A stretch of DNA of 57,957 nucleotides from Fibrobacterota bacterium (lineage in GTDB: Bacteria; Fibrobacterota; Fibrobacteria; UBA11236). Shown here piece by piece: positions 1 to 57,957 of the stretch. The position numbers and the translations under genes were made by a program. The DNA lies in assembly GCA_028287465.1 (NCBI GenBank), contig JAQBPO010000083.1, forward strand, positions 1-57,957, given 5' to 3'. A model generated the notes under the pieces. The model did not search any database. It saw only the letters and a program-made list of their open reading frames with translations, and was not told where the DNA came from. The stretch's first letter is position 1; the number at the start of each line of letters is the position of its first letter.

Positions 1-997
1 TCAAGACCAGGGCGGGCGCGACCACCATGCTCCATAAGGGCATCCGTCCCGGAAATCCCTTTCCCCCCAGGGCAGTACGGGCCTGTTCACCCAAGGTCCT
101 GGCCAGGGCGGACCGCGGCCCGGCCGCCTCCTTGGCGTCCTTGGCCGCCTTGGCCTCCGCGCGGGCCTGCGCCACCAGGTCGGCCTGTTGTTCCCGTTTG
201 CCCTTCTCGGCCTGGATGCGGGCCCGGCACTCCTTGACGGCACCGGTTACGGCGGCCCATTCCTCCCGGCGGTCTTCCTGGAAGGGCGCGAGTTCCCTGG
301 CGGCGGCCTCCAATGCTTCCCATTCCTCCAGGCGGGCCAGATGCGCGGTCCATTTCTGCCGCAACCCTATCCGATCTTCGACCGCCGAGTCCGTCTCCAG
401 GGCCGCAGCCTCCGCCGCCGCCGCCGCGCGTAACCCGCGGGTTTCCTTGAGCGCCGCTTCCGCCTCCGCGAGGGATTTTTCCTTCGCGAGAAGATCGCCG
501 CGCTCCCTTTTGCGGGTTTCCAGTTCCTGCCTGGCCCTGACCGCCGCTTCCCGGGATTTCTCCAATTCCTTGGTATGGGTCATGGTGCGCGAATCAGAGC
601 TGCGTTTTTCGAACTCCGCCATCAATTCGGAAGGATCCAATCCGCCATGGAAGAGCCGGGACTTCAACTTGTCCAGCCACTCGGTCCCCTTGTCCAATTC
701 AAGGCGCAGATCCCCTTCGCGGATGGCGTACAGGTTCATGAACTCTTCGTCGGTGATGGCGCTGAAGGGAGCGCCGTCCGTAAGCGTGGCCGAGGCCTGA
801 CGCGCCTGGCCGTAGCGGGCCTTCAGCACCTTGCCGGACTTCTTGGTCTCGCTGGGCCGGCAAAGCGCCTGGAATATCCCGTCGAAAAAGGTTGTCTTGC
901 CCGCCTCGTTGGGGCCATGGACCACGGTGACGCCGGAAAGGTCGAACTCGGCCTTGCGGAACTTGCCGAACGAGGTCAAGGTGAGGCGGTTGATCAT
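1..997 (-). CDS. SbcC/YhaN-like AAA ATPase, partial (N-terminal part)
   Basis: Runs off the left edge; about 332 codons are present. It opens MINRLTLTSFGKFR and has a Walker A motif, GPNEAGKTT, near residue 30, as in the SMC/Rad50/SbcC class. A long Ala/Glu/Lys/Arg-rich coiled coil follows. At the edge the sequence turns hydrophobic (SMVVAPALVL), which suggests a membrane segment inside the coiled coil, as in Bacillus YhaN and unlike SbcC. Its ATG overlaps the stop of the upstream phosphoesterase gene as ATGA, so the two are probably translationally coupled and form a nuclease-ATPase complex for DNA ends. The start is certain from the overlap and the motif position. The C-terminal ATPase half lies outside the window. 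Confidence 0.85.
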   Translation of the reverse strand, partial: MINRLTLTSFGKFRKAEFDLSGVTVVHGPNEAGKTTFFDGIFQALCRPSETKKSGKVLKARYGQARQASATLTDGAPFSAITDEEFMNLYAIREGDLRLELDKGTEWLDKLKSRLFHGGLDPSELMAEFEKRSSDSRTMTHTKELEKSREAAVRARQELETRKRERGDLLAKEKSLAEAEAALKETRGLRAAAAAEAAALETDSAVEDRIGLRQKWTAHLARLEEWEALEAAARELAPFQEDRREEWAAVTGAVKECRARIQAEKGKREQQADLVAQARAEAKAAKDAKEAAGPRSALARTLGEQARTALGGKGFPGRMPLWSMVVAPALVL

Positions 998-2157
998 GCG
1001 ACCCGCTCCAAGGCGGCCTTGAGGGAGTTGAGAGCCATCTCCCTGGCCCGGATCCAGACCGCATGCTCCTCCCCGCCATCGGAAAGGGTCGCGACCGATG
1101 CGGGCATGCGCGCGTTCCACGCCTCCAGGAATTTCCGCACGATGGGCTGGGAGGAAATCCCCGGCAGCGCGGATACGCCGTCCCGATCGATTTCCAGGCA
1201 GCGCACCTTGGAGCCGTATCGCGTCCGCAACCGGTCGGCCAACTGGACCACCGACCGCTCGTCCTCGACCAGGCCCGCGCATTCCAACTCGATGTAATCC
1301 GAGGGTCCCCAGGACTTGGCCAGGCTATCCAGGTCCGGGGCGTCCCCTTCCAGCGTCAGGGTCAGGGCATAATGGCGGTATTCGCCGGCGGAGGCGAGGG
1401 GGATGAAAACCGGTTCAGCGATCGCCTCGCGGTTTCCGGACGCTGGACCGCCATTGGCGGTGGCACGCATGGATGCGGGACCGGAAGCGGGCAGGTCCAA
1501 CAGAAGAGCCCCTCGCGCACCGCTCTCATTGCGGCGCCAGACGCGGGTGGACCCGGGATAGGCCAACCGGGTGCCGCCCACAGCGTCGGTGCGGCGGCCG
1601 TGGATATGCCCCAGGGCGGCGTAATCCACCTGGAAGCGCGCGAAAAGATCCGGATCGATGGCCGCGGCACCGCCTTCATCGTCGGGACCGCGGTAGGACA
1701 TTCCCGCCACGACCCCGTGGGCCAAGGCCACGCGCCAGGCGGCCTCCTTGGGGGGAACGGGCCAGTTACCGTAACCGGAATATTTTTCCTGATGGGGGAC
1801 GGCCAGGAACTCGACCGGGACGCCCCCGCGGTCCCGGCGAAGGAGTTCGAAAGGGAGGCCGTGCAGGACCGTGGCCGCGCCCCAGTCCAGGCGGGACAAC
1901 TCTCCCCCGCCCCGTTGCAGATCCTCGTGGTTCCCGGGCAGGTAGAGGAATTCGAAAGGAGGCGAACCCAGGATGCGGCGGAATTCCGAACGCAGCTTTT
2001 CCGCGTCCGCGAAGGTGTTGAACAGGTCCCCGCAGAAGAGCAGGTAGTCGGCCTTTTCGCGGCGGGCGGAGTCAAGGAGTTCCGAAAAGACGGCGAGACT
2101 GTAGTCCCGATCGGCTTCGGACAAGTGGAGATCGGCGGCGTGGAGGATGCGTGGCAT
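994..2157 (-). CDS. SbcD/YhaO-like metallophosphoesterase (DNA repair nuclease)
   Basis: A 387-residue calcineurin-like phosphoesterase. The metal-binding motifs are in order: DLH in MPRILHAADLHLSE (residues 9-11), FCGDLFN near residue 42, PGNHED near 75, then a histidine in LAHGVV and the GHIH box near residue 183. These are the motifs of SbcD/Mre11 nucleases. The C-terminal half is a divergent capping domain. The next gene is an SbcC-like ATPase overlapping by 4 nt (ATGA), the arrangement of SbcDC and YhaON pairs. Because the partner appears to have a membrane segment, YhaO is the closer comparison. Expected role is Mn-dependent trimming of DNA ends under ATPase control. About 157 bp without a gene separate it from the upstream glycosyltransferase gene. 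Confidence 0.9.
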   Translation of the reverse strand: MPRILHAADLHLSEADRDYSLAVFSELLDSARREKADYLLFCGDLFNTFADAEKLRSEFRRILGSPPFEFLYLPGNHEDLQRGGGELSRLDWGAATVLHGLPFELLRRDRGGVPVEFLAVPHQEKYSGYGNWPVPPKEAAWRVALAHGVVAGMSYRGPDDEGGAAAIDPDLFARFQVDYAALGHIHGRRTDAVGGTRLAYPGSTRVWRRNESGARGALLLDLPASGPASMRATANGGPASGNREAIAEPVFIPLASAGEYRHYALTLTLEGDAPDLDSLAKSWGPSDYIELECAGLVEDERSVVQLADRLRTRYGSKVRCLEIDRDGVSALPGISSQPIVRKFLEAWNARMPASVATLSDGGEEHAVWIRAREMALNSLKAALERVA

Positions 2158-2314
2158 GGATGGGTTTCCCGCCCGGGTGCCGTCGCCGGCCGGGCTTTCC
2201 GGGAATATAGCAAAGGGAGCGGAGCGGACCGGCGTTGGGCGCGTAATGGACGCGACATGAGCGCGTGAAGGCCGCGCGCAGGATGCCCGGGAGAACGGCT
2301 TTACCGACCCGGCT

Positions 2315-3964
2315 TCAGCGGGACAGGTTCCCCAGGGTGGTTTCGAAACGGCCTACCCAATCGGTCAGGGTCCGGTATTTCTCCTCGAGGATCTCGGCCA
2401 GGGCCGGATAGGTCGCATAGTCCATGTCCATCATCTCGAAATGCAGGAAGAGGCCCACGAGGCCGGCCTCCTTGGCCACCGCGGCCATGGAACCGCTCAG
2501 CCGGGTCAGGTTTTCGTGGAGGAAGACGATGCGCTCGCGTACGGGGGCCTCGGATTCGAATTCCGCGCGGAGCTTATGCGCCAAATCGAGACCCTTGCGG
2601 AACGGCTCGCCCAATCCGGACATGGCGCTCATCAGGTGCGCCTGTTTCCTTTCCCATTCAGGGGTCGTGCGCTCGCGCATCCAGACCGATTCCAGGGACG
2701 GATCCCTGGCCAGCCCAAGCACCCCTTCCCACAACAACCGGCCCATCAGGCCGGACAGGAAATGCGAGGAGGCCGGCTCCGGCCGGGCGGGCAGGTAGGC
2801 CAGGCTTCCATTGGACAGGAAGCGGCTGCGGTACAGGGAGAGGTTGGGATAGGCCTTCGGCGGCCCGGAGGATCCGTCCATCAGCCAGCGGGCCGCTTCC
2901 CGCACCGCGTCCGGATCCAGGAATTCCCGGCAGAGCTGGACCGGGCAACGGGAGGAGGTCAGACAGGGGGCGCAGGGGATTTCCACCTGCAGCACCGCAT
3001 GGTTGCCGCCGTAGGGGGCCGTCTCCGAAAAATACGCGGTCGAGAAATACAGCCCCAAGGTGGCGCACCCCGTGGCCGCGGCCACGTGGATGGTTCCGGT
3101 ATCATTGCTGATCAGGAGGTCGCAAGCCTGAAGCACCGCCGGGAGCATGGTCAGCGAGGTTCGCCCCGCCAGGTTCATTACCGGCATCCCGATCAGCTCC
3201 GCCAGGGTTTCCACGCGCTCGCGTTCCTTCGCATCCCCCATCAGTACGATGTCCGCATAGCCGTTGGCCATCAGCCCCTGGGCCACGGCCGCGAAATTCT
3301 CCAAGGACCAGGCGCGATGCAATTCGCTGGCGCCGGTCTGCAAGGCCACCAGTTTCCGGCCGGGCCTGCGGCCCAGGGAAGCCAAAAGGTCGCGGGCTTC
3401 CGCACGCCTCTTCTCGGGAACGATCAGGGAGGCGGGTTCGGGACCGGGATCCATCCCCGCGATCCCCATCTGGATGTCGACCAGGTTGAAATGGTTGTCC
3501 AAGCGGTGGCTGACCATGGCGAACATGTACTTGGACCAGGGGCCCAGCAGGCGCAGTTCCCCTTCATAGGTATTGATGCGGCCGAGCTTGTTCAAGGCCG
3601 GCACCCGTTCGCAGATCACCGAGGAGCCGAGATCATTGGTCAGGTTGACGATCAAATCGTACGGACCGCGGAACTCGGGGTAGGCGTCGAAGGGCGCCAG
3701 GTCCGGGAAGGCTTCCTGCCGCTCCGGGGCCCCCAAGGACTCCAGGTCGCTCAGGGCCAGGGTGATGAGCTTGTCGAAATAGGGGCAATCGGCCAGGATG
3801 CCGCTGAAGCCCTCCAAGGCCACCAGGGTGATGCGGGCCCCGGGATGTTCGCGCCGCATCCGCCGCATCAAGGGAAGCGTCTGCACCAGATCGCCCAGGC
3901 GGTTCAGTTGCAGGAGCAGGATGTTCTTCATGGAAAAAGCAGCGGGCCCGCCGGGCGCGGTCAT
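2315..3964 (-). CDS. Glycosyltransferase family 9 (heptosyltransferase-like) with C-terminal extension
   Basis: 549 residues. The family-9 core starts MKNILLLQLNRLGDLVQ at residue 12, the usual N terminus of ADP-heptose:LPS heptosyltransferases. It continues through a donor-binding half with ALQTGASELHRAWS and the ISNDTGTIHVAAATG motif that contacts the nucleotide-sugar. A cluster PCAPCLTSSRCPVQLC may bind metal or form disulfides and occurs in some family members. Family members usually have about 350 residues; here some 170 extra, mostly helical residues follow, with no recognised function. The start at 3964 lies 1 nt from the upstream gene's stop. The internal ATG at residue 12 (3931) fits the family better, and neither has a clear ribosome site. 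Probable role: sugar transfer in envelope polysaccharide or LPS core synthesis. Confidence 0.85.
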   Translation of the reverse strand: MTAPGGPAAFSMKNILLLQLNRLGDLVQTLPLMRRMRREHPGARITLVALEGFSGILADCPYFDKLITLALSDLESLGAPERQEAFPDLAPFDAYPEFRGPYDLIVNLTNDLGSSVICERVPALNKLGRINTYEGELRLLGPWSKYMFAMVSHRLDNHFNLVDIQMGIAGMDPGPEPASLIVPEKRRAEARDLLASLGRRPGRKLVALQTGASELHRAWSLENFAAVAQGLMANGYADIVLMGDAKERERVETLAELIGMPVMNLAGRTSLTMLPAVLQACDLLISNDTGTIHVAAATGCATLGLYFSTAYFSETAPYGGNHAVLQVEIPCAPCLTSSRCPVQLCREFLDPDAVREAARWLMDGSSGPPKAYPNLSLYRSRFLSNGSLAYLPARPEPASSHFLSGLMGRLLWEGVLGLARDPSLESVWMRERTTPEWERKQAHLMSAMSGLGEPFRKGLDLAHKLRAEFESEAPVRERIVFLHENLTRLSGSMAAVAKEAGLVGLFLHFEMMDMDYATYPALAEILEEKYRTLTDWVGRFETTLGNLSR

Positions 3965-3965
3965 T

Positions 3966-5177
3966 TCAGAAGTGGAACCCGGCGATCATGTCGATATGAT
4001 GGCCGCCATGGTTGCGCTTGCCGTAAAGGTCGATGCGGGCGTTGGAGAACAGGTACTCCATCCCGAGGTTGAAATGCCTGTCCATCTCCCAATAGACCCC
4101 GCCGTTGACCCAGACCCCGAGCTTACCCTCGCGGAACGACTCGGTGGTATCGTCGTAGGTCAGGTCCCATTGGGTGGTGATGCGGCTGAATCCGCCCCCG
4201 AAGAAAGGCCGTACGGAATAGAGCTTGAAGTCGAAAATCTTGCGCACGCCGAAATTCACCTCATAGGTCACGATGGCCTGCTTGGCGATGACCGTGACGC
4301 CGGTCCTGCTCAGCTCCTGAAGGACCTCGGGAGCGAACGCGTAGGACGCGTCCAGGGCGATGTTGATGGGCCATTTGCGCTGGCGCAAATCCGTGGCGAC
4401 CCGGATTTCGGTCTGGTCCGTGATCCCGGAAATGGTTTCCCATTCCTCCTTGTTCAGGAACTTCAGGCCGCCGCCCACGTTGATATTGCCGGTCCAGCGG
4501 GAATCGTCCTTCACCTTCTCTTCTTCGATGGGCACGTAGCCGCTTTGGATGCCCGCCTTGATGCCGCCCTTCACTTCGCTGTAGGCGAACTTGGTCCCGT
4601 CCGTGATCGGGGAGATCCAATTGTCCCCCTTGACCACCACCGTATCCTTCATGACCACGGTGTCTTTCTTCTTGGCCGGAGAGTCGGTTTCCACCGCCTT
4701 GGCCAGGCGGGTATCGTTTATCCCGCGGTAGTTCCGGCGCACGACGAATTCCTGGCGCACCTTTTCGAAGGTCCGCTCCACCTCTTCGCCCACGTACAGG
4801 TCCACCAGATCCGAACCCGGCTCCATCTGGAGCATCTTGTACAGCCAGTATTTCCCCTTCTCGCGGGAATCGGGATTGGAGGCATAGACGACGCCCAGGT
4901 ACTTGGCGATGAAGACGCTGTCCACGGGGCGGTAATGCTCGTGCCGGGAGCGGTAGTCCTCCAGGATCTGGACCACGGTCTCGAAATTCCCGTCCCCGTA
5001 TTCCGCATGGACCCTTTTCTGGTCCACGGTATCCGAGGCCGCGGAAGCCGGCGCCGTCGCAGGAGCCGATTTGGCGGCGGGAGCGGCCGAAGGTGCGGAA
5101 GCGGCGGCCCCGGCATGCAGGCAGGGAGGGATCGCCAAGGCGAGTAAAAGCGGGAGGGTAAAAACGTTGCAGCGCAT
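3966..5177 (-). CDS. Secreted TPR-like plus outer-membrane beta-barrel protein, unknown function
   Basis: 403 residues. The signal peptide is clear (hydrophobic LPLLLALAIPPCL, then an Ala-rich cleavage region) and is followed by a low-complexity Ala/Pro/Ser linker. Residues about 60-160 look helical and TPR-like. The C-terminal half alternates polar and aromatic residues in short strands rich in Gly and aromatics and ends in phenylalanine (AGFHF), as outer-membrane beta-barrels do. I infer an outer-membrane protein with a periplasmic helical domain. It sits directly upstream of the family-9 glycosyltransferase, 1 nt apart, so the two are co-transcribed and may both serve the envelope. No named family recognised. 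Confidence 0.75.
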   Translation of the reverse strand: MRCNVFTLPLLLALAIPPCLHAGAAASAPSAAPAAKSAPATAPASAASDTVDQKRVHAEYGDGNFETVVQILEDYRSRHEHYRPVDSVFIAKYLGVVYASNPDSREKGKYWLYKMLQMEPGSDLVDLYVGEEVERTFEKVRQEFVVRRNYRGINDTRLAKAVETDSPAKKKDTVVMKDTVVVKGDNWISPITDGTKFAYSEVKGGIKAGIQSGYVPIEEEKVKDDSRWTGNINVGGGLKFLNKEEWETISGITDQTEIRVATDLRQRKWPINIALDASYAFAPEVLQELSRTGVTVIAKQAIVTYEVNFGVRKIFDFKLYSVRPFFGGGFSRITTQWDLTYDDTTESFREGKLGVWVNGGVYWEMDRHFNLGMEYLFSNARIDLYGKRNHGGHHIDMIAGFHF

Positions 5178-5294
5178 TTCCTGATGATTATGACGCTCTC
5201 CCCCAATTTTTTCAAGCAGAAGGGAAGGAAATGGCGGAATCCGGTGAAATTCCGGAAGCTATCCGGATTGAAATGGTTGCGAGGCGGGGTCCAA

Positions 5295-5687
5295 ATGGAT
5301 ATTTTCGTGACTCAGATGCATTCGGAAGATCCGCGCCCCAAGGAAATGGAGTCCCCAGGTTCCGTCCTCTCCGAGTCCAGGATGAACCCTGGCCGGAATT
5401 CCGGGGTCTTCAACGTTTACCGGATGAGCGCTTCCGCCATCCTGGTCAACCTCAACGCGTCGAGCGCCTTCGACTACCGCGTCCTCTACCGCATGTCATC
5501 CCTCGCCATCCGTACAGGCGGTCTGCTGGAGGCATGCAACGAAGACATAGCCATCTTCGCCTTCCCCCAGGGAGGCATCACCACCTTCATGGAAGAAATC
5601 GGCTTTGTGATCAAAATCACGAAAACCATGGTTTCGCCGAAGGACAAGGGCATCTCCAAGGTCAATATCCGTTTCCTCGGCCGCTGA
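5295..5687 (+). CDS. Small STAS-like protein, hypothetical
   Basis: 130 residues from ATG 5295, which follows a GAGGCGGGG ribosome site. The frame stays open back to 5184, but the upstream part looks non-coding in composition. The pattern of a strand (ILVNLNASSAFDYR), a helix, then AIFAFPQGGITTFMEEIG resembles the STAS fold of anti-sigma-factor antagonists, where the last helix precedes a hydrophobic strand. There is no clear phosphorylatable serine motif. A sigma factor gene lies convergently next door, which makes a partner-switching role possible, but no anti-sigma kinase is adjacent. Family assignment is tentative. Confidence 0.5.
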   Translation: MDIFVTQMHSEDPRPKEMESPGSVLSESRMNPGRNSGVFNVYRMSASAILVNLNASSAFDYRVLYRMSSLAIRTGGLLEACNEDIAIFAFPQGGITTFMEEIGFVIKITKTMVSPKDKGISKVNIRFLGR

Positions 5688-5734
5688 TCCCCGTCTTTCC
5701 ATCGCGGTGATGCGAATCGGTCCGGGGAAACGAA

Positions 5735-5756
5735 AAGGCGCCCCGAGGGGCGCCTT
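5735..5756 (-). terminator. Rho-independent terminator of the sigma factor gene
   Basis: The arms AAGGCGCCCC and GGGGCGCCTT form a GC-rich hairpin between two convergent genes. Read on the minus strand it is followed by a T-rich run, so it mainly ends the sigma factor transcript. It may also stop the plus-strand gene. Confidence 0.75.
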
Positions 5757-5797
5757 GAATCCGGATCTTGATTGTGCCGGCGGAATCGGCCCGGTAT

Positions 5798-6688
5798 CTA
5801 GGCCGCGTCGCGGAGCTTCTGGATGCGGCTGGGATGCCGAAGGCGGCTCAAGGCGCTTTCCTTGATCTGCCGGATGCGCTCCGGGCTCACGTCCAGGCGG
5901 TAGCTGATTTCCTCCAAGGTGAGCGAATGCTCGAGATCCAGCCCGAAATACAAGCGAAGCACCTGGCTTTCCAGGTCCTTAAGCCCGTCCAGGACGTCCA
6001 GGACGCGTTGGCGACGGCGGGACTGGTCGATCCCGACGTCCGGGCTTTCCGCGGTCTCGTCCGCGAGCATCTCCTCGATGGAACTGTCTTCCGTGCCCGC
6101 GCCCGATTCGCTCAAGGACAGAGGAGCCCGCCCGGCCTGCATAAGGTCTAGGGCCTCCCTCTCCTTGATGGCCATGGCCTCCGCGATTTCGAAAGGCATC
6201 GGTTGCCTGGAGCTCCGCTGTTCCAATGCCCTGCGCACATGGCTCATCTTGCGGAGCAGGGCGGCCTTCCCCACGGGCAGGCAGATATTGCGCGATTGCT
6301 CGGCAAGCGCCTGCAGGACGCGTTGGCGGATCCACCACACCGCGTAACTGATGAAACGGCAGGTGCGGTTCTCGTCGAAACTCTGGGCGGCGCGGATTAG
6401 GCCGAGGTTGCCCTCGCTGATCAAATCGGTGAGCGGCAGGCCCTGGTGCTGGTACTTGCGGCATACCGATACGACGAACCGGAGATTGGCGGTGATCAGA
6501 TCCTTGAAGGCGCGCTTATCGCCCTTCCGCATGCGCAGGAGAAGCTCGCGTTCTTCCGCATGCGAGAGGACGCGGTTGCGGCCGATTTCGCGCATGTAAG
6601 CGCTCAGGCCGTCCTCTTCCTGCATGAAGCGCACTTTGGAGACCGGGGTGGAAACGGGGCGTTCCTTCGCGGGTTTGGTCACATCCAT
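5798..6688 (-). CDS. RNA polymerase sigma-70 family factor (short primary/group 2 type)
   Basis: 296 residues. Region 1.2 is DGLSAYMREIGR near residue 27. Region 2 runs through ANLRFVVSV, the core-binding and -10-recognition helix, and the melting motif FISYAVWWIRQ. Region 3 is near residues 140-200. Region 4 has the helix-turn-helix LDVSPERIRQIKESALSRLR. There is no region 1.1. Short primary sigma factors of this kind are typical of the Bacteroidota/Chlorobiota/Fibrobacterota group, but a stationary-phase group 2 factor is equally possible from one window. A strong terminator follows. About 190 bp separate it from the divergent sensor gene, so promoters for both should lie there. Confidence 0.9.
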   Translation of the reverse strand: MDVTKPAKERPVSTPVSKVRFMQEEDGLSAYMREIGRNRVLSHAEERELLLRMRKGDKRAFKDLITANLRFVVSVCRKYQHQGLPLTDLISEGNLGLIRAAQSFDENRTCRFISYAVWWIRQRVLQALAEQSRNICLPVGKAALLRKMSHVRRALEQRSSRQPMPFEIAEAMAIKEREALDLMQAGRAPLSLSESGAGTEDSSIEEMLADETAESPDVGIDQSRRRQRVLDVLDGLKDLESQVLRLYFGLDLEHSLTLEEISYRLDVSPERIRQIKESALSRLRHPSRIQKLRDAA

Positions 6689-6878
6689 GGGAGAAACTCC
6701 TTAGTGGTGGATACCGTCAGATTATCCCATGAATCCGGGCATATTCAAACAAGTTACGAGGAAGAATCCTGGGGTCGATCGCAAACATATCCAGAACCTC
6801 CTCTTCCTGTCAATCCGGCCTTTTTTGGCGGATTTTCTTCTTGGGATCCTCTCTGAAAAAGTTAGTTACCGAGGAAAG

Positions 6879-8417
6879 ATGAGTCCACCGCCCAAGGGCA
6901 AGCGAAAGGAAATTTTTTCGCCTGGAATCCTTTCGCCCTCCAGCATATTTCGACCCCCACTTCCCGCTTTTTTCGCCGGGATCCGGGTCCGCATCCTGGC
7001 CCTGGTCCTGCTTGCCCTGCTGCCCGCCCTCGGCCTGATGCTGGGCCTGGCCCGGCAACATCGGAACCATATCACCCGGGAGGTCAACCAGAACGCCCTG
7101 CGCATGAGCCGCTTCCTGGCCTCCGGCCTCGATCGCGACGTGCAAAGCGCGCGCATCTTCCTCTCCGCGCTTTCCTCCCAGGCAGCGCGCATCCCGGCTG
7201 GTGAATCCGGCGCCTGCCCTGAATTCCTGACCCGCCTGGACATCGAATCGGAAATCTACGACGCCGTGGGCATCGCGGACTCCACCGGCCGCGTGCGCTG
7301 CCAGGTCCCGGCCGCCGCGGGCGCCGGGCGACTCGAATCAACCGCCTGGTTCAAGGCCGCGCGCTCTTCGGCCCGCTTCTCGGTAGGGTACGACCTGAAT
7401 CGGGCCGTCATCGATAAGGTCACCATGGATTTCGGCATGCCGATCCCGGATTCGGCCGGGCGCATGGCTTCGCTGTATTTCTGCGCCCTGGATCTCGAGT
7501 GGATGAATCGCCTGGCGGAACGGTTGCAATTGCCCGAAGGCGCCGCGTTGACCGTCACGGACGCGCAAGGCCGCACCCTGGTCCGCTATCCCCATCCCGA
7601 ATTGTGGGTGGGAAAGAATTTCCCGGATGCGCCCCTGGCGCGCATGATCCAATCCCAGGAAGAAGGCGTGATTGAAAGCCCCGGCATCGACGGCGTGGTC
7701 CGCCTTTACGCCTTCAGCCATATCGATAACGGTGGCCTCTCGGTACGGATCGGCATCCCACGGGAAGCCGCCTATGCGGAAGCCGACCTGGCCATGAAGC
7801 GCAACCTATTTGCCCTGGGCGCCGTTGGCGCGGTGGCCATGCTGGCCGCTTGGGCCGCCGGCCACCTGATGGTGGTCCGCCCGGCCAAGCGCCTTGTCGA
7901 AGCCACGGGGTCCCTGGCGGCCGGGAACCTCGAAGCCCGCACGGGGATGAACCACGGCAAAGGGGAATTCGGCCGGCTGGCGCGCGCCTTCGATGAGATG
8001 GCGGAGTCCCTGGAATGGCGCGAGGCGCAATTGCGGGAATCCGAAAGCGAGCGGTCTCAATCGGAAGGGCGTTTTTCCGAGATCGTCGATCGGGCCCCGG
8101 ACGCCATCCTGGGCGTGGACGGGGACTTCTCGCTTTTCTTCTGCAACCAGGGGGCGGAACGGATGTTCGGGCGTTCCCGCGAGGAAATGGAAGGCATGGA
8201 ATTGTTCCGGCTGGAGGGATCCCGCAACGGGATGGCCGCCATGCCGGCTTCCGCCTCCGCCTTGATCCCGGCCTTGCGCGAGGGGAAACGCGGGCGGGTC
8301 AAGGCCGTCCTGGCCCGCGGGGACGGGACCACCTTCCGCGCGGACGTAACCGTATCCCGGGCCGAGCGTAACGGGAATGCTACCTACACCTTGATCATGC
8401 GGGAGTGCGCGGAATGA
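6879..8417 (+). CDS. Membrane sensor: extracellular Cache-type domain, HAMP, PAS, no kinase
   Basis: 512 residues from ATG 6879, preceded by GAGGAAAG. The frame is open to 6729, but that start lacks a ribosome site. A transmembrane helix (RILALVLLALLPALGLML) near residue 40 is followed by about 230 extracytoplasmic residues of double-Cache character. A second membrane helix (LFALGAVGAVAMLAAWAAG) follows, then a HAMP domain (VVRPAKRLVEATGSLAAGN) and a C-terminal PAS domain from about residue 400. There is no histidine kinase, cyclase, GGDEF or methyl-accepting domain after the PAS. Its stop overlaps the following receiver gene as ATGA, so it probably feeds that receiver or a separate kinase such as those encoded next to it. 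Confidence 0.8.
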   Translation: MSPPPKGKRKEIFSPGILSPSSIFRPPLPAFFAGIRVRILALVLLALLPALGLMLGLARQHRNHITREVNQNALRMSRFLASGLDRDVQSARIFLSALSSQAARIPAGESGACPEFLTRLDIESEIYDAVGIADSTGRVRCQVPAAAGAGRLESTAWFKAARSSARFSVGYDLNRAVIDKVTMDFGMPIPDSAGRMASLYFCALDLEWMNRLAERLQLPEGAALTVTDAQGRTLVRYPHPELWVGKNFPDAPLARMIQSQEEGVIESPGIDGVVRLYAFSHIDNGGLSVRIGIPREAAYAEADLAMKRNLFALGAVGAVAMLAAWAAGHLMVVRPAKRLVEATGSLAAGNLEARTGMNHGKGEFGRLARAFDEMAESLEWREAQLRESESERSQSEGRFSEIVDRAPDAILGVDGDFSLFFCNQGAERMFGRSREEMEGMELFRLEGSRNGMAAMPASASALIPALREGKRGRVKAVLARGDGTTFRADVTVSRAERNGNATYTLIMRECAE

Positions 8418-8833
8418 CGGCGTCCGATCCCGGCATCCTCCTCATCGAGGACGACTACGATGACGCCACCCAGATGGCCCGTATCCTGAAGAAATACCGG
8501 ATCGCGAACCATGTGGAAACGGTCGCGGACGGCCAGGAAGCCCTGCGCCTGTTGGGGAGCGGTTTCGCGGCCCGGGCCGAATTGATCCTGCTTGATTATT
8601 CCCTGCCCGGAATGACTTCGATGGAGGCGGCCATCCGCATGCGTTCCCTCCCCGGCCTGGACATGGTCCCCATCATCTTGTGCTGCGGATCGCCGGAAGA
8701 GGAGCACCAAGTGAAGCAATGGGCCATGAAGCGCGTGGCCACCATGTCCAAGCCGGCGGGATTCTTCAAGCTCCTGGAATGCATCCAGAAGCTTGAGATG
8801 CACTGGCAGGTGTTCGGCTCTAAGCCCGCGTGA
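8414..8833 (+). CDS. Single-domain response regulator (Rcp1/CheY-like)
   Basis: 139 residues, one receiver domain and no output domain. The acidic pair is IEDDYDD near the N terminus, the phosphoacceptor is Asp61 in LILLDYSLPGM, and the conserved lysine is in MSKPAG. The Asp-Tyr-Ser-Leu-Pro-Gly context and the ILLIEDD start resemble phytochrome-associated Rcp1-type receivers. ATG 8414 overlaps the stop of the sensor gene by 3 nt, so translation is coupled. A likely shuttle receiver between the sensor or hybrid kinases and another partner. A short hairpin (about 8844-8857) without a good T-run follows. Confidence 0.9.
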   Translation: MTASDPGILLIEDDYDDATQMARILKKYRIANHVETVADGQEALRLLGSGFAARAELILLDYSLPGMTSMEAAIRMRSLPGLDMVPIILCCGSPEEEHQVKQWAMKRVATMSKPAGFFKLLECIQKLEMHWQVFGSKPA

Positions 8834-8877
8834 AGTCGGCAAGGCCGCTGAAAAGCGGTCAGGCCACTTGGAAGAGA

Positions 8878-10964
<2,087 letters not shown>

Positions 10965-10965
<1 letters not shown>

Positions 10966-11822
10966 TATGCGATTTTCCGGTAAAGGCGATGTTTGGCGTC
11001 TAGTTCCTGGAAGGATCCTTCATATCCTCCCAGGGAAATGCTTTCCTTGGTTCCCAGGCCAAGGTAGCCGAACATCCCCAGACTCTGGTGGATGAGCTCC
11101 AACACGCGTTCCTGCAACCGAGAATTAAAGAATATCAGGACGTTGCGGCAAAAGATTACCTGGAATTCGTTGAAACTCCCGTCCGACACCAGGTTATGCT
11201 GGCCGAAAACGATGTTTTTCCTCAAGGAACTGTTGATAATGGCGGAGTTGTACTTGGCCGTGTAATAGTCCGAAAAGGCGCGCTTGCCCCCCGCCGCGAT
11301 GTAGTTCTGGGTGTATTTGCGTATAGCGGTGAGGGAGAAGATCCCGTCCCTGGCCTTGCGTAGGACGGTTTCGTCCATGTCCGTGGCGTAGATTCGGCAA
11401 CGGTCGATCAGGCCCTCTTCCGCCAGCAGGATGGCCATGGAATAGACCTCCTGCCCGGTGGAACAGCCCGCATGCCAGATGCGGATGAAGGGATAGGTGC
11501 GGAGCACGGGGATGATATCCCGCCGGAAGTTGATGTAGAACTCCGGGTCCCGGAACATGGAGGTCACGTTCACGGACATGGTCAGGAGGAAACGCTGCAT
11601 GCAATCCTGGGCCGTAAGGATGCGCTCCCGGAAGCCGCCCAGGTCCGCGATGTCCTCGGACTTCATGAAGGTCCTGATGCGCCGGTCCAGGGAGGGCCGG
11701 GCATAATCCCGGAAGTCGTAGCCGTACCGTTCCAGGATGGCCTCCAGGATCGGTTCCAGCTTCTCCACATGGACCTCGCGGAATTCGGCGTCTACGGCGT
11801 CTTCGGTGATGCGTTTGGCCAT
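10965..11822 (-). CDS. cheR: CheR-type protein-glutamate methyltransferase
   Basis: 285 residues from ATG 11822, whose A is the last base of the upstream kinase's TAA. A longer open frame to 11912 lies inside that gene and is rejected. The N-terminal helical domain holds RPSLDRRIRTFM, the basic helix typical of CheR. The SAM-binding motif is WHAGCSTGQEVYSMA, followed by ATDMDETVLRKA and FCRNVLIFF, the classic CheR catalytic core. No chemoreceptor, CheB, CheA or CheW is in the window. It lies between two hybrid kinases and is coupled to both by TAATG overlaps. Its target may therefore be the coiled-coil/HAMP region of a kinase rather than a chemoreceptor; that is inference. Confidence 0.93.
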
Positions 11823-14800
11823 TAACGGTACACCCAGACGCGCAGGAGGGACAGGAGTTGATCCGTATCGACCGGCTTGGAGATGTAATCGGAAGCGCCG
11901 GCCTCGATGCACTTCTCGCGATCGCCCTTCATGGCCTTGGCCGTGAGCGCGATGATGGGCAGGGCCTGGAACTGCGGCATCTGCCGGATGGCCCGCATGG
12001 TATCGTACCCGTCCATTTCCGGCATCATGATGTCCATCAGCACCGCGTCGATGCGGTGGCCCTTGCCCATCATCTCTACGGCGTCCCGGCCGTTCTCGGC
12101 CGTGATGACCTCCATCCCATGGCGCTCCAGAAGGCTCGTCATGGCGAAGATGTTCCGGATATCGTCATCCACCACCAGCACCTTCTTGCCTTGCAGCAAG
12201 GCGTCCGACTGGTGCAATTGCTCCAGCATGCGGCGCTTGTGCTCCGGCAGACGCTTCTGGACCCGGTGCAGGAACAGGGCGGTTTCGTCGAGCAGTCGCT
12301 CCGGGGACCGCACGTCCTTGATGATGATGGTCTGAGCCACTTCGCGAAGCTGCGCCTCCTGCTTGGTGCTCAGGTCCTTGCCCGTGTACACCACGATGGG
12401 GACCTCGCGCATGGAGGGAGTCTTCTTGATCTCCTCGATCATGGCGAACCCGTCCATGTCCGGCAGGCCCAGATCCATGACCATGCAATCGAAATGCTTG
12501 GTGCGCAGCAGCTCCAGTGCCTCGGCCCCGGTGCCCACCGCGTCCACCTCCACGTCCGGGTCCGCGATCAGTTCCAGGATGGCGGTGCGCTGGTCGGCAT
12601 TGTCTTCCACGACCAGGAGGTTGCGGACCCCCTTGGCGATGAACTCATGCATGGAGTCGAATGCATTATCCAAGGACTCCTTCGTGGCCGGCTTGTTGAT
12701 GAAGGATAGGGCTCCCTGGCGCAGGCCACGGTCCTTCTCCTCGTCCACGGAGATGATATGCACGGGGATATGGCGCGTGGCCGCATCCTCCTTCAGGCGG
12801 GCCAGCACGGACCAGCCGTCCATGTCCGGCAGGTGGAGATCCAGGGTGATGGCGTCCGGTTGGAATTCCCGGGCCAGGGTCATCACGGAATTGCCCCAGG
12901 GAACCACGATGCCCTTGAAGCCCTTCTCCCGCGCCACGTCCAGCAGCAGGTAGGAGAAGTTCGGATCGTCTTCCACGATCATGACGATCTGGTCGCCTTC
13001 CTTGATGCTGTCCCGGTCATCCGTGACCGGAGCCGGCTTGGGCGGCGCACTGCGCTGCGTGTCCCGATCCGCGAGCCGCGTGGCCCATTCGTCGCGGGGA
13101 ATTGTTTCCGTCCCGGAGCCGTCCCGGTTGGGCTGGCGGCCTTCCGGGGATGGCAGCAGGGCCTGGATGCTCTCCTCGTACTTCTTGGTCTGGGGCAGGG
13201 GCTTGTAATCCAGGGGCAGGTACAGGGTGAAGGAGGACCCTTCGCCCGGGGTGGACGTGAGCCGGATTTCGCCGCCCAGCAGGCGCGCGATTTCGCGGGA
13301 GATGGAAAGGCCCAGGCCCGTTCCGCCGTACTTGCGGCTGGTGGTTCCGTCGGCCTGCTGGAAGGCCTCGAAGATGAGCTGCTGCTTGTCCGGATGGATC
13401 CCGATGCCGGTATCCGTGACCGTGAACGCGATCACGTGGCGGCTGCGGTTGAGCATGTTCTGGCTCGCGCTCCATCCGCTCTTGGCGAGGGAGATCTTCA
13501 TGTCGACGCGGCCGCGCTCGGTGAACTTGAAGGCGTTCGACAGCAGGTTCTTCACCACCTGTTGCAGGCGCTTCACGTCCGTATTCATGTAGCTCGGCAG
13601 CTCGTCCTCCACCGTTACGTGGAAGTCCAGGTTCTTGTTGTCCGCCATATGGCGGAAGGTGCGCTCCACGTACTGGCGCATTTCGTTGAAGGACACGTCC
13701 GTCGGATCCACGGTAACGGTACCGGATTCGATCTTGGACAGATCCAGGATGTCGTTGATGAGGGTGAGCAGATCCGAACCGGCCGAGTAGATGGTCTGGG
13801 CGAACTGCACCTGCTTGTTGTGCAGATTTCCCTCGACATTGTCGGAGAGCTGCTGCGCCAGGATGAGCAGGGAGTTGAGCGGCGTTCTCAATTCGTGGGA
13901 CATATTCGCGAGGAACTCGGACTTGTACTTGGACGTCAGGGCCAACTGCGAGGCCTTTTCCTCCAGGGCCTGCTTGGCCTGTTCCACTTCGCGGTTCTTG
14001 CGCTCCACTTCGGCGTTCTGCTCCACCAGGAGCTTGGCCTTCTCTTCCAGCTCTTCGTTGGTCTGCTGCAATTCCTCTTGCTGGGACTGGAGCTCCTGGG
14101 CCAGGGACTGGGACTGCTTCAGCAGATCCTCGGTACGCATATTGGCCTCGATGGTGTTCAGCACGATACCGATGGACTCGGTCAGCTGCTCCAGGAAGGT
14201 CTGATGGGTGGCGTTGAATCGTTCGAACGAGGCCAATTCGATGACGGCCTTCACCTGGCCTTCGAAGATAACCGGCAGCACGATGATGGAAAGCGGCGGC
14301 GCCTCCCCCAATCCGCTGTTGATCATGATGTAATCGGTTGGGACGTTGGAAAGGAGGATGCGCTCCTTTTCCAGGGCGCACTGGCCGACCAGGCCCTCCC
14401 CCATCTTGAACTGGGTCGCCACCAGGCGGCGTTCCTTATAGGCGTAAGACGCCATCAGCTTCAGCACGGGCTCGTCGTCCTGCTGTTGCACCAGGTAGAA
14501 CACGCCGTGCTGGGCGGCCACCACCGGCGCCAATTCGGCCAGGATGCGCTTGGTCACCGTGAGCAGGTCCTTCTGGCCCTGCAACATCTGGGTGAACTTG
14601 GCCAGGTTGGTCTTCAGCCAATCCTGCTCGGCGTTCTTCAAGGTCGTTTCGCGCAGGTTCACGATCATCTGATTGATGGTATCCTTCAAGGCTTCCACTT
14701 CGCCCTGGGCATCCACCTGGATGGAACGGGTCAAATCGCCCTTGGTCACGGCGGTCGCCACTTCGGCGATGGCGCGCACCTGGGTCGTCAGGTTCGCGGC

Positions 14801-17800
14801 CAGCTGGTTCACGTTATCCGTCAGGCCCTTCCAGGTGCCGGCGGCGCCGGGCACCGAAGCCTGGCCGCCCAGCTTGCCCTCCACGCCCACTTCGCGGGCC
14901 ACCGACGTCACCTGGTCGGCGAACGTCGCAAGCGTATCGATCATTCCGTTAATCGTATCGGCCAGAGCCGCGATTTCGCCCTTGGCCTCGAAGGCCAGCT
15001 TCTGCTTCAAGTCGCCGTTGGCCACCGAGGTCACCACCTTGGCGATACCGCGCACCTGATTGGTAAGGTTACCGGCCATGAAATTCACGTTATCGGTCAA
15101 ATCCTTCCAGGTGCCGCCCACGCCGCGCACCTGGGCCTGGCCTCCCAGCTTGCCTTCCGTACCCACCTCACGCGCCACGCGCGACACTTCCGAGGCGAAG
15201 GAGGACAGCTGATCCACCATGGTATTGATCGTGTTCTTCAATTCCAGGATCTCACCCTTCACGTCCACGGTGATCTTCTTCGACAAATCGCCGTTGGCCA
15301 CGGCCGTCGTCACCTGCGCGATATTACGCACCTGGCCCGTCAAGTTGGAGGCCATGAAATTCACGTTATCGGTCAAATCCTTCCACACACCGGCCACGCC
15401 CTGCACATACGCCTGACCGCCCAGCTTGCCTACCGTACCCACCTCGCTCGCCACTCGAGTCACTTCCGAGGCGAAGGCGCGCAGCTGATCCACCATTGTG
15501 TTAATCGTGTCCTTAAGCTGGAGGAACTCACCGCGGACGTCCACGGTGATCTTCTTGGACAAATCGCCGTTGGCCACCGAAATGGTCACTTCGGCGATAT
15601 TACGCACCTGGCCCGTAAGGTTCGAGGCCATCGAGTTCACGTTATCGGTCAAATCCTTCCACGTTCCGGACACGCCCTTCACCTGGGCCTGACCGCCCAG
15701 CTTGCCTTCCGAGCCCACTTCACGGGCCACGCGCGACACTTCCGATGCGAACGAATTCAGCTGATCCACCATGGTATTAATGGTGTTCTTCAGCTCCAGG
15801 ATCTCGCCCTTCACGTCGACGGTGATCTTCTTCGACAAATCGCCGTTGGCCACGGCCGTGGTCACCTGGGCGATATTACGCACCTGGCCCGTCAAATTGG
15901 AGGCCATGAAGTTCACGGAATCCGTCAAATCCTTCCAGGTACCGCCCACATCGCGCACTTCGGCCTGACCGCCGAGCTTGCCTTCCGAGCCCACTTCGCG
16001 CGCCACGCGCGTCACTTCCGACGCGAACGAGTTGAGCTGATCCACCATTGTGTTAATCGTACGCTTCAACTCGAGAATCTCGCCTTTAACGTCCACGGTG
16101 ATCTTCTTGGACAAATCCCCGTTGGCCACGGCGGTCGTCACTTCGGCGATATTACGCACCTGCGAGGTAAGGTTACCCGCCATGTAATTCACCGAATCCG
16201 TCAAATCCTTCCAGGTGCCGCCCACGCCCTTCACTTCGGCCTGGCCTCCCAGCTTGCCGTCCGTGCCCACTTCGCGCGCCACGCGCGTCACTTCCGAGGC
16301 GAACGAAGACAGCTGATCCACCATGATGTTAATCGTATTCTTCAGCTCCAGGATTTCTCCCTTGGCTTCCGCGGTAATCTTCTTGGAAAGGTTTCCGTTC
16401 GCGATGGCGGTCGCCACTTCGGCGATATTACGCACCTGGCCCGTCAAGTTACCGGCCATGAAGTTCACCGAATCCGTCAAATCCTTCCACGTGCCGGCAA
16501 CGCCTCGCACTTCCGCTTGGCCTCCCAGACGCCCTTCCGTGCCCACTTCGCGGGCCACGCGCGTCACTTCCGACGCGAAGGAGTTCAGCTGATCCACCAT
16601 GGTATTAATCGTGTTCTTGAGTTCGAGGATTTCGCCCTTCACGTCCACGGTGATCTTACGGGACAAATCCCCGTTGGCCACGGCCGTGGTCACCTGGGCG
16701 ATATTACGCACCTGGCCGGTCAAGTTGGCGGCCATGGAGTTCACGTTTTCCGTCAAATCCTTCCACGTACCGCCTACGCCCTTCACTTCCGCCTGGCCGC
16801 CCAGCTTGCCTTCCGTACCCACCTCGCGCGCCACGCGGGACACTTCCGAAGCGAAGGAGGACAGCTGGTCCACCATGGTATTAATAGTCTCCTTAAGCTC
16901 CAGGATCTCGCCCTTGGCTTCGGCGGTAATCTTTTTCGATAGATCCCCATTGGCCACGGCCGTGGTCACCTGGGCGATGTTTCGGACCTGCCCGGTCAAG
17001 TTACCGGCCATGGAATTCACGTTATCGGTCAAATCCTTCCAGGTGCCGCCCACGCCCTTCACTTCGGCCTGACCGCCCAGCTTGCCTTCCGAGCCCACCT
17101 CACGCGCCACGCGCGACACTTCCGAGGCGAAGGAGTTCAGCTGATCCACCATGGTATTAATCGTGTTCTTGAGTTCGAGGATTTCGCCCTTCACGTCCAC
17201 GGTGATCTTGCGGGACAAATCGCCCTTGGCCACGGCCGTCGTCACGTTGGCGATATTACGCACCTGACCCGTAAGGTTCGAGGCCATCAGGTTCACGTTA
17301 TCGGTCAAATCCTTCCAGGTGCCGGCGACGCCCCGCACTTCGGCCTGCACGCCCAACTTGCCGTCCGTGCCCACTTCGCGGGCCACGCGCGTCACTTCCG
17401 AGGCGAACGAGTTCAGCTGATCCACCATGATATTGATGGTTTCCTTGAGCTCCAGGATCTCGCCCTTGGCTTCGGCGGTAATCTTTTTCGATAGATCCCC
17501 ATTGGCCACAGCCGTGGTCACCTGGGCGATATTACGCACCTGGCCCGTCAGATTACCGGCCATGAAATTCACGTTATCGGTCAAATCCTTCCACGTGCCG
17601 GAAACGCCCTTCACCTGTGCCTGGCCGCCCAGCTTGCCTTCCGAACCCACCTCGCGGGCCACGCGCGTCACTTCCGACGCGAAGGAGTTCAGCTGATCCA
17701 CCATGGTATTCACGGTATTCTTCAACTCGAGGATTTCGCCCTTGGCTTCCGCCGTGATCTTCTTCGACAAATCGCCATTCGCGATAGCCGTCGCCACTTC

Positions 17801-18583
17801 GGCGATATTACGCACTTGGCCCGTAAGGTTCGAGGCCATCAGATTCACGTTATCGGTCAAATCCTTCCAGGTGCCGGACACGCCCTTCACCTCGGCCTGG
17901 CCGCCCAGCTTGCCTTCCGAGCCCACTTCGCGGGCCACGCGGGTCGCTTCCGAAGCGAACGAGCTGAGGCGGCTCACCATGGTATTCACCGTCTTTGCGG
18001 AGCGCAGGAATTCGCCCTTCAGGGGGCGGCCTTCCGCTTCCACGGCCACCGTCTGGGACAAATCGCCGCTCGACACGGCGCCGATCACGCGGGACATTTC
18101 CGTGGTGGGCCAGACCAGATCATCGATAAGGCCGTTGATGGACTCCACCGCATCGGCCCAGCCGCCTTCGACGGGGCCCATGGCGATACGCTGGTTGATC
18201 TTGCCTTCCTTGCCCACGCCCTTGTTCACCTTGTCCAGCTCCCGGACCAGGCGCCGGTTCATGTCCAATACTTCATTGAATACGGAACAGATCTTGCCGT
18301 CGATGCCGCTGAACTCGTCGTCCAGCTTGGCGTTGAAATTGCCTTCCTTGAAAGCCTCCAGGGCCGCAAGCAACTTCCGCTTGTCGATGCCGGGCGCTCC
18401 GCCATTCCCATTATGACCATTGCCATTGGCATGGCCATTCGCGTGTCCGTTCGCTTGGCCATTCGACTTACCATTGGCTTTTCCGTTGGCCGTGCCATTC
18501 GCCTTGGAAGAAGCGGGCGCGGCGGGGTTTTTACGAACGGATTGGGAGGGGCTTTTCGGCAGGGAGGCGGTCTTGGCGGGCAT
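11822..18583 (-). CDS. Giant soluble hybrid histidine kinase with 12 tandem 92-residue HAMP repeats, GAF and three receivers
   Basis: 2253 residues, without a membrane segment. After a basic N terminus comes an Asn/Gly-rich low-complexity stretch (about residues 24-60) and a degenerate HAMP-like unit. Twelve 92-residue units follow, each with one WK(D/G)LT box and one GEIxxLKxTIN box. Then come a GAF domain (about 1330-1475), a Gln/Glu-rich coiled coil, HisKA with His1563 in [11 protein letters not shown], HATPase (NLLSNAFKF, then GGTGLGLSI), and receivers near residues 1868, 1985 and 2133. The architecture is that of HAMP-array kinases such as fungal group III (Nik1/Os-1) enzymes and bacterial relatives. 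First gene of an operon with CheR and a second hybrid kinase. The 281 bp upstream (18584-18864) are AT-rich, hold no gene and should carry the promoter. Confidence 0.93.
14680..17990 (-). repeat. Tandem 276-bp coding repeat, 12 units (HAMP array)
   Basis: Inside the giant kinase gene. The segment encoding the WKDLTD box recurs every 276 bp, near 14821, 15097, 15373, 15649, 15925, 16201, 16477, 16753, 17029, 17305, 17581 and 17857. Units are very similar at DNA level, including synonymous positions, and differ in a few residues (for example AEAKGE versus VDVKGE). The last unit (near 14821) is the most divergent. The period is an exact multiple of three, so gain or loss of units keeps the frame. 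Outer boundaries are approximate. Confidence 0.95.
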
Positions 18584-18864
18584 GCAATCTCCTAGTGGCA
18601 GACGTCCACATTCAGGGCCTAGCTAAATTCCTTTGGAATCGGTCGCAAGAAATTTATTTTGCGACATAGCGACTTTACCATTACTTGACCGAATCCTTTT
18701 TTCGGATTTTGTCGTAATACCTGAATTAACAAAGAGTTAGTCCATCCGCACACCCAACCGCGGCAAGAACCAAAAACAGCAAGATTGGTCGACATTCCGC
18801 CCCGATTTCGGGCCCTTCCCACCTTTCTTTTCCGCCGGAATCGGGCATTTCTTTGTTTAGAATC

Positions 18865-19617
18865 ATGGCCATCCATATCGGTACTTCCGGCTGGCATTAC
18901 CTGCATTGGCGCGGCCCTTTCTACCCCCCCGGAACCCACCCGGACCAATTCCTCAAACTCTACCTGACCCATTTCAAAACCGTGGAGCTCAACAATTCCT
19001 TCTACCGGCTGCCCTCGGAAGAAACCCTGACCGCCTGGCGGGACGCCGTGCCGCCGTCCTTCCGCTTCGCCGTGAAGGCCAGCCGCTTCATCACCCACAA
19101 CAAAAAACTCAAGGATAGCGGGGATTCCTTCCGGCTCTTCTTCGATCGGGTCAGGATCCTGGGTAACCGCCTGGGTCCGGTCCTTTTCCAGTTACCCCCC
19201 AACTGGAGATACAATGGCGATCGCCTTGAGGATTTCCTCTCCTCCCTGCCCCGCGGCCCCGCCTACGTGTTCGAGTTCCGGAACCCGGATTGGATGCGGG
19301 ATGAGGCCTTCACTATGCTGGACCGGTTCGGGGCAGGCTTCTGCATCCATGATATGCCGGATTCGCGAACACCGGAAATCGTGGTAGGTAAGGTGGTCTA
19401 TGTTCGCTTCCACGGGCCGGAGGGGAAATACCAGGGAAGCTATCCGGACGGGATCCTATCGGAATGGGCGGATAAGATGCGGGAATGGTCGCGGAAGCGG
19501 AAGCAGGTGTACTGCTATTTCAACAATGATATCGGGGGATACGCGCCGCACAATGCGCTGACCCTGATGGGGATGGTCAAAAACCTGGAGAAGGAAAGCC
19601 GATTGGAGTTGGTTTGA
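18865..19617 (+). CDS. DUF72 (YecE-like) family protein
   Basis: 250 residues from the second ATG (18865), since MAIHIGTSGWHY is the standard N terminus of the family; an ATG four codons earlier also exists. Family marks: GTSGWHYLHWRGPFYPPG at the start, NNSFYRLPS, FRFAVKASRFITH, FQLPPNW near the middle, YVFEFRNPDW and VYVRFHGPEGKYQGSY, ending with the YFNND motif. The family has a TIM-barrel-like fold and no firmly established reaction. Monocistronic by spacing, divergent from the giant kinase and convergent with the cyclase downstream. Confidence 0.92.
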   Translation: MAIHIGTSGWHYLHWRGPFYPPGTHPDQFLKLYLTHFKTVELNNSFYRLPSEETLTAWRDAVPPSFRFAVKASRFITHNKKLKDSGDSFRLFFDRVRILGNRLGPVLFQLPPNWRYNGDRLEDFLSSLPRGPAYVFEFRNPDWMRDEAFTMLDRFGAGFCIHDMPDSRTPEIVVGKVVYVRFHGPEGKYQGSYPDGILSEWADKMREWSRKRKQVYCYFNNDIGGYAPHNALTLMGMVKNLEKESRLELV

Positions 19618-19678
19618 ACCGGCCTATGCCGCCCTAAGCCGCCTTAAGCCTTCGGCCCGCATGGAAAAGGTCAGTCCT

Positions 19679-21253
19679 CTATTTTTCATAGAAGACATGC
19701 ACGCCCTCCCAGCGTTCGATCTTCTGCCAGGCCCCGGTCGCGTCCTCGTTCCAGGCTTCGCAATGGGCTAGGTAGTAGTTCAGGATATTGTCCATCAGGT
19801 CCGAAGCGGCATGGCGATGGGGCGGTACCTGCTCCAGCATGGCGCGGAAGAGCCGGGTGGCGTCCTTGAATCCCTTCCGGAAATAGATGGCCAGGGCCTT
19901 CTCCAACATCTCCCGGGTCGCGTCCTTGTAGCCGCGCACCTCGTCCGGCTGGTGGCCGTAGATCTCGTACAGCTTCAGATGGCGGCTGGAGCCTTTGACC
20001 TGTACCATGTCTATCCACCGGTAATGCGGAGCGCCCACTTCCAGGTCGGCGATGATGCCTTCCGTGACCACCACTTCCAGGTTGTACATCTTGGTCTTGG
20101 ATTCCAGGCGGGAGGCGATATTCACCGCTTCGCCGATCACGGTGCGATCCAGCTTCTCGAAGGATCCGAAGTTGCCCATCATAACGGGCCCCTTGGCGAT
20201 GCCTATGCCGTTCCGGATCTTGGGCTTGCCCTGGGCGTACATCTCCCGGTTGAAGTCCTGCAGGCGCAGGCGCATCTCCACCGCGGCCTTCACGGCCTTA
20301 CGCCCGTCCGGGAACAGGCCCATGACGCAATCCCCCATGATCTTGTCCACCTCTCCCCCGTTGGCGATGATGGGGCCGGTCATGAGGGAGAAATACTGGT
20401 TCAGGAAGGCGGACTTCTCCTCGGCGCTGAGCACTTCCGTCAGATGGGTGAAGTCGCGGATATCGCAGAACATCACCGCCAGCTCCCGCTGCACGGGCTT
20501 GAACTCGATCGGATTGAGGCCCGCCTTCAATTCCTCGAACAGGGAGGGGCGGACAAAACGCTTGATGACTTCTTCGCGGCGCTGGAGTTCGGCGTAAGCG
20601 GCGCCGATTTCCGCTTCGCGGGATTCGGCTTCCAAGGCGCGGGCCGTGACGCCGGCCAGTGCCAGGCCCCGGCGATGGAAGATTTCCAAGGCGATTTTGA
20701 TGCCGAGGCCGCCAAAGGCGGAGAAACAGATGCTTGGCTGTTGATCCATCAGCACATGCAATTTTTCCGGGCTCAGGCCCCCCTGGATCCATAGGCAGAG
20801 CAGGTAACCTCCGTATTGCCCCAGGACAAGATGGAAGGGCAGCCATAAGCCTTTGCTCGCGAAGCCCAGGAAAAAGGCCCAGAAGATGTTGGATGAATTC
20901 CAATAGGGGTCGATGGGATTGATCAGGAACAGCAGGGTTTGGGAAACGGGAAGCATGAAGCCGACGGACAACTCCCAGTGGACCAGCCGCAACCGGCGCC
21001 ACCGCCCATCCCGCGGCCAAGCCAGAATCGCAAGTCCAAGGGCGATGCAAGCCAATCGGCTGGGCAGATGATCCGTAAAACCCATCATTTTTTCCGTGAA
21101 ATGGAACACGATGAATGCAAAAGTTCCCAGGGTGCCGAATACAGGCATGAGGCTGTGGGTCAATTCATAGTCAAGGTTGAAGACGGTTCCCGCGGCCGCC
21201 TTCAGGGAGCGGAGGGAGAAATTATGAAGGAATGCCATTACTTGTTTTCGCAT
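19679..21253 (-). CDS. Membrane class III adenylate/guanylate cyclase, copy 1
   Basis: 524 residues from ATG 21253, chosen because the two paralogues in the window are 528 and 519 residues with matching N termini. The frame is open to 21703 but the extension looks non-coding. Several hydrophobic helices fill residues about 20-190. A coiled coil and a signalling helix (RFVRPSLFEELKAG) lead into the cyclase domain. Metal-binding aspartates are in FCDIRDF and IMGDCVM. Lysine in GEVDKIMGD and Thr in DRTVIGE favour ATP as substrate, and transition-state Asn/Arg lie in AVNIASRLE. A C-terminal helical segment ends WEGVHVF. DNA around 20081-20180 is almost identical to copy 2. Divergent from the acyl-carrier-like receiver at 21695. 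Confidence 0.9.
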   Translation of the reverse strand: MRKQVMAFLHNFSLRSLKAAAGTVFNLDYELTHSLMPVFGTLGTFAFIVFHFTEKMMGFTDHLPSRLACIALGLAILAWPRDGRWRRLRLVHWELSVGFMLPVSQTLLFLINPIDPYWNSSNIFWAFFLGFASKGLWLPFHLVLGQYGGYLLCLWIQGGLSPEKLHVLMDQQPSICFSAFGGLGIKIALEIFHRRGLALAGVTARALEAESREAEIGAAYAELQRREEVIKRFVRPSLFEELKAGLNPIEFKPVQRELAVMFCDIRDFTHLTEVLSAEEKSAFLNQYFSLMTGPIIANGGEVDKIMGDCVMGLFPDGRKAVKAAVEMRLRLQDFNREMYAQGKPKIRNGIGIAKGPVMMGNFGSFEKLDRTVIGEAVNIASRLESKTKMYNLEVVVTEGIIADLEVGAPHYRWIDMVQVKGSSRHLKLYEIYGHQPDEVRGYKDATREMLEKALAIYFRKGFKDATRLFRAMLEQVPPHRHAASDLMDNILNYYLAHCEAWNEDATGAWQKIERWEGVHVFYEK

Positions 21254-21694
21254 AGATGCAGCGCCGATTGATGGGCACCGCGAGGTAATCATACGGGTTG
21301 GTAACTCGTAATAAGAAGACCTCCCGACTTTATCCGTTCGGTTTCTGCGTGTGGGAACCGACCACTTCCGGCCACCCCCCGGTCCGCCCAGGGCCCTGAC
21401 GGGAGCGGGTGTGCCGGTTTCTGCCTCAAATTTGACCGGTTTCGGCCCAGGCCGGGAGGACATCCCGATTCTGGGAATGATAATATTGCGGTGAAGGAGC
21501 CGAGCGTTTCTTCGGCCATAGAAAACGGATTGGAAACAGAAATCATTCGGTGATAATGGGTTCCGCGGATTGACCTCTTTCCATGGTCCTCCAAGAAACC
21601 CCAAATCGTCATAGCGGATACGGAAAAAGTGTAACCGCATTCCATTCCGATTGAGTAGTTTTACCACCAGCCGTCCGTTTCGATAGGAAATTCT
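21254..21694. other. Divergent intergenic region, 441 bp
   Basis: Lies between the oppositely oriented cyclase copy 1 and receiver copy 1 and should hold both promoters. The minus strand has a continuous open frame here, but its product is Arg/Pro/Gly-rich without family character, and the paralogous cyclases lack it. AGGA sits 7 bases before the GTG at 21695. I see no further convincing site. Confidence 0.5.
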
Positions 21695-22396
21695 GTGCAA
21701 CAAGATCGCGTCCTCGCCATACTGCGAGAGGTGTTTTCCAGGCTATCCCGTGAGAATCCCTCCTTCTCGCCCACACCCGACCATTTGGACGAAAATACCA
21801 CCCTGGAAACCCTCAAGGTCACCGATGCCAATATCGGGGAGCTGGCCAAGGAGCTGCGCCACCGCCTGGGAGGCGTCGCCCTGAACGTGGAACTCATGTT
21901 CCGCATGCAAAAGGCCTTCGGAGGCACCTCGGCAGGCAAGAACCAGTATTCCACGGTCGGCGACATGGTCCGCCATATCCAATCCAGCCTGCACCACGGC
22001 ATCCAGAACCCCGTGGTGGTCTACGTGGACGACGAGGAGGAGAACCTTTTCGTATTCCGCCGCCGCTACGCCAAGCGCATCAACTTGCGCACCTTCTCCA
22101 ATCCCGAAGAGGCCCTGGCCTTCATCAAGGACAGCCCGGACGTGGTGCTGGTGCTGACCGATGAATCCATGCCCGGCATGAGCGGCAACCAGCTCTGCGA
22201 CCAGGTCCACCTCACCAAGCCCTTCCTGAAGTTCGTTCTCATCACCGGCAATCCCGGCGGGGACGAGAACCTGATGCACCGTTCCCTGCGCCATGGGCGC
22301 TTCTACGATTTCATCAACAAGCCGTTGGATTTCGACAAGAAGGGCGAGGAGTATTTCGAGTCGATGAGCAAGGTGCTCTCGGGCGACTTCTTCTAG
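21695..22396 (+). CDS. Acyl-carrier-protein-like domain fused to receiver, copy 1
   Basis: 233 residues, GTG start with AGGA 7 bases upstream. Residues 1-100 follow the helix pattern of acyl carrier proteins: an amphipathic helix, then TTLETLKVTDANIGELAKEL in the place of the carrier 'DSL' helix, then STVGDMVRHI as the last helix. The serine that would carry phosphopantetheine is alanine here (TDAN). Residues 108-225 are a receiver (VVYVDDEEENL, phosphoacceptor Asp156 in LVLTDESMPGMSG, lysine in INKPLDF). There is no DNA-binding or enzyme output. Two paralogues lie at 25398 and 27281. It converges on cyclase copy 2, with 1 bp between the stops. The receiver is certain; the carrier-like fold is my inference. 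Confidence 0.85.
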   Translation: MQQDRVLAILREVFSRLSRENPSFSPTPDHLDENTTLETLKVTDANIGELAKELRHRLGGVALNVELMFRMQKAFGGTSAGKNQYSTVGDMVRHIQSSLHHGIQNPVVVYVDDEEENLFVFRRRYAKRINLRTFSNPEEALAFIKDSPDVVLVLTDESMPGMSGNQLCDQVHLTKPFLKFVLITGNPGGDENLMHRSLRHGRFYDFINKPLDFDKKGEEYFESMSKVLSGDFF

Positions 22397-22397
22397 T

Positions 22398-23984
22398 TCA
22401 CTTTTCCGTGAAGATATGCACGCCATCCCACCGTTGGATCTCCTCCCAAGTCCCGTTGGGATTGTTGATCCAGGCATCGCAGTGGGCGATGTAGTAGTGG
22501 AGGATCTCGTCCATGAGGATACCCGTCTTGAGCGTATGGGGCGGGACCCGCTCCAGCATGGCCCGGAACAGGCGGGCCGCGTCCTTGAACCCCTTCTGGA
22601 AATAGATCGTCAGCGCCTTTTCCAGGATTTCCCTGGTATCGTCCTTGTACTGGCGTACCTCCGGGGGCTGATGACCGTAGATTTCGTAGAGCTTGAGATG
22701 GCGCGTGGAGCCCTTGACCTGGACCACGTCGATCCAACGGTAATGCTTCGTACCGGGCTCCATATCGTTGATCACGTCCTCGGTGACCACCACTTCAAGG
22801 TTGTACATCTTGGTCTTGGATTCCAGGCGCGAAGCGATGTTCACGGCTTCGCCGATGACCGTACGATCCAGCTTCTCGAAGGATCCGAAGTTGCCTTGCA
22901 TGACCTCGCCCTTGGCGATGCCGATGCCGTTCCGGACCATGGGGCTTTGCGCCGCGAACATGGTCTCGTTGAACCTGTGCAGCTCAAGGCGCATGGCGAT
23001 GGCCGCCTTTACGGCCTTGTCGCCGTCCGGGAAGATGCTCATGACGCAGTCGCCCATGATCTTGTCGACCTCGCCGCCATTGTCCACGATGGGGCGCGTC
23101 ATCATGGAGAAGTACTGGTTGAGGAACATCTGGCGTTCGTAGGGCGTCAGGGTCTCGGTGAGCTTGGTGAATTCGCGGATGTCGCAGAACATGATGGAAA
23201 GGTTCTTGATGACGGGCTCGGCCTTGGAAGGGTCGATGCCGGCGCGGATCTCTTCGACCAGAGAGGGGCGGACGTAGAGGCGAATGAGTTCCTCGCGGAT
23301 CTTAAGCTCCTCGTAAGCCTTGGCCATTTCTATGGCCTTCAATTTTTCCTCTACCGCCTTGGCAAGAGCGACCGTCGCTTCCGTAATGCGCCTATTGTAG
23401 CCTTCGAGCAAAAGCATGATGCTTGCGGAAGCGATTCCGGAAAAGCCGGCGTTCACGAGTGCGCCGATGCTGTCCGCGACGATTTTTTTATCGGCTCCGT
23501 TCGCAAGGACGAACCCGAAAATGGTACCGCCGACCCCCAGGAAAAGATGGATCGGAATCATCCAGGCTTTGGTGACCATGCCCATTATGAAAAACATCAG
23601 GCACAGGCCGGTCGTGTAATAACTTACGACTCCGTTTTGCATCATAGCAAATGTTGATTGCAACGGAAAAACCAGGAAGAGTACGAGTTCCCAGTATAGG
23701 TTGGGAAGCCAGCCCTTTTTCGATTTCCAATCAATCATGGCCAATGAAGCGAGCGCCAAGGCGAGGAAAATCCGGAGCGGAAGATAATCCCAGTATTTAT
23801 TGGAGGTTTCGTACCAGTAGAAAAGCAGCTCGGCGGGCACTCCGATCCAACCTAAGGCGGTGGCGAATCGGGTCAGATAGGAATAATCCGTGTTGAATAT
23901 GACTTTCCGACCCGCCCGGAATTTCTCCGAGAGAACCTTCCATAAACGGGAAGGCGAATACCCAAAAGCCGGATTTTCCTCCAT
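22398..23984 (-). CDS. Membrane class III adenylate/guanylate cyclase, copy 2
   Basis: 528 residues. Membrane helices lie in residues about 40-190 (for example VLFLVFPLQSTFAMM), followed by a coiled coil, the linker LYVRPSLVEEIRAG and the cyclase domain. Metal aspartates are in FCDIREF and IMGDCVM, the purine lysine in GEVDKIMGD, Thr in DRTVIGE and transition-state Asn/Arg in AVNIASRLE, so the site is intact and ATP-type. The C-terminal helical segment ends WDGVHIF. It is nearest to copy 1; about 100 bases around the AVNIASRLE region are nearly identical, which points to a recent duplication or gene conversion. It is divergent from the PLP enzyme at 24107, with both promoters in about 120 bp. 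Confidence 0.92.
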   Translation of the reverse strand: MEENPAFGYSPSRLWKVLSEKFRAGRKVIFNTDYSYLTRFATALGWIGVPAELLFYWYETSNKYWDYLPLRIFLALALASLAMIDWKSKKGWLPNLYWELVLFLVFPLQSTFAMMQNGVVSYYTTGLCLMFFIMGMVTKAWMIPIHLFLGVGGTIFGFVLANGADKKIVADSIGALVNAGFSGIASASIMLLLEGYNRRITEATVALAKAVEEKLKAIEMAKAYEELKIREELIRLYVRPSLVEEIRAGIDPSKAEPVIKNLSIMFCDIREFTKLTETLTPYERQMFLNQYFSMMTRPIVDNGGEVDKIMGDCVMSIFPDGDKAVKAAIAMRLELHRFNETMFAAQSPMVRNGIGIAKGEVMQGNFGSFEKLDRTVIGEAVNIASRLESKTKMYNLEVVVTEDVINDMEPGTKHYRWIDVVQVKGSTRHLKLYEIYGHQPPEVRQYKDDTREILEKALTIYFQKGFKDAARLFRAMLERVPPHTLKTGILMDEILHYYIAHCDAWINNPNGTWEEIQRWDGVHIFTEK

Positions 23985-24106
23985 AGCCCAAATATTCTAC
24001 GGGCTGGATTCCCGAACACCCATAATCAATCTTGGTCAAAATAGGATTCAATACTGAAAAACCTCAAATCGGGATTTTTCCCATATATATCGAAGCGGGC
24101 AGAGAA

Positions 24107-25393
24107 ATGGAATTGAACAGCTCCATGGCCATCGGCTATGTCATGAAAAAATTGATTCAGGAAGGCGTGACCGACTTTGACAAGATCGCCGACGCCCTTC
24201 AAGAGCTAAAGGATTTACAGAACAAAGAGGAACTGTTCTCCTATGACCGGTTTACCGAGTCGGGTAGCGATTCCAAGGCGACCGTCATCACCCAATTCAG
24301 CAACCAGAAAAAGGAATGCATCCTTTGGTGCCTGAACCACTACCTCGGCCTCAATCGCAATCCGAATGTAATCGCCAAAACGAAAGCCGTGATCGAAAAA
24401 TTCGGCACGGGATGCGGCACGTCAGCGATGTCGGGGGGCATGTCCAGCCTCCACAAGGAAATCGAAACCCGGGTTAAGACCATGCTTGGAAAGGAAAGGG
24501 TAATCCTTTTCCCAACAGGCTATAGCGCGAACCTGGGCGCTCTGTCCGCGATTCCGGGAAAAAACGATCTTATCCTTTTCGATCACGAGTCCCATGCCAG
24601 TATAATCGATGGATGCAGGCTGTCAGGCAAACAGTGGCTCGCTTTCCACCACAATGACGTGGAAAACCTCGAAGCCAAACTGAAACGGGCGCAGGGTAAG
24701 TATGAGAATATCCTTGTGGTCGTGGAATCTGCCTATTCAATGAGCGGGGACCTTTGCCCCATCAAAGAGATTGTCGCGCTAAAGAAGAAATACCCATTCT
24801 ACCTTTATGTGGATGAGGCGCATACGTTCGGGTTTTACGGCGAAAATGGAAGGGGATATTGTCAGGAAAACGGGGTTGCCGAGGACGTGGATTTCATCAT
24901 GTCGACCCTATCGAAATCCACCGCATCGATCGGCGGATTCATCGCCACCAAGGAAAAATACTGCACCTTGCTCCAGTGTTACGCGGGCTCTTATCTTTTC
25001 CAGGCCTGCATTTCCCCCGGTGATGCGGCTGCAGTCCTGGCCAGCCTTGATGAGATCGAAACCAATCCGGGATTGATACGGGATCTGCACGCGAAATCAG
25101 CCTATTTCCGGAAAAACCTTCTGGAATCCGGATTCGATTTGGGAAGGAGCCAAAGCCCCATCGTGCCCATTTACGTGCCTGAATTGAAATCACTCTATGC
25201 CTTCGGTCGGGAAATCTTCGATAACGGTATTTTTTCCGTTTCAGTCGCCTATCCTGCCGTGAAGCTGACTGAAGGTAGGCTTCGATTCATCGTAAATACT
25301 TCGCACACCTATCAGCAAATAGACAGAACGCTTGAAGTCCTGAAAAAAGTCGGGTCCAAATACGGAATCATTTCCCAGAAAGATGGGGCATAA
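24107..25393 (+). CDS. Alpha-oxoamine synthase family PLP enzyme (serine palmitoyltransferase/CqsA-like)
   Basis: 428 residues from ATG 24107; a TTG at 24032 would add 25 residues. The fold-type I signature is clear: GTGCGTSAMSGGM in the substrate region, a His in DHESHASI that stacks on PLP, DEAHTFGFYG with Asp236 and His239 binding PLP, and the Schiff-base Lys270 in STLSKSTASIGGF. The SKS context and the RLRFIVNTSHT end resemble serine palmitoyltransferase and related acyl-condensing synthases. The family condenses an amino acid with an acyl thioester and releases CO2, giving an aminoketone. About 80 extra N-terminal residues precede the core. The acyl-carrier-like receiver follows 4 bp downstream, suggesting a common task. 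Base composition looks lower in GC than the flanks. Confidence 0.85.
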   Translation: MELNSSMAIGYVMKKLIQEGVTDFDKIADALQELKDLQNKEELFSYDRFTESGSDSKATVITQFSNQKKECILWCLNHYLGLNRNPNVIAKTKAVIEKFGTGCGTSAMSGGMSSLHKEIETRVKTMLGKERVILFPTGYSANLGALSAIPGKNDLILFDHESHASIIDGCRLSGKQWLAFHHNDVENLEAKLKRAQGKYENILVVVESAYSMSGDLCPIKEIVALKKKYPFYLYVDEAHTFGFYGENGRGYCQENGVAEDVDFIMSTLSKSTASIGGFIATKEKYCTLLQCYAGSYLFQACISPGDAAAVLASLDEIETNPGLIRDLHAKSAYFRKNLLESGFDLGRSQSPIVPIYVPELKSLYAFGREIFDNGIFSVSVAYPAVKLTEGRLRFIVNTSHTYQQIDRTLEVLKKVGSKYGIISQKDGA

Positions 25394-25397
25394 GGCA

Positions 25398-26069
25398 ATG
25401 GATCATAGCTCGCTCTACGTAATCGTAAAAGAAATCATTTCCGGACTTTCCGCGAAGGATCAATACTTCAAATCCCTGCCGGATCAATTGGATGAGACCG
25501 TGCTACTTAACGAATTGGGCCTGGACATCATCACTCTTCCGGATTTGGCGGAGGAGCTGAAAACCCGCCTCGGCGGGCGCGATTTGGGGATTGAAAGACT
25601 GTTGAATCCGACCGATGTGAATAGCATGACCTTGGGCCAATTCCTGGCGCATATCCAATCGGCCCTGGCGCCTAAAAAAGGCACGCAAACCGTGGTTTAT
25701 GTGGACGATGAAGAGGAAAATCTTTTCATCTTCACGCGCAAATACGGGAAGAGATTGAGCCTTAAGACCTTTACGGATCCATTGAAGGCCCTTGAGTACA
25801 TCCGGAATGAGGAAAGCGTCGGCTTGGTGATTACGGATGAAGTGATGCCGAACCTAACCGGCAACCAGCTTTGCGATGAGGTCCATAAATCCAAGCCGAA
25901 ACTACGCTTCATATTGATTACCGGAAATCCGAACAGCGATGAAGACCTGATGTACCGAACCTTGAAGAAGAATCGTTTCTATGATTTCATAAACAAGCCA
26001 TTGGACTTCGAAAGGAAGGGTGAGGAGTATTTCAACCTGATCCAGGGCATCCTATCCTTCGATTGGTAA
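25398..26069 (+). CDS. Acyl-carrier-protein-like domain fused to receiver, copy 2
   Basis: 223 residues from ATG 25398, which aligns with the paralogues; another in-frame ATG at 25383 overlaps the upstream gene. The carrier-like segment has LLNELGLDIITLPDLAEEL and later MTLGQFLAHI, matching acyl carrier helices II and IV, but isoleucine follows the Asp where the phosphopantetheine serine should be. The receiver has VVYVDDEEENL, Asp147 in VITDEVMPNLTG and lysine in INKPLDF. It is 4 bp downstream of the oxoamine synthase and surely in its operon. It may serve as a phosphorylation-controlled docking partner for the synthase; that is inference. Confidence 0.85.
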   Translation: MDHSSLYVIVKEIISGLSAKDQYFKSLPDQLDETVLLNELGLDIITLPDLAEELKTRLGGRDLGIERLLNPTDVNSMTLGQFLAHIQSALAPKKGTQTVVYVDDEEENLFIFTRKYGKRLSLKTFTDPLKALEYIRNEESVGLVITDEVMPNLTGNQLCDEVHKSKPKLRFILITGNPNSDEDLMYRTLKKNRFYDFINKPLDFERKGEEYFNLIQGILSFDW

Positions 26070-26091
26070 CCATTCCCCGGTTTCCGTCAAT

Positions 26092-27060
26092 TCACTTTGC
26101 GAATTGTCTCCGTATGCCCTCGATGATTGGCATGGGCGACCAGCCCAAAAGCGACGCTGCTTTCGCGCAATCCATATCATGGCTTTGAGTGATGAATTTG
26201 ACTTGAACCGATGAAAGGATGGGGGGAGACTTCGTTATCGTATCCGCAATCAAGTCCATCACGAAAGCTGAAAAACGCACAAGACCTGCCGGCAGCTCGA
26301 AGGGTTGGTATGATTCCTTATGAACGTTCTTTGCCGCCTTCGCAAGCTCCTTTAGGGAAACGAACGCATCCGAAACATTGAATGCGTTTCCGAATTGGCT
26401 TCCCCGCAATGCCTTGATGACCGCGGAGGCCAAAGAATCCACATGGACGATCGGGAAATGCCCCGGAAGAATCGAGGGCGTGCCCAAATACCGCCTCTCC
26501 TTAATATTCATCAGATAGTTTGTTATTCCGAGGCCCGTATTCAGCCCACCGTAAACGGCCGCTGGATGGAATGTTGTAATCGAGGCTCGATATTTGGATT
26601 CATGTTCTTTTACCAGGTTGAAAGCGTCGATCATTGATTGGTAATAGGGCGTAGTGCCTTTCGACTCTACTCCTGCAGACTCACGGATGATGCCATCGAT
26701 TGGCTTGAATACTTCGAAAGTCGAAAAGTAGGTCAGGGAAACCTTTGGATGATCCCGTAGCCCTTCAAGGAAGACCTTTAACAGATCGACATTGATTCTT
26801 CTGAAGAAATCCGGATCATTTACCCATTTTTCCGGGCTTCCGATTGCGTAAATCGCATGATCGGCACCCTCCAGAATCCGGGAAAAAGAGTCGCGTTCCA
26901 GGCGTTCGACCTCTATTGTTTCCACGTTGTTGGGAAACCCCACCCGGCTTCCCTTCCGCTTTACGGCCGCAATCGAAAATTCATCTCCACTCTGGTCGGA
27001 GAGGTTTTTGATCAAGGCATGGCCGATTTGGCCCGTCGATCCGAATACGATGGTTTTCAA
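26092..27060 (-). CDS. Extended SDR / NAD-dependent epimerase-like protein, atypical active site
   Basis: 322 residues. The Rossmann motif GSTGQIG is at residues 8-14. An NVDLL helix, a strand ending in FSTFEVF (the Ser/Thr site) and FHPAAVYGG follow, as in extended SDRs of the epimerase/3-beta-hydroxysteroid dehydrogenase group. The catalytic Tyr-x3-Lys motif is not intact: where Lys is expected the sequence reads PYYQSMIDAF, with Met or Ile. So it may bind NAD(P) without normal redox chemistry, or act as a reductase with a changed site. In sphingolipid-type pathways a reductase follows the synthase, which makes the neighbourhood suggestive. It is on the opposite strand, convergent with receiver copy 2. 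About 220 bp separate it from the divergent receiver copy 3. Confidence 0.8.
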   Translation of the reverse strand: MKTIVFGSTGQIGHALIKNLSDQSGDEFSIAAVKRKGSRVGFPNNVETIEVERLERDSFSRILEGADHAIYAIGSPEKWVNDPDFFRRINVDLLKVFLEGLRDHPKVSLTYFSTFEVFKPIDGIIRESAGVESKGTTPYYQSMIDAFNLVKEHESKYRASITTFHPAAVYGGLNTGLGITNYLMNIKERRYLGTPSILPGHFPIVHVDSLASAVIKALRGSQFGNAFNVSDAFVSLKELAKAAKNVHKESYQPFELPAGLVRFSAFVMDLIADTITKSPPILSSVQVKFITQSHDMDCAKAASLLGWSPMPIIEGIRRQFAK

Positions 27061-27280
27061 TCAGACCCCATGGAGTGACTTGGTTGAATATTGGCCGAGG
27101 ATTGCATTAAGGTATGCTACCAATCTAAATCCTTACCCTACGGTCGTCATCGTAGTCCCCAACCTGAGACTTGAGCATTGAACCTACCGATGTTAGTTTG
27201 GGATCCACTCCAAAGTAATGGAAAACGATGCGGCTCTTGCAACGGAACCGGAAAATCTGATGGATTAAGCGAGCGGCTCC

Positions 27281-27952
27281 ATGACAAAAATCGAACTTTA
27301 TGAAATCCTGAAAGATACCGTCAAGGAATTGAACCGGGAAAGCGATCTATTTTCACCCTTGCCTCCCGCTTTTACCCAAGGTGCGTCACTCGATTCACTA
27401 GGGCTGGACCCGCTCCTGCTCCCGGATATCCTTCAGAGAATGAAATCACGTTTCGGCGGAAGGGATCTTAGCGGTTGCCTTGATGCCCTCGCATCCCTGA
27501 AGACAATCGATGATCTCCTGGGCGCTCTTTCCAGGACCTTGGGCCACGGAATATCCGTTCCGACTCTGGTCTACGTGGATGATGAGGAAGCGAATCTGTT
27601 CGTCTTCAAACGCCGTTTTGACAAGCATTTCAAGGTGAAATACTTCGACGACCCGGCCATTGCGCTCGAATTCATATTAAACGATCCGACCGTTGCTTTG
27701 GTGCTAACGGATGAGGTAATGCCACTCATCACCGGGAACCAACTTTGCGATCGGGTACACGCCTTGAAACCCGCTTTGAAATTCATCCTTTTAACCGGGA
27801 ACCCGAACAACCAAGATGACCTGCTATACCAGACCATGCGTCAGAACAGGTTTTTTGATTTCCTCCAAAAGCCGTTGGATTTTGAGAACAAGTTCGAAGA
27901 ATTAAAGCGGTTATTCGCGTCCATCCTGGAGACGGAAGGAAAACCAAAGTGA
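27281..27952 (+). CDS. Acyl-carrier-protein-like domain fused to receiver, copy 3
   Basis: 223 residues. The N-terminal part has ASLDSLGLDPLLLPDILQRM followed by KTIDDLLGAL. This is close to the acyl carrier helix II context, but the residue after the key Asp is Pro, so no phosphopantetheine attachment is expected there. The receiver has LVYVDDEEANL, Asp144 in LVLTDEVMPLITG and lysine in LQKPLDF. It is followed by an NTF2-like gene whose GTG start overlaps its stop (GTGA), so the two are coupled. Confidence 0.85.
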   Translation: MTKIELYEILKDTVKELNRESDLFSPLPPAFTQGASLDSLGLDPLLLPDILQRMKSRFGGRDLSGCLDALASLKTIDDLLGALSRTLGHGISVPTLVYVDDEEANLFVFKRRFDKHFKVKYFDDPAIALEFILNDPTVALVLTDEVMPLITGNQLCDRVHALKPALKFILLTGNPNNQDDLLYQTMRQNRFFDFLQKPLDFENKFEELKRLFASILETEGKPK

Positions 27953-28335
27953 CCTCCGCATTCCCAACCGAGCCGGTATCCCAACTGGCCAGACAGTTCA
28001 TCCAAGATTTGAATTCGAGGAATCTGGAACGACTGATGAGTTGGTTCCTTGAAGATACCCAACTGTGGATCCCCCCGGCGCCCCTTGTCCAGGGCTCCAA
28101 ACGCATAACCCTTCTGCTTAAGCTGATTTTCAGGCGCTATACGGACATCCAGTGGGAAATCGTCGAACTCTACCAGGCTTCGGAAAACATCATCTTGGTG
28201 GAAATGCGGTCGACCGGGACGTTTACGTCCGGGAAGAAATACGAAAACAATCTCATATCCCTTATCAAATACGATTCTGCCGGGAAGATCTTTTACATTT
28301 CCGATTTTTTCAAAAACACAGCCGTCTTTTTATAA
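27949..28335 (+). CDS. NTF2/SnoaL-like small protein
   Basis: 128 residues, GTG start overlapping the receiver stop and preceded by GGAAGGA. The pattern is that of the NTF2-like cone fold: an N-terminal helix with VSQLARQFIQDLNSRNLERL, then LEDTQLWIPP, and a C-terminal strand series (ENIILVEMRSTGTF, NNLISLIKYDSAGKI). Such proteins are often polyketide cyclases or isomerases, or ligand-binding subunits. No catalytic residues can be assigned. Coupling to the receiver suggests a partner or a small lipid-type ligand. Its last 43 bp overlap the 3' end of the convergent secreted-protein gene. Confidence 0.65.
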   Translation: MTSAFPTEPVSQLARQFIQDLNSRNLERLMSWFLEDTQLWIPPAPLVQGSKRITLLLKLIFRRYTDIQWEIVELYQASENIILVEMRSTGTFTSGKKYENNLISLIKYDSAGKIFYISDFFKNTAVFL

Positions 28336-29414
28336 AAACTTCGGGATTCGGAAACCCGCCCCGTTAGACTCCATCCCACGCCAAACATTATCCCCGACTC
28401 ATTAGGGTTCCAGTATTGAATAGGACGGGACTCAGTCGGCGATTTGCTGTTTCTTGGTTCGATTCCCGTCTGGCATTGGATCGGCAGCAACTGACTCCGC
28501 GTCGCGGCAATCACGGTGTTCCAATCGGCCTTGGGGCTCGCCTGGGTGATCGCCACCACCCCATCCCCTATCCGCGCATTCAGGTTCACCGGGCCGTCCC
28601 AGGTGGCATCGTGGCCCGTGGAGGCTCCGGCCACCCCATAGCCGTCGTCGGCGATGATGGGCTTCCTGGTCAGCTCATGGACCTCCTTCCAGGTCATGGT
28701 GTTCTCCTTGCGGATGCGCGCGTCATCGGCGTCCGTGCGTCCGCCGGAGGTATTGATATAGGTGAACGCGTCCATTTTGAAGGCCGCGAACCAGGTGGAA
28801 GGGTTGGAGACCCAGGGCGAGATGTCCATGGAGAATACCGCGTTGGGCAGGTTCTTCTTCACGGTCGCGATGATTTCGTCCATCAGGGCGCCGGCTTCCG
28901 CATAGGTGAGGGGACCGCCCGCCTGGGATTTATCGGAGAAGTATTGGTAATAGTCCGGCTCCATGAGCCAGACGATGGGATCCCGGGTACCCCATACCTT
29001 GGCGGTTTCCGAAGCGTATTTGGCGTATTGGGAAAGGATACGATCCCTTTTCTGGCGGATGAAATCCGCTCCCTGCTGGCACAGGTTGGGCGTGCCTACG
29101 TCGCAATCCTTGAGGCCCAGGTCCCGGCGCGCGGTGAAGGCGATGATGTAGCTGTAGTAGACGGGCGTGCGGCCTTCGAGCTTACCGCCCGGCTTGCAGG
29201 CGTTGAGCATGGCGCCGTCCCAGTAGGTATTGAAGTTCTCCTCGGCCCCGGTCCAGAGGGTCACATAGTCGATTTGGGCGGGATAGGCATAGGTGGGGCC
29301 TTGCCAGGACATGCCGAAGTTGAATTTGCAGGGGTTGAGGCCGGCATGGGCAGGGCTTGGGCAGGTAAATGCGAAGAAAAAGACGAATGAGAGAATCGCG
29401 ATTGCCTTCATCAT
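28293..29414 (-). CDS. Secreted glycoside-hydrolase-like protein, family not recognised
   Basis: 373 residues from ATG 29414, which has GGAAAGGGA just upstream; an ATG 14 codons earlier lacks one. The signal peptide (AIAILSFVFFFAFT, cleavage after AHA) is clear. The mature part shows (beta/alpha)-barrel-like features: FGMSWQGPTYAYP, IVWLMEPDYYQYF (an acidic residue at a strand end), VFSMDISPWV, and PIIADDGYG late in the chain, plausible catalytic carboxylates of a retaining glycosidase. I cannot name the family. The last residues (KKTAVFLKKSEM) are encoded in a segment shared with the convergent NTF2-like gene. An extracellular or periplasmic polysaccharide hydrolase is the likeliest role. 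Confidence 0.65.
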   Translation of the reverse strand: MMKAIAILSFVFFFAFTCPSPAHAGLNPCKFNFGMSWQGPTYAYPAQIDYVTLWTGAEENFNTYWDGAMLNACKPGGKLEGRTPVYYSYIIAFTARRDLGLKDCDVGTPNLCQQGADFIRQKRDRILSQYAKYASETAKVWGTRDPIVWLMEPDYYQYFSDKSQAGGPLTYAEAGALMDEIIATVKKNLPNAVFSMDISPWVSNPSTWFAAFKMDAFTYINTSGGRTDADDARIRKENTMTWKEVHELTRKPIIADDGYGVAGASTGHDATWDGPVNLNARIGDGVVAITQASPKADWNTVIAATRSQLLPIQCQTGIEPRNSKSPTESRPIQYWNPNESGIMFGVGWSLTGRVSESRSFYKKTAVFLKKSEM

Positions 29415-29540
29415 TCCCTTTCCGGGACTTCCCCTGATTATGCAAGTATACCGCAACTTCCCATTAGTGGCAGGGATGATGCGTCCGGTTTATCGGGAGG
29501 CAGGTGGCCGCTTCCCCTTGGGAAGGAATCCGGAGGGGAT

Positions 29541-30485
29541 TTACGGTGAGGCGTTGGCCGCGACGACCGGAACGTTGGGGAAATGGATGATGAAAAACAT
29601 CCCGGTAGCCCCCTCCACTTTCGCATTCTTCGAAAGGCCGACTATGGTTCCCCCGTGCCCTTCGATGATGGCCTTGACCAGGAAAAGGCCGAGTCCGGAC
29701 CCGCCCTTGCCCCGTTTAAAGGAGTGGTAGGCGTCGAACATCTTCTCGATCTCGGCGGTGGTGCAGCCCTTCCCGTTGTCCTCGATCATCACGCTGATCC
29801 GATCCTGCTGGGTATGGATGGAGATCGCGATATGGGACGCGCCCGCCTCCAGGGAATTCTTGAACAGGTTCAGGAACACTTGCTCCAACTTCCTGGCTTC
29901 ACCCTGGATGGGGAGGATTGCCTTATCCGAAGAGAAGGAAAAGGCGATGCCAAGTCCCTTGAAATAGCTTTCCGCGCAGGTCCTGAGCAGGGCTTGCAAA
30001 TCGAGCGGTTGGACCTCGCTGGGCCTGCCCAGGAGGGAAAGGTCGAGCACCTCCTTGGCCAGGCGTTCGATCTGTTCCGTGGCCCTTTCCAAGCGCTCCA
30101 GGGAGACCGTGGACGTCCCGGAGGGAAGATCCCTCCTGAGCAATACGGTATTGCCTTTCATGGTGGACGCGAAGTTCTTGATCTCATGGAAGATGATCGG
30201 GAAGGTCTGCCCCATCTGGGAGAAGGCATCGCCTGCGCTTCCCGCGGATTCGGGTTCCGTGACCGCACCCGGGGCTTTGGAGGAACTCCGCGAAAAGGGA
30301 AAGGTCATCAGGACTCCGGCAGCTATTGCCAAAATCGTCAGGACCACCAGGAAAAAGAAGTCCGTATCCGGATCCGGCGGCCCGGATTTCCGGAGGATCA
30401 ATTCCGCGAGCAAGCCGGCGGCCACGCTCCAGGTTAGCGCGAGGGCGATACGGCCCACGATGCCTTCAGGCAGTCCTTTACGCAT
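29541..30485 (-). CDS. Membrane sensor histidine kinase (short)
   Basis: 314 residues. Two membrane helices lie near residues 12-30 and 42-62 with almost no extracytoplasmic loop. The HisKA-like helix has His100 in IIFHEIKNFASTM. HATPase motifs are FLNLFKNSLEAG (N box), EDNGKGC (G1) and GGSGLGLFLVKAI (G2). It is third in an operon with the two larger kinases; its ATG lies inside the end of the preceding gene (8-nt overlap). It has an intact phosphoacceptor and ATP site, unlike the gene before it, so it may supply kinase activity to a mixed complex. Confidence 0.88.
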   Translation of the reverse strand: MRKGLPEGIVGRIALALTWSVAAGLLAELILRKSGPPDPDTDFFFLVVLTILAIAAGVLMTFPFSRSSSKAPGAVTEPESAGSAGDAFSQMGQTFPIIFHEIKNFASTMKGNTVLLRRDLPSGTSTVSLERLERATEQIERLAKEVLDLSLLGRPSEVQPLDLQALLRTCAESYFKGLGIAFSFSSDKAILPIQGEARKLEQVFLNLFKNSLEAGASHIAISIHTQQDRISVMIEDNGKGCTTAEIEKMFDAYHSFKRGKGGSGLGLFLVKAIIEGHGGTIVGLSKNAKVEGATGMFFIIHFPNVPVVAANASP

Positions 30486-32670
30486 TCTTCAAGGTGAGGA
30501 TGAAAAGGGCGCCCTTCCCTGGAGCGGGGACGGTTTCGAGGGTCAGGTCCCCTTCGGAGTTGCGGACATGGTTCCGCGCCACGGCCAGGCCCATCCCCAT
30601 TCCCTGTCCCGGGGGTTTGGTGGTGAAGAAAGGTTCGAAGACCCTGGATTGGAACTCCTTGGGGATTCCCGGTCCATGATCCCGGAACATCAGGCGGACC
30701 AATCCATCGCTTTGGGTCCCGGTGATTTCCAATCTACCCCGGCCGCCCATCGCTTCCGCCGCATTAAGGGCCAGGGCCTTGCATGCCTGTATCAATCCGG
30801 CTTCGGATCCGGAAGCGGTAAGCCCCAGGGATACCTCCACGGTAACATCCATGGAACCCGACTCCGCCCGGGACAAGGAATCGATCGCCCTGCGGACCGT
30901 CTGCCCGACATCGATGCGCCCACGCCCATCGGTGCCGAGGGATCCGGCCAGGACCTGCAATCCGGTGATGAGCGCTTCGCACTTCGCCAAGGCCGCTCCG
31001 GCCTTCACCACGTCGTGGCCGATGCCTTCCATAGCAGCCTCGATGCCGTACTCCCTTTCGATCTTTTTCAACGACCCGAGGGCTTCCGTGCTCGTGGCCT
31101 CCCGGTAGGCCGCGATGCGGAATTTCCCCATGCCTTCCAGGTTCCTGCTGAACCCGGACAGTACCGTCCGGATCGATTGCATCGGGCCTTCCATGGCATT
31201 GGCGACGTTTTCCGCCACATGTGCGGAGCCGTCCGCGAAGGGCGCGGGCGCGCTACCGGCTGCGGGAGAGGCCGAAAGGCCGGCGATGGGCTTCCCGGCC
31301 GTAGTCCGCATCAGGATGCTCGTCATCACCAGGGACAGGGACTGGAAAATCATCTGGTCATGGATCTCTATCTTCTCTCCCTTATGGTATTCGCCGGCCA
31401 GGATGCCCAAAGGCCGGTTATCATGGATGAGCGGCGTCATGATGAAGGAGGAAAGGTTCAAGGCCTCGAGGAAATTCCTGGATTGCTCGGCCAGGCGGGG
31501 GAGCACCTCGGCCATATCATTGGCGATGATGGTCTTGCCCTGGAGCATGGTCTGGACCAGGAGCCCATGCGAATTGTCCAGGTTGTCCTTGTACAGGAAG
31601 CGCGCGTCCATGATGAGGCGCCGGATTTCCTCCGGGTATCCTTCCGCGCCGGCGCAATGGATGTATTCCCTCCGGCCGTCCAGGAGCCAAATCTGGCCGG
31701 ACCCGAAACGCAAATCCTTGACCAAACCCTCGGCGACGATCGCGCATGCCTCGTCGGCGGTCCGGCATTCCACCAGGGTCGACGTCAGCTTCTGGAGAGC
31801 GGTCAATTTCGTATTCAGGACATCGAGAACCAGGTTCTGGTTGACCAGGGTTTCGTTGTTGAACAGGGACCATTCCAGGGATTTCTTGGCGCTGAGGTGC
31901 TTGTACCAGGAAAAACTCGCCAGCGCCCCCAGCAGGAGCGCCCCGGGCACCGCGCGGAACCACGGCCCCACGTGGATGGTCAAGGCGGCCACGACGGACG
32001 CCAAAGCCGCGATGAAAAAGACCTGCGCGGCCCGGTTGAAAACCAGGAAACCGTATTCGGGGAATTGGACGTAGTAGACGCAATTGCCTTCATTGCGGTG
32101 GACGCATTGGGGATGCTCAACCTTCGCGTAAGGCAAGCCGAAGAACAACGGGGCCGACTCATAGCAGCCAATGCGGTTGTCGCATACGTAATCCCGGGCC
32201 ATGAACCCGTCCTTGTATGTGATTTCCACCCGGAACCGGTTCTTGCCGACCTGGGTCGTCTTGTTCACGGTCTTCAAGGCCAATCGGCCTTCAATCCCCC
32301 CGATGCCCTTCATGAAGAATGCTGGCGAGGTGACCCCGGCGATGAACCCGCCGATGCGCCCGATGCTGTTCGGCAGGTTGCGGCCGACCAAGTAGGAGAG
32401 CCTTTTCTCCCCGGTCAATTCCGTGGCCGCCATGGTGACTGCCTGGGAAACCTCGTCGGAAGAATACCCGTTCAAATCGCCCAGGGTCAATCGGTCCAGG
32501 TTCATGCGGCCGAGGACCTGGTCGGTCATCACCTTGCCCAGCTTCTGGTCCATGAATTCGATGTAGCCGGCGAACAACTTGTTCGAGAAGACCTTGTCCC
32601 CCGGCTTGTAACCCGTGACTGGAGCTTCGGCGTTCTCCGGAAGCGCTTCGTCGGTCTTGGGGTGCGCCAT
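30478..32670 (-). CDS. Histidine-kinase-like sensor lacking the phosphoacceptor His (V4R-like, 2 TM, GAF, HATPase)
   Basis: 730 residues from ATG 32670, which shares a base with the upstream TGA; a GTG one codon earlier is also possible. Parallel to the next kinase: an N-terminal V4R/heme-NO-binding-associated-like region (about 20-185, with CDNRIG and CVHRNEGNC), two membrane helices, a GAF domain (about 275-430) and a dimerisation helix. Aligned with VAHEINNPLN of the neighbour this one reads VANAMEGPMQ, so the phosphoacceptor His is Asn491. The ATP site looks kept: LALNAAEAM, RDHGPGIP, GMGMGLAVA. Probably a regulatory pseudokinase or phosphatase partner. Confidence 0.85.
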   Translation of the reverse strand: MAHPKTDEALPENAEAPVTGYKPGDKVFSNKLFAGYIEFMDQKLGKVMTDQVLGRMNLDRLTLGDLNGYSSDEVSQAVTMAATELTGEKRLSYLVGRNLPNSIGRIGGFIAGVTSPAFFMKGIGGIEGRLALKTVNKTTQVGKNRFRVEITYKDGFMARDYVCDNRIGCYESAPLFFGLPYAKVEHPQCVHRNEGNCVYYVQFPEYGFLVFNRAAQVFFIAALASVVAALTIHVGPWFRAVPGALLLGALASFSWYKHLSAKKSLEWSLFNNETLVNQNLVLDVLNTKLTALQKLTSTLVECRTADEACAIVAEGLVKDLRFGSGQIWLLDGRREYIHCAGAEGYPEEIRRLIMDARFLYKDNLDNSHGLLVQTMLQGKTIIANDMAEVLPRLAEQSRNFLEALNLSSFIMTPLIHDNRPLGILAGEYHKGEKIEIHDQMIFQSLSLVMTSILMRTTAGKPIAGLSASPAAGSAPAPFADGSAHVAENVANAMEGPMQSIRTVLSGFSRNLEGMGKFRIAAYREATSTEALGSLKKIEREYGIEAAMEGIGHDVVKAGAALAKCEALITGLQVLAGSLGTDGRGRIDVGQTVRRAIDSLSRAESGSMDVTVEVSLGLTASGSEAGLIQACKALALNAAEAMGGRGRLEITGTQSDGLVRLMFRDHGPGIPKEFQSRVFEPFFTTKPPGQGMGMGLAVARNHVRNSEGDLTLETVPAPGKGALFILTLKNA

Positions 32671-34829
32671 CACGTCTTCCGGAACCGGATATTGAAGGTG
32701 GTCCCCTTCCCCGGAACCGACTGGACCGCCAGGGCGCCGCCGTATTTTTTCACGATTTCCATGGCGATGGTGAGGCCCAGGCCCGTGCCCTTGCCTGGAG
32801 GCTTGGTGGTAAAGAAGGGGTCGAAGATGCGCTTGATCGCCTCCTCGGGAATGCCCGGCCCCTCATCCCGGAAGGAAAGGGTGATATCCGAGGGCGTCGA
32901 GACCGCCCTTATCTCCAAGGTGCCCTTCTGCTCCATGGCATCGATGGCGTTGTTGATGATGGCCAGGAAAGCCTGCTCCATCTCGTTCTTGTTCACGTTC
33001 CATTCCAGGTCGGGAGGGATGTCCACCTGGATCCGGGTGTCCCCCACCACCTTGCGGGGTACGAGCTCGATGACTTCCCGGATCATGTCCGCGAAGGTTT
33101 CCTTGGCGATGGCTTCCTTCGAGGAGGATCGCGAGAACACCTTGAGGCTGTTGGCTATGCGCGTGCTCTTGTCCAGGGCCTTCTGGATCTTCTCGAACAC
33201 GAAGTTCTTCTCGGAGAGGTGGGTTTCCAGATCGTATTCATCGTCCACTTCCTTGATCCGTTTCGCCAGGTCCCCATTCAGGCCCGCTTTGGCCGCAAGC
33301 TCCCGGATCTTTTCGAGGCCTTCCACGTCCCTGCGCACGTCCGGAATGATATTGACCAGGAAGTTCAGGGGATTGTTTATTTCGTGGGCGACTCCCGCGG
33401 CCATCTGGCCCAGGGAGGAAAGCTTCTCGCTCTGGATGGCGATTTCCTGGGCGGCCAGCAATTGCCTCGAGGCGGTTTCCAATTGCTCCGTACGTTGCTT
33501 TACCTTCAATTCCATGCCTTCGAACAGGCCGGCCTTCACGAGGGATCCCGCCACGATATTGGAAATGGACTGGAACAACAGGCGATCGTTGTTGTTGAGC
33601 TTTTTCCCGCCATGGTGTTCGGCGGTCAAGAGCCCGATGGGCTCCTTTTCATGGAAGAGCGGCGTCATGATGAAGGAAGAGGCGTTCAGGGCCTTGATGA
33701 ATTCCCGGGTGCGCGGGGAAAGCTTCGCCATGGCTTCCTCAACGTCGTTGACAAGCAGGGTCTTGCCCTGTTCCAGGGTCTGGGTCAATAGGCCATAGGG
33801 ATTGTCCCAATTCTGGCCCATCTCGAACCGGGTGGCGCGGATGAAGGAATCCAGTTCCGCGGGATAGCCGTTGGCGGCCTTGTTGGCCAGGTATTTCCCG
33901 TCCTCGTCCAGCAGCCAGATTTGGCTGGAGCCGTATCCGAACGCCCGGACCAAGGTGGTGACCATCATATCGCAGGTTTCCTGGACATGGGAGGTCTGGC
34001 CCAGGGCCAGGGTCAGGTTCTGCAGGGAGGTGATTTGACTGTTGTTCTTTTCCAGTTCGGAGTTCTGCTTGGCCAGGCTTTCATTGGATACCAGGGTCCA
34101 GTCCAAGGCATGGCGCGCTTGCCGATGCTTGTAATAGGAAAAGGCCAACAGGCACGATACCAGACTGGATACGCCCAGGTAAGGGAGGCTTGGCCCGCCG
34201 ATCCCCAGGAGGGAAAGTACGGCGAGGACAAAGGCCGCCAGGAAAAATCCCAAGGCGACCTTCTTGAATACGATGAACCCGTATTCCGGGACCGTGACCA
34301 GGTATTCGCATTGGGGATCGCCCTTGAAAGCGCACCGCGGGTGATCGACCTTGGCATACGGGAGGGAAAAGAACCTCGGCATGGATTCATAGCTGCCGAT
34401 GCGGTTCTGGCAGCCGTATACCGATTCCTTGAATCCGTCCTTCCCGGATATCCGGACGCGATATTGGTTTTTTGAGATCTGCTCCGTTTCATTGATGGTC
34501 TTGGTGGCCATCTTGCCTTCGATTTGTCCCATCAGTTTCATCGCCAGAGCGGGCGAGGTCAGGCCGATTACCGTGCCCCCCACCACGCCCAGGCTTTCGG
34601 ACAGGGCCCGGCCCGCCAGATAGGAGAGATCCTCCTTGCCTGTGATCCGGATGGCGTTTTCCGTGATTTTCATGGCGAAATCCATGGTCTGGAAGCCATT
34701 GGCATCTTCCAATGCCAGCCGGTCGATATTGGATTCCGAGAGGACCCGGTTCGCCACGTCCTTCCCGAAATGCTTCTCGATGAAGTGGATCATGGACATC
34801 CAGATTTTGTTCGAATAGATCTTTTCCAT
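32670..34829 (-). CDS. Sensor histidine kinase with V4R-like domain, 2 TM, GAF, HisKA, HATPase
   Basis: 719 residues. The N-terminal region (about 1-165) resembles V4R/HNOB-type ligand-binding domains, with the telling C-x(n)-GDPQC pattern in CAFKGDPQCEY and another Cys in YGCQNRIG. Two membrane helices follow near residues 170-215, then a GAF domain (SSQIWLLDEDG, ..., PIGLLTAEH; about 270-420), a coiled coil, HisKA with His482 in GVAHEINNPLN, and HATPase with INNAIDAM, RDEGPGIPEE and GKGTGLGLTIA. All catalytic motifs are intact. First gene of a three-kinase operon, divergent from the PilZ-acyltransferase cassette with about 87 bp between the starts. Control of that cassette or sensing of its product is a natural hypothesis. 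Confidence 0.9.
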   Translation of the reverse strand: MEKIYSNKIWMSMIHFIEKHFGKDVANRVLSESNIDRLALEDANGFQTMDFAMKITENAIRITGKEDLSYLAGRALSESLGVVGGTVIGLTSPALAMKLMGQIEGKMATKTINETEQISKNQYRVRISGKDGFKESVYGCQNRIGSYESMPRFFSLPYAKVDHPRCAFKGDPQCEYLVTVPEYGFIVFKKVALGFFLAAFVLAVLSLLGIGGPSLPYLGVSSLVSCLLAFSYYKHRQARHALDWTLVSNESLAKQNSELEKNNSQITSLQNLTLALGQTSHVQETCDMMVTTLVRAFGYGSSQIWLLDEDGKYLANKAANGYPAELDSFIRATRFEMGQNWDNPYGLLTQTLEQGKTLLVNDVEEAMAKLSPRTREFIKALNASSFIMTPLFHEKEPIGLLTAEHHGGKKLNNNDRLLFQSISNIVAGSLVKAGLFEGMELKVKQRTEQLETASRQLLAAQEIAIQSEKLSSLGQMAAGVAHEINNPLNFLVNIIPDVRRDVEGLEKIRELAAKAGLNGDLAKRIKEVDDEYDLETHLSEKNFVFEKIQKALDKSTRIANSLKVFSRSSSKEAIAKETFADMIREVIELVPRKVVGDTRIQVDIPPDLEWNVNKNEMEQAFLAIINNAIDAMEQKGTLEIRAVSTPSDITLSFRDEGPGIPEEAIKRIFDPFFTTKPPGKGTGLGLTIAMEIVKKYGGALAVQSVPGKGTTFNIRFRKT

Positions 34830-34916
34830 CTACCGTAAAATCTAGGAAATAGCCCCCGCACCCAGCGGAATTTGACTTTTTTCGCCGCCGGCCCCTACAA
34901 TTCGGTGGGTTTTGTC

Positions 34917-36530
34917 ATGAATGATCTTAAAAACACCATAGCGGCCCCGCAGGGTTCCAAGCCTTCCTTGGATCCCCTTAAATTGCCGCGCGATGCCTGG
35001 CGCCCTTCCGAGTCCTCGAGCCAGCGTATCGCCCCGAGGACCATGGAACGGGAGATCGAACGGATACCGGTCTGGATCCGATCGGCGCGGCATCCGGAAT
35101 GGGTCCGCGTCCGGCTTTGGGATTATTCCATCCACGGTTTCGGAATCCTCTACCAGGCCCATTCGGGCTCCTCGGATTTCTCAGCCGAAGGCGAAGCCAT
35201 CGAATTGAAAATGCAATGGTTCGGCGCTGGCTCCGGTACGGTTCCGGGATCCTATCTCCTTCCTTGCCGGATCGAGAATTCCACCCGGGTCGAAAAAGGC
35301 CTGCGGATCGGATTGAGCCGGCTCGACCTCGTTCCACCAAGGGATGGGGACGACCCGCCTGTGCCGGCGGACTGTCTACTGGACGATATCCGTCCGCTCA
35401 GCGTCAAAATCCTGAATCCGTTCCTGTACAAGGAATGGGCCGAAGCGAAACTGATCGGGATAGGCCCCAAGGCGAGCTTCGTTTTCGAGTCCTACGATCC
35501 CTCCCTTCTGCTGTTCGATGGGGCGGCGCTCACCGTCGACATCGAGGTGCCCTTGGATACCCGGGGAATCTGCTCCGGGACCATCGATTGGATCCAGGCG
35601 GGACGGGAAGGCCGCATCATTTTCGCGATCAGGGATACGGATATCACCTTCGATCTTTCCAACGCCATCGGCGAGCATTTCGTCCAGGCCGAGATCTGCA
35701 AGCCGAGCCGCCTAGCGGAATTCGGGCTCCGGCTGAAGCGCTTCAAGGACCAGTTCCGGTTCCGTTTCATAACGACCCAGGAGGAATACGAGGCCATCCT
35801 GAACCTGAGGCGGGTCGCCTACGTCAATGCCGGAAAGGCGGCTCCGGACGCCCCTCCGGACCCCGTGGCCATGGATTTCGATTCGAGGAGCCGGCTCCTC
35901 ACCGCCTTCCACGGGGATATCCTGGTGGCCTCGGTGGCCCTGAGTTTCGGCGGCGTCCAGGGAGCGCCGCTTCGCGCCCAGATTTGCTTTCCGGATTCGA
36001 CCTTTCCCGTGCCGGTGCCGGACAAACATACCGTGGTCGAGGTCCATTCCCTGTGCACGGACTTCGATTATCGCGGCGGGGATCTTATCCAGGCGATGTT
36101 CGAGCATATAGGCCGTTCCGTCCTGTTTTCCGATCGGAAGTGGCTTTTGACCTTTACGACATCGAAGCTTTGGCCGCTTTACCGGCGGATAGGGTTCAGG
36201 AAAATCGGCGCTTCCGTCCATATGAAGGACATGGGCGGCCTGGAACATCACCTGATCCTGATGGATAGGAACACCCTCGTTTCCGGTTTGGGGATGACGC
36301 CGTTCGCGTGGAATTACTTCTTCGGGAGCATGGTCAGGGATCTCCTCGAAAAGGGCCAGCTCCGCCTGGGTTCGGCCCGCAAGGCCCGGGTCGCCTTGTA
36401 TTCCCTCTTCGCCGGGATCACCCGCAAATGGATGCAGGCCAGGATGGAAAAGGACTTCAGGGTCCTGTTGCAAAGAACCGGTTCGAACGGCGGGATTACC
36501 GGCGTAGGCCGGAAGGATGGGGAGAAATGA
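34917..36530 (+). CDS. PilZ - FeeM-like (LuxI/GNAT-fold) acyltransferase, type A, copy 1
   Basis: 537 residues from ATG 34917 (GGTGGG upstream; an open frame 15 codons longer has no site). Residues about 40-140 form a PilZ-type domain with both c-di-GMP motifs, RxxxR in REIERIPVWIR and DxSxxG in WDYSIHG. A second, degenerate PilZ-like barrel follows (about 160-265). From about residue 285 the sequence resembles N-acyl amino acid synthases of the FeeM group: FRFITTQEEYEAILNLR, RVAYVNAG, SRLLTAFHGD, then EVHSLCTDFDYRG and LYRRIGFRKIG. Type B copies read EVSR where this reads EVHS, so a conserved Arg is missing. The gene overlaps the oxygenase gene as ATGA. Substrates (acyl-ACP or acyl-CoA plus an amino acid) are inferred from the family only. 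Confidence 0.7.
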   Translation: MNDLKNTIAAPQGSKPSLDPLKLPRDAWRPSESSSQRIAPRTMEREIERIPVWIRSARHPEWVRVRLWDYSIHGFGILYQAHSGSSDFSAEGEAIELKMQWFGAGSGTVPGSYLLPCRIENSTRVEKGLRIGLSRLDLVPPRDGDDPPVPADCLLDDIRPLSVKILNPFLYKEWAEAKLIGIGPKASFVFESYDPSLLLFDGAALTVDIEVPLDTRGICSGTIDWIQAGREGRIIFAIRDTDITFDLSNAIGEHFVQAEICKPSRLAEFGLRLKRFKDQFRFRFITTQEEYEAILNLRRVAYVNAGKAAPDAPPDPVAMDFDSRSRLLTAFHGDILVASVALSFGGVQGAPLRAQICFPDSTFPVPVPDKHTVVEVHSLCTDFDYRGGDLIQAMFEHIGRSVLFSDRKWLLTFTTSKLWPLYRRIGFRKIGASVHMKDMGGLEHHLILMDRNTLVSGLGMTPFAWNYFFGSMVRDLLEKGQLRLGSARKARVALYSLFAGITRKWMQARMEKDFRVLLQRTGSNGGITGVGRKDGEK

Positions 36531-37270
36531 TCGATAGGATCAGGAACGAATGGGGGAAATCCCTCAATGATTTGCTGCGTGGGGAATTCTTCCGGCGGCT
36601 ATCGGAAGGCAAGCTGACCCTGGAGCATTATAAAATCCTGCTCCGGGAAATCTATTACAACACCCGGGAGAACCCGCAATCCTTCGCACTCATGGCCGGC
36701 CACCTCAAGGGGAACAAGCGCGACTTGTCCCCGAAGATCTTCCGGCATTGCCTTGCGGAATACGGCCACCATAACATGGCCCTGGACGACCTCCGGGCCT
36801 TGGGAGACGACGTTTCCGGGATACCGAACGCTCGGCCCCTGCCGACCACGGAAGCCATGATCGCCTTCGCGGTCTACCAAGTGCAACATTCCAATCCCAT
36901 CGGATACCTGGGCTACCTCTACCACCTGGAAATGCTGCCCGCGGGGAAAGGCGAAGGGATCGTGAAAGGCCTTTCCGCCATCGGCGTCCCGCATTCGGCC
37001 ATGACCTTCATAGAAGAGCACGCCAAGATCGACGTCACCCATACGAAATGGCTGGAGGGCTACCTCCTCGAGACCCTCGAATCCGAAGAGGATATCCAGG
37101 CGGTCATCCATTGCGCGAAGGGCACGGCACGGCTTCACGGACTCATGTTGCAAGGCATCCTGGACGCGGTCGATGGCGTTACGGGTTCCGTAGGGGACTG
37201 GACTTCGGGCGCGCCGGGCGCCGAAACGGCCGCCTCGCCCGCGCAATCCGGAAAGGCGTTGCGACCTTGA
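36527..37270 (+). CDS. Heme-oxygenase-like metal-dependent oxygenase (HDO type), copy 1
   Basis: 247 residues, all-helical. Candidate metal ligands: Glu in YNTRENP, Glu and His in EYGHHNMALDD, Glu in YHLEM, and the H-x3-D-x2-H pattern in EEHAKIDVTH, with another His in LHGLMLQG. The pattern matches the heme-oxygenase-like diiron oxidases/oxygenases (UndA, CADD, SznF, BesC relatives), which act on fatty acids, amino acids or aromatic acids with iron and O2. The start overlaps the acyltransferase stop (ATGA), so the two are made together and probably act in one pathway, for example oxidation or decarboxylation of the acylated product. Substrate unknown. Closest relative in the window is at 42410. 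Confidence 0.8.
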   Translation: MIDRIRNEWGKSLNDLLRGEFFRRLSEGKLTLEHYKILLREIYYNTRENPQSFALMAGHLKGNKRDLSPKIFRHCLAEYGHHNMALDDLRALGDDVSGIPNARPLPTTEAMIAFAVYQVQHSNPIGYLGYLYHLEMLPAGKGEGIVKGLSAIGVPHSAMTFIEEHAKIDVTHTKWLEGYLLETLESEEDIQAVIHCAKGTARLHGLMLQGILDAVDGVTGSVGDWTSGAPGAETAASPAQSGKALRP

Positions 37271-37290
37271 AAAAGCGGCATGGTTCCAGA

Positions 37291-38961
37291 ATGGAAAAGG
37301 AAGCCAGGCAAGGCGGGTCGATCTCGGACGAATCGGAGCTGGATCACGATGGCTCAACCACCGAAAACGATTGGTCACCGATCCCGGTACAGGATCGGAA
37401 GCACGGCTCCAAGAAACACGTCCGTCCGTCCGTCAAGGAAGATAAACGCGTCCAGAACCGGTTCTCCCAGCGCGAACTCGGTTCGGTTTCCGTAGCCATC
37501 CGCCTCTCCGAGGACGCCTGGCAACCGGTCAGGCTTTGGGACTTCACGTCCATCGGCTTCGGGATCCTCTATCCCGACGAAGGCCGTGACAAGCCCCAGG
37601 AAGCGCCCTATCGGGAGGGCGATGAGATAGGACTCCGCATCAAGATCGAAGCGAACCAGGAATTCGAGGTGCAGTGCGAGGTCAAGAACGTCCGACGGTG
37701 GAAGAACGGCTTCAAGCTCGGACTGCGCCGGATGGATCTCAATTTCCCGCGCCCCGTAAACCTGGAAAGGCGCGAAGGCTTCCGTCTTCCCATCGGCCCC
37801 TCCCTTTCCCTGAAGGCCCGGGTGAGGCATCCCTTCATCTACGGCCATTGGTGCGCCATGCAGGCCTCGGATTTGAACAAGAACATGGGCTTCTCCTTCG
37901 TGTCCCATGACGAGTCGATCCTGCTCTTCGAAGGCATGGAATTCCCCATCTATTTCGATCTCGCCTCCTATCGCCAATTCCCCATGCGCGTGCGCGTGGC
38001 GTGGATCAATGCCACCAGCGCCCAGGAGGTCCGCTTCGGCGTCGAATGCGTGGACCTGGATTTCCGCCTCCACAATGGCATCTGCGATTTCCTTCTCTAT
38101 TCCCGCCAATGGACCCCGGCGCGGTTGTTCGAAGCCGGGTTCCGCGTCCAGCAGGTCAAGGGCCATCTCCGCTTCCGCTCGGTCAAGACAATGGAGGATT
38201 ACGCCGAAGTCCTCTATCTGCGGCGGGACGCCTACGTGGGCGCGGGTAAACGTTCCCGGGAGACGACCCCGGAACAGATGGCCACGGCCTTGGACGGCAA
38301 GAGCCGCATCCTGATGGCGCACCACCATGGCCGCCTGGTCGGGACGATTACCTTCACCTTCCCCACTTCCGAGGAGACGGTGCTGGACAGCCAGGCCGGA
38401 TTCCAAGGCGGGAAGTATCCCGTGCAGCTTCCGCCAAAGGCCAATCTCATCGAGGTCTCGCGCCTCTGCGTCCACCAGGAATACCGTGGCACGGACGTCC
38501 TGCAAGGCATGTTCGAGCATGGCCTGAAGCATTTCCTGATGTCCGATCGGCATTGGCTGCTGACCTCCGCCATGGACGAACTGATGCCGATCTACGAACG
38601 CATCGGGTTCAAGAAGCTGAAGGCCAGTTACAAGCACCCGCAGCTGAACAACAAGGAGCATCATCTCATCATCGCCACGCGGACCTCCTTCCTGGGCGGT
38701 TTCGGCATCAACCTGTTCGTATGGAATTCGCTCTTCGGGGAATTGATCCAGCACCTTATTTCCCACAACCTCGTCGCCATTTCCACGTTGGAGAAGGCCT
38801 TCATCCGCGCTAAGCTCCTGTTGCAGCCCCTTTCCAGGCGGTTCCTGGCCGCCCGTTCGGAAAAGGCCTTCCGGCAGCACCTGGAGACCTTGCGCCTCGC
38901 CTCCTACAAGGAACGCCCGGCCGAGGCCCCTATCCCGGACTTCGGGTTCGAAGAGGGGTGA
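37291..38961 (+). CDS. PilZ - FeeM-like acyltransferase, type B, copy 1
   Basis: 556 residues from ATG 37291. A TTG at 37267 overlapping the oxygenase stop (TTGA) is an alternative, and the open frame reaches 37048 inside that gene. After a polar tail comes a PilZ-like barrel (about 57-155) with RFSQREL and WDFTSIG. A second PilZ-like barrel (about 158-280) starts with RREGFRLP. The acyltransferase region runs from about residue 290: FRSVKTMEDYAEVLYLR, RDAYVGAGK, SRILMAHHHGRLVG, then IEVSRLCVHQEYRGTDVL with the Glu-x-x-Arg typical of LuxI/FeeM-type synthases, and YERIGFKKL. A basic helical tail follows. Third gene of the cassette, ending at a hairpin terminator. Confidence 0.7.
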   Translation: MEKEARQGGSISDESELDHDGSTTENDWSPIPVQDRKHGSKKHVRPSVKEDKRVQNRFSQRELGSVSVAIRLSEDAWQPVRLWDFTSIGFGILYPDEGRDKPQEAPYREGDEIGLRIKIEANQEFEVQCEVKNVRRWKNGFKLGLRRMDLNFPRPVNLERREGFRLPIGPSLSLKARVRHPFIYGHWCAMQASDLNKNMGFSFVSHDESILLFEGMEFPIYFDLASYRQFPMRVRVAWINATSAQEVRFGVECVDLDFRLHNGICDFLLYSRQWTPARLFEAGFRVQQVKGHLRFRSVKTMEDYAEVLYLRRDAYVGAGKRSRETTPEQMATALDGKSRILMAHHHGRLVGTITFTFPTSEETVLDSQAGFQGGKYPVQLPPKANLIEVSRLCVHQEYRGTDVLQGMFEHGLKHFLMSDRHWLLTSAMDELMPIYERIGFKKLKASYKHPQLNNKEHHLIIATRTSFLGGFGINLFVWNSLFGELIQHLISHNLVAISTLEKAFIRAKLLLQPLSRRFLAARSEKAFRQHLETLRLASYKERPAEAPIPDFGFEEG

Positions 38962-39021
38962 TTGGGCCGCGTGCCCAGGGACCCCCATTCCCGCGCCTTT
39001 GACTAGGCCAGGCTATCCCGG

Positions 39022-39040
39022 ACCGCTTGAAAGCGGTTTT
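39022..39040 (+). terminator. Hairpin terminator after the first acyltransferase cassette
   Basis: ACCGC and GCGGT pair around a short A/T loop and are followed by TTTT. It lies 60 bp after the stop of the type B gene and touches the stop of the convergent cyclase gene, so it closes the 34.9-39.0 kb transcription unit. Confidence 0.6.
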
Positions 39041-40599
39041 CATTCCGCGAATTCATGGAAGCCGTCCCATTGTTCGAGCATTTTCCCGTAACCGTTCGGA
39101 TCCGATCGTTTGGCATCGCACCTGCGCAGGTAAAAAAGGTAGATGCGGTCCATGGGTTGATTCATGAGATGGCGATGAGGCGGCGATTGCGCCAATAGCT
39201 CTTTGAACATGCGTTCCGCCTCCCCGAATCCCCTTTGGAAATAGGTCCGGAGTGCCTTGTCGAGCAGATCCTTGGTCGAATCCTTGTATTTGACGACGTC
39301 CTCCGCCTGGTGGCCGTAAAGCTCGTAGATCCGCAAGCCTTGCCTGGATCCCCTGACCTTGACCTGATCGATCCATCGGGAATGCGGATAGCCGCCCATC
39401 GATTCGATGATTTCCTCGGTAACGAGGATATCCACGTTGTATTTCTTGGTCAGCGCTTCGAGCCGGGCGGAAATGTTGGCGGCATTACCGATTACGGTGA
39501 GATCGAACTTCTTGACGCTGCCTATGTTGCCGTGGGTGACCATGCCTCGGGCGATGCCCATCCCGTTCTGGATGGGTTGGAAATCCCGGTTTCCCTTCAT
39601 CATGAGCTCATTGTATTTCTGGAGGGCTCGGCGGCAATCCATGGCGGCCATGCCGGCCCTTTCGGGATTTTCGAAAAGCGCCATGAAGGCGTCGCCGATG
39701 AATTTATCCATCTCGCCGCCATGTTCCTCGACGGCATCGGTCATCATGGAGAAATACGAATTGAGAAGCTTGATCTGCTCCTGGGGATGCATCCGCTCGG
39801 TCAACGCGGTGAATTCGCGCATGTCGCAATTCAGGACCGTGAAATCCTTTTCGGTCGGCAAGAGGGTCCTCGGGTCCATCCCCTTTTCTATAAAGGCTAC
39901 CAGGGAAGGGCGGGTGTAGGATTGCAAGGTTTCGATGATGGCGCCTAGCTCCCTGGCGTGCACCAGGCTTTCCTCGGCCACCTTGCGCGCCTGATCCGCT
40001 TCCTGTTCGGAAAGGTGCAAGGCCATCCGGGTCTGCAGCCCCCTCTCCCTTTCTTCCAGGATCTTATAATGGGAATTCTCCAATGCCGTTTTGATGGCGT
40101 TCGCGAAGAACCCGCTGAAGTATCCCACGATTTGGGCTTTCAGGCATTCCCCGATCCAGTGCGACGATCCCGGCTGGAAATGGAGGTACAATAAGCTCGC
40201 CGCGGCTCCGGAAAGCGGAAACAGGAACGGGAAAAAATACGGTTTGGCGATCAAGCCATAGAGCATGCCGGCGAATGCCAGCGACGCGCTCCAATAGATG
40301 TTCCCGTCATTCAGAAACCAGAAGTAAGTGAACGCGAAGGGCAATTCAATCGCGATGATGGTTTCGAAATAGACTTTGTGGCCGAAACCCAGCGGCGACT
40401 GCCGCGGGTAGAATAGGAACGGGAGCACGCCCAACGGAAGAAGGATACGGAGAACCAATGACTCCTGGTATCCGAATCCGTATTTGAGGAGCAAGTAGAA
40501 CGGAATATGGCTTACGATTCCGATCAACCCGATCAACGGAATGGCTTTTTGCAGAAAGCCGTAGTCGGTATTCAACCTGGGTATTTTGAAGAGCGCCAT
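39040..40599 (-). CDS. Membrane class III adenylate/guanylate cyclase, copy 3
   Basis: 519 residues from ATG 40599, chosen by comparison with the 524- and 528-residue paralogues (MALFKIPRLNTDYGFL aligns with their starts); the frame is open to 40740. Hydrophobic helices occupy about residues 20-170, followed by a coiled coil and the linker YTRPSLVAFIEKG. The cyclase domain has metal aspartates in LNCDMREF and FIGDAFM, lysine in EMDKFIGD, Thr in FDLTVIGN and transition-state Asn/Arg in ANISARLE. The C-terminal helical segment ends WDGFHEF. It is more divergent than copies 1 and 2. It sits between the two acyltransferase cassettes and is divergent from the second. Confidence 0.88.
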   Translation of the reverse strand: MALFKIPRLNTDYGFLQKAIPLIGLIGIVSHIPFYLLLKYGFGYQESLVLRILLPLGVLPFLFYPRQSPLGFGHKVYFETIIAIELPFAFTYFWFLNDGNIYWSASLAFAGMLYGLIAKPYFFPFLFPLSGAAASLLYLHFQPGSSHWIGECLKAQIVGYFSGFFANAIKTALENSHYKILEERERGLQTRMALHLSEQEADQARKVAEESLVHARELGAIIETLQSYTRPSLVAFIEKGMDPRTLLPTEKDFTVLNCDMREFTALTERMHPQEQIKLLNSYFSMMTDAVEEHGGEMDKFIGDAFMALFENPERAGMAAMDCRRALQKYNELMMKGNRDFQPIQNGMGIARGMVTHGNIGSVKKFDLTVIGNAANISARLEALTKKYNVDILVTEEIIESMGGYPHSRWIDQVKVRGSRQGLRIYELYGHQAEDVVKYKDSTKDLLDKALRTYFQRGFGEAERMFKELLAQSPPHRHLMNQPMDRIYLFYLRRCDAKRSDPNGYGKMLEQWDGFHEFAE

Positions 40600-40751
40600 T
40601 CGGTACCTTGAAATCCAAATGGATTCTACAACCTGGCCCCGCAAAACATCAAAATCGTGCCGGAAAACCAAAAAGCTCCAATTACGCGCACATATTATGC
40701 CACCATCGACCTGAAACCCCACGATCTGAGCCATAGCCAACCCCTAAGATC

Positions 40752-42413
40752 ATGCCGGGACCGGTTAAACTTCAAAAGCTCTCCCAGAGATCATTGCAAG
40801 ATGCGAATCCAGCCATTTACACGGGCATGCCGATGAAAACCCTGGATCCCAATTTCCTTCCAGCCGAGGTATGGAGGCCCTTGGAACCGATTTCCGGGCG
40901 ATCGTCGAACCGTATCAGCGAGCGCGAACTGGAACGGATACCCGCTTGGATAAGGGTCCGCGATCGGGCCACCGGATCCGAAAAGGACATTCCCGTGGCC
41001 CTATGGGATTGCTCCGCCTTCGGATTCGCGATATTGATGGCGGCGGGAAAGAACGGAAACGATCCGTTAATGGCAGGCGACGGCATCCGGCTCAAGCTTG
41101 GTTTGGCAGGAGCCGACCTTACCGCGGATTGCATCGTCCAGAACACTTCATTCTTCAGGAACAGCCATCGGATCGGCCTCAGCAGGACGGATATGCAGGT
41201 TCAACCGGTCCGGAGGGATCCGGACGGCCCTCAAATCGGTGTCCCAAAGGGTGGGTATCTACGGCTTCCCGAGACATCGGATATCAAGGCCGAAATCCGG
41301 AACGCCATCCTGTTCGGCGAATGGAGCACCATCCGCCTCAGCGGCATCCGATCGGGTTTGGCACTGGACTTCACTTCCAAGGACGGTTGCCTGCCATTGT
41401 TCACGGGCCAGGAACTGGAAATCCGGCTTTCCCTGCCTACGTCGAACGCGAACTCTTACACCGCGAGGATTTCCCGCCTGGAAAGGTTGGATGAGGAATC
41501 GCTCCGGGTCCGGATGGAACCGGTTGCCCTTTCCGCTTCGCTGGCCAATGACCTGGCCGAATTGTTGGCTACCGAATGCCGCATTTCCCCCGATACCTTG
41601 AAGGACCTGGGTTTCCCCATTCGGTTCTTCAGGAACAGGGTCGCCGCCGGATTCGTCGAGTCCATGGAAGATTATGAAAAGGTGGTCCAGCTTCGCCGTA
41701 ACGCCTATGTCGAAGCCGGTAAGAAGGAACCCGATACCACCCCGGAAAAAATGTCGTCCCAATGGGACAAGCTCAGCCGGATCCTGTGCATATTCCACGA
41801 GGATACCCTGGTAGCCTGCGCTACCATGACCTTTCCCTCTTCCGATACGCCGACCCTGCGATCGCAGTCGGCCTTCCCGGGCGGCGAATACCCCTGCCCC
41901 GTTCCCGCCAAGACCGACTTTATCGAAATCAACGGGCTATGCACCCATAAGGATTACCGGAAGGGGGATCTCCTCCACGCCGTTTTCGAACACGTCGCCC
42001 GGGCTTTTCTCTTTTCGGATCGCAATTACATCCTGACCTTGGCCGACGATACCCTGCTTCCCCTGTACGGGAAAATCGGTTTTGTGGACCTGGGCCAGGA
42101 ATGCACCTTCCTGGATCGCAGGCATCATCTCATCCTGGGGCACAAACGGACGCTCCAATCCGGGTGGAGAATGCCGGTCCTCGCTTGGAACCGCGTCTAT
42201 GGAGACCTGGTTGCGGACCTCCTGGAGCGGAAGGCCCTTAAAATAGGCTTGAGAGAACGGTTACTGGTGCGAGCCAAGCTCGCATTACGGCCCTTGGCCG
42301 ACAAATTGGCCGGCGACAGGATTGAATCGATATTCCGGAAAAACCTGAGGACCGGAGCTGACCGGATCGTTTCAATCGATAGCTACCCGGTCCCGAAAGG
42401 AGACACGACATGA
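40752..42413 (+). CDS. PilZ - FeeM-like acyltransferase, type A, copy 2
   Basis: 553 residues from ATG 40752; ATGs at 40827 and 40833 would give an N terminus closer to copy 1. The PilZ domain has RELERIPAWIR and WDCSAFG, both binding motifs intact. The second barrel is degenerate (no Arg pair). The acyltransferase part has MEDYEKVVQLR, RNAYVEAGKK, SRILCIFHEDTLVA, then EINGLCTHKDYRKGDLL where type B enzymes have EVSR, so the Arg is lost here as in copy 1. LYGKIGFVDLG follows, then a basic helical tail. It overlaps the next oxygenase gene as ATGA, exactly as copy 1 does. The shared A-type loss suggests a distinct second substrate or a non-catalytic subunit. Confidence 0.7.
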   Translation: MPGPVKLQKLSQRSLQDANPAIYTGMPMKTLDPNFLPAEVWRPLEPISGRSSNRISERELERIPAWIRVRDRATGSEKDIPVALWDCSAFGFAILMAAGKNGNDPLMAGDGIRLKLGLAGADLTADCIVQNTSFFRNSHRIGLSRTDMQVQPVRRDPDGPQIGVPKGGYLRLPETSDIKAEIRNAILFGEWSTIRLSGIRSGLALDFTSKDGCLPLFTGQELEIRLSLPTSNANSYTARISRLERLDEESLRVRMEPVALSASLANDLAELLATECRISPDTLKDLGFPIRFFRNRVAAGFVESMEDYEKVVQLRRNAYVEAGKKEPDTTPEKMSSQWDKLSRILCIFHEDTLVACATMTFPSSDTPTLRSQSAFPGGEYPCPVPAKTDFIEINGLCTHKDYRKGDLLHAVFEHVARAFLFSDRNYILTLADDTLLPLYGKIGFVDLGQECTFLDRRHHLILGHKRTLQSGWRMPVLAWNRVYGDLVADLLERKALKIGLRERLLVRAKLALRPLADKLAGDRIESIFRKNLRTGADRIVSIDSYPVPKGDTT

Positions 42414-43114
42414 ATATCATCGGCGAAATGGAATCGGAATGGGAACGGTGCTTCCGAACGCTTTTGACAGGGGATTTTTTCCGGAAATTGGAGAACGGCC
42501 AACTGACCCGTGAGCACTACTTTTCCTTCTTGGCGGAAGAGTATTTCAACACGACCGAAAACCCCAGGATCATGGCGTTGTTCATCGCCCATCTGGACAC
42601 GGATGCCCACAAGACTGCCGGAAAACTCCTGAAACATGCGGCCATGGAAATGGGCCATAACGATATGGCGCTCCAAGACCTTGCGGTCCTGGGCGGAGAT
42701 CCGGAAAAGATCCGCAGGGGCAGGGCCCTACCCACCACAGAAGCCTTGGCCGGGTTCATATCCTTCGAGATCCAGCATCGGAATCCGAAAGCCTTCCTGG
42801 GATACCTCTATCATATGGAGAGCATCTCGCCGCGGCTGGTCGGTAAAGCGGGAAATACCTTCAACCGTTTGCAGATTCCCGAAACGGCCTTCACCTTCCT
42901 GCGCGAGCACGTCGAAGCGGACCCGACCCATCTTCGATGGAACCGGGATTACCTTGAGGAGTTCGTGCTTTCGCGTGAAGACCTTGACTCGGTGCTTTAT
43001 GGATTACGCGGGACATGCATGCTGCATGGCATGATGTTCCAGGGGATTCTGGACAGCGTCGAAAAACTGGGGTACTTCTCGGAAAGACCGGCAGCGGCCA
43101 AGGTACCGGGATGA
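42410..43114 (+). CDS. Heme-oxygenase-like metal-dependent oxygenase (HDO type), copy 2
   Basis: 234 residues, all-helical and a clear paralogue of the protein at 36527. Shared candidate ligands: Glu in FNTTENP, Glu and His in EMGHNDMALQD, Glu in YHMES, H-x3-D-x2-H in REHVEADPTH, and His in LHGMMFQG. The motif GRALPTTEAL is also shared. Because these positions persist while the rest has diverged, both copies are probably active iron enzymes. ATG 42410 overlaps the acyltransferase stop. The type B acyltransferase follows after 24 bp. Confidence 0.8.
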   Translation: MNIIGEMESEWERCFRTLLTGDFFRKLENGQLTREHYFSFLAEEYFNTTENPRIMALFIAHLDTDAHKTAGKLLKHAAMEMGHNDMALQDLAVLGGDPEKIRRGRALPTTEALAGFISFEIQHRNPKAFLGYLYHMESISPRLVGKAGNTFNRLQIPETAFTFLREHVEADPTHLRWNRDYLEEFVLSREDLDSVLYGLRGTCMLHGMMFQGILDSVEKLGYFSERPAAAKVPG

Positions 43115-43138
43115 AGGCGCCTGGCCTGGAATAACGGA

Positions 43139-44866
43139 ATGTCATCCCGATCAAAATCCAAATCGAAAAACCGCCCGAAGCTCCCACCTCCTCAGGGTGC
43201 ATCGGTAGCGGTATCAGCTGATTGGGCAGCCGTGCCTGGAATCGATCGCTCGAAGCTGGAAACCGGTGAATACAAATTTCCCGGACTCGCCGAAAATCGC
43301 GGCCAGGAAAGGATACCCCAGCGGGAACTGGGGCTTGTAGTAATGGCAATCCGATTGCCGGGCCCGGGAAATTGGCTGCCGGTCGAACTCTGGGACTTCA
43401 CCTCCATCTCTTTCGGGGTCACCTACGCGCCTGAGGCGCCAGTTTTGGATCCGGCCGGGTCGTCTCCATTGGATGATGGCCCGCTCGATATCGAATCCTT
43501 GCCTCTTTCTGTGCACGCGGGAGATGAAGTCGAAGTCCGGATCCAGGTCACCCACCACCAGGATTTCCGGATCTGGTGCCAGGTCAAGAACATCGTCCCC
43601 TGGAAGGACGGTGTTAAAATCGGATTGCGCCGCCTCGACATGGGTTTTCCGCAATCCGTCGACATCGATCGACGCGAGGCTTATCGCCTGGCGCTGACTC
43701 CCGGCGTGGATCTCAATGTCAGGATCAAGCATCCCTTCGTGTACGGCCATTGGTGCCGTCTCAAGGTTTCCGACATGAACCGGAACATGGGGCTATCCTT
43801 GGAATGCCATGATCCATCCATCCTGGTTTTCGAGGGAATGGAGCTGCGCCTGCAATTCGAACTCGCCGCTCATCGCGAGTCCGAAATGGAGGTGAGGGTC
43901 GCGTGGGTCCATGCAACCGAAGCCAATCATGTCAAATTCGGCGTCGAGTGCCTGGATATGGAGTGGAGCCTGCACAACGCCATCTGCGGGTACCTGATGC
44001 TGTCCCGGCAATGGACCCCTGAGCGGTTGAAAGGCGCCGGATTCCGGGCGCAACACGTGAAGAGCCGGCTCCGTTTCCGTACGGTCAAGACGATGACCGA
44101 TTACGCCGAAGTACTGCATCTGCGCAAAGACGCATTCGTCGGCGTAGGCAAGGAATCGGAAACCACCCGCCCCGAAGACATGGCCCATCGTCTGGACGGC
44201 GTGAGCCGGATCCTCATGGCCCACCACCTGGAAAAGCTGGTCGGTTCCCTCACCTTCACTTTTCCCACTTCCGAGGAAATGATCCTCGACAGCCAAACCG
44301 GATTTCCCGGGGGGAAATACCCCGTCGCGCTTCCACCCAAGGCCAATGTCATAGAGGTTTCCCGCCTATGCATCGATGGAGAATACCGCAGCACGGATGT
44401 GTTGCAGGGCCTGTTCGAACATGGCATCAAGCATTTCCTGATGTCGGATCGCCATTGGTTGCTGACATCGGCCGTTTCGGAACTCCTGCCATCCTATCAG
44501 CGCATCGGATTCAAAACATTGGGCGCCAGCTACAGGCATCCCGCCTTGAACAATAAGGAACACCACTTGATCATGGCGCATCGCGATGCGTTCCTGATGG
44601 GAAAAGGGATGAACCTGTTCGTGTGGAACACCCTTTTCGGCGACGTAGTGCGCCATCTTCTCGAAGGAAATCTCATTACCTTGGGGAGGTTCAAGCGGAC
44701 CTACATCCTGGCCAAACTGCGTCTGCGATCCCTTTCCGGAAGAGTCCTGGAAAACGAGGCGAAGCGCTCCTTCCGTCGGCACCTCGATACCCTTCGCCGG
44801 GTAGCCGTTTCAGCCCGGGCCGAAAGGCCGGAAAAAAGCGTTCCGGTCACGGACCCCTTGGATTGA
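43139..44866 (+). CDS. PilZ - FeeM-like acyltransferase, type B, copy 2
   Basis: 575 residues. A Ser/Lys-rich tail precedes a PilZ-like barrel (ERIPQREL; WDFTSIS, the final Gly of the motif replaced by Ser) and a second barrel starting RREAYRLA (about residue 180). The acyltransferase region has FRTVKTMTDYAEVLHLR, KDAFVGVGK, SRILMAHHLEKLVG, IEVSRLCIDGEYRSTDVL and YQRIGFKTLG. It is strikingly close to copy 1 from PTSEEM to the NNKEHHLI motif. A short hairpin without T-run (44866-44881) follows, then about 110 bp to the ABC-F gene. It closes the second cassette. Confidence 0.7.
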   Translation: MSSRSKSKSKNRPKLPPPQGASVAVSADWAAVPGIDRSKLETGEYKFPGLAENRGQERIPQRELGLVVMAIRLPGPGNWLPVELWDFTSISFGVTYAPEAPVLDPAGSSPLDDGPLDIESLPLSVHAGDEVEVRIQVTHHQDFRIWCQVKNIVPWKDGVKIGLRRLDMGFPQSVDIDRREAYRLALTPGVDLNVRIKHPFVYGHWCRLKVSDMNRNMGLSLECHDPSILVFEGMELRLQFELAAHRESEMEVRVAWVHATEANHVKFGVECLDMEWSLHNAICGYLMLSRQWTPERLKGAGFRAQHVKSRLRFRTVKTMTDYAEVLHLRKDAFVGVGKESETTRPEDMAHRLDGVSRILMAHHLEKLVGSLTFTFPTSEEMILDSQTGFPGGKYPVALPPKANVIEVSRLCIDGEYRSTDVLQGLFEHGIKHFLMSDRHWLLTSAVSELLPSYQRIGFKTLGASYRHPALNNKEHHLIMAHRDAFLMGKGMNLFVWNTLFGDVVRHLLEGNLITLGRFKRTYILAKLRLRSLSGRVLENEAKRSFRRHLDTLRRVAVSARAERPEKSVPVTDPLD

Positions 44867-44994
44867 GGCCCTGTCGGGCCTGAAAGCGGGCATAGGCCTG
44901 CATCGGACCCGCCCCGGAATTTCCTCCTGCCGCCCCGTTTTCTACCTTTACCCCCTCCCTGACCTCATCCCGCCTTTTTCCGGAGATTCCCCTC

Positions 44995-46953
44995 GTGGCC
45001 GACAATGTCCTTACCGCCCAGAACCTGAAAAAAGCCTGGGGCGAAAAAACCCTTTTCAACGGCCTCTCCTTCGGCGTCGACCGCGGCCAGAAGGTCGCGC
45101 TCCTCGGCCTCAACGGCTCCGGCAAATCCACCCTGCTCCGCATCCTGGCGGGCCGGGAAACGGACTTCGAGGGCTCAATCACCCGCCGCTCCAACTTCAT
45201 CCACCGGTACCTGGACCAGGCCGCCAAGGTCGTCAATCCCGGGGACCCGGACGCCGCTCCCGGCGATCTGACCGCGGGCCGCTCCATCGCGGAAGAGGTC
45301 TTCGCGCCCCAGGGAGCCATCGGCGCCCTGCTCGCCCGCTACGTCATGGTCCTGCATGAAATGGGCCAGCCGGAGCACCTTAACCTGAGCGAAGCCGCCA
45401 CGGACAAGGCCCATGAGGAACTGTCCCATCTCAATGAGGCCATCGAACGCGATCATGGCTGGGACCTGTATGGGCAGGTGCAGGCGCTCGCCGGTCAGCT
45501 GGACATGGATCTGGCCTGGACCATAGTGCCAAACCTGTCCGGCGGCCAGCTCAAGAAGATCCAGCTGATCCGCGCCCTGGCCGGAACGCCGGACCTGCTG
45601 CTCCTGGATGAGCCCACCAATCATCTCGACGAAAGCGCGATCCGCTGGCTGGAAGCCAAGCTGGCGAACTATCCAGGCACCATGATCGTGGTGACCCATG
45701 ATCGCTACTTCCTCGAGAACGCCGTGGATCATATCCTGGAACTCTGGAACGGCGAGATGCGTTCCTTCCCCGGCAATTACGGGCGCTTCCTGGAGAAGAA
45801 GGCCGAGTTGGAGGAGAACCTGACCGTTACCGAAGGCAAGCGCATGGCCTTCCTCAAGGAGGAGATCAACTGGATCCGCCGCGGCCCCAAGGCGCGCGGC
45901 ACCAAGGCCAAGTCCCGCATCCAGCGCTTCGAATCCATCCGGGACCAGAAGGGCTTCGCCGCGGACAAGATCATGGACCTGGACCTGGATTCGGCGGCCC
46001 GGCTGGGCAAGACCATCCTCGAGATCACCAACCTGGCCAAGTCCTACGGGGACCGCAAGCTGTTCGAGGGATTGGACCTGAGCCTCCTGCCGGGCGATCG
46101 CATCGGCATCCTGGGTCCCAACGGATCCGGCAAGACCACCTTCCTGAAAATCCTGCTCGGCAAGATCAAGGCCGATTCCGGCGAGCTCAAGTTGGGCGTG
46201 AACACCTTGACGGCCTATTTCGATCAGAAGCGCGAGAGCCTGGATCCGGAGAAGACCGTGTGGCAGACCCTGAACGGGGACGCCGAGTACGTGGAGTTCG
46301 GCGGGACCAAGGTCGGCAAGCGCGGCTTCCTGGAGAACTTCCTCTTCCCCGCCCGAATGCATTATTCCAAGGCCGGGCGCCTGAGCGGCGGCGAGCAGAA
46401 CCGCCTGCAGTTGGCCATGGCCCTGGTTTCCAATCCCGCCAACCTTCTCATCCTGGACGAGCCCACCAACGATCTGGACATCGCCACCTTGCAGGTCCTG
46501 GAACGGGCCCTGTCGGAATTCCCCGGCTGCGCCATCGTCGTGAGCCATGATCGCTTCTTCCTCGATCAGGTGGCCACCTCCATGCTCATCTTCAGCAAGA
46601 GCGGCAAGGTGCGCCAGATCCAGGGCAATTACAGCGATTACCTGGAATCCGAGGCCGAGGACGAGAAGGCGGCGGCGGACGCGGCCGCGGCGGCCAAGAC
46701 CGTGGTGGAGCAGACCAAGCGCAAGCCGGGACTCTCCCACCAGGAGAAGAAGGACCTGGAGACCATCGAGGCGCGCATCGCCGCCACCGAGAAGGAACAG
46801 GAGAAGGCCGAACAGGCCATGCTTGCCGCTTCGGCCTCAGGCAGGTTCGAGGCGGTCAAGGAGGCCAACCAGGCCTTCGCCACCAAGCAGAAGGAAGTGG
46901 CGGCCCTGTACGCCCGCTGGGAGTCCCTGGAAGCAAAGCTTCGGGGGGATTAA
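44995..46953 (+). CDS. ABC-F family ATPase (Uup-like)
   Basis: 652 residues, GTG start with GGAGA 8 bases upstream. Two ABC domains without membrane helices: Walker A LLGLNGSGKST (about residue 40) and LGPNGSGKTT (about 378), signatures LSGGQLKKIQ and LSGGEQNRLQ, Walker B LLLLDEPTNHLD and LLILDEPTNDLD. The linker holds the charged GPKARGTKAKSR segment. The C terminus is a Glu/Lys/Ala coiled coil (LETIEARIAATEKEQEKAE) as in Uup. ABC-F proteins act on the ribosome exit site or, for Uup, on ribosome assembly and genome stability. Monocistronic, ending at a strong terminator. Confidence 0.95.
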   Translation: MADNVLTAQNLKKAWGEKTLFNGLSFGVDRGQKVALLGLNGSGKSTLLRILAGRETDFEGSITRRSNFIHRYLDQAAKVVNPGDPDAAPGDLTAGRSIAEEVFAPQGAIGALLARYVMVLHEMGQPEHLNLSEAATDKAHEELSHLNEAIERDHGWDLYGQVQALAGQLDMDLAWTIVPNLSGGQLKKIQLIRALAGTPDLLLLDEPTNHLDESAIRWLEAKLANYPGTMIVVTHDRYFLENAVDHILELWNGEMRSFPGNYGRFLEKKAELEENLTVTEGKRMAFLKEEINWIRRGPKARGTKAKSRIQRFESIRDQKGFAADKIMDLDLDSAARLGKTILEITNLAKSYGDRKLFEGLDLSLLPGDRIGILGPNGSGKTTFLKILLGKIKADSGELKLGVNTLTAYFDQKRESLDPEKTVWQTLNGDAEYVEFGGTKVGKRGFLENFLFPARMHYSKAGRLSGGEQNRLQLAMALVSNPANLLILDEPTNDLDIATLQVLERALSEFPGCAIVVSHDRFFLDQVATSMLIFSKSGKVRQIQGNYSDYLESEAEDEKAAADAAAAAKTVVEQTKRKPGLSHQEKKDLETIEARIAATEKEQEKAEQAMLAASASGRFEAVKEANQAFATKQKEVAALYARWESLEAKLRGD

Positions 46954-47053
46954 AACGAGCGGGCGCTGAGCGCCTTCCCGATGAGCTCGGCGAGCGCCTC
47001 CCGTCGACCGCGCGGGATCGGCCGGCGACTGGATGTAAATAGGATGGAAACGG

Positions 47054-47080
47054 AAAGACCCGGCAGGACCGGGTCTTTTT
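47054..47080 (+). terminator. Rho-independent terminator, shared by convergent genes
   Basis: A perfect 10-bp stem (AAAGACCCGG with CCGGGTCTTT, 5-base loop) is followed by T residues. It lies 100 bp after the ABC-F stop and about 40 bp beyond the end of the convergent small gene and can serve both. Confidence 0.9.
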
Positions 47081-47118
47081 GCGTTCAAGCGGAAGGGGAA
47101 TCGAAAGCGCGGGAAAGG

Positions 47119-47529
47119 CTACATGACCCGATCGGCGGCCACGGGATTGACCGGAGCCGGAATGGCGGTCGGGGCGGTCTTCACGGGCTTGGGCACCACG
47201 GCATTGACCTTCATGTCCACCAGTTCGGTATTGCAGGCTTCCGGATCCGGCGAGAGGGACAGCACCGAGGTATTGCCCGAGGGCTCCACCATAACGGTCA
47301 GCTTGTTCTTCACCTTCATGTTGAGCAGCTCGAGCTTCAGCTCCAGGCGCTCCTTGGTCCGGTTCTCCACAACGAACATCACGCTCGCTCCGTCGGACAC
47401 GCAGCTCTCGGGCTTCTTGCCGTAGACGCTGACCTTCTCATCCTGCTTCACGAGCTGGAAGGAGGCGTCCGCGGCGAAAGCGGAAGCCGAGAAGACGAAC
47501 AGGCCGGTGACGAACAGTTTGGGGGACAT
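47119..47529 (-). CDS. Small secreted protein, hypothetical
   Basis: 136 residues. Signal peptide MSPKLFVTGLFVFSASAFA, cleavage after AFA. The mature part looks like a single beta-sandwich of about 90 residues (VMFVVENRTKERLELKLEL, KNKLTVMVEPSGNTSVLSL) with two cysteines, and a Pro/Val/Ala-rich tail. A periplasmic protein is likely; no family recognised. The upstream 275 bp to the divergent gene at 47805 are AT-richer and should hold both promoters. Confidence 0.65.
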   Translation of the reverse strand: MSPKLFVTGLFVFSASAFAADASFQLVKQDEKVSVYGKKPESCVSDGASVMFVVENRTKERLELKLELLNMKVKNKLTVMVEPSGNTSVLSLSPDPEACNTELVDMKVNAVVPKPVKTAPTAIPAPVNPVAADRVM

Positions 47530-47804
47530 TTGATCCTCTGCTGGGGTTTATGGGTATTTTAAGATTCTCAAACTTCAATAACAATACTTTTGACGCGGCG
47601 AACAAGAATATAGTAACGCGCTCCCGACCCCGTCCCTTTTGGCCTCGAGCCGAAATCCATAACTTCCAAACAGTGTAAAAATTGCCAACCCGGAAAGGAG
47701 GAATCTTACAACTCCCGTACCCCGCGCCTCCAATACCCCGAATCCACGGATCGCATTTTGCTCGGTAGAAGACTTCTGCGTCCTCACATCGGAAAGGTTG
47801 GAGC

Positions 47805-48323
47805 ATGCGACCCTCTATTCCGCTCGGCGTTTTGCTTTGTTCCGTGAGTTTTGCGGTATCGGCGACCTCACCGCCGGCCAAACCGGGCGCGGGCGACGCG
47901 CCGGATTCCAAGCGTACGGAAAACTCGGTTCCCGCCAAGAAAAAGGCGCCCGGTCATAAGAAACCGGTAAAGGAGCCGACACCCCTCGCCAAACCGGAGG
48001 TTCCTGACGAAGAAGAACCTGCTGAAGATCCCGCCGACTCTGAAGAACTATCGGAATGCGACGATTGCGTCCTGGCTTCCGTGGGCCAAGAGGCGGTCAT
48101 TCCGGCCGTTGCGATTGCGGCCGGAGTTACGGCTTCAAGCCACCCCCGCGCCGTCAAGACCGCGGTCGCCGGCATGCCCGCGGCCCCTAGGGCCCCTGCC
48201 GGAAACGCCCAGGACCGAAAAAGCTGGCCCATGGCCCTGGCCAGAACTCTATGGGGATTGTTTTTCGTGGGCCGCCCGCGCGCCATACCCAAGACCCGCA
48301 TCCGGGGTGTAACGGTCCGGTAA
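47805..48323 (+). CDS. Small secreted or membrane-attached low-complexity protein, hypothetical
   Basis: 172 residues. A signal-like N terminus (MRPSIPLGVLLCSVSFAVSA) is followed by a Pro/Lys-rich then Glu/Asp-rich segment (DEEEPAEDPADSEEL), a Cys pair (CDDC), an Ala/Val hydrophobic stretch and a basic C terminus. Composition suggests a linker or scaffold rather than an enzyme. No family seen. Codon use agrees with the neighbours, and no competing open frame is more plausible. The 270 bp after it contain no gene. Confidence 0.5.
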   Translation: MRPSIPLGVLLCSVSFAVSATSPPAKPGAGDAPDSKRTENSVPAKKKAPGHKKPVKEPTPLAKPEVPDEEEPAEDPADSEELSECDDCVLASVGQEAVIPAVAIAAGVTASSHPRAVKTAVAGMPAAPRAPAGNAQDRKSWPMALARTLWGLFFVGRPRAIPKTRIRGVTVR

Positions 48324-48593
48324 CCCTTCGGAAACGGGCCGGCTCCCCTCCGGCCCCTTCCGCCATTCCTCCATTTTGATGGCTGACATGGTCCGCCTGG
48401 GCGTCGGACCTTATCCCCTGCATCTACAATGCATCTACAATCGATGTATATGCATCGCCGCTACGGCCTCCGCTCCCCCATCGTTGACCGAGCGCTTGGA
48501 TTTACCTTCATTCTAACCACACGAATCACCCCCACCCTCACGCCCTCCACCCAGGCCAACCACCCTAAACCCATTCCCCTACCCGGAGCCCCC

Positions 48594-49571
48594 ATGGAAT
48601 ACGCGCAACTCGGCCGCACCGGCCTCAAAGTCAGCCGCCTCACCCTCGGCACCATGAATTTCGGCCCTTATGCCACCGAAGCGGAAAGCTTCGCGATCCT
48701 GGACAAGGCCCTGGACCTGGGCTTCAACGTCATCGACACCGCCAATGTCTACGGGGCCAAAAAGGGCGAAGGCATCACGGAATCCATCCTCGGGCGTTGG
48801 CTGGCCCTGGGCGGGCGCCGGGAACGGATCGTCCTGACCACCAAGGTCTTCGGCCGCATGGGGGATGCCCCCAACGAAAGCCGCCTCTCCGCCTACCATA
48901 TCCGCCGGGCCTGCGAGGAAAGCCTCCGCCGGCTCCAGACCGATCATATCGACCTGTACCTGATGCATCATATCGACCGCCTGACCCCCTGGGACGAGAT
49001 CTGGCAGGCCATGGAAACCCTGGTGCAACAGGGCAAGGTCATCTACGTGGGGAGCAGCAATTTCGCGGCCTGGCACATCGCCCAGGCGAACGGCGCGGCC
49101 GCGGCCCGGCATTTCCTGGGCCTGGTCGCGGAACAGGGCCTCTACAACCTCCGCACCCGCATGGCCGAACTCGAGGTCCTGCCCGCCTGCAAGTCCATGG
49201 GCCTGGGCTTTTTCCCCTGGAGCCCCCTGTCCGCGGGACTCCTGGGCGGCATCGTAGGCAAGATGGCGGCGGGAACGGGTAGCCGGCGCGTCACCCCGGC
49301 GGTCCAGAAGGAACTGGAGGCGAATCGGCCGCAAGTGGAAGAATATGAAGGGATCTGTCGCGAATTGGGCGAGCAACCCGCGGACGTGGGCCTGGCCTGG
49401 TTGCTCCAGAACCCCGCCGTGACCTCCCCCATCATCGGTCCGCGCACCCTGGATCAGTTGACGGGCAGCCTTCGGGCCTTCGAGATCAAGCTGAGCCCGG
49501 AAGTGAAGGCGGGCCTGGAGAAGATCTGGCCGGGGCCGGGGGGCGAGGCGCCGGAAGCGTATGCGTGGTAA
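48594..49571 (+). CDS. Aldo/keto reductase
   Basis: 325 residues from ATG 48594 (MEYAQLGRTGLKVSRLTLG, the standard family start); the frame is open 55 codons further upstream without family match. The catalytic tetrad is visible: Asp and Tyr in VIDTANVYG, Lys in VLTTKVFG, His in LMHHIDR. NADPH-binding features SPLSAGLLGG and PIIGPRTLDQL follow. It resembles the YajO/general-stress-protein-69 type of oxidoreductase that reduces aldehydes and ketones. Monocistronic by spacing. Confidence 0.93.
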   Translation: MEYAQLGRTGLKVSRLTLGTMNFGPYATEAESFAILDKALDLGFNVIDTANVYGAKKGEGITESILGRWLALGGRRERIVLTTKVFGRMGDAPNESRLSAYHIRRACEESLRRLQTDHIDLYLMHHIDRLTPWDEIWQAMETLVQQGKVIYVGSSNFAAWHIAQANGAAAARHFLGLVAEQGLYNLRTRMAELEVLPACKSMGLGFFPWSPLSAGLLGGIVGKMAAGTGSRRVTPAVQKELEANRPQVEEYEGICRELGEQPADVGLAWLLQNPAVTSPIIGPRTLDQLTGSLRAFEIKLSPEVKAGLEKIWPGPGGEAPEAYAW

Positions 49572-49722
49572 CGGGTAGCCGGGTAAGGGAAAGAGAGGGA
49601 GGGGCGGCCGGGTCCCGCGGCGGGGCGCTCCAATGCCGCCTCGCCGGTTTCGGCAAGGTGCGCTTCCGGGGGTCCTTGACCGCCTCGGCCACGGGCGGTC
49701 CAGCGGTTCTACGACAGCGGTC

Positions 49723-50130
49723 TTAGTCCGAGGTCGGTCTCGTCGGGGGCTTCAGCTGTTCCTTCCGGCCATGATAGACTTCCTTGCCCACCAGCTTATC
49801 GATCTCGCGGCGGAGCTTGGCTTCGTAGACGGCGCGGCCGTCGCCCAGCACGTCCTGGAACGGGTCCATGATATCGCCGCCCCGGATCACGGAACGCACG
49901 AACAGGTTGAGGCGGGACAGGGCGGGCAAGCGCTCGCGATCGGGAATGTTCGCCTTGCGGTTGCGTTCGCGGCGCAGGTTCTTGATCGCGGTCCTGGTCT
50001 CGTAGAGGCTGGCCTCCCGGACCGTGAGCCAGGCCATCGCCGCCAGGCCCAAAAGGAAAATCGCCAGCATCCAGAGGCCGGTCTGGCTTTCCAGGGTGCT
50101 CGCCTTCATGGTTATCTCCGCCGCGTACAT
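49723..50130 (-). CDS. Small single-pass membrane protein, hypothetical
   Basis: 135 residues (a second ATG seven codons in is also possible). One membrane helix, LWMLAIFLLGLAAMAWLTV, near residues 20-38, then a cytoplasmic basic helical region (RTAIKNLRRERNRK) and a charged tail. No family recognised. It lies between an aldo/keto reductase and a rhodanese gene without visible coupling. Confidence 0.6.
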   Translation of the reverse strand: MYAAEITMKASTLESQTGLWMLAIFLLGLAAMAWLTVREASLYETRTAIKNLRRERNRKANIPDRERLPALSRLNLFVRSVIRGGDIMDPFQDVLGDGRAVYEAKLRREIDKLVGKEVYHGRKEQLKPPTRPTSD

Positions 50131-50457
50131 GGCATGGTCCTCCGTCGCTGGGCTGCAAAATCGATCGTACCACCGGGCAACCCAACCGGGTACAACATTG
50201 TGATATGGAACGAAATAGGAAAGCGGGCGCGGCCTTCCCGGGCCTGTCCCGCCTGGGCCATAACCGGTCCGGAGTGGTGGGAAACCTGGGTTACCTAGGG
50301 GGGAATCCGGACTTTCAATTCGGTCCAGAATCGGTATCCGGAAGGATGGGTTTTAAAGGGGGTTGTCCTTTCAGGAGATCCCGGCCGGACTCACGCAAAC
50401 CCTTCACTCCATCCATTAATCCATTGATTTGAAAAGACTTACAGCAATTATCCAAGG
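50131..50457. other. Intergenic region, 327 bp
   Basis: No convincing gene. The only open frame (50205-50432, plus) is Arg/Gly-rich without start context or family character. It must hold the promoter of the gene at 50130 and the 3' end of the rhodanese transcript. I see no clear terminator or repeat. Confidence 0.5.
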
Positions 50458-50856
50458 CTAATGTCGGTAATCCGGTTCGTCCCCGGATCCGGTTTGGGTG
50501 GGGTACCCGGCTTCGGTCCAACCCCGGAATCCCCCGTCCATGGAAAGGACCTTGGTATACCCCATTTTCTGGAGATTGTCCGCAGCCAGGGCGGACCGGA
50601 AGCCCCCGCCGCAATAGAGCACGATTTCCGTCCCCGGGTCCGGGATGGCTTTTTCCACGTCCCGCTCCAGGATGCCCTTCCCCAGGTGCCTGGCACCCGG
50701 AAGGCGTCCCTTGGCCCATTCGCTTTCTTCGCGCACGTCCACCAGTTGGAACCGTTCCCCCGCGTCCAGTTTCCGTTTCACCTCCGCAAGGCCTATTTCC
50801 CTGATGCGCGACTTCGCGTCCCGCACGATGCGGAGGAACTTTTCACTATGCTCCAT
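50458..50856 (-). CDS. Rhodanese-like sulfurtransferase domain protein
   Basis: 132 residues, one rhodanese domain. FQLVDVREESEWAKGRLPGA is the usual N-terminal signature. The active-site loop is YCGGGFRS with Cys near residue 82, and GGFRGWTEAGYP closes the domain. The catalytic cysteine is present, so sulfur transfer or persulfide handling is likely. Divergent from the FKBP gene with about 180 bp between them, where both promoters should lie. Confidence 0.92.
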   Translation of the reverse strand: MEHSEKFLRIVRDAKSRIREIGLAEVKRKLDAGERFQLVDVREESEWAKGRLPGARHLGKGILERDVEKAIPDPGTEIVLYCGGGFRSALAADNLQKMGYTKVLSMDGGFRGWTEAGYPTQTGSGDEPDYRH

Positions 50857-51038
50857 AAGACTCCCTGATGGCCGATTAAACCCGGTTTCATGGTATTCCC
50901 AGGACCGGCGGTTACTGCGAAATTATACTCCCGGCCCATCCCAATCCATCACTTTTTTCCTAATTTCAGACCGCCGTAAAACAATGGGCCGGTACCGGCC
51001 AATCATCTCTGGCCGGATCAACATCCAGGAGTCTCACA

Positions 51039-51833
51039 ATGAATACATGGAAACGCGCATCGGCCATGGGCTTGGCGGTTCTCGCCTTCTCCTTCCTCGC
51101 CTGCGACAAAATCGACACCAAGGGATCCCGCGAGCTCAAGACCCAGAAGGATAAGGTCAGCTACGGCATCGGTCTGGATATCGGCCGCAGCTTCAAGCAG
51201 CAGAACCTGGCCGTCGGCGACGTGGACCTGGACAAGCTCCGCTTCGGCATCAACGACGCCCTCACCGGCGCCAAGCCCGCCATGTCGGACTCCCAGCTCA
51301 CCGAGACCATGATGGCCTTCCAGAAGGACATGATGGCCCGCCTGGATTCGACCAACAAGGTCAAGGCCGCCGAGAATGAAAAGGCCGCCAAGGCCTTCCT
51401 CGAGAAGAACGGCAAGGAACCCGGCGTGATCACCACCCCGAGCGGACTCCAGTACAAGGTCCTGACCGAAGGCAAGGGTCCCAAGCCGGACTCCTCCTCC
51501 ACCGTCACGGTCCATTACGTCGGCACCTTGCTCGACGGCACGGAGTTCGACAGCTCCATCAAGCGCGGCCAGCCGGTCTCCTTCCCCGTCGGCAACGTCA
51601 TCAAGGGCTGGACCGAAGCCCTGCAGCTGATGCCCGTGGGTTCGAAGTATAAGCTTTGGATCCCGCCGGCCATCGGCTACGGCGAGCGCGGTGCGGGCAA
51701 GCAGATCGGCCCGAACTCCCTGTTGATCTTCGAGGTGGAACTCATCTCCCTCGGCGATGCGACCAAGCCCGCCGGCGCCCCGGCCCCGGATGCCCCCAAG
51801 GCCGGCAAGCCCGCCCTCAAACCGGCGCATTGA
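51039..51833 (+). CDS. FKBP-type peptidyl-prolyl isomerase, lipoprotein
   Basis: 264 residues. The lipoprotein signal peptide ends FSFLAC with Cys22 as the lipid anchor. An N-terminal FKBP dimerisation domain (KVSYGIGLDIGRSFKQQ, about 40-125) is followed by the FKBP catalytic domain (about 140-240): VTVHYVGTLLDGTEFDSS, GNVIKGWTEALQLMPVGSK and IPPAIGYGERG. This is the Mip/FkpA layout, an outer-membrane or periplasmic folding helper. A Pro/Ala/Lys tail follows. The pyruvate carboxylase gene starts 24 bp downstream; a shared transcript is possible. Confidence 0.93.
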   Translation: MNTWKRASAMGLAVLAFSFLACDKIDTKGSRELKTQKDKVSYGIGLDIGRSFKQQNLAVGDVDLDKLRFGINDALTGAKPAMSDSQLTETMMAFQKDMMARLDSTNKVKAAENEKAAKAFLEKNGKEPGVITTPSGLQYKVLTEGKGPKPDSSSTVTVHYVGTLLDGTEFDSSIKRGQPVSFPVGNVIKGWTEALQLMPVGSKYKLWIPPAIGYGERGAGKQIGPNSLLIFEVELISLGDATKPAGAPAPDAPKAGKPALKPAH

Positions 51834-51857
51834 TTCCGACCTCAGCCTGATGGAACC

Positions 51858-54800
51858 ATGATGGCCGTGATCCCGATCAAGCCCTTCAAGAAAATCATGG
51901 TTGCGAATCGCGGCGAAATCGCGATTCGCATCTTCCGCGCCGCCGCCGAAATGGGCATCCAGACGGTGGCCATCTACTCGACGGAAGATCGCCTTCACCT
52001 TCATCGTTACAAGGCCGATGAGGCCTATCTCATCGGCGTCGGCAAGACCCCGGTCGGGGCCTACCTGGCCATCGATGAGATCGTGGAACTTGCCGTGGAT
52101 AAGGGCGTGGACGCCATCCATCCCGGCTACGGCTTCCTCTCCGAAAACGCCGACTTCGCGCGCGCCTGCCGCAAGGCCGGCATCGCCTTCATCGGCCCGC
52201 CCCCGGAGGTCCTGGACGCCATGGGCGACAAGGTCGCGGCCCGCCTCATCGCGGAACGCGCCAAGGTGCCTACGGTCCCCGGTACTCGGGAAGCGGTCGA
52301 AAGCGAGCAGGACGCTCTCCTTTTCGCCAAAGAGTACGGCTACCCACTGATCATCAAGGCCGCCATGGGCGGCGGCGGCCGGGGCATGAGCATCGTCAAC
52401 GATCGCGGCGAGCTCCTCAATGCCATCGCCCGCTCCCGCGCGGAGGCCGAGGCCTCCTTCGGGAATCCCAAGGTCTTCATCGAACGCTACCTGGACGGTC
52501 CCAAGCATATCGAAGTGCAGGTGCTTGCCGATCAACACGGCAACATGGTGCACCTGTTCGAACGGGACTGTTCCATCCAGCGCCGCCACCAGAAGGTGGT
52601 GGAAATCGCCCCCGCCCTCAACCTCACCGCCGAACAGAAGGCGGCCCTGTACGCGGACGCCCTGGCCATCGCCCGGGAAGTGGACTACGTCAATGCGGGC
52701 ACGGTGGAGTTCCTGGTCGATAGCAAAGGCCAGCATTATTTCATCGAGGTGAACCCGCGCATCCAGGTGGAGCATACGGTCACCGAGGTCATCACCGGCC
52801 GGGACATCGTGCAATGCCAGATCCGCATCGCCGAGGGCTACCCCCTTTCCCACGATACCATCCGCATCCCGGACCAGGCCCATATCAAGAAGAGCGGCTA
52901 CTGCATCCAGCTGCGCCTGACCACCGAGGATCCGGCCAACAACTTCGCGCCGGACCATGGCAAGATCACGGCCTTCCGCGCGGGCGAAGGCATGGGCATC
53001 CGCCTGGACGCCGGCTCCGGTTTCGACGGCGCCGTCATCACCCCGCATTACGACTCCCTGCTCATCAAGGTCTGCTCCTGGGGACTCCAGTTCGATCAGG
53101 CGGCCAATAAGGCCCTGCGCGCCATCCGCGAGTTCCGCATCCGCGGGGTCAAGACCAATATCCCCTTCCTGGAAAACGTGCTCAAGCACCCGGATTTCCT
53201 CGCTGGCGTATGCACCACAAAGTTCATCGAAACCCATCCGGAGCTGTTCGACTTCAAGCCCAAGCTGGACCGCGCCAACAAGGTCCTGGACTACCTGTCC
53301 CAGGTGGCCGTGAACGGCTTCCCGGACATCGATGCCAAGTTGAAGCCGGCCCGGATCCAGGTCCCGCAGATCCCGGCCGTGCCCAAGGCCGCCCCGCCGG
53401 TCTCCCCCGCCTTCGCGGTCTTCAAGGCCCAGGGCGCCGCCGGCCTGGCCAAATGGCTCACCGGGCAGAAGGCCTTGCTCCTCACGGATACGACCTTCCG
53501 GGACGCGCACCAGAGCCTCATCGCCACCCGCATGCGCGGGGACGACCTCTTCAAGATCTCCCATGCCACCGCGCATCTGGCCTCCCCCCTCTTCTCCAAC
53601 GAGATGTGGGGCGGCGCCACCTTCGACGTGGCCCTGCGCTTCCTCCACGAGGATCCCTGGGAACGCCTGCGCCGCATCCGGCGCCTCATGCCCGGCACCC
53701 TGTTGCAGATGCTGCTCCGGTCCGGCAATGCGGTAGGCTATACCAACTATCCGGACAACGTGGTCAACCGCTTCATCGATGCCTCGGCCCGGAACGGCAT
53801 CGATATCTTCCGCATCTTCGACTGCCTCAACTGGGTCGAGGGCCTCAAGCCTTGCATCGAGGCCGTGGTCAAGACCGGCAAGATCGCGGAAGCGGCCATC
53901 TGCTATTCCGGCGATATCACGGACGGCAAGCGGGTCAAATACACCTTGTCCTATTACGTGAAGCTGGCCAAGGAACTCGAGAAGGCCGGCACCCATATCC
54001 TGGGCATCAAGGACATGGCGGGCCTGCTCAAGCCGGACGCCGCGCGCATCCTGGTCACCGAGCTCAAGAACGCCGTCTCCCTGCCCATCCACCTGCATAC
54101 CCACGATACCAGCGGCAACCAGGTGGCGGCCCTCCTGGAGGCCTCCAAGGCCGGCGTGGACGTGGTGGACGCGGCCCTGTCCTCCATGTCCGGCATCACC
54201 TCCCAGCCCTCCCTGAACGCCCTGGTCTACGCCCTCAAGGGTTCCGGGCGCGATACGGGCATGGACGAAGAGAAGCTGCAGAAACTGGCGGACTTCTGGG
54301 AAGTGGCCCGCGAACCTTACGCGCCCTTCGAATGCGGCCTAAAGGCCGGCACCGCGGACGTCTATCGGCACGAGATGCCGGGCGGCCAGTATTCCAACTT
54401 CCGCGCCCAGGCCATCTCCCTGGGTCTCGGCGAACGCTGGGAAGAAGTCAAGACCATGTACCGCACGGTCAACGACATGAGCGGGGACATCATCAAGGTC
54501 ACGCCTTCGAGCAAGGCCGTCGGCGACATGGCCCTGTTCATGACCCAGAACGACCTCACGCCTCAGGATGTGGTCACGCGCGCCAAGGACCTGGCCTTCC
54601 CGGATTCCTACGTGAGCATGATGAAGGGCATGATGGGCCAGCCCCCGGGCGGCTTCCCGCCGGACGTGCAGAAGGCCGTCCTCAAGGGCGAAGAACCCAT
54701 CACCTGCCGTCCCGGCGAGCTCCTCGAGGACTTCGACTTCGAAGCCGCCCAGAACACATTGAAGTCCAAGTTCGGCCGCTACTTCACGGAAGAGGATCTC

Positions 54801-55322
54801 CTCAGCTACGCCCAGTATCCCAAGGTCTTCGTGGATTACCTCCGCTTCGGGGATCATTTCGGCGACGTCTCCGTGCTGGACACGCCCACCTTCTTCTACG
54901 GCGTCAAGATCGGCGAGGAGAAGGCCATCACCATCCAGGAAGGCAAGACCCTGATCGTCAAGCTGCTCGCCATCGGCGATCTGCAGGCGGACGGGACCCG
55001 CACCATCTTCTGGGAACTGAACGGCCGCCGGCGCAATACCGTGGTCACGGACGCGAACTCCGGGGTCAAGGTGAAGAAGCGCGACAAGGCCGACCCGGAC
55101 AATCCCAACCATATCCCCGCCCCCATGGCCGGCAAGGTCGTCGAACTGGCCGCCGCCGCAGGGGACAAGGTGGAAGAGGGCCAGAAGCTCCTGACCACGG
55201 AAGCGATGAAGATGTTGAATGTGGTCAAGTCCCCCTGCGCGGGCACGGTGGCACGGGTCCTGGTCGCCAAGGGCGAGGACGTGGCCCCGGGGGATCTGGT
55301 CTTCGAGATCAAGCCCATCTAA
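51858..55322 (+). CDS. pyc: Pyruvate carboxylase
   Basis: 1154 residues, the full single-chain enzyme. Biotin carboxylase part: KKIMVANRGEIAIRIFRAA near the start, the ATP-grasp loop GGGGRGMS at about 172, and EVNPRIQVEHTVTE. Carboxyltransferase part from about 540: TDTTFRDAHQSL, the carboxylated Lys in GIKDMAGLLKP near 718, and HTHDTSGNQ. The C-terminal biotinyl domain has EAMKM with the biotin Lys at 1118. It makes oxaloacetate from pyruvate and bicarbonate with ATP, in the cytoplasm, to refill the citric acid cycle. No truncation or frameshift. A terminator follows. Confidence 0.97.
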   Translation: MMAVIPIKPFKKIMVANRGEIAIRIFRAAAEMGIQTVAIYSTEDRLHLHRYKADEAYLIGVGKTPVGAYLAIDEIVELAVDKGVDAIHPGYGFLSENADFARACRKAGIAFIGPPPEVLDAMGDKVAARLIAERAKVPTVPGTREAVESEQDALLFAKEYGYPLIIKAAMGGGGRGMSIVNDRGELLNAIARSRAEAEASFGNPKVFIERYLDGPKHIEVQVLADQHGNMVHLFERDCSIQRRHQKVVEIAPALNLTAEQKAALYADALAIAREVDYVNAGTVEFLVDSKGQHYFIEVNPRIQVEHTVTEVITGRDIVQCQIRIAEGYPLSHDTIRIPDQAHIKKSGYCIQLRLTTEDPANNFAPDHGKITAFRAGEGMGIRLDAGSGFDGAVITPHYDSLLIKVCSWGLQFDQAANKALRAIREFRIRGVKTNIPFLENVLKHPDFLAGVCTTKFIETHPELFDFKPKLDRANKVLDYLSQVAVNGFPDIDAKLKPARIQVPQIPAVPKAAPPVSPAFAVFKAQGAAGLAKWLTGQKALLLTDTTFRDAHQSLIATRMRGDDLFKISHATAHLASPLFSNEMWGGATFDVALRFLHEDPWERLRRIRRLMPGTLLQMLLRSGNAVGYTNYPDNVVNRFIDASARNGIDIFRIFDCLNWVEGLKPCIEAVVKTGKIAEAAICYSGDITDGKRVKYTLSYYVKLAKELEKAGTHILGIKDMAGLLKPDAARILVTELKNAVSLPIHLHTHDTSGNQVAALLEASKAGVDVVDAALSSMSGITSQPSLNALVYALKGSGRDTGMDEEKLQKLADFWEVAREPYAPFECGLKAGTADVYRHEMPGGQYSNFRAQAISLGLGERWEEVKTMYRTVNDMSGDIIKVTPSSKAVGDMALFMTQNDLTPQDVVTRAKDLAFPDSYVSMMKGMMGQPPGGFPPDVQKAVLKGEEPITCRPGELLEDFDFEAAQNTLKSKFGRYFTEEDLLSYAQYPKVFVDYLRFGDHFGDVSVLDTPTFFYGVKIGEEKAITIQEGKTLIVKLLAIGDLQADGTRTIFWELNGRRRNTVVTDANSGVKVKKRDKADPDNPNHIPAPMAGKVVELAAAAGDKVEEGQKLLTTEAMKMLNVVKSPCAGTVARVLVAKGEDVAPGDLVFEIKPI

Positions 55323-55370
55323 AGACCGGGTCGATAAAGTCCGTTACATCCTCGCTGGATCCGACGCATG

Positions 55371-55405
55371 AAAAAAGGACCGGGATACCCTCCAGGTCCT
55401 TTTTC
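55371..55405 (+). terminator. Rho-independent terminator of pyruvate carboxylase
   Basis: AAAAAGGACC pairs with GGTCCTTTTT; the loop contains GGG-ATA-CCC that can extend the structure. A T-rich stretch follows. It lies about 50 bp after the stop codon. Confidence 0.85.
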
Positions 55406-55521
55406 ATTTTGCCGCTTCCATCAAGCCCAACCGGAAGATCCACCTCCCCGAAAGAGAAGCTCAAGCCCTATTCCCGGTCCGAGTCTGAACCCTGAAAACG
55501 TGAGGAGCGCAGCGACGCAGC

Positions 55522-57717
55522 CTATTTAGACGCGGTCATGTCCCCGAGAACGTTGACCGCTTCCCTCAGGTAGAAGTCCTTCGCCAAGCCGTCGCGCCAC
55601 TTCTTTTCCTTCTCCTCGTCCAGGGAATCCACCGCGGGTCGGGCCAGGGCCAAAGGCGACACCTTCAGGTTGACGTTCTCCTTCTGAACCGCTTCGAACT
55701 TCTCCGTCTCCTTTTTGGCCGTTTCCTGCTCTTGGAAGTACTTGGCCTTCTGGACGCTCACGAAGGAGCGGTCCCGCTGCTTCTGGAGGCGTTCGGCCAG
55801 ATCCTGGAGCTTCTGGGCGAAGGGATCCGCCTTGAGCCTGGCCGCGCTCTTCTTGCGCAAGGTACCCAGCTCCACCTTGTTCTTGGAATACTTGGCGAAG
55901 GAGAGGGAGGAGACCGTGTCCCAGGGCATGGGGTATTCCAGGTTCTTCTCGCCCACTTCCAGGTTGCTGTAGGCGTCCGGGATGAGGATGTCCGGGACCA
56001 CGCCCTTGTATTGGGTGGTGCCGCCGTTGATGCGGTAGAACTTCTGGATGGTCAGCTTCAGGGAGCCCATGGGCCGCATGGAGGCGAAGGCGGGAGGCAG
56101 GTAGGCGTCCAGGTCGAGCATGGACTGGACCGTGCCCTTGCCGAAGGTGGTGTCCGTGCCCAGGACCACGGCGCGGCCATAGTCCTGCAGGGCGGCGGCA
56201 ACGATTTCCGAGGCCGAAGCGCTGAAGGTGTTGATCATGATGACCAGGGGACCGTCATAGGTGATGTCCGAGTCCACGTCGTTGAGGACCGTGGTGTTCC
56301 CCTTCTGATCCTTGATCTGGACCACGGGACCGTTCTTGAAGAACAGGCCGGCCATCTTGACGGCGTCATCCAGGGCGCCGCCTCCGTTATTGCGCAGATC
56401 CAGCACCACGCCGTCCACGTTCTCGGCCTTCAGCTTTTCGAGCTCGTCCCGGATGTCCGAGGAGGAGGTGCGGCCGCGGCTGTTGTTGAAGTCGTGGTAG
56501 AAGGCCGGGAGCAGGATATAACCGATCTTCTTCTTACCCGCCGCCGGGGTCATGATGGCGGACTTGGCATAGGTCTCCTCCACGACGACGACGTCCCGTA
56601 TGATGGGGATGATTTTGGTGCCGCCGTTGGGCTTCTGCACGGTGAGGCGCACCTCCGTGCCTTTGCGGCCTCGGATGAGCCGCACGGCCTCGTTCACGCT
56701 GGCTTCCACCAGATCCACGGGCTCGTCGGTGCCCTGGGCCACCTTGATGATCTTGTCCTCGGCCTTGAGCTCCTTCTGCCGCCAGGAGGCGCTGCCGGGA
56801 ACGATGCTGACCACCTTGATGTACCCGTCATCCTCGCGGAGCACGGCGCCGATGCCTTCCAGGGTGCCGGTCATGCTGAGGTCGAAGTCCTCCTTGGCTT
56901 CGGGCTTGAAATACTCCGTATGCGGATCATGGGAGTTGCTGATGATGTTGAGATAGGAGGACACCCGCTCCAGCTTGTCCTCTTTGAGCATGCGCTCGAA
57001 GAGGCGATGGCTGCTGCGCTTTACGTACTCGCGGGCCTCTTTCTCCTGGTCTTCCGGGGATTTGGCGATGGCGGCCTTGGCCTTATCCTTGTCGGCTGCG
57101 GACTTGGCGGAGTCCTTCACTTTGTCGGGGGACTTGCCGGCCTTCACCTTGGCCTCGTCCTTGTCCTTATTCTTTTCCTTGGTCTCCTTGGTCTCGTCCT
57201 TCGCCTTTTCCCGGGTCTCCTGCATATGCGTCAGGATCTGGTATTTGAGCAGGCGGGTCCAGCGCTGGCGCAGATCGTCCTTGGTCTTGGCCCAGGGTTG
57301 CTTATCCGGATCCAAAGGGATGGAATCGTCGGCGTTCAAATCCATGGGCGCTTCCAGGATATTCGCGGTCATGGCCTGGGCCTCGAGCATCCGGCGGCGC
57401 AGGAGGGCCGTGGAAGCCTCGAAGAAGGTCGTAGTGCCCTGGGAAAGCTCGTTATCGACGTCGGTCTCGAAGCGGGCCAGGGTGTCCACATCCTCCTGGA
57501 TCAAGAAGCGTTTCTGCGGATCCATGCGTTTGAGCTGCAGGGCGTAGACCTTCCGCGAGAAGGAATCATCGATCTTGGGCGGGCTGTAATGCCAGGAACC
57601 CAGGCTCTTGATCACGATTTTGGTCAGGAATTCTTCTTTGGTAGGTTGGGGCGCGCCGGCGCAGGCCCAACCGCTAAGCATCAAGACAACACCGAAGGTC
57701 CGCAAGCCCTTAGTCAT
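55522..57717 (-). CDS. prc: C-terminal processing peptidase (tail-specific protease, S41)
   Basis: 731 residues with a signal peptide ending near WACAGA (a Cys there could make it a lipoprotein). The N-terminal helical domain (about 25-260) contains a long Lys/Asp/Glu/Ala insert (about 165-225). The PDZ domain starts EGIGAVLREDDGYI near 283. The peptidase domain has VVLDLRNNGGGALDDA, the nucleophile Ser near 501 in NTFSASASEIV and the Lys near 525 in TFGKGTVQ, the Ser/Lys dyad of Prc. A C-terminal Prc helical region follows. It degrades or trims envelope proteins at their C termini. Convergent with pyruvate carboxylase. The 240 bp beyond its start to the window edge hold its promoter and no visible gene. 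Confidence 0.95.
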   Translation of the reverse strand: MTKGLRTFGVVLMLSGWACAGAPQPTKEEFLTKIVIKSLGSWHYSPPKIDDSFSRKVYALQLKRMDPQKRFLIQEDVDTLARFETDVDNELSQGTTTFFEASTALLRRRMLEAQAMTANILEAPMDLNADDSIPLDPDKQPWAKTKDDLRQRWTRLLKYQILTHMQETREKAKDETKETKEKNKDKDEAKVKAGKSPDKVKDSAKSAADKDKAKAAIAKSPEDQEKEAREYVKRSSHRLFERMLKEDKLERVSSYLNIISNSHDPHTEYFKPEAKEDFDLSMTGTLEGIGAVLREDDGYIKVVSIVPGSASWRQKELKAEDKIIKVAQGTDEPVDLVEASVNEAVRLIRGRKGTEVRLTVQKPNGGTKIIPIIRDVVVVEETYAKSAIMTPAAGKKKIGYILLPAFYHDFNNSRGRTSSSDIRDELEKLKAENVDGVVLDLRNNGGGALDDAVKMAGLFFKNGPVVQIKDQKGNTTVLNDVDSDITYDGPLVIMINTFSASASEIVAAALQDYGRAVVLGTDTTFGKGTVQSMLDLDAYLPPAFASMRPMGSLKLTIQKFYRINGGTTQYKGVVPDILIPDAYSNLEVGEKNLEYPMPWDTVSSLSFAKYSKNKVELGTLRKKSAARLKADPFAQKLQDLAERLQKQRDRSFVSVQKAKYFQEQETAKKETEKFEAVQKENVNLKVSPLALARPAVDSLDEEKEKKWRDGLAKDFYLREAVNVLGDMTASK

Positions 57718-57957
57718 CCAAGCCTTTCATCTTTGCGATCCTAAGCGCCGGGATGGAAGGTCCGGCGCAGCGCAATATCGCCTTATTATAGCAATTTAAA
57801 GGGTCCGAAGCATCCTTGAATCCTCCATGGCCATCAATCCCACCGCGTACCGGCCGTGGTGGAACGGTATCCCGGAGGTGGGTTTCCTACGGGAGGGTCC
57901 AAGGTTGGATTCCAGCCGTCGGTATTTCACATGCGGATACGTGCCCGAACCGGGAAA

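Follow-up and report, generated by a model that had tools for sequence, protein, structure and literature searches.

Duplicated PilZ–FeeM-type acyltransferase and heme-oxygenase-like oxygenase cassettes in an uncultured Fibrobacterota bacterium: a possible c-di-GMP-gated route to an oxidised N-acyl product

What could a bacterium make with a gene unit in which two PilZ-bearing acyltransferases enclose an oxygenase? The question is raised by a stretch of 57,957 nucleotides (the window) from an uncultured Fibrobacterota bacterium. The three-gene unit, composed of acyltransferase A, a heme-oxygenase-like oxygenase (HDO) and acyltransferase B, is present twice in the window, both copies on the plus strand (Table 1). 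A first description made from the letters of the DNA (the sequence-only reading) had reported two copies of identical order, an ATGA coupling of A with the oxygenase and a cyclase gene between the copies. All of these were found again. The gene boundaries give an ATGA overlap at both A1/H1 and A2/H2, and the gene between the copies matched Guanylate_cyc in Pfam (3e-15). The identities between the copies are 41% for the HDO, 35% for A and 55% for B. The start of B1 is most likely TTG 37267 or ATG 37291 rather than 37048. A candidate promoter lies 15 nt 5' of A1. Since similar sites are no commoner here than in shuffles, it is position alone that speaks for it, and the promoter and terminator scans gave site counts not above those in shuffles.

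Table 1. Coordinates of the cassettes and of the neighbouring genes in the window.
Feature	Position	Strand	Description
CYC2	22398..23984	-	class III cyclase with a 6TM domain, transcribed divergently to AONS
AONS	24032..25393	+	alpha-oxoamine synthase (AONS) family enzyme; nearest serine palmitoyltransferase, under family cut-off
Receiver protein	25383..26069	+	receiver-domain (REC) protein overlapping the AONS gene; REC beside AONS conserved
SDR	26092-27060		CerR candidate, rejected
HKb	30478..32673	-	GAF-HATPase sensor kinase, paralogous to HKa
HKa	32670..34829	-	GAF-HisKA-HATPase sensor kinase, divergent from A1; position conserved in genus
Promoter (candidate)	34872..34901	+	sigma-70-like, TTGACT-N18-TACAAT, 10/12 consensus
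Cassette 1	34917-38961	+	A1-H1-B1
A1	34917..36530	+	tandem PilZ-like + FeeM-type GNAT acyltransferase, 537 aa, A class
H1	36527..37270	+	HDO
B1	37267..38961	+	PilZ-PilZ-FeeM acyltransferase, B class (ExSR kept)
CYC1	39040..40740	-	class III nucleotide cyclase, N-terminal 6-helix membrane domain
Cassette 2	40752-44866	+	A2-H2-B2
A2	40752..42413	+	PilZ-like + FeeM-type acyltransferase, 553 aa, A class
H2	42410..43114	+	HDO, 234 aa
B2	43139..44866	+	PilZ-PilZ-FeeM acyltransferase, 575 aa, B class

The acyltransferases had been described as PilZ modules joined to a LuxI/FeeM-like GNAT core. Pfam and an AlphaFold model of B2 agree with this, the PilZ part of A being recognised by alignment. The FeeM family (PF21926) was matched by A1 (6.9e-7), B1 (7.4e-12), B2 (3e-9) and A2 (3.2e-5). 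Against the curated cut-off of 27 bits, A1 (29.6), B1 (45.8) and B2 (37.3) are above and A2 (24.2) is slightly under. Pfam PilZ was matched in B1 and B2, and the Pfam search of A1 and A2 gave no PilZ match; A1 and A2 align over the full length with B and retain the PilZ residues RxxxR...DxSxxG. In the alignment, RxxxR and DxSxxG of the first module (PilZ-1) are present in every intact A. PilZ-1 of B1 carries both motifs as well, with Thr in place of Ser; across the B proteins the second motif reads DxTxxG/S or DxSxxG, and Gly is changed to Ser in B2. The second Arg of PilZ-1 is missing solely in a stop-bearing A relic of one sister genome (G001), which has no HDO. The second module, PilZ-2, is degenerate. 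The catalytic Glu is aligned in all A and B proteins. The Arg of the ExxR pair is found in all B proteins and in A' of the sister genome G004 and is missing from all A proteins, so A may not be an N-acyltransferase. ExSR is kept in B, and the catalytic Glu and Arg were found in 7/7 B homologues.

The B2 model (pLDDT 78) served as the structure check and recovered the PilZ as well as the GNAT/FeeM/AHL-synthase folds. Foldseek matched it with the c-di-GMP PilZ/YcgR structures 3kyf, 5vx6 and 5y6f, its tandem PilZ part resembling YcgR and MotI. GNAT structures were also matched, along with FeeM (2g0b, TMt ~0.70) and the AHL synthases BjaI, MesI and RpaI (TMt ~0.62). A sequence search of the PDB with the A/B profile returned marginal GNAT and chance matches at most. 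The host genome carries at least eight GGDEF genes over the cut-off, and c-di-GMP is therefore plausible there.

The middle gene is predicted to encode a heme-oxygenase-like metal oxygenase, as had been proposed. Haem_oxygenas_2 (PF14518) was matched by H1 (6e-21) and H2 (7e-24). Both Pfam and an AlphaFold model (pLDDT 88) assign the seven-helix heme-oxygenase-like fold to H2, and Foldseek matched the model with 3dde (TM 0.86), CADD and UndA. The predicted metal ligands of H2, E80, H83, E137, H167, D171 and H174, form a 3 His/3 carboxylate set. They align with all six metal-ligand positions of CADD and are invariant in 14 HDO sequences. A CADD-type pABA synthase was considered and rejected: the scores against TIGR04305 (NCBIfam) are 26.8 and 31.3 bits versus a cut-off of 200, and the sacrificial Tyr27 of CADD aligns with Phe/Leu. 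Some related HDOs adjoin DUF3419 enzymes or T_hemolysin–AMP-ligase–SDR clusters, so the chemistry within the subfamily may vary.

The gene order recurs outside this genome. A single, syntenic A-HDO-B copy was found in four of the five sister genomes, and the pair of FeeM-type gene and HDO in other phyla. The order HKa-A-HDO-B is kept in the four; an ABC-F gene follows downstream in three of them, and the contig of the fourth stops within B. The dN/dS values of the cassette genes against the sister genomes are far under 1, with dS saturated, and the genes appear to be under purifying selection. In the HDO tree, H1 clusters with G003/G002 and H2 with G005/G004, and the A tree splits likewise. 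A recent tandem duplication was rejected on the basis of these trees. The two copies instead form cassette lineages that are old and paralogous.

Outside Fibrobacterota, a FeeM-family gene adjoins an HDO gene in 14/15 loci of Burkholderiales. In the same 14 loci the third gene encodes a hybrid histidine kinase with a six-helix membrane (6TM) domain and LuxN-like kinase parts. The pair is found in gammaproteobacteria too. It is present in Agarilytica, and weaker cases were seen in P. syringae plasmids, Deefgea and Aestuariibacter. The homology between the FeeM parts of the window and of Burkholderiales is no more than moderate by profile (hhalign 76%). The pairs elsewhere are without PilZ, and it is therefore the GNAT part that accompanies the HDO. 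As a separate observation, 12 of the 14 Burkholderiales FeeM genes have an invariant A8G run at the point of a -1 frame shift.

The membrane domain of the window cyclases is homologous to that of the HDO-linked kinases of Burkholderiales (hhalign 96%, E 5e-9 to 1e-9). The controls with shuffled, reversed and other membrane proteins gave at most 4.4%, with the exception of one soluble kinase-linker match at 45%. Pairwise comparison of the 6TM domains with blastp and phmmer gave almost no matches, and the homology was therefore tested by profiles with controls. The 6TM kinase domain had no match in the PDB by sequence. The occurrence of FeeM–HDO pairs beside quorum-sensing-type membrane sensors in distant bacteria suggests an undescribed chemical signalling. 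On the other hand, a 6TM cyclase is divergently paired with the AONS gene across the genus, and in other genomes this cyclase is 8-10 kb from A-HDO-B or on a different contig. Therefore, CYC1 may instead sense the AONS product.

From the genes, folds, motifs and conservation described above, and from the recurring association of FeeM, HDO and 6TM sensor, we infer ligand binding, substrates, product and signalling as follows. With a probability of about one half, each cassette is a biosynthetic operon through which, under c-di-GMP gating, an oxidised product resembling an N-acyl amino acid is made, and this product is probably a signal. In this model, c-di-GMP would bind the N-terminal PilZ module through RxxxR...DxSxxG and switch acyl transfer on. 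With acyl-ACP or acyl-CoA as donor, the LuxI/FeeM-like GNAT of B would attach a fatty acyl group to an amine, most likely that of an amino acid. A would be a paralogue whose active site has changed and which either uses a second acceptor or serves B as a regulatory partner. The HDO, produced together with A, would use its presumed dimetal centre and O2 to hydroxylate, desaturate or oxidatively decarboxylate either the acyl amino acid or a precursor of it. The product would most likely be a lipophilic signal; its readers may be the divergent sensor kinases together with six-helix membrane sensors such as that on the neighbouring cyclase, where cAMP would be the output.

Surface and envelope products are commonly under c-di-GMP control, and the cassette may instead make a bulk N-acyl aminolipid or surfactant for the envelope or as a biosurfactant, the sensors being coincidental or envelope-sensing. 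A high output could be served by the doubling of the enzyme within each cassette and of the cassette itself, and the sole characterised PilZ-fused N-acyl amino acid synthases (NAS) yield N-myristoyltyrosine, an antibiotic-active surfactant (PMC4897644). However, the attachment of the pair to a single sensor kinase in the 14 Burkholderiales loci and the 6TM domain common to those kinases and the window cyclases argue against a bulk lipid. Besides, lipid transport or envelope genes were not recurrent beside the pair in the loci inspected. A bulk product is thus rather unlikely. The signal route also has to be weighed against dead-GNAT proteins: A and B could be YcgR-like c-di-GMP effectors that make protein contacts, next to an independent HDO of pABA or stress type. 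This is very improbable, since B retains its catalytic Glu and Arg, the HDO is far from CADD in both score and the Tyr27 position, and FeeM–HDO pairs exist without PilZ. The YcgR- and MotI-like tandem PilZ part and the loss of the ExxR Arg in A would suit such effectors, and both a pABA synthase (CADD) and a desiccation protein (DtpC) are known among HDOs (PMC13232832).

A sphingoid-like pathway is improbable as well. In it, the AONS encoded 10 kb upstream would form a long-chain alpha-amino ketone, which A and B would N-acylate in the manner of CerS and the HDO would hydroxylate or desaturate. The nearest family of the AONS is indeed serine palmitoyltransferase (SPT; 342 bits to SerpalmtaseCFB, 1.8e-75 to PDB 3a2b/8guh), the AONS and A-HDO-B share one contig in the genome of the window (G000), G002 and G003, and bacterial CerS is an N-acyltransferase (PMC11324152). 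However, 342 bits is far under the SPT equivalog cut-off of 640. The SDR that was considered as CerR is present in G000 alone and in no sister genome, the carrier-like N-terminus of the receiver protein is without the phosphopantetheine Ser, and the AONS paralogues of G004, which has A-HDO-B, are all distant and lie on other contigs. The locus thus resembles the bacterial ceramide pathway (Spt, AcpR, CerR, CerS) in having an SPT-like AONS and N-acyltransferases in the same region and differs from it in the missed SPT cut-offs and in lacking a conserved reductase and a functional carrier protein, for which reasons that pathway was rejected.

More tentatively, the c-di-GMP-gated route may be one form of a signalling system spread across phyla. 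A FeeM-type acyltransferase and an HDO would make an oxidised N-acyl autoinducer, sensed through a 6TM domain on a kinase in Burkholderiales and on a class III cyclase in Fibrobacterota. The synthase would be gated by PilZ and c-di-GMP in Fibrobacterota versus programmed -1 frameshifting or transcriptional slippage at the A8G run in Burkholderiales. If true, a large HDO subfamily, most of which is uncharacterised, would gain a chemical output, and an autoinducer-type synthase would be under a second-messenger switch. What the 6TM domains of class III cyclases do has long been asked (PMC4821796), and a candidate ligand source for them would also be provided. The Burkholderiales version is a compact trio in culturable strains, and the idea is therefore directly testable in ordinary laboratory hosts. 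The sequence-only reading, a nucleotide-controlled route to an oxidised acyl-amino-acid signal or lipid, is supported in part, as the folds and the recurrence of the gene order were borne out. The link with 6TM sensors and the age of the paralogous copies lay outside its view. Its statement that no such pathway had been described holds for the gene combination, since neither FeeM-HDO nor FeeM-HDO-kinase was found in the open-licence papers searched. It does not hold for the PilZ-fused N-acyl amino acid synthases.

These synthases, Nas343 and Nas354, were published in 2016 and make N-acyltyrosine (PMC4897644). They share with A and B the fusion of a FeeM-type GNAT and a c-di-GMP-type PilZ in one protein, and for both a nucleotide is proposed to control N-acyl amino acid synthesis; another NAS, NasP, is activated by cAMP according to a work cited in the same paper. 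In contrast, their NAS domain is N-terminal with one C-terminal PilZ, whereas here two N-terminal PilZ modules precede the FeeM part and a helical tail. A single gene is enough for them and an HDO was not reported, whereas here two paralogues surround an HDO gene. With FeeM (PF21926; 2G0B) and the LuxI-type AHL synthases BjaI, MesI and RpaI, the modelled GNAT/LuxI core and the catalytic Glu are shared, and B has the ExxR pair in common with them too. The differences are the low identity (12-15% by Foldseek), the PilZ extension and the A proteins without the Arg. The HDOs UndA, CADD, SznF, BesC and MboA have the same seven-helix fold and 3 His/3 carboxylate ligands, and 3DDE (Sden_3740) is structurally nearest. 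Unlike them, the cassette HDO forms its own subfamily, genetically linked to FeeM-type acyltransferases. To our knowledge this subfamily has no characterised member, and none was found in the literature searched. Finally, the CqsS/LqsS-type 6TM receptors and 6TM class III cyclases likewise carry a short-loop six-helix domain on a kinase or cyclase output, the homology being measured against the Burkholderiales kinases, and the membrane domain of CqsS is able to drive a class III cyclase (PMC4821796). The difference here is that the 6TM sensor is linked to FeeM and HDO in Burkholderiales, or to AONS and A-HDO-B in Fibrobacterota.

The sequence-only reading had proposed a duplicated cassette of acyltransferase A, a heme-oxygenase-like oxygenase (HDO or H) and acyltransferase B, with ATGA coupling and a cyclase gene between the copies. 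All of these features were recovered in the window, whose genome is an uncultured Fibrobacterota of 5.8 Mb and 98% completeness. There are two operons of the same order, the ATGA overlap is found at the A/HDO junction of both, and the intervening gene encodes a class III cyclase on the strand opposite to the cassettes. Given its longest frame, this cyclase starts about 12 nt from A2. Pfam matched FeeM in the acyltransferases of both cassettes (A2 slightly under the cut-off), Haem_oxygenas_2 in H1 and H2, and PilZ in B1 and B2. No PilZ match was obtained by Pfam for A1 and A2, although their alignment with B spans the full length.

The AlphaFold2 model of H2, built from 14 aligned sequences (pLDDT 88), consists of helices only, and its structural matches are 3DDE (TM 0.86), CADD and UndA. 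Its E80, H83, E137, H167, D171 and H174 align with the six dimetal ligands of CADD (E81, H88, E142, H174, D178 and H181), and these positions are unchanged across 14 homologues. For UndA and CADD, a 2026 review (PMC13108848) describes the same 3-His/3-carboxylate set as is predicted here. In the AlphaFold2 model of B2 (pLDDT 78), two beta-barrel modules at the N-terminus accompany a GNAT core; with it, Foldseek retrieved YcgR/PilZ structures, FeeM (2G0B) and several AHL synthases of the CoA-dependent type. The first PilZ module retains RxxxR...DxSxxG in all intact A and carries a Thr/Ser variant in B, with Gly changed to Ser in some B. The second is degenerate. Eight GGDEF matches over the cut-off were found in the host genome. 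The FeeM core Glu is present in every A and B. Because ExSR is kept in every B, whereas its Arg is replaced by Ser, Gly or Cys in every A, B would be the better acyltransferase candidate. A may use another acceptor or act as a partner subunit.

A single A-H-B operon was found in four of the five sister genomes (G002-G005), with a divergent GAF-histidine kinase upstream in each. Downstream, three of these operons have an ABC-F gene, and in the fourth, that of G005, the contig stops within B. In G001, B adjoins alpha-oxoamine synthase (AONS), receiver-domain and cyclase genes, A lies on a separate contig with an internal stop and RxxxR lost, and a search for HDO gave no match. G004 has an extra degraded copy. 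In the trees, H1 clusters with the copies from G003/G002, H2 clusters with those from G005/G004, and A is split likewise; the two cassettes are therefore old lineages. Compared with G001-G005, both occur together in the window genome alone. dN/dS is far under 1, with dS saturated. Across 168 genomes of Fibrobacterota, matches to the full A/B profile were restricted to the window's genus; all that two genomes of another family yielded was a distant PilZ-PilZ protein bearing a faint trace of FeeM. The window's sensor kinases, divergent from the acyltransferase operon throughout the genus, have an N-terminal domain of ~200 aa, which ends in a CxFxGDxxC-like signature and gave no significant Pfam match.

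Outside Fibrobacterota, 18 HDO loci were found with one genome per species scanned. A FeeM-family gene adjoins HDO in 14 of the 15 Burkholderiales loci, ordered FeeM-HDO-kinase or HDO-FeeM-kinase. The third gene encodes a hybrid histidine kinase whose kinase parts are LuxN-like and whose membrane domain has six helices. Agarilytica has FeeM-HDO (1.6e-8), and weaker FeeM/GNAT matches neighbour the HDOs of P. syringae plasmids, Deefgea and Aestuariibacter. More distant HDOs (Variovorax, Alteromonas, Vibrio plasmids) lie within T_hemolysin–AMP-ligase–HDO–SDR clusters. DUF3419 is additionally present at the Deefgea, Aestuariibacter and Pyxidicoccus loci, FMN_bind_2 genes lie near the L024 and L026 HDOs, and AdoMet decarboxylase near that of L081; these neighbours hint that some HDO relatives act on substrates derived from SAM. 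G005 has a second, distant HDO beside GH3/auxin-synthetase-like, enolase-superfamily and methyltransferase-like genes (families judged by eye). This cluster differs from A-H-B and is a separate natural-product locus.

Coordinates of the features (window, or individual loci L)
Feature	Position	Remark
Cassette 1, A1-H1-B1	34917-38961	
Cassette 2, A2-H2-B2	40752-44866	
AONS-family enzyme and six-helix class III cyclase	22398-25393	same pair in G001, G002, G003, G005
Receiver-domain proteins	25383-26069, 27281-27952	
Sensor kinases	30478-34829	
G004 degraded A/B pair without HDO	L009:5703-7666	FeeM-only A' (ExxR Arg retained), PilZ-only B'
G005 second HDO	L013:8757-9455	
DUF3419 enzyme after related HDO	L024:8681-9778, L026:8770-9849, L081:5711-6793	
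A8G run (A AAA AAA G), FeeM-family gene by HDO	L018, L019, L020, L021, L023, L025, L028-L033	e.g. L020:8826-8834, L023:7507-7515

Twelve of the 14 FeeM genes from Burkholderiales change frame by -1 precisely where an invariant cg/gg-AAAAAAAAG-aga run lies, and protein similarity extends on both sides of it. The FeeM genes at L017 and L022 have an open frame and lack the run. Sequencing error is unlikely, since cultured strains are among the genomes. The run makes these autoinducer-type synthase genes strong candidates for transcriptional slippage or programmed frameshifting.

The six-helix domain of the Burkholderiales kinases was matched by hhalign to the N-terminal domain of the window cyclases (96%, E 5e-9 and 1e-9). 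The controls (20 column shuffles, a reversed profile, other membrane proteins) gave 4.4% or less, and one match at 45% covered 28 residues of kinase linker and no membrane sequence. The profiles thus indicate that these membrane domains are homologous. Five of the six genomes in the genus have a six-helix cyclase next to an AONS-family gene, and at least four of these pairs are divergent; in the window, one also lies between the two cassettes. The AONS-family enzyme is placed between SPT, BioF and CqsA types. Receiver-domain proteins often found near its gene have, in the window, a carrier-protein-like N-terminal region of ~90 aa. In this region, which matches PP-binding at E 0.045 in one of them, the serine for phosphopantetheine is missing.

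In the proposed mechanism, c-di-GMP on PilZ would turn B on, B would acylate an amine, and the product or its precursor would be oxidised by HDO; fold, motif and operon evidence underlies these steps. Amino acids are favoured as the B substrate, because the PilZ-fused Nas343/354 produce N-myristoyltyrosine (PMC4897644). The product would then exit the cell and be read by six-helix sensors, perhaps also by the divergent kinases. This last step is based on how the genes are associated in two phyla, and the main rival is that the cassette product is a surfactant or envelope lipid.

As for known systems, no description of the A-H-B operon or of the FeeM-HDO-6TM-kinase unit was found in the open-licence literature searched. 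HDOs and six-helix receptors are each already known, as are PilZ-NAS fusions, whose domain order is opposite to that of A and B. The six-helix domains appear to resemble CqsS-type quorum receptors, and a class III cyclase can be driven by a CqsS domain (PMC4821796). The AONS-cyclase pair looks like a CqsA/CqsS-type synthase and receptor whose output would be cAMP. There is a real chance that the FeeM-HDO system is a new signalling family.
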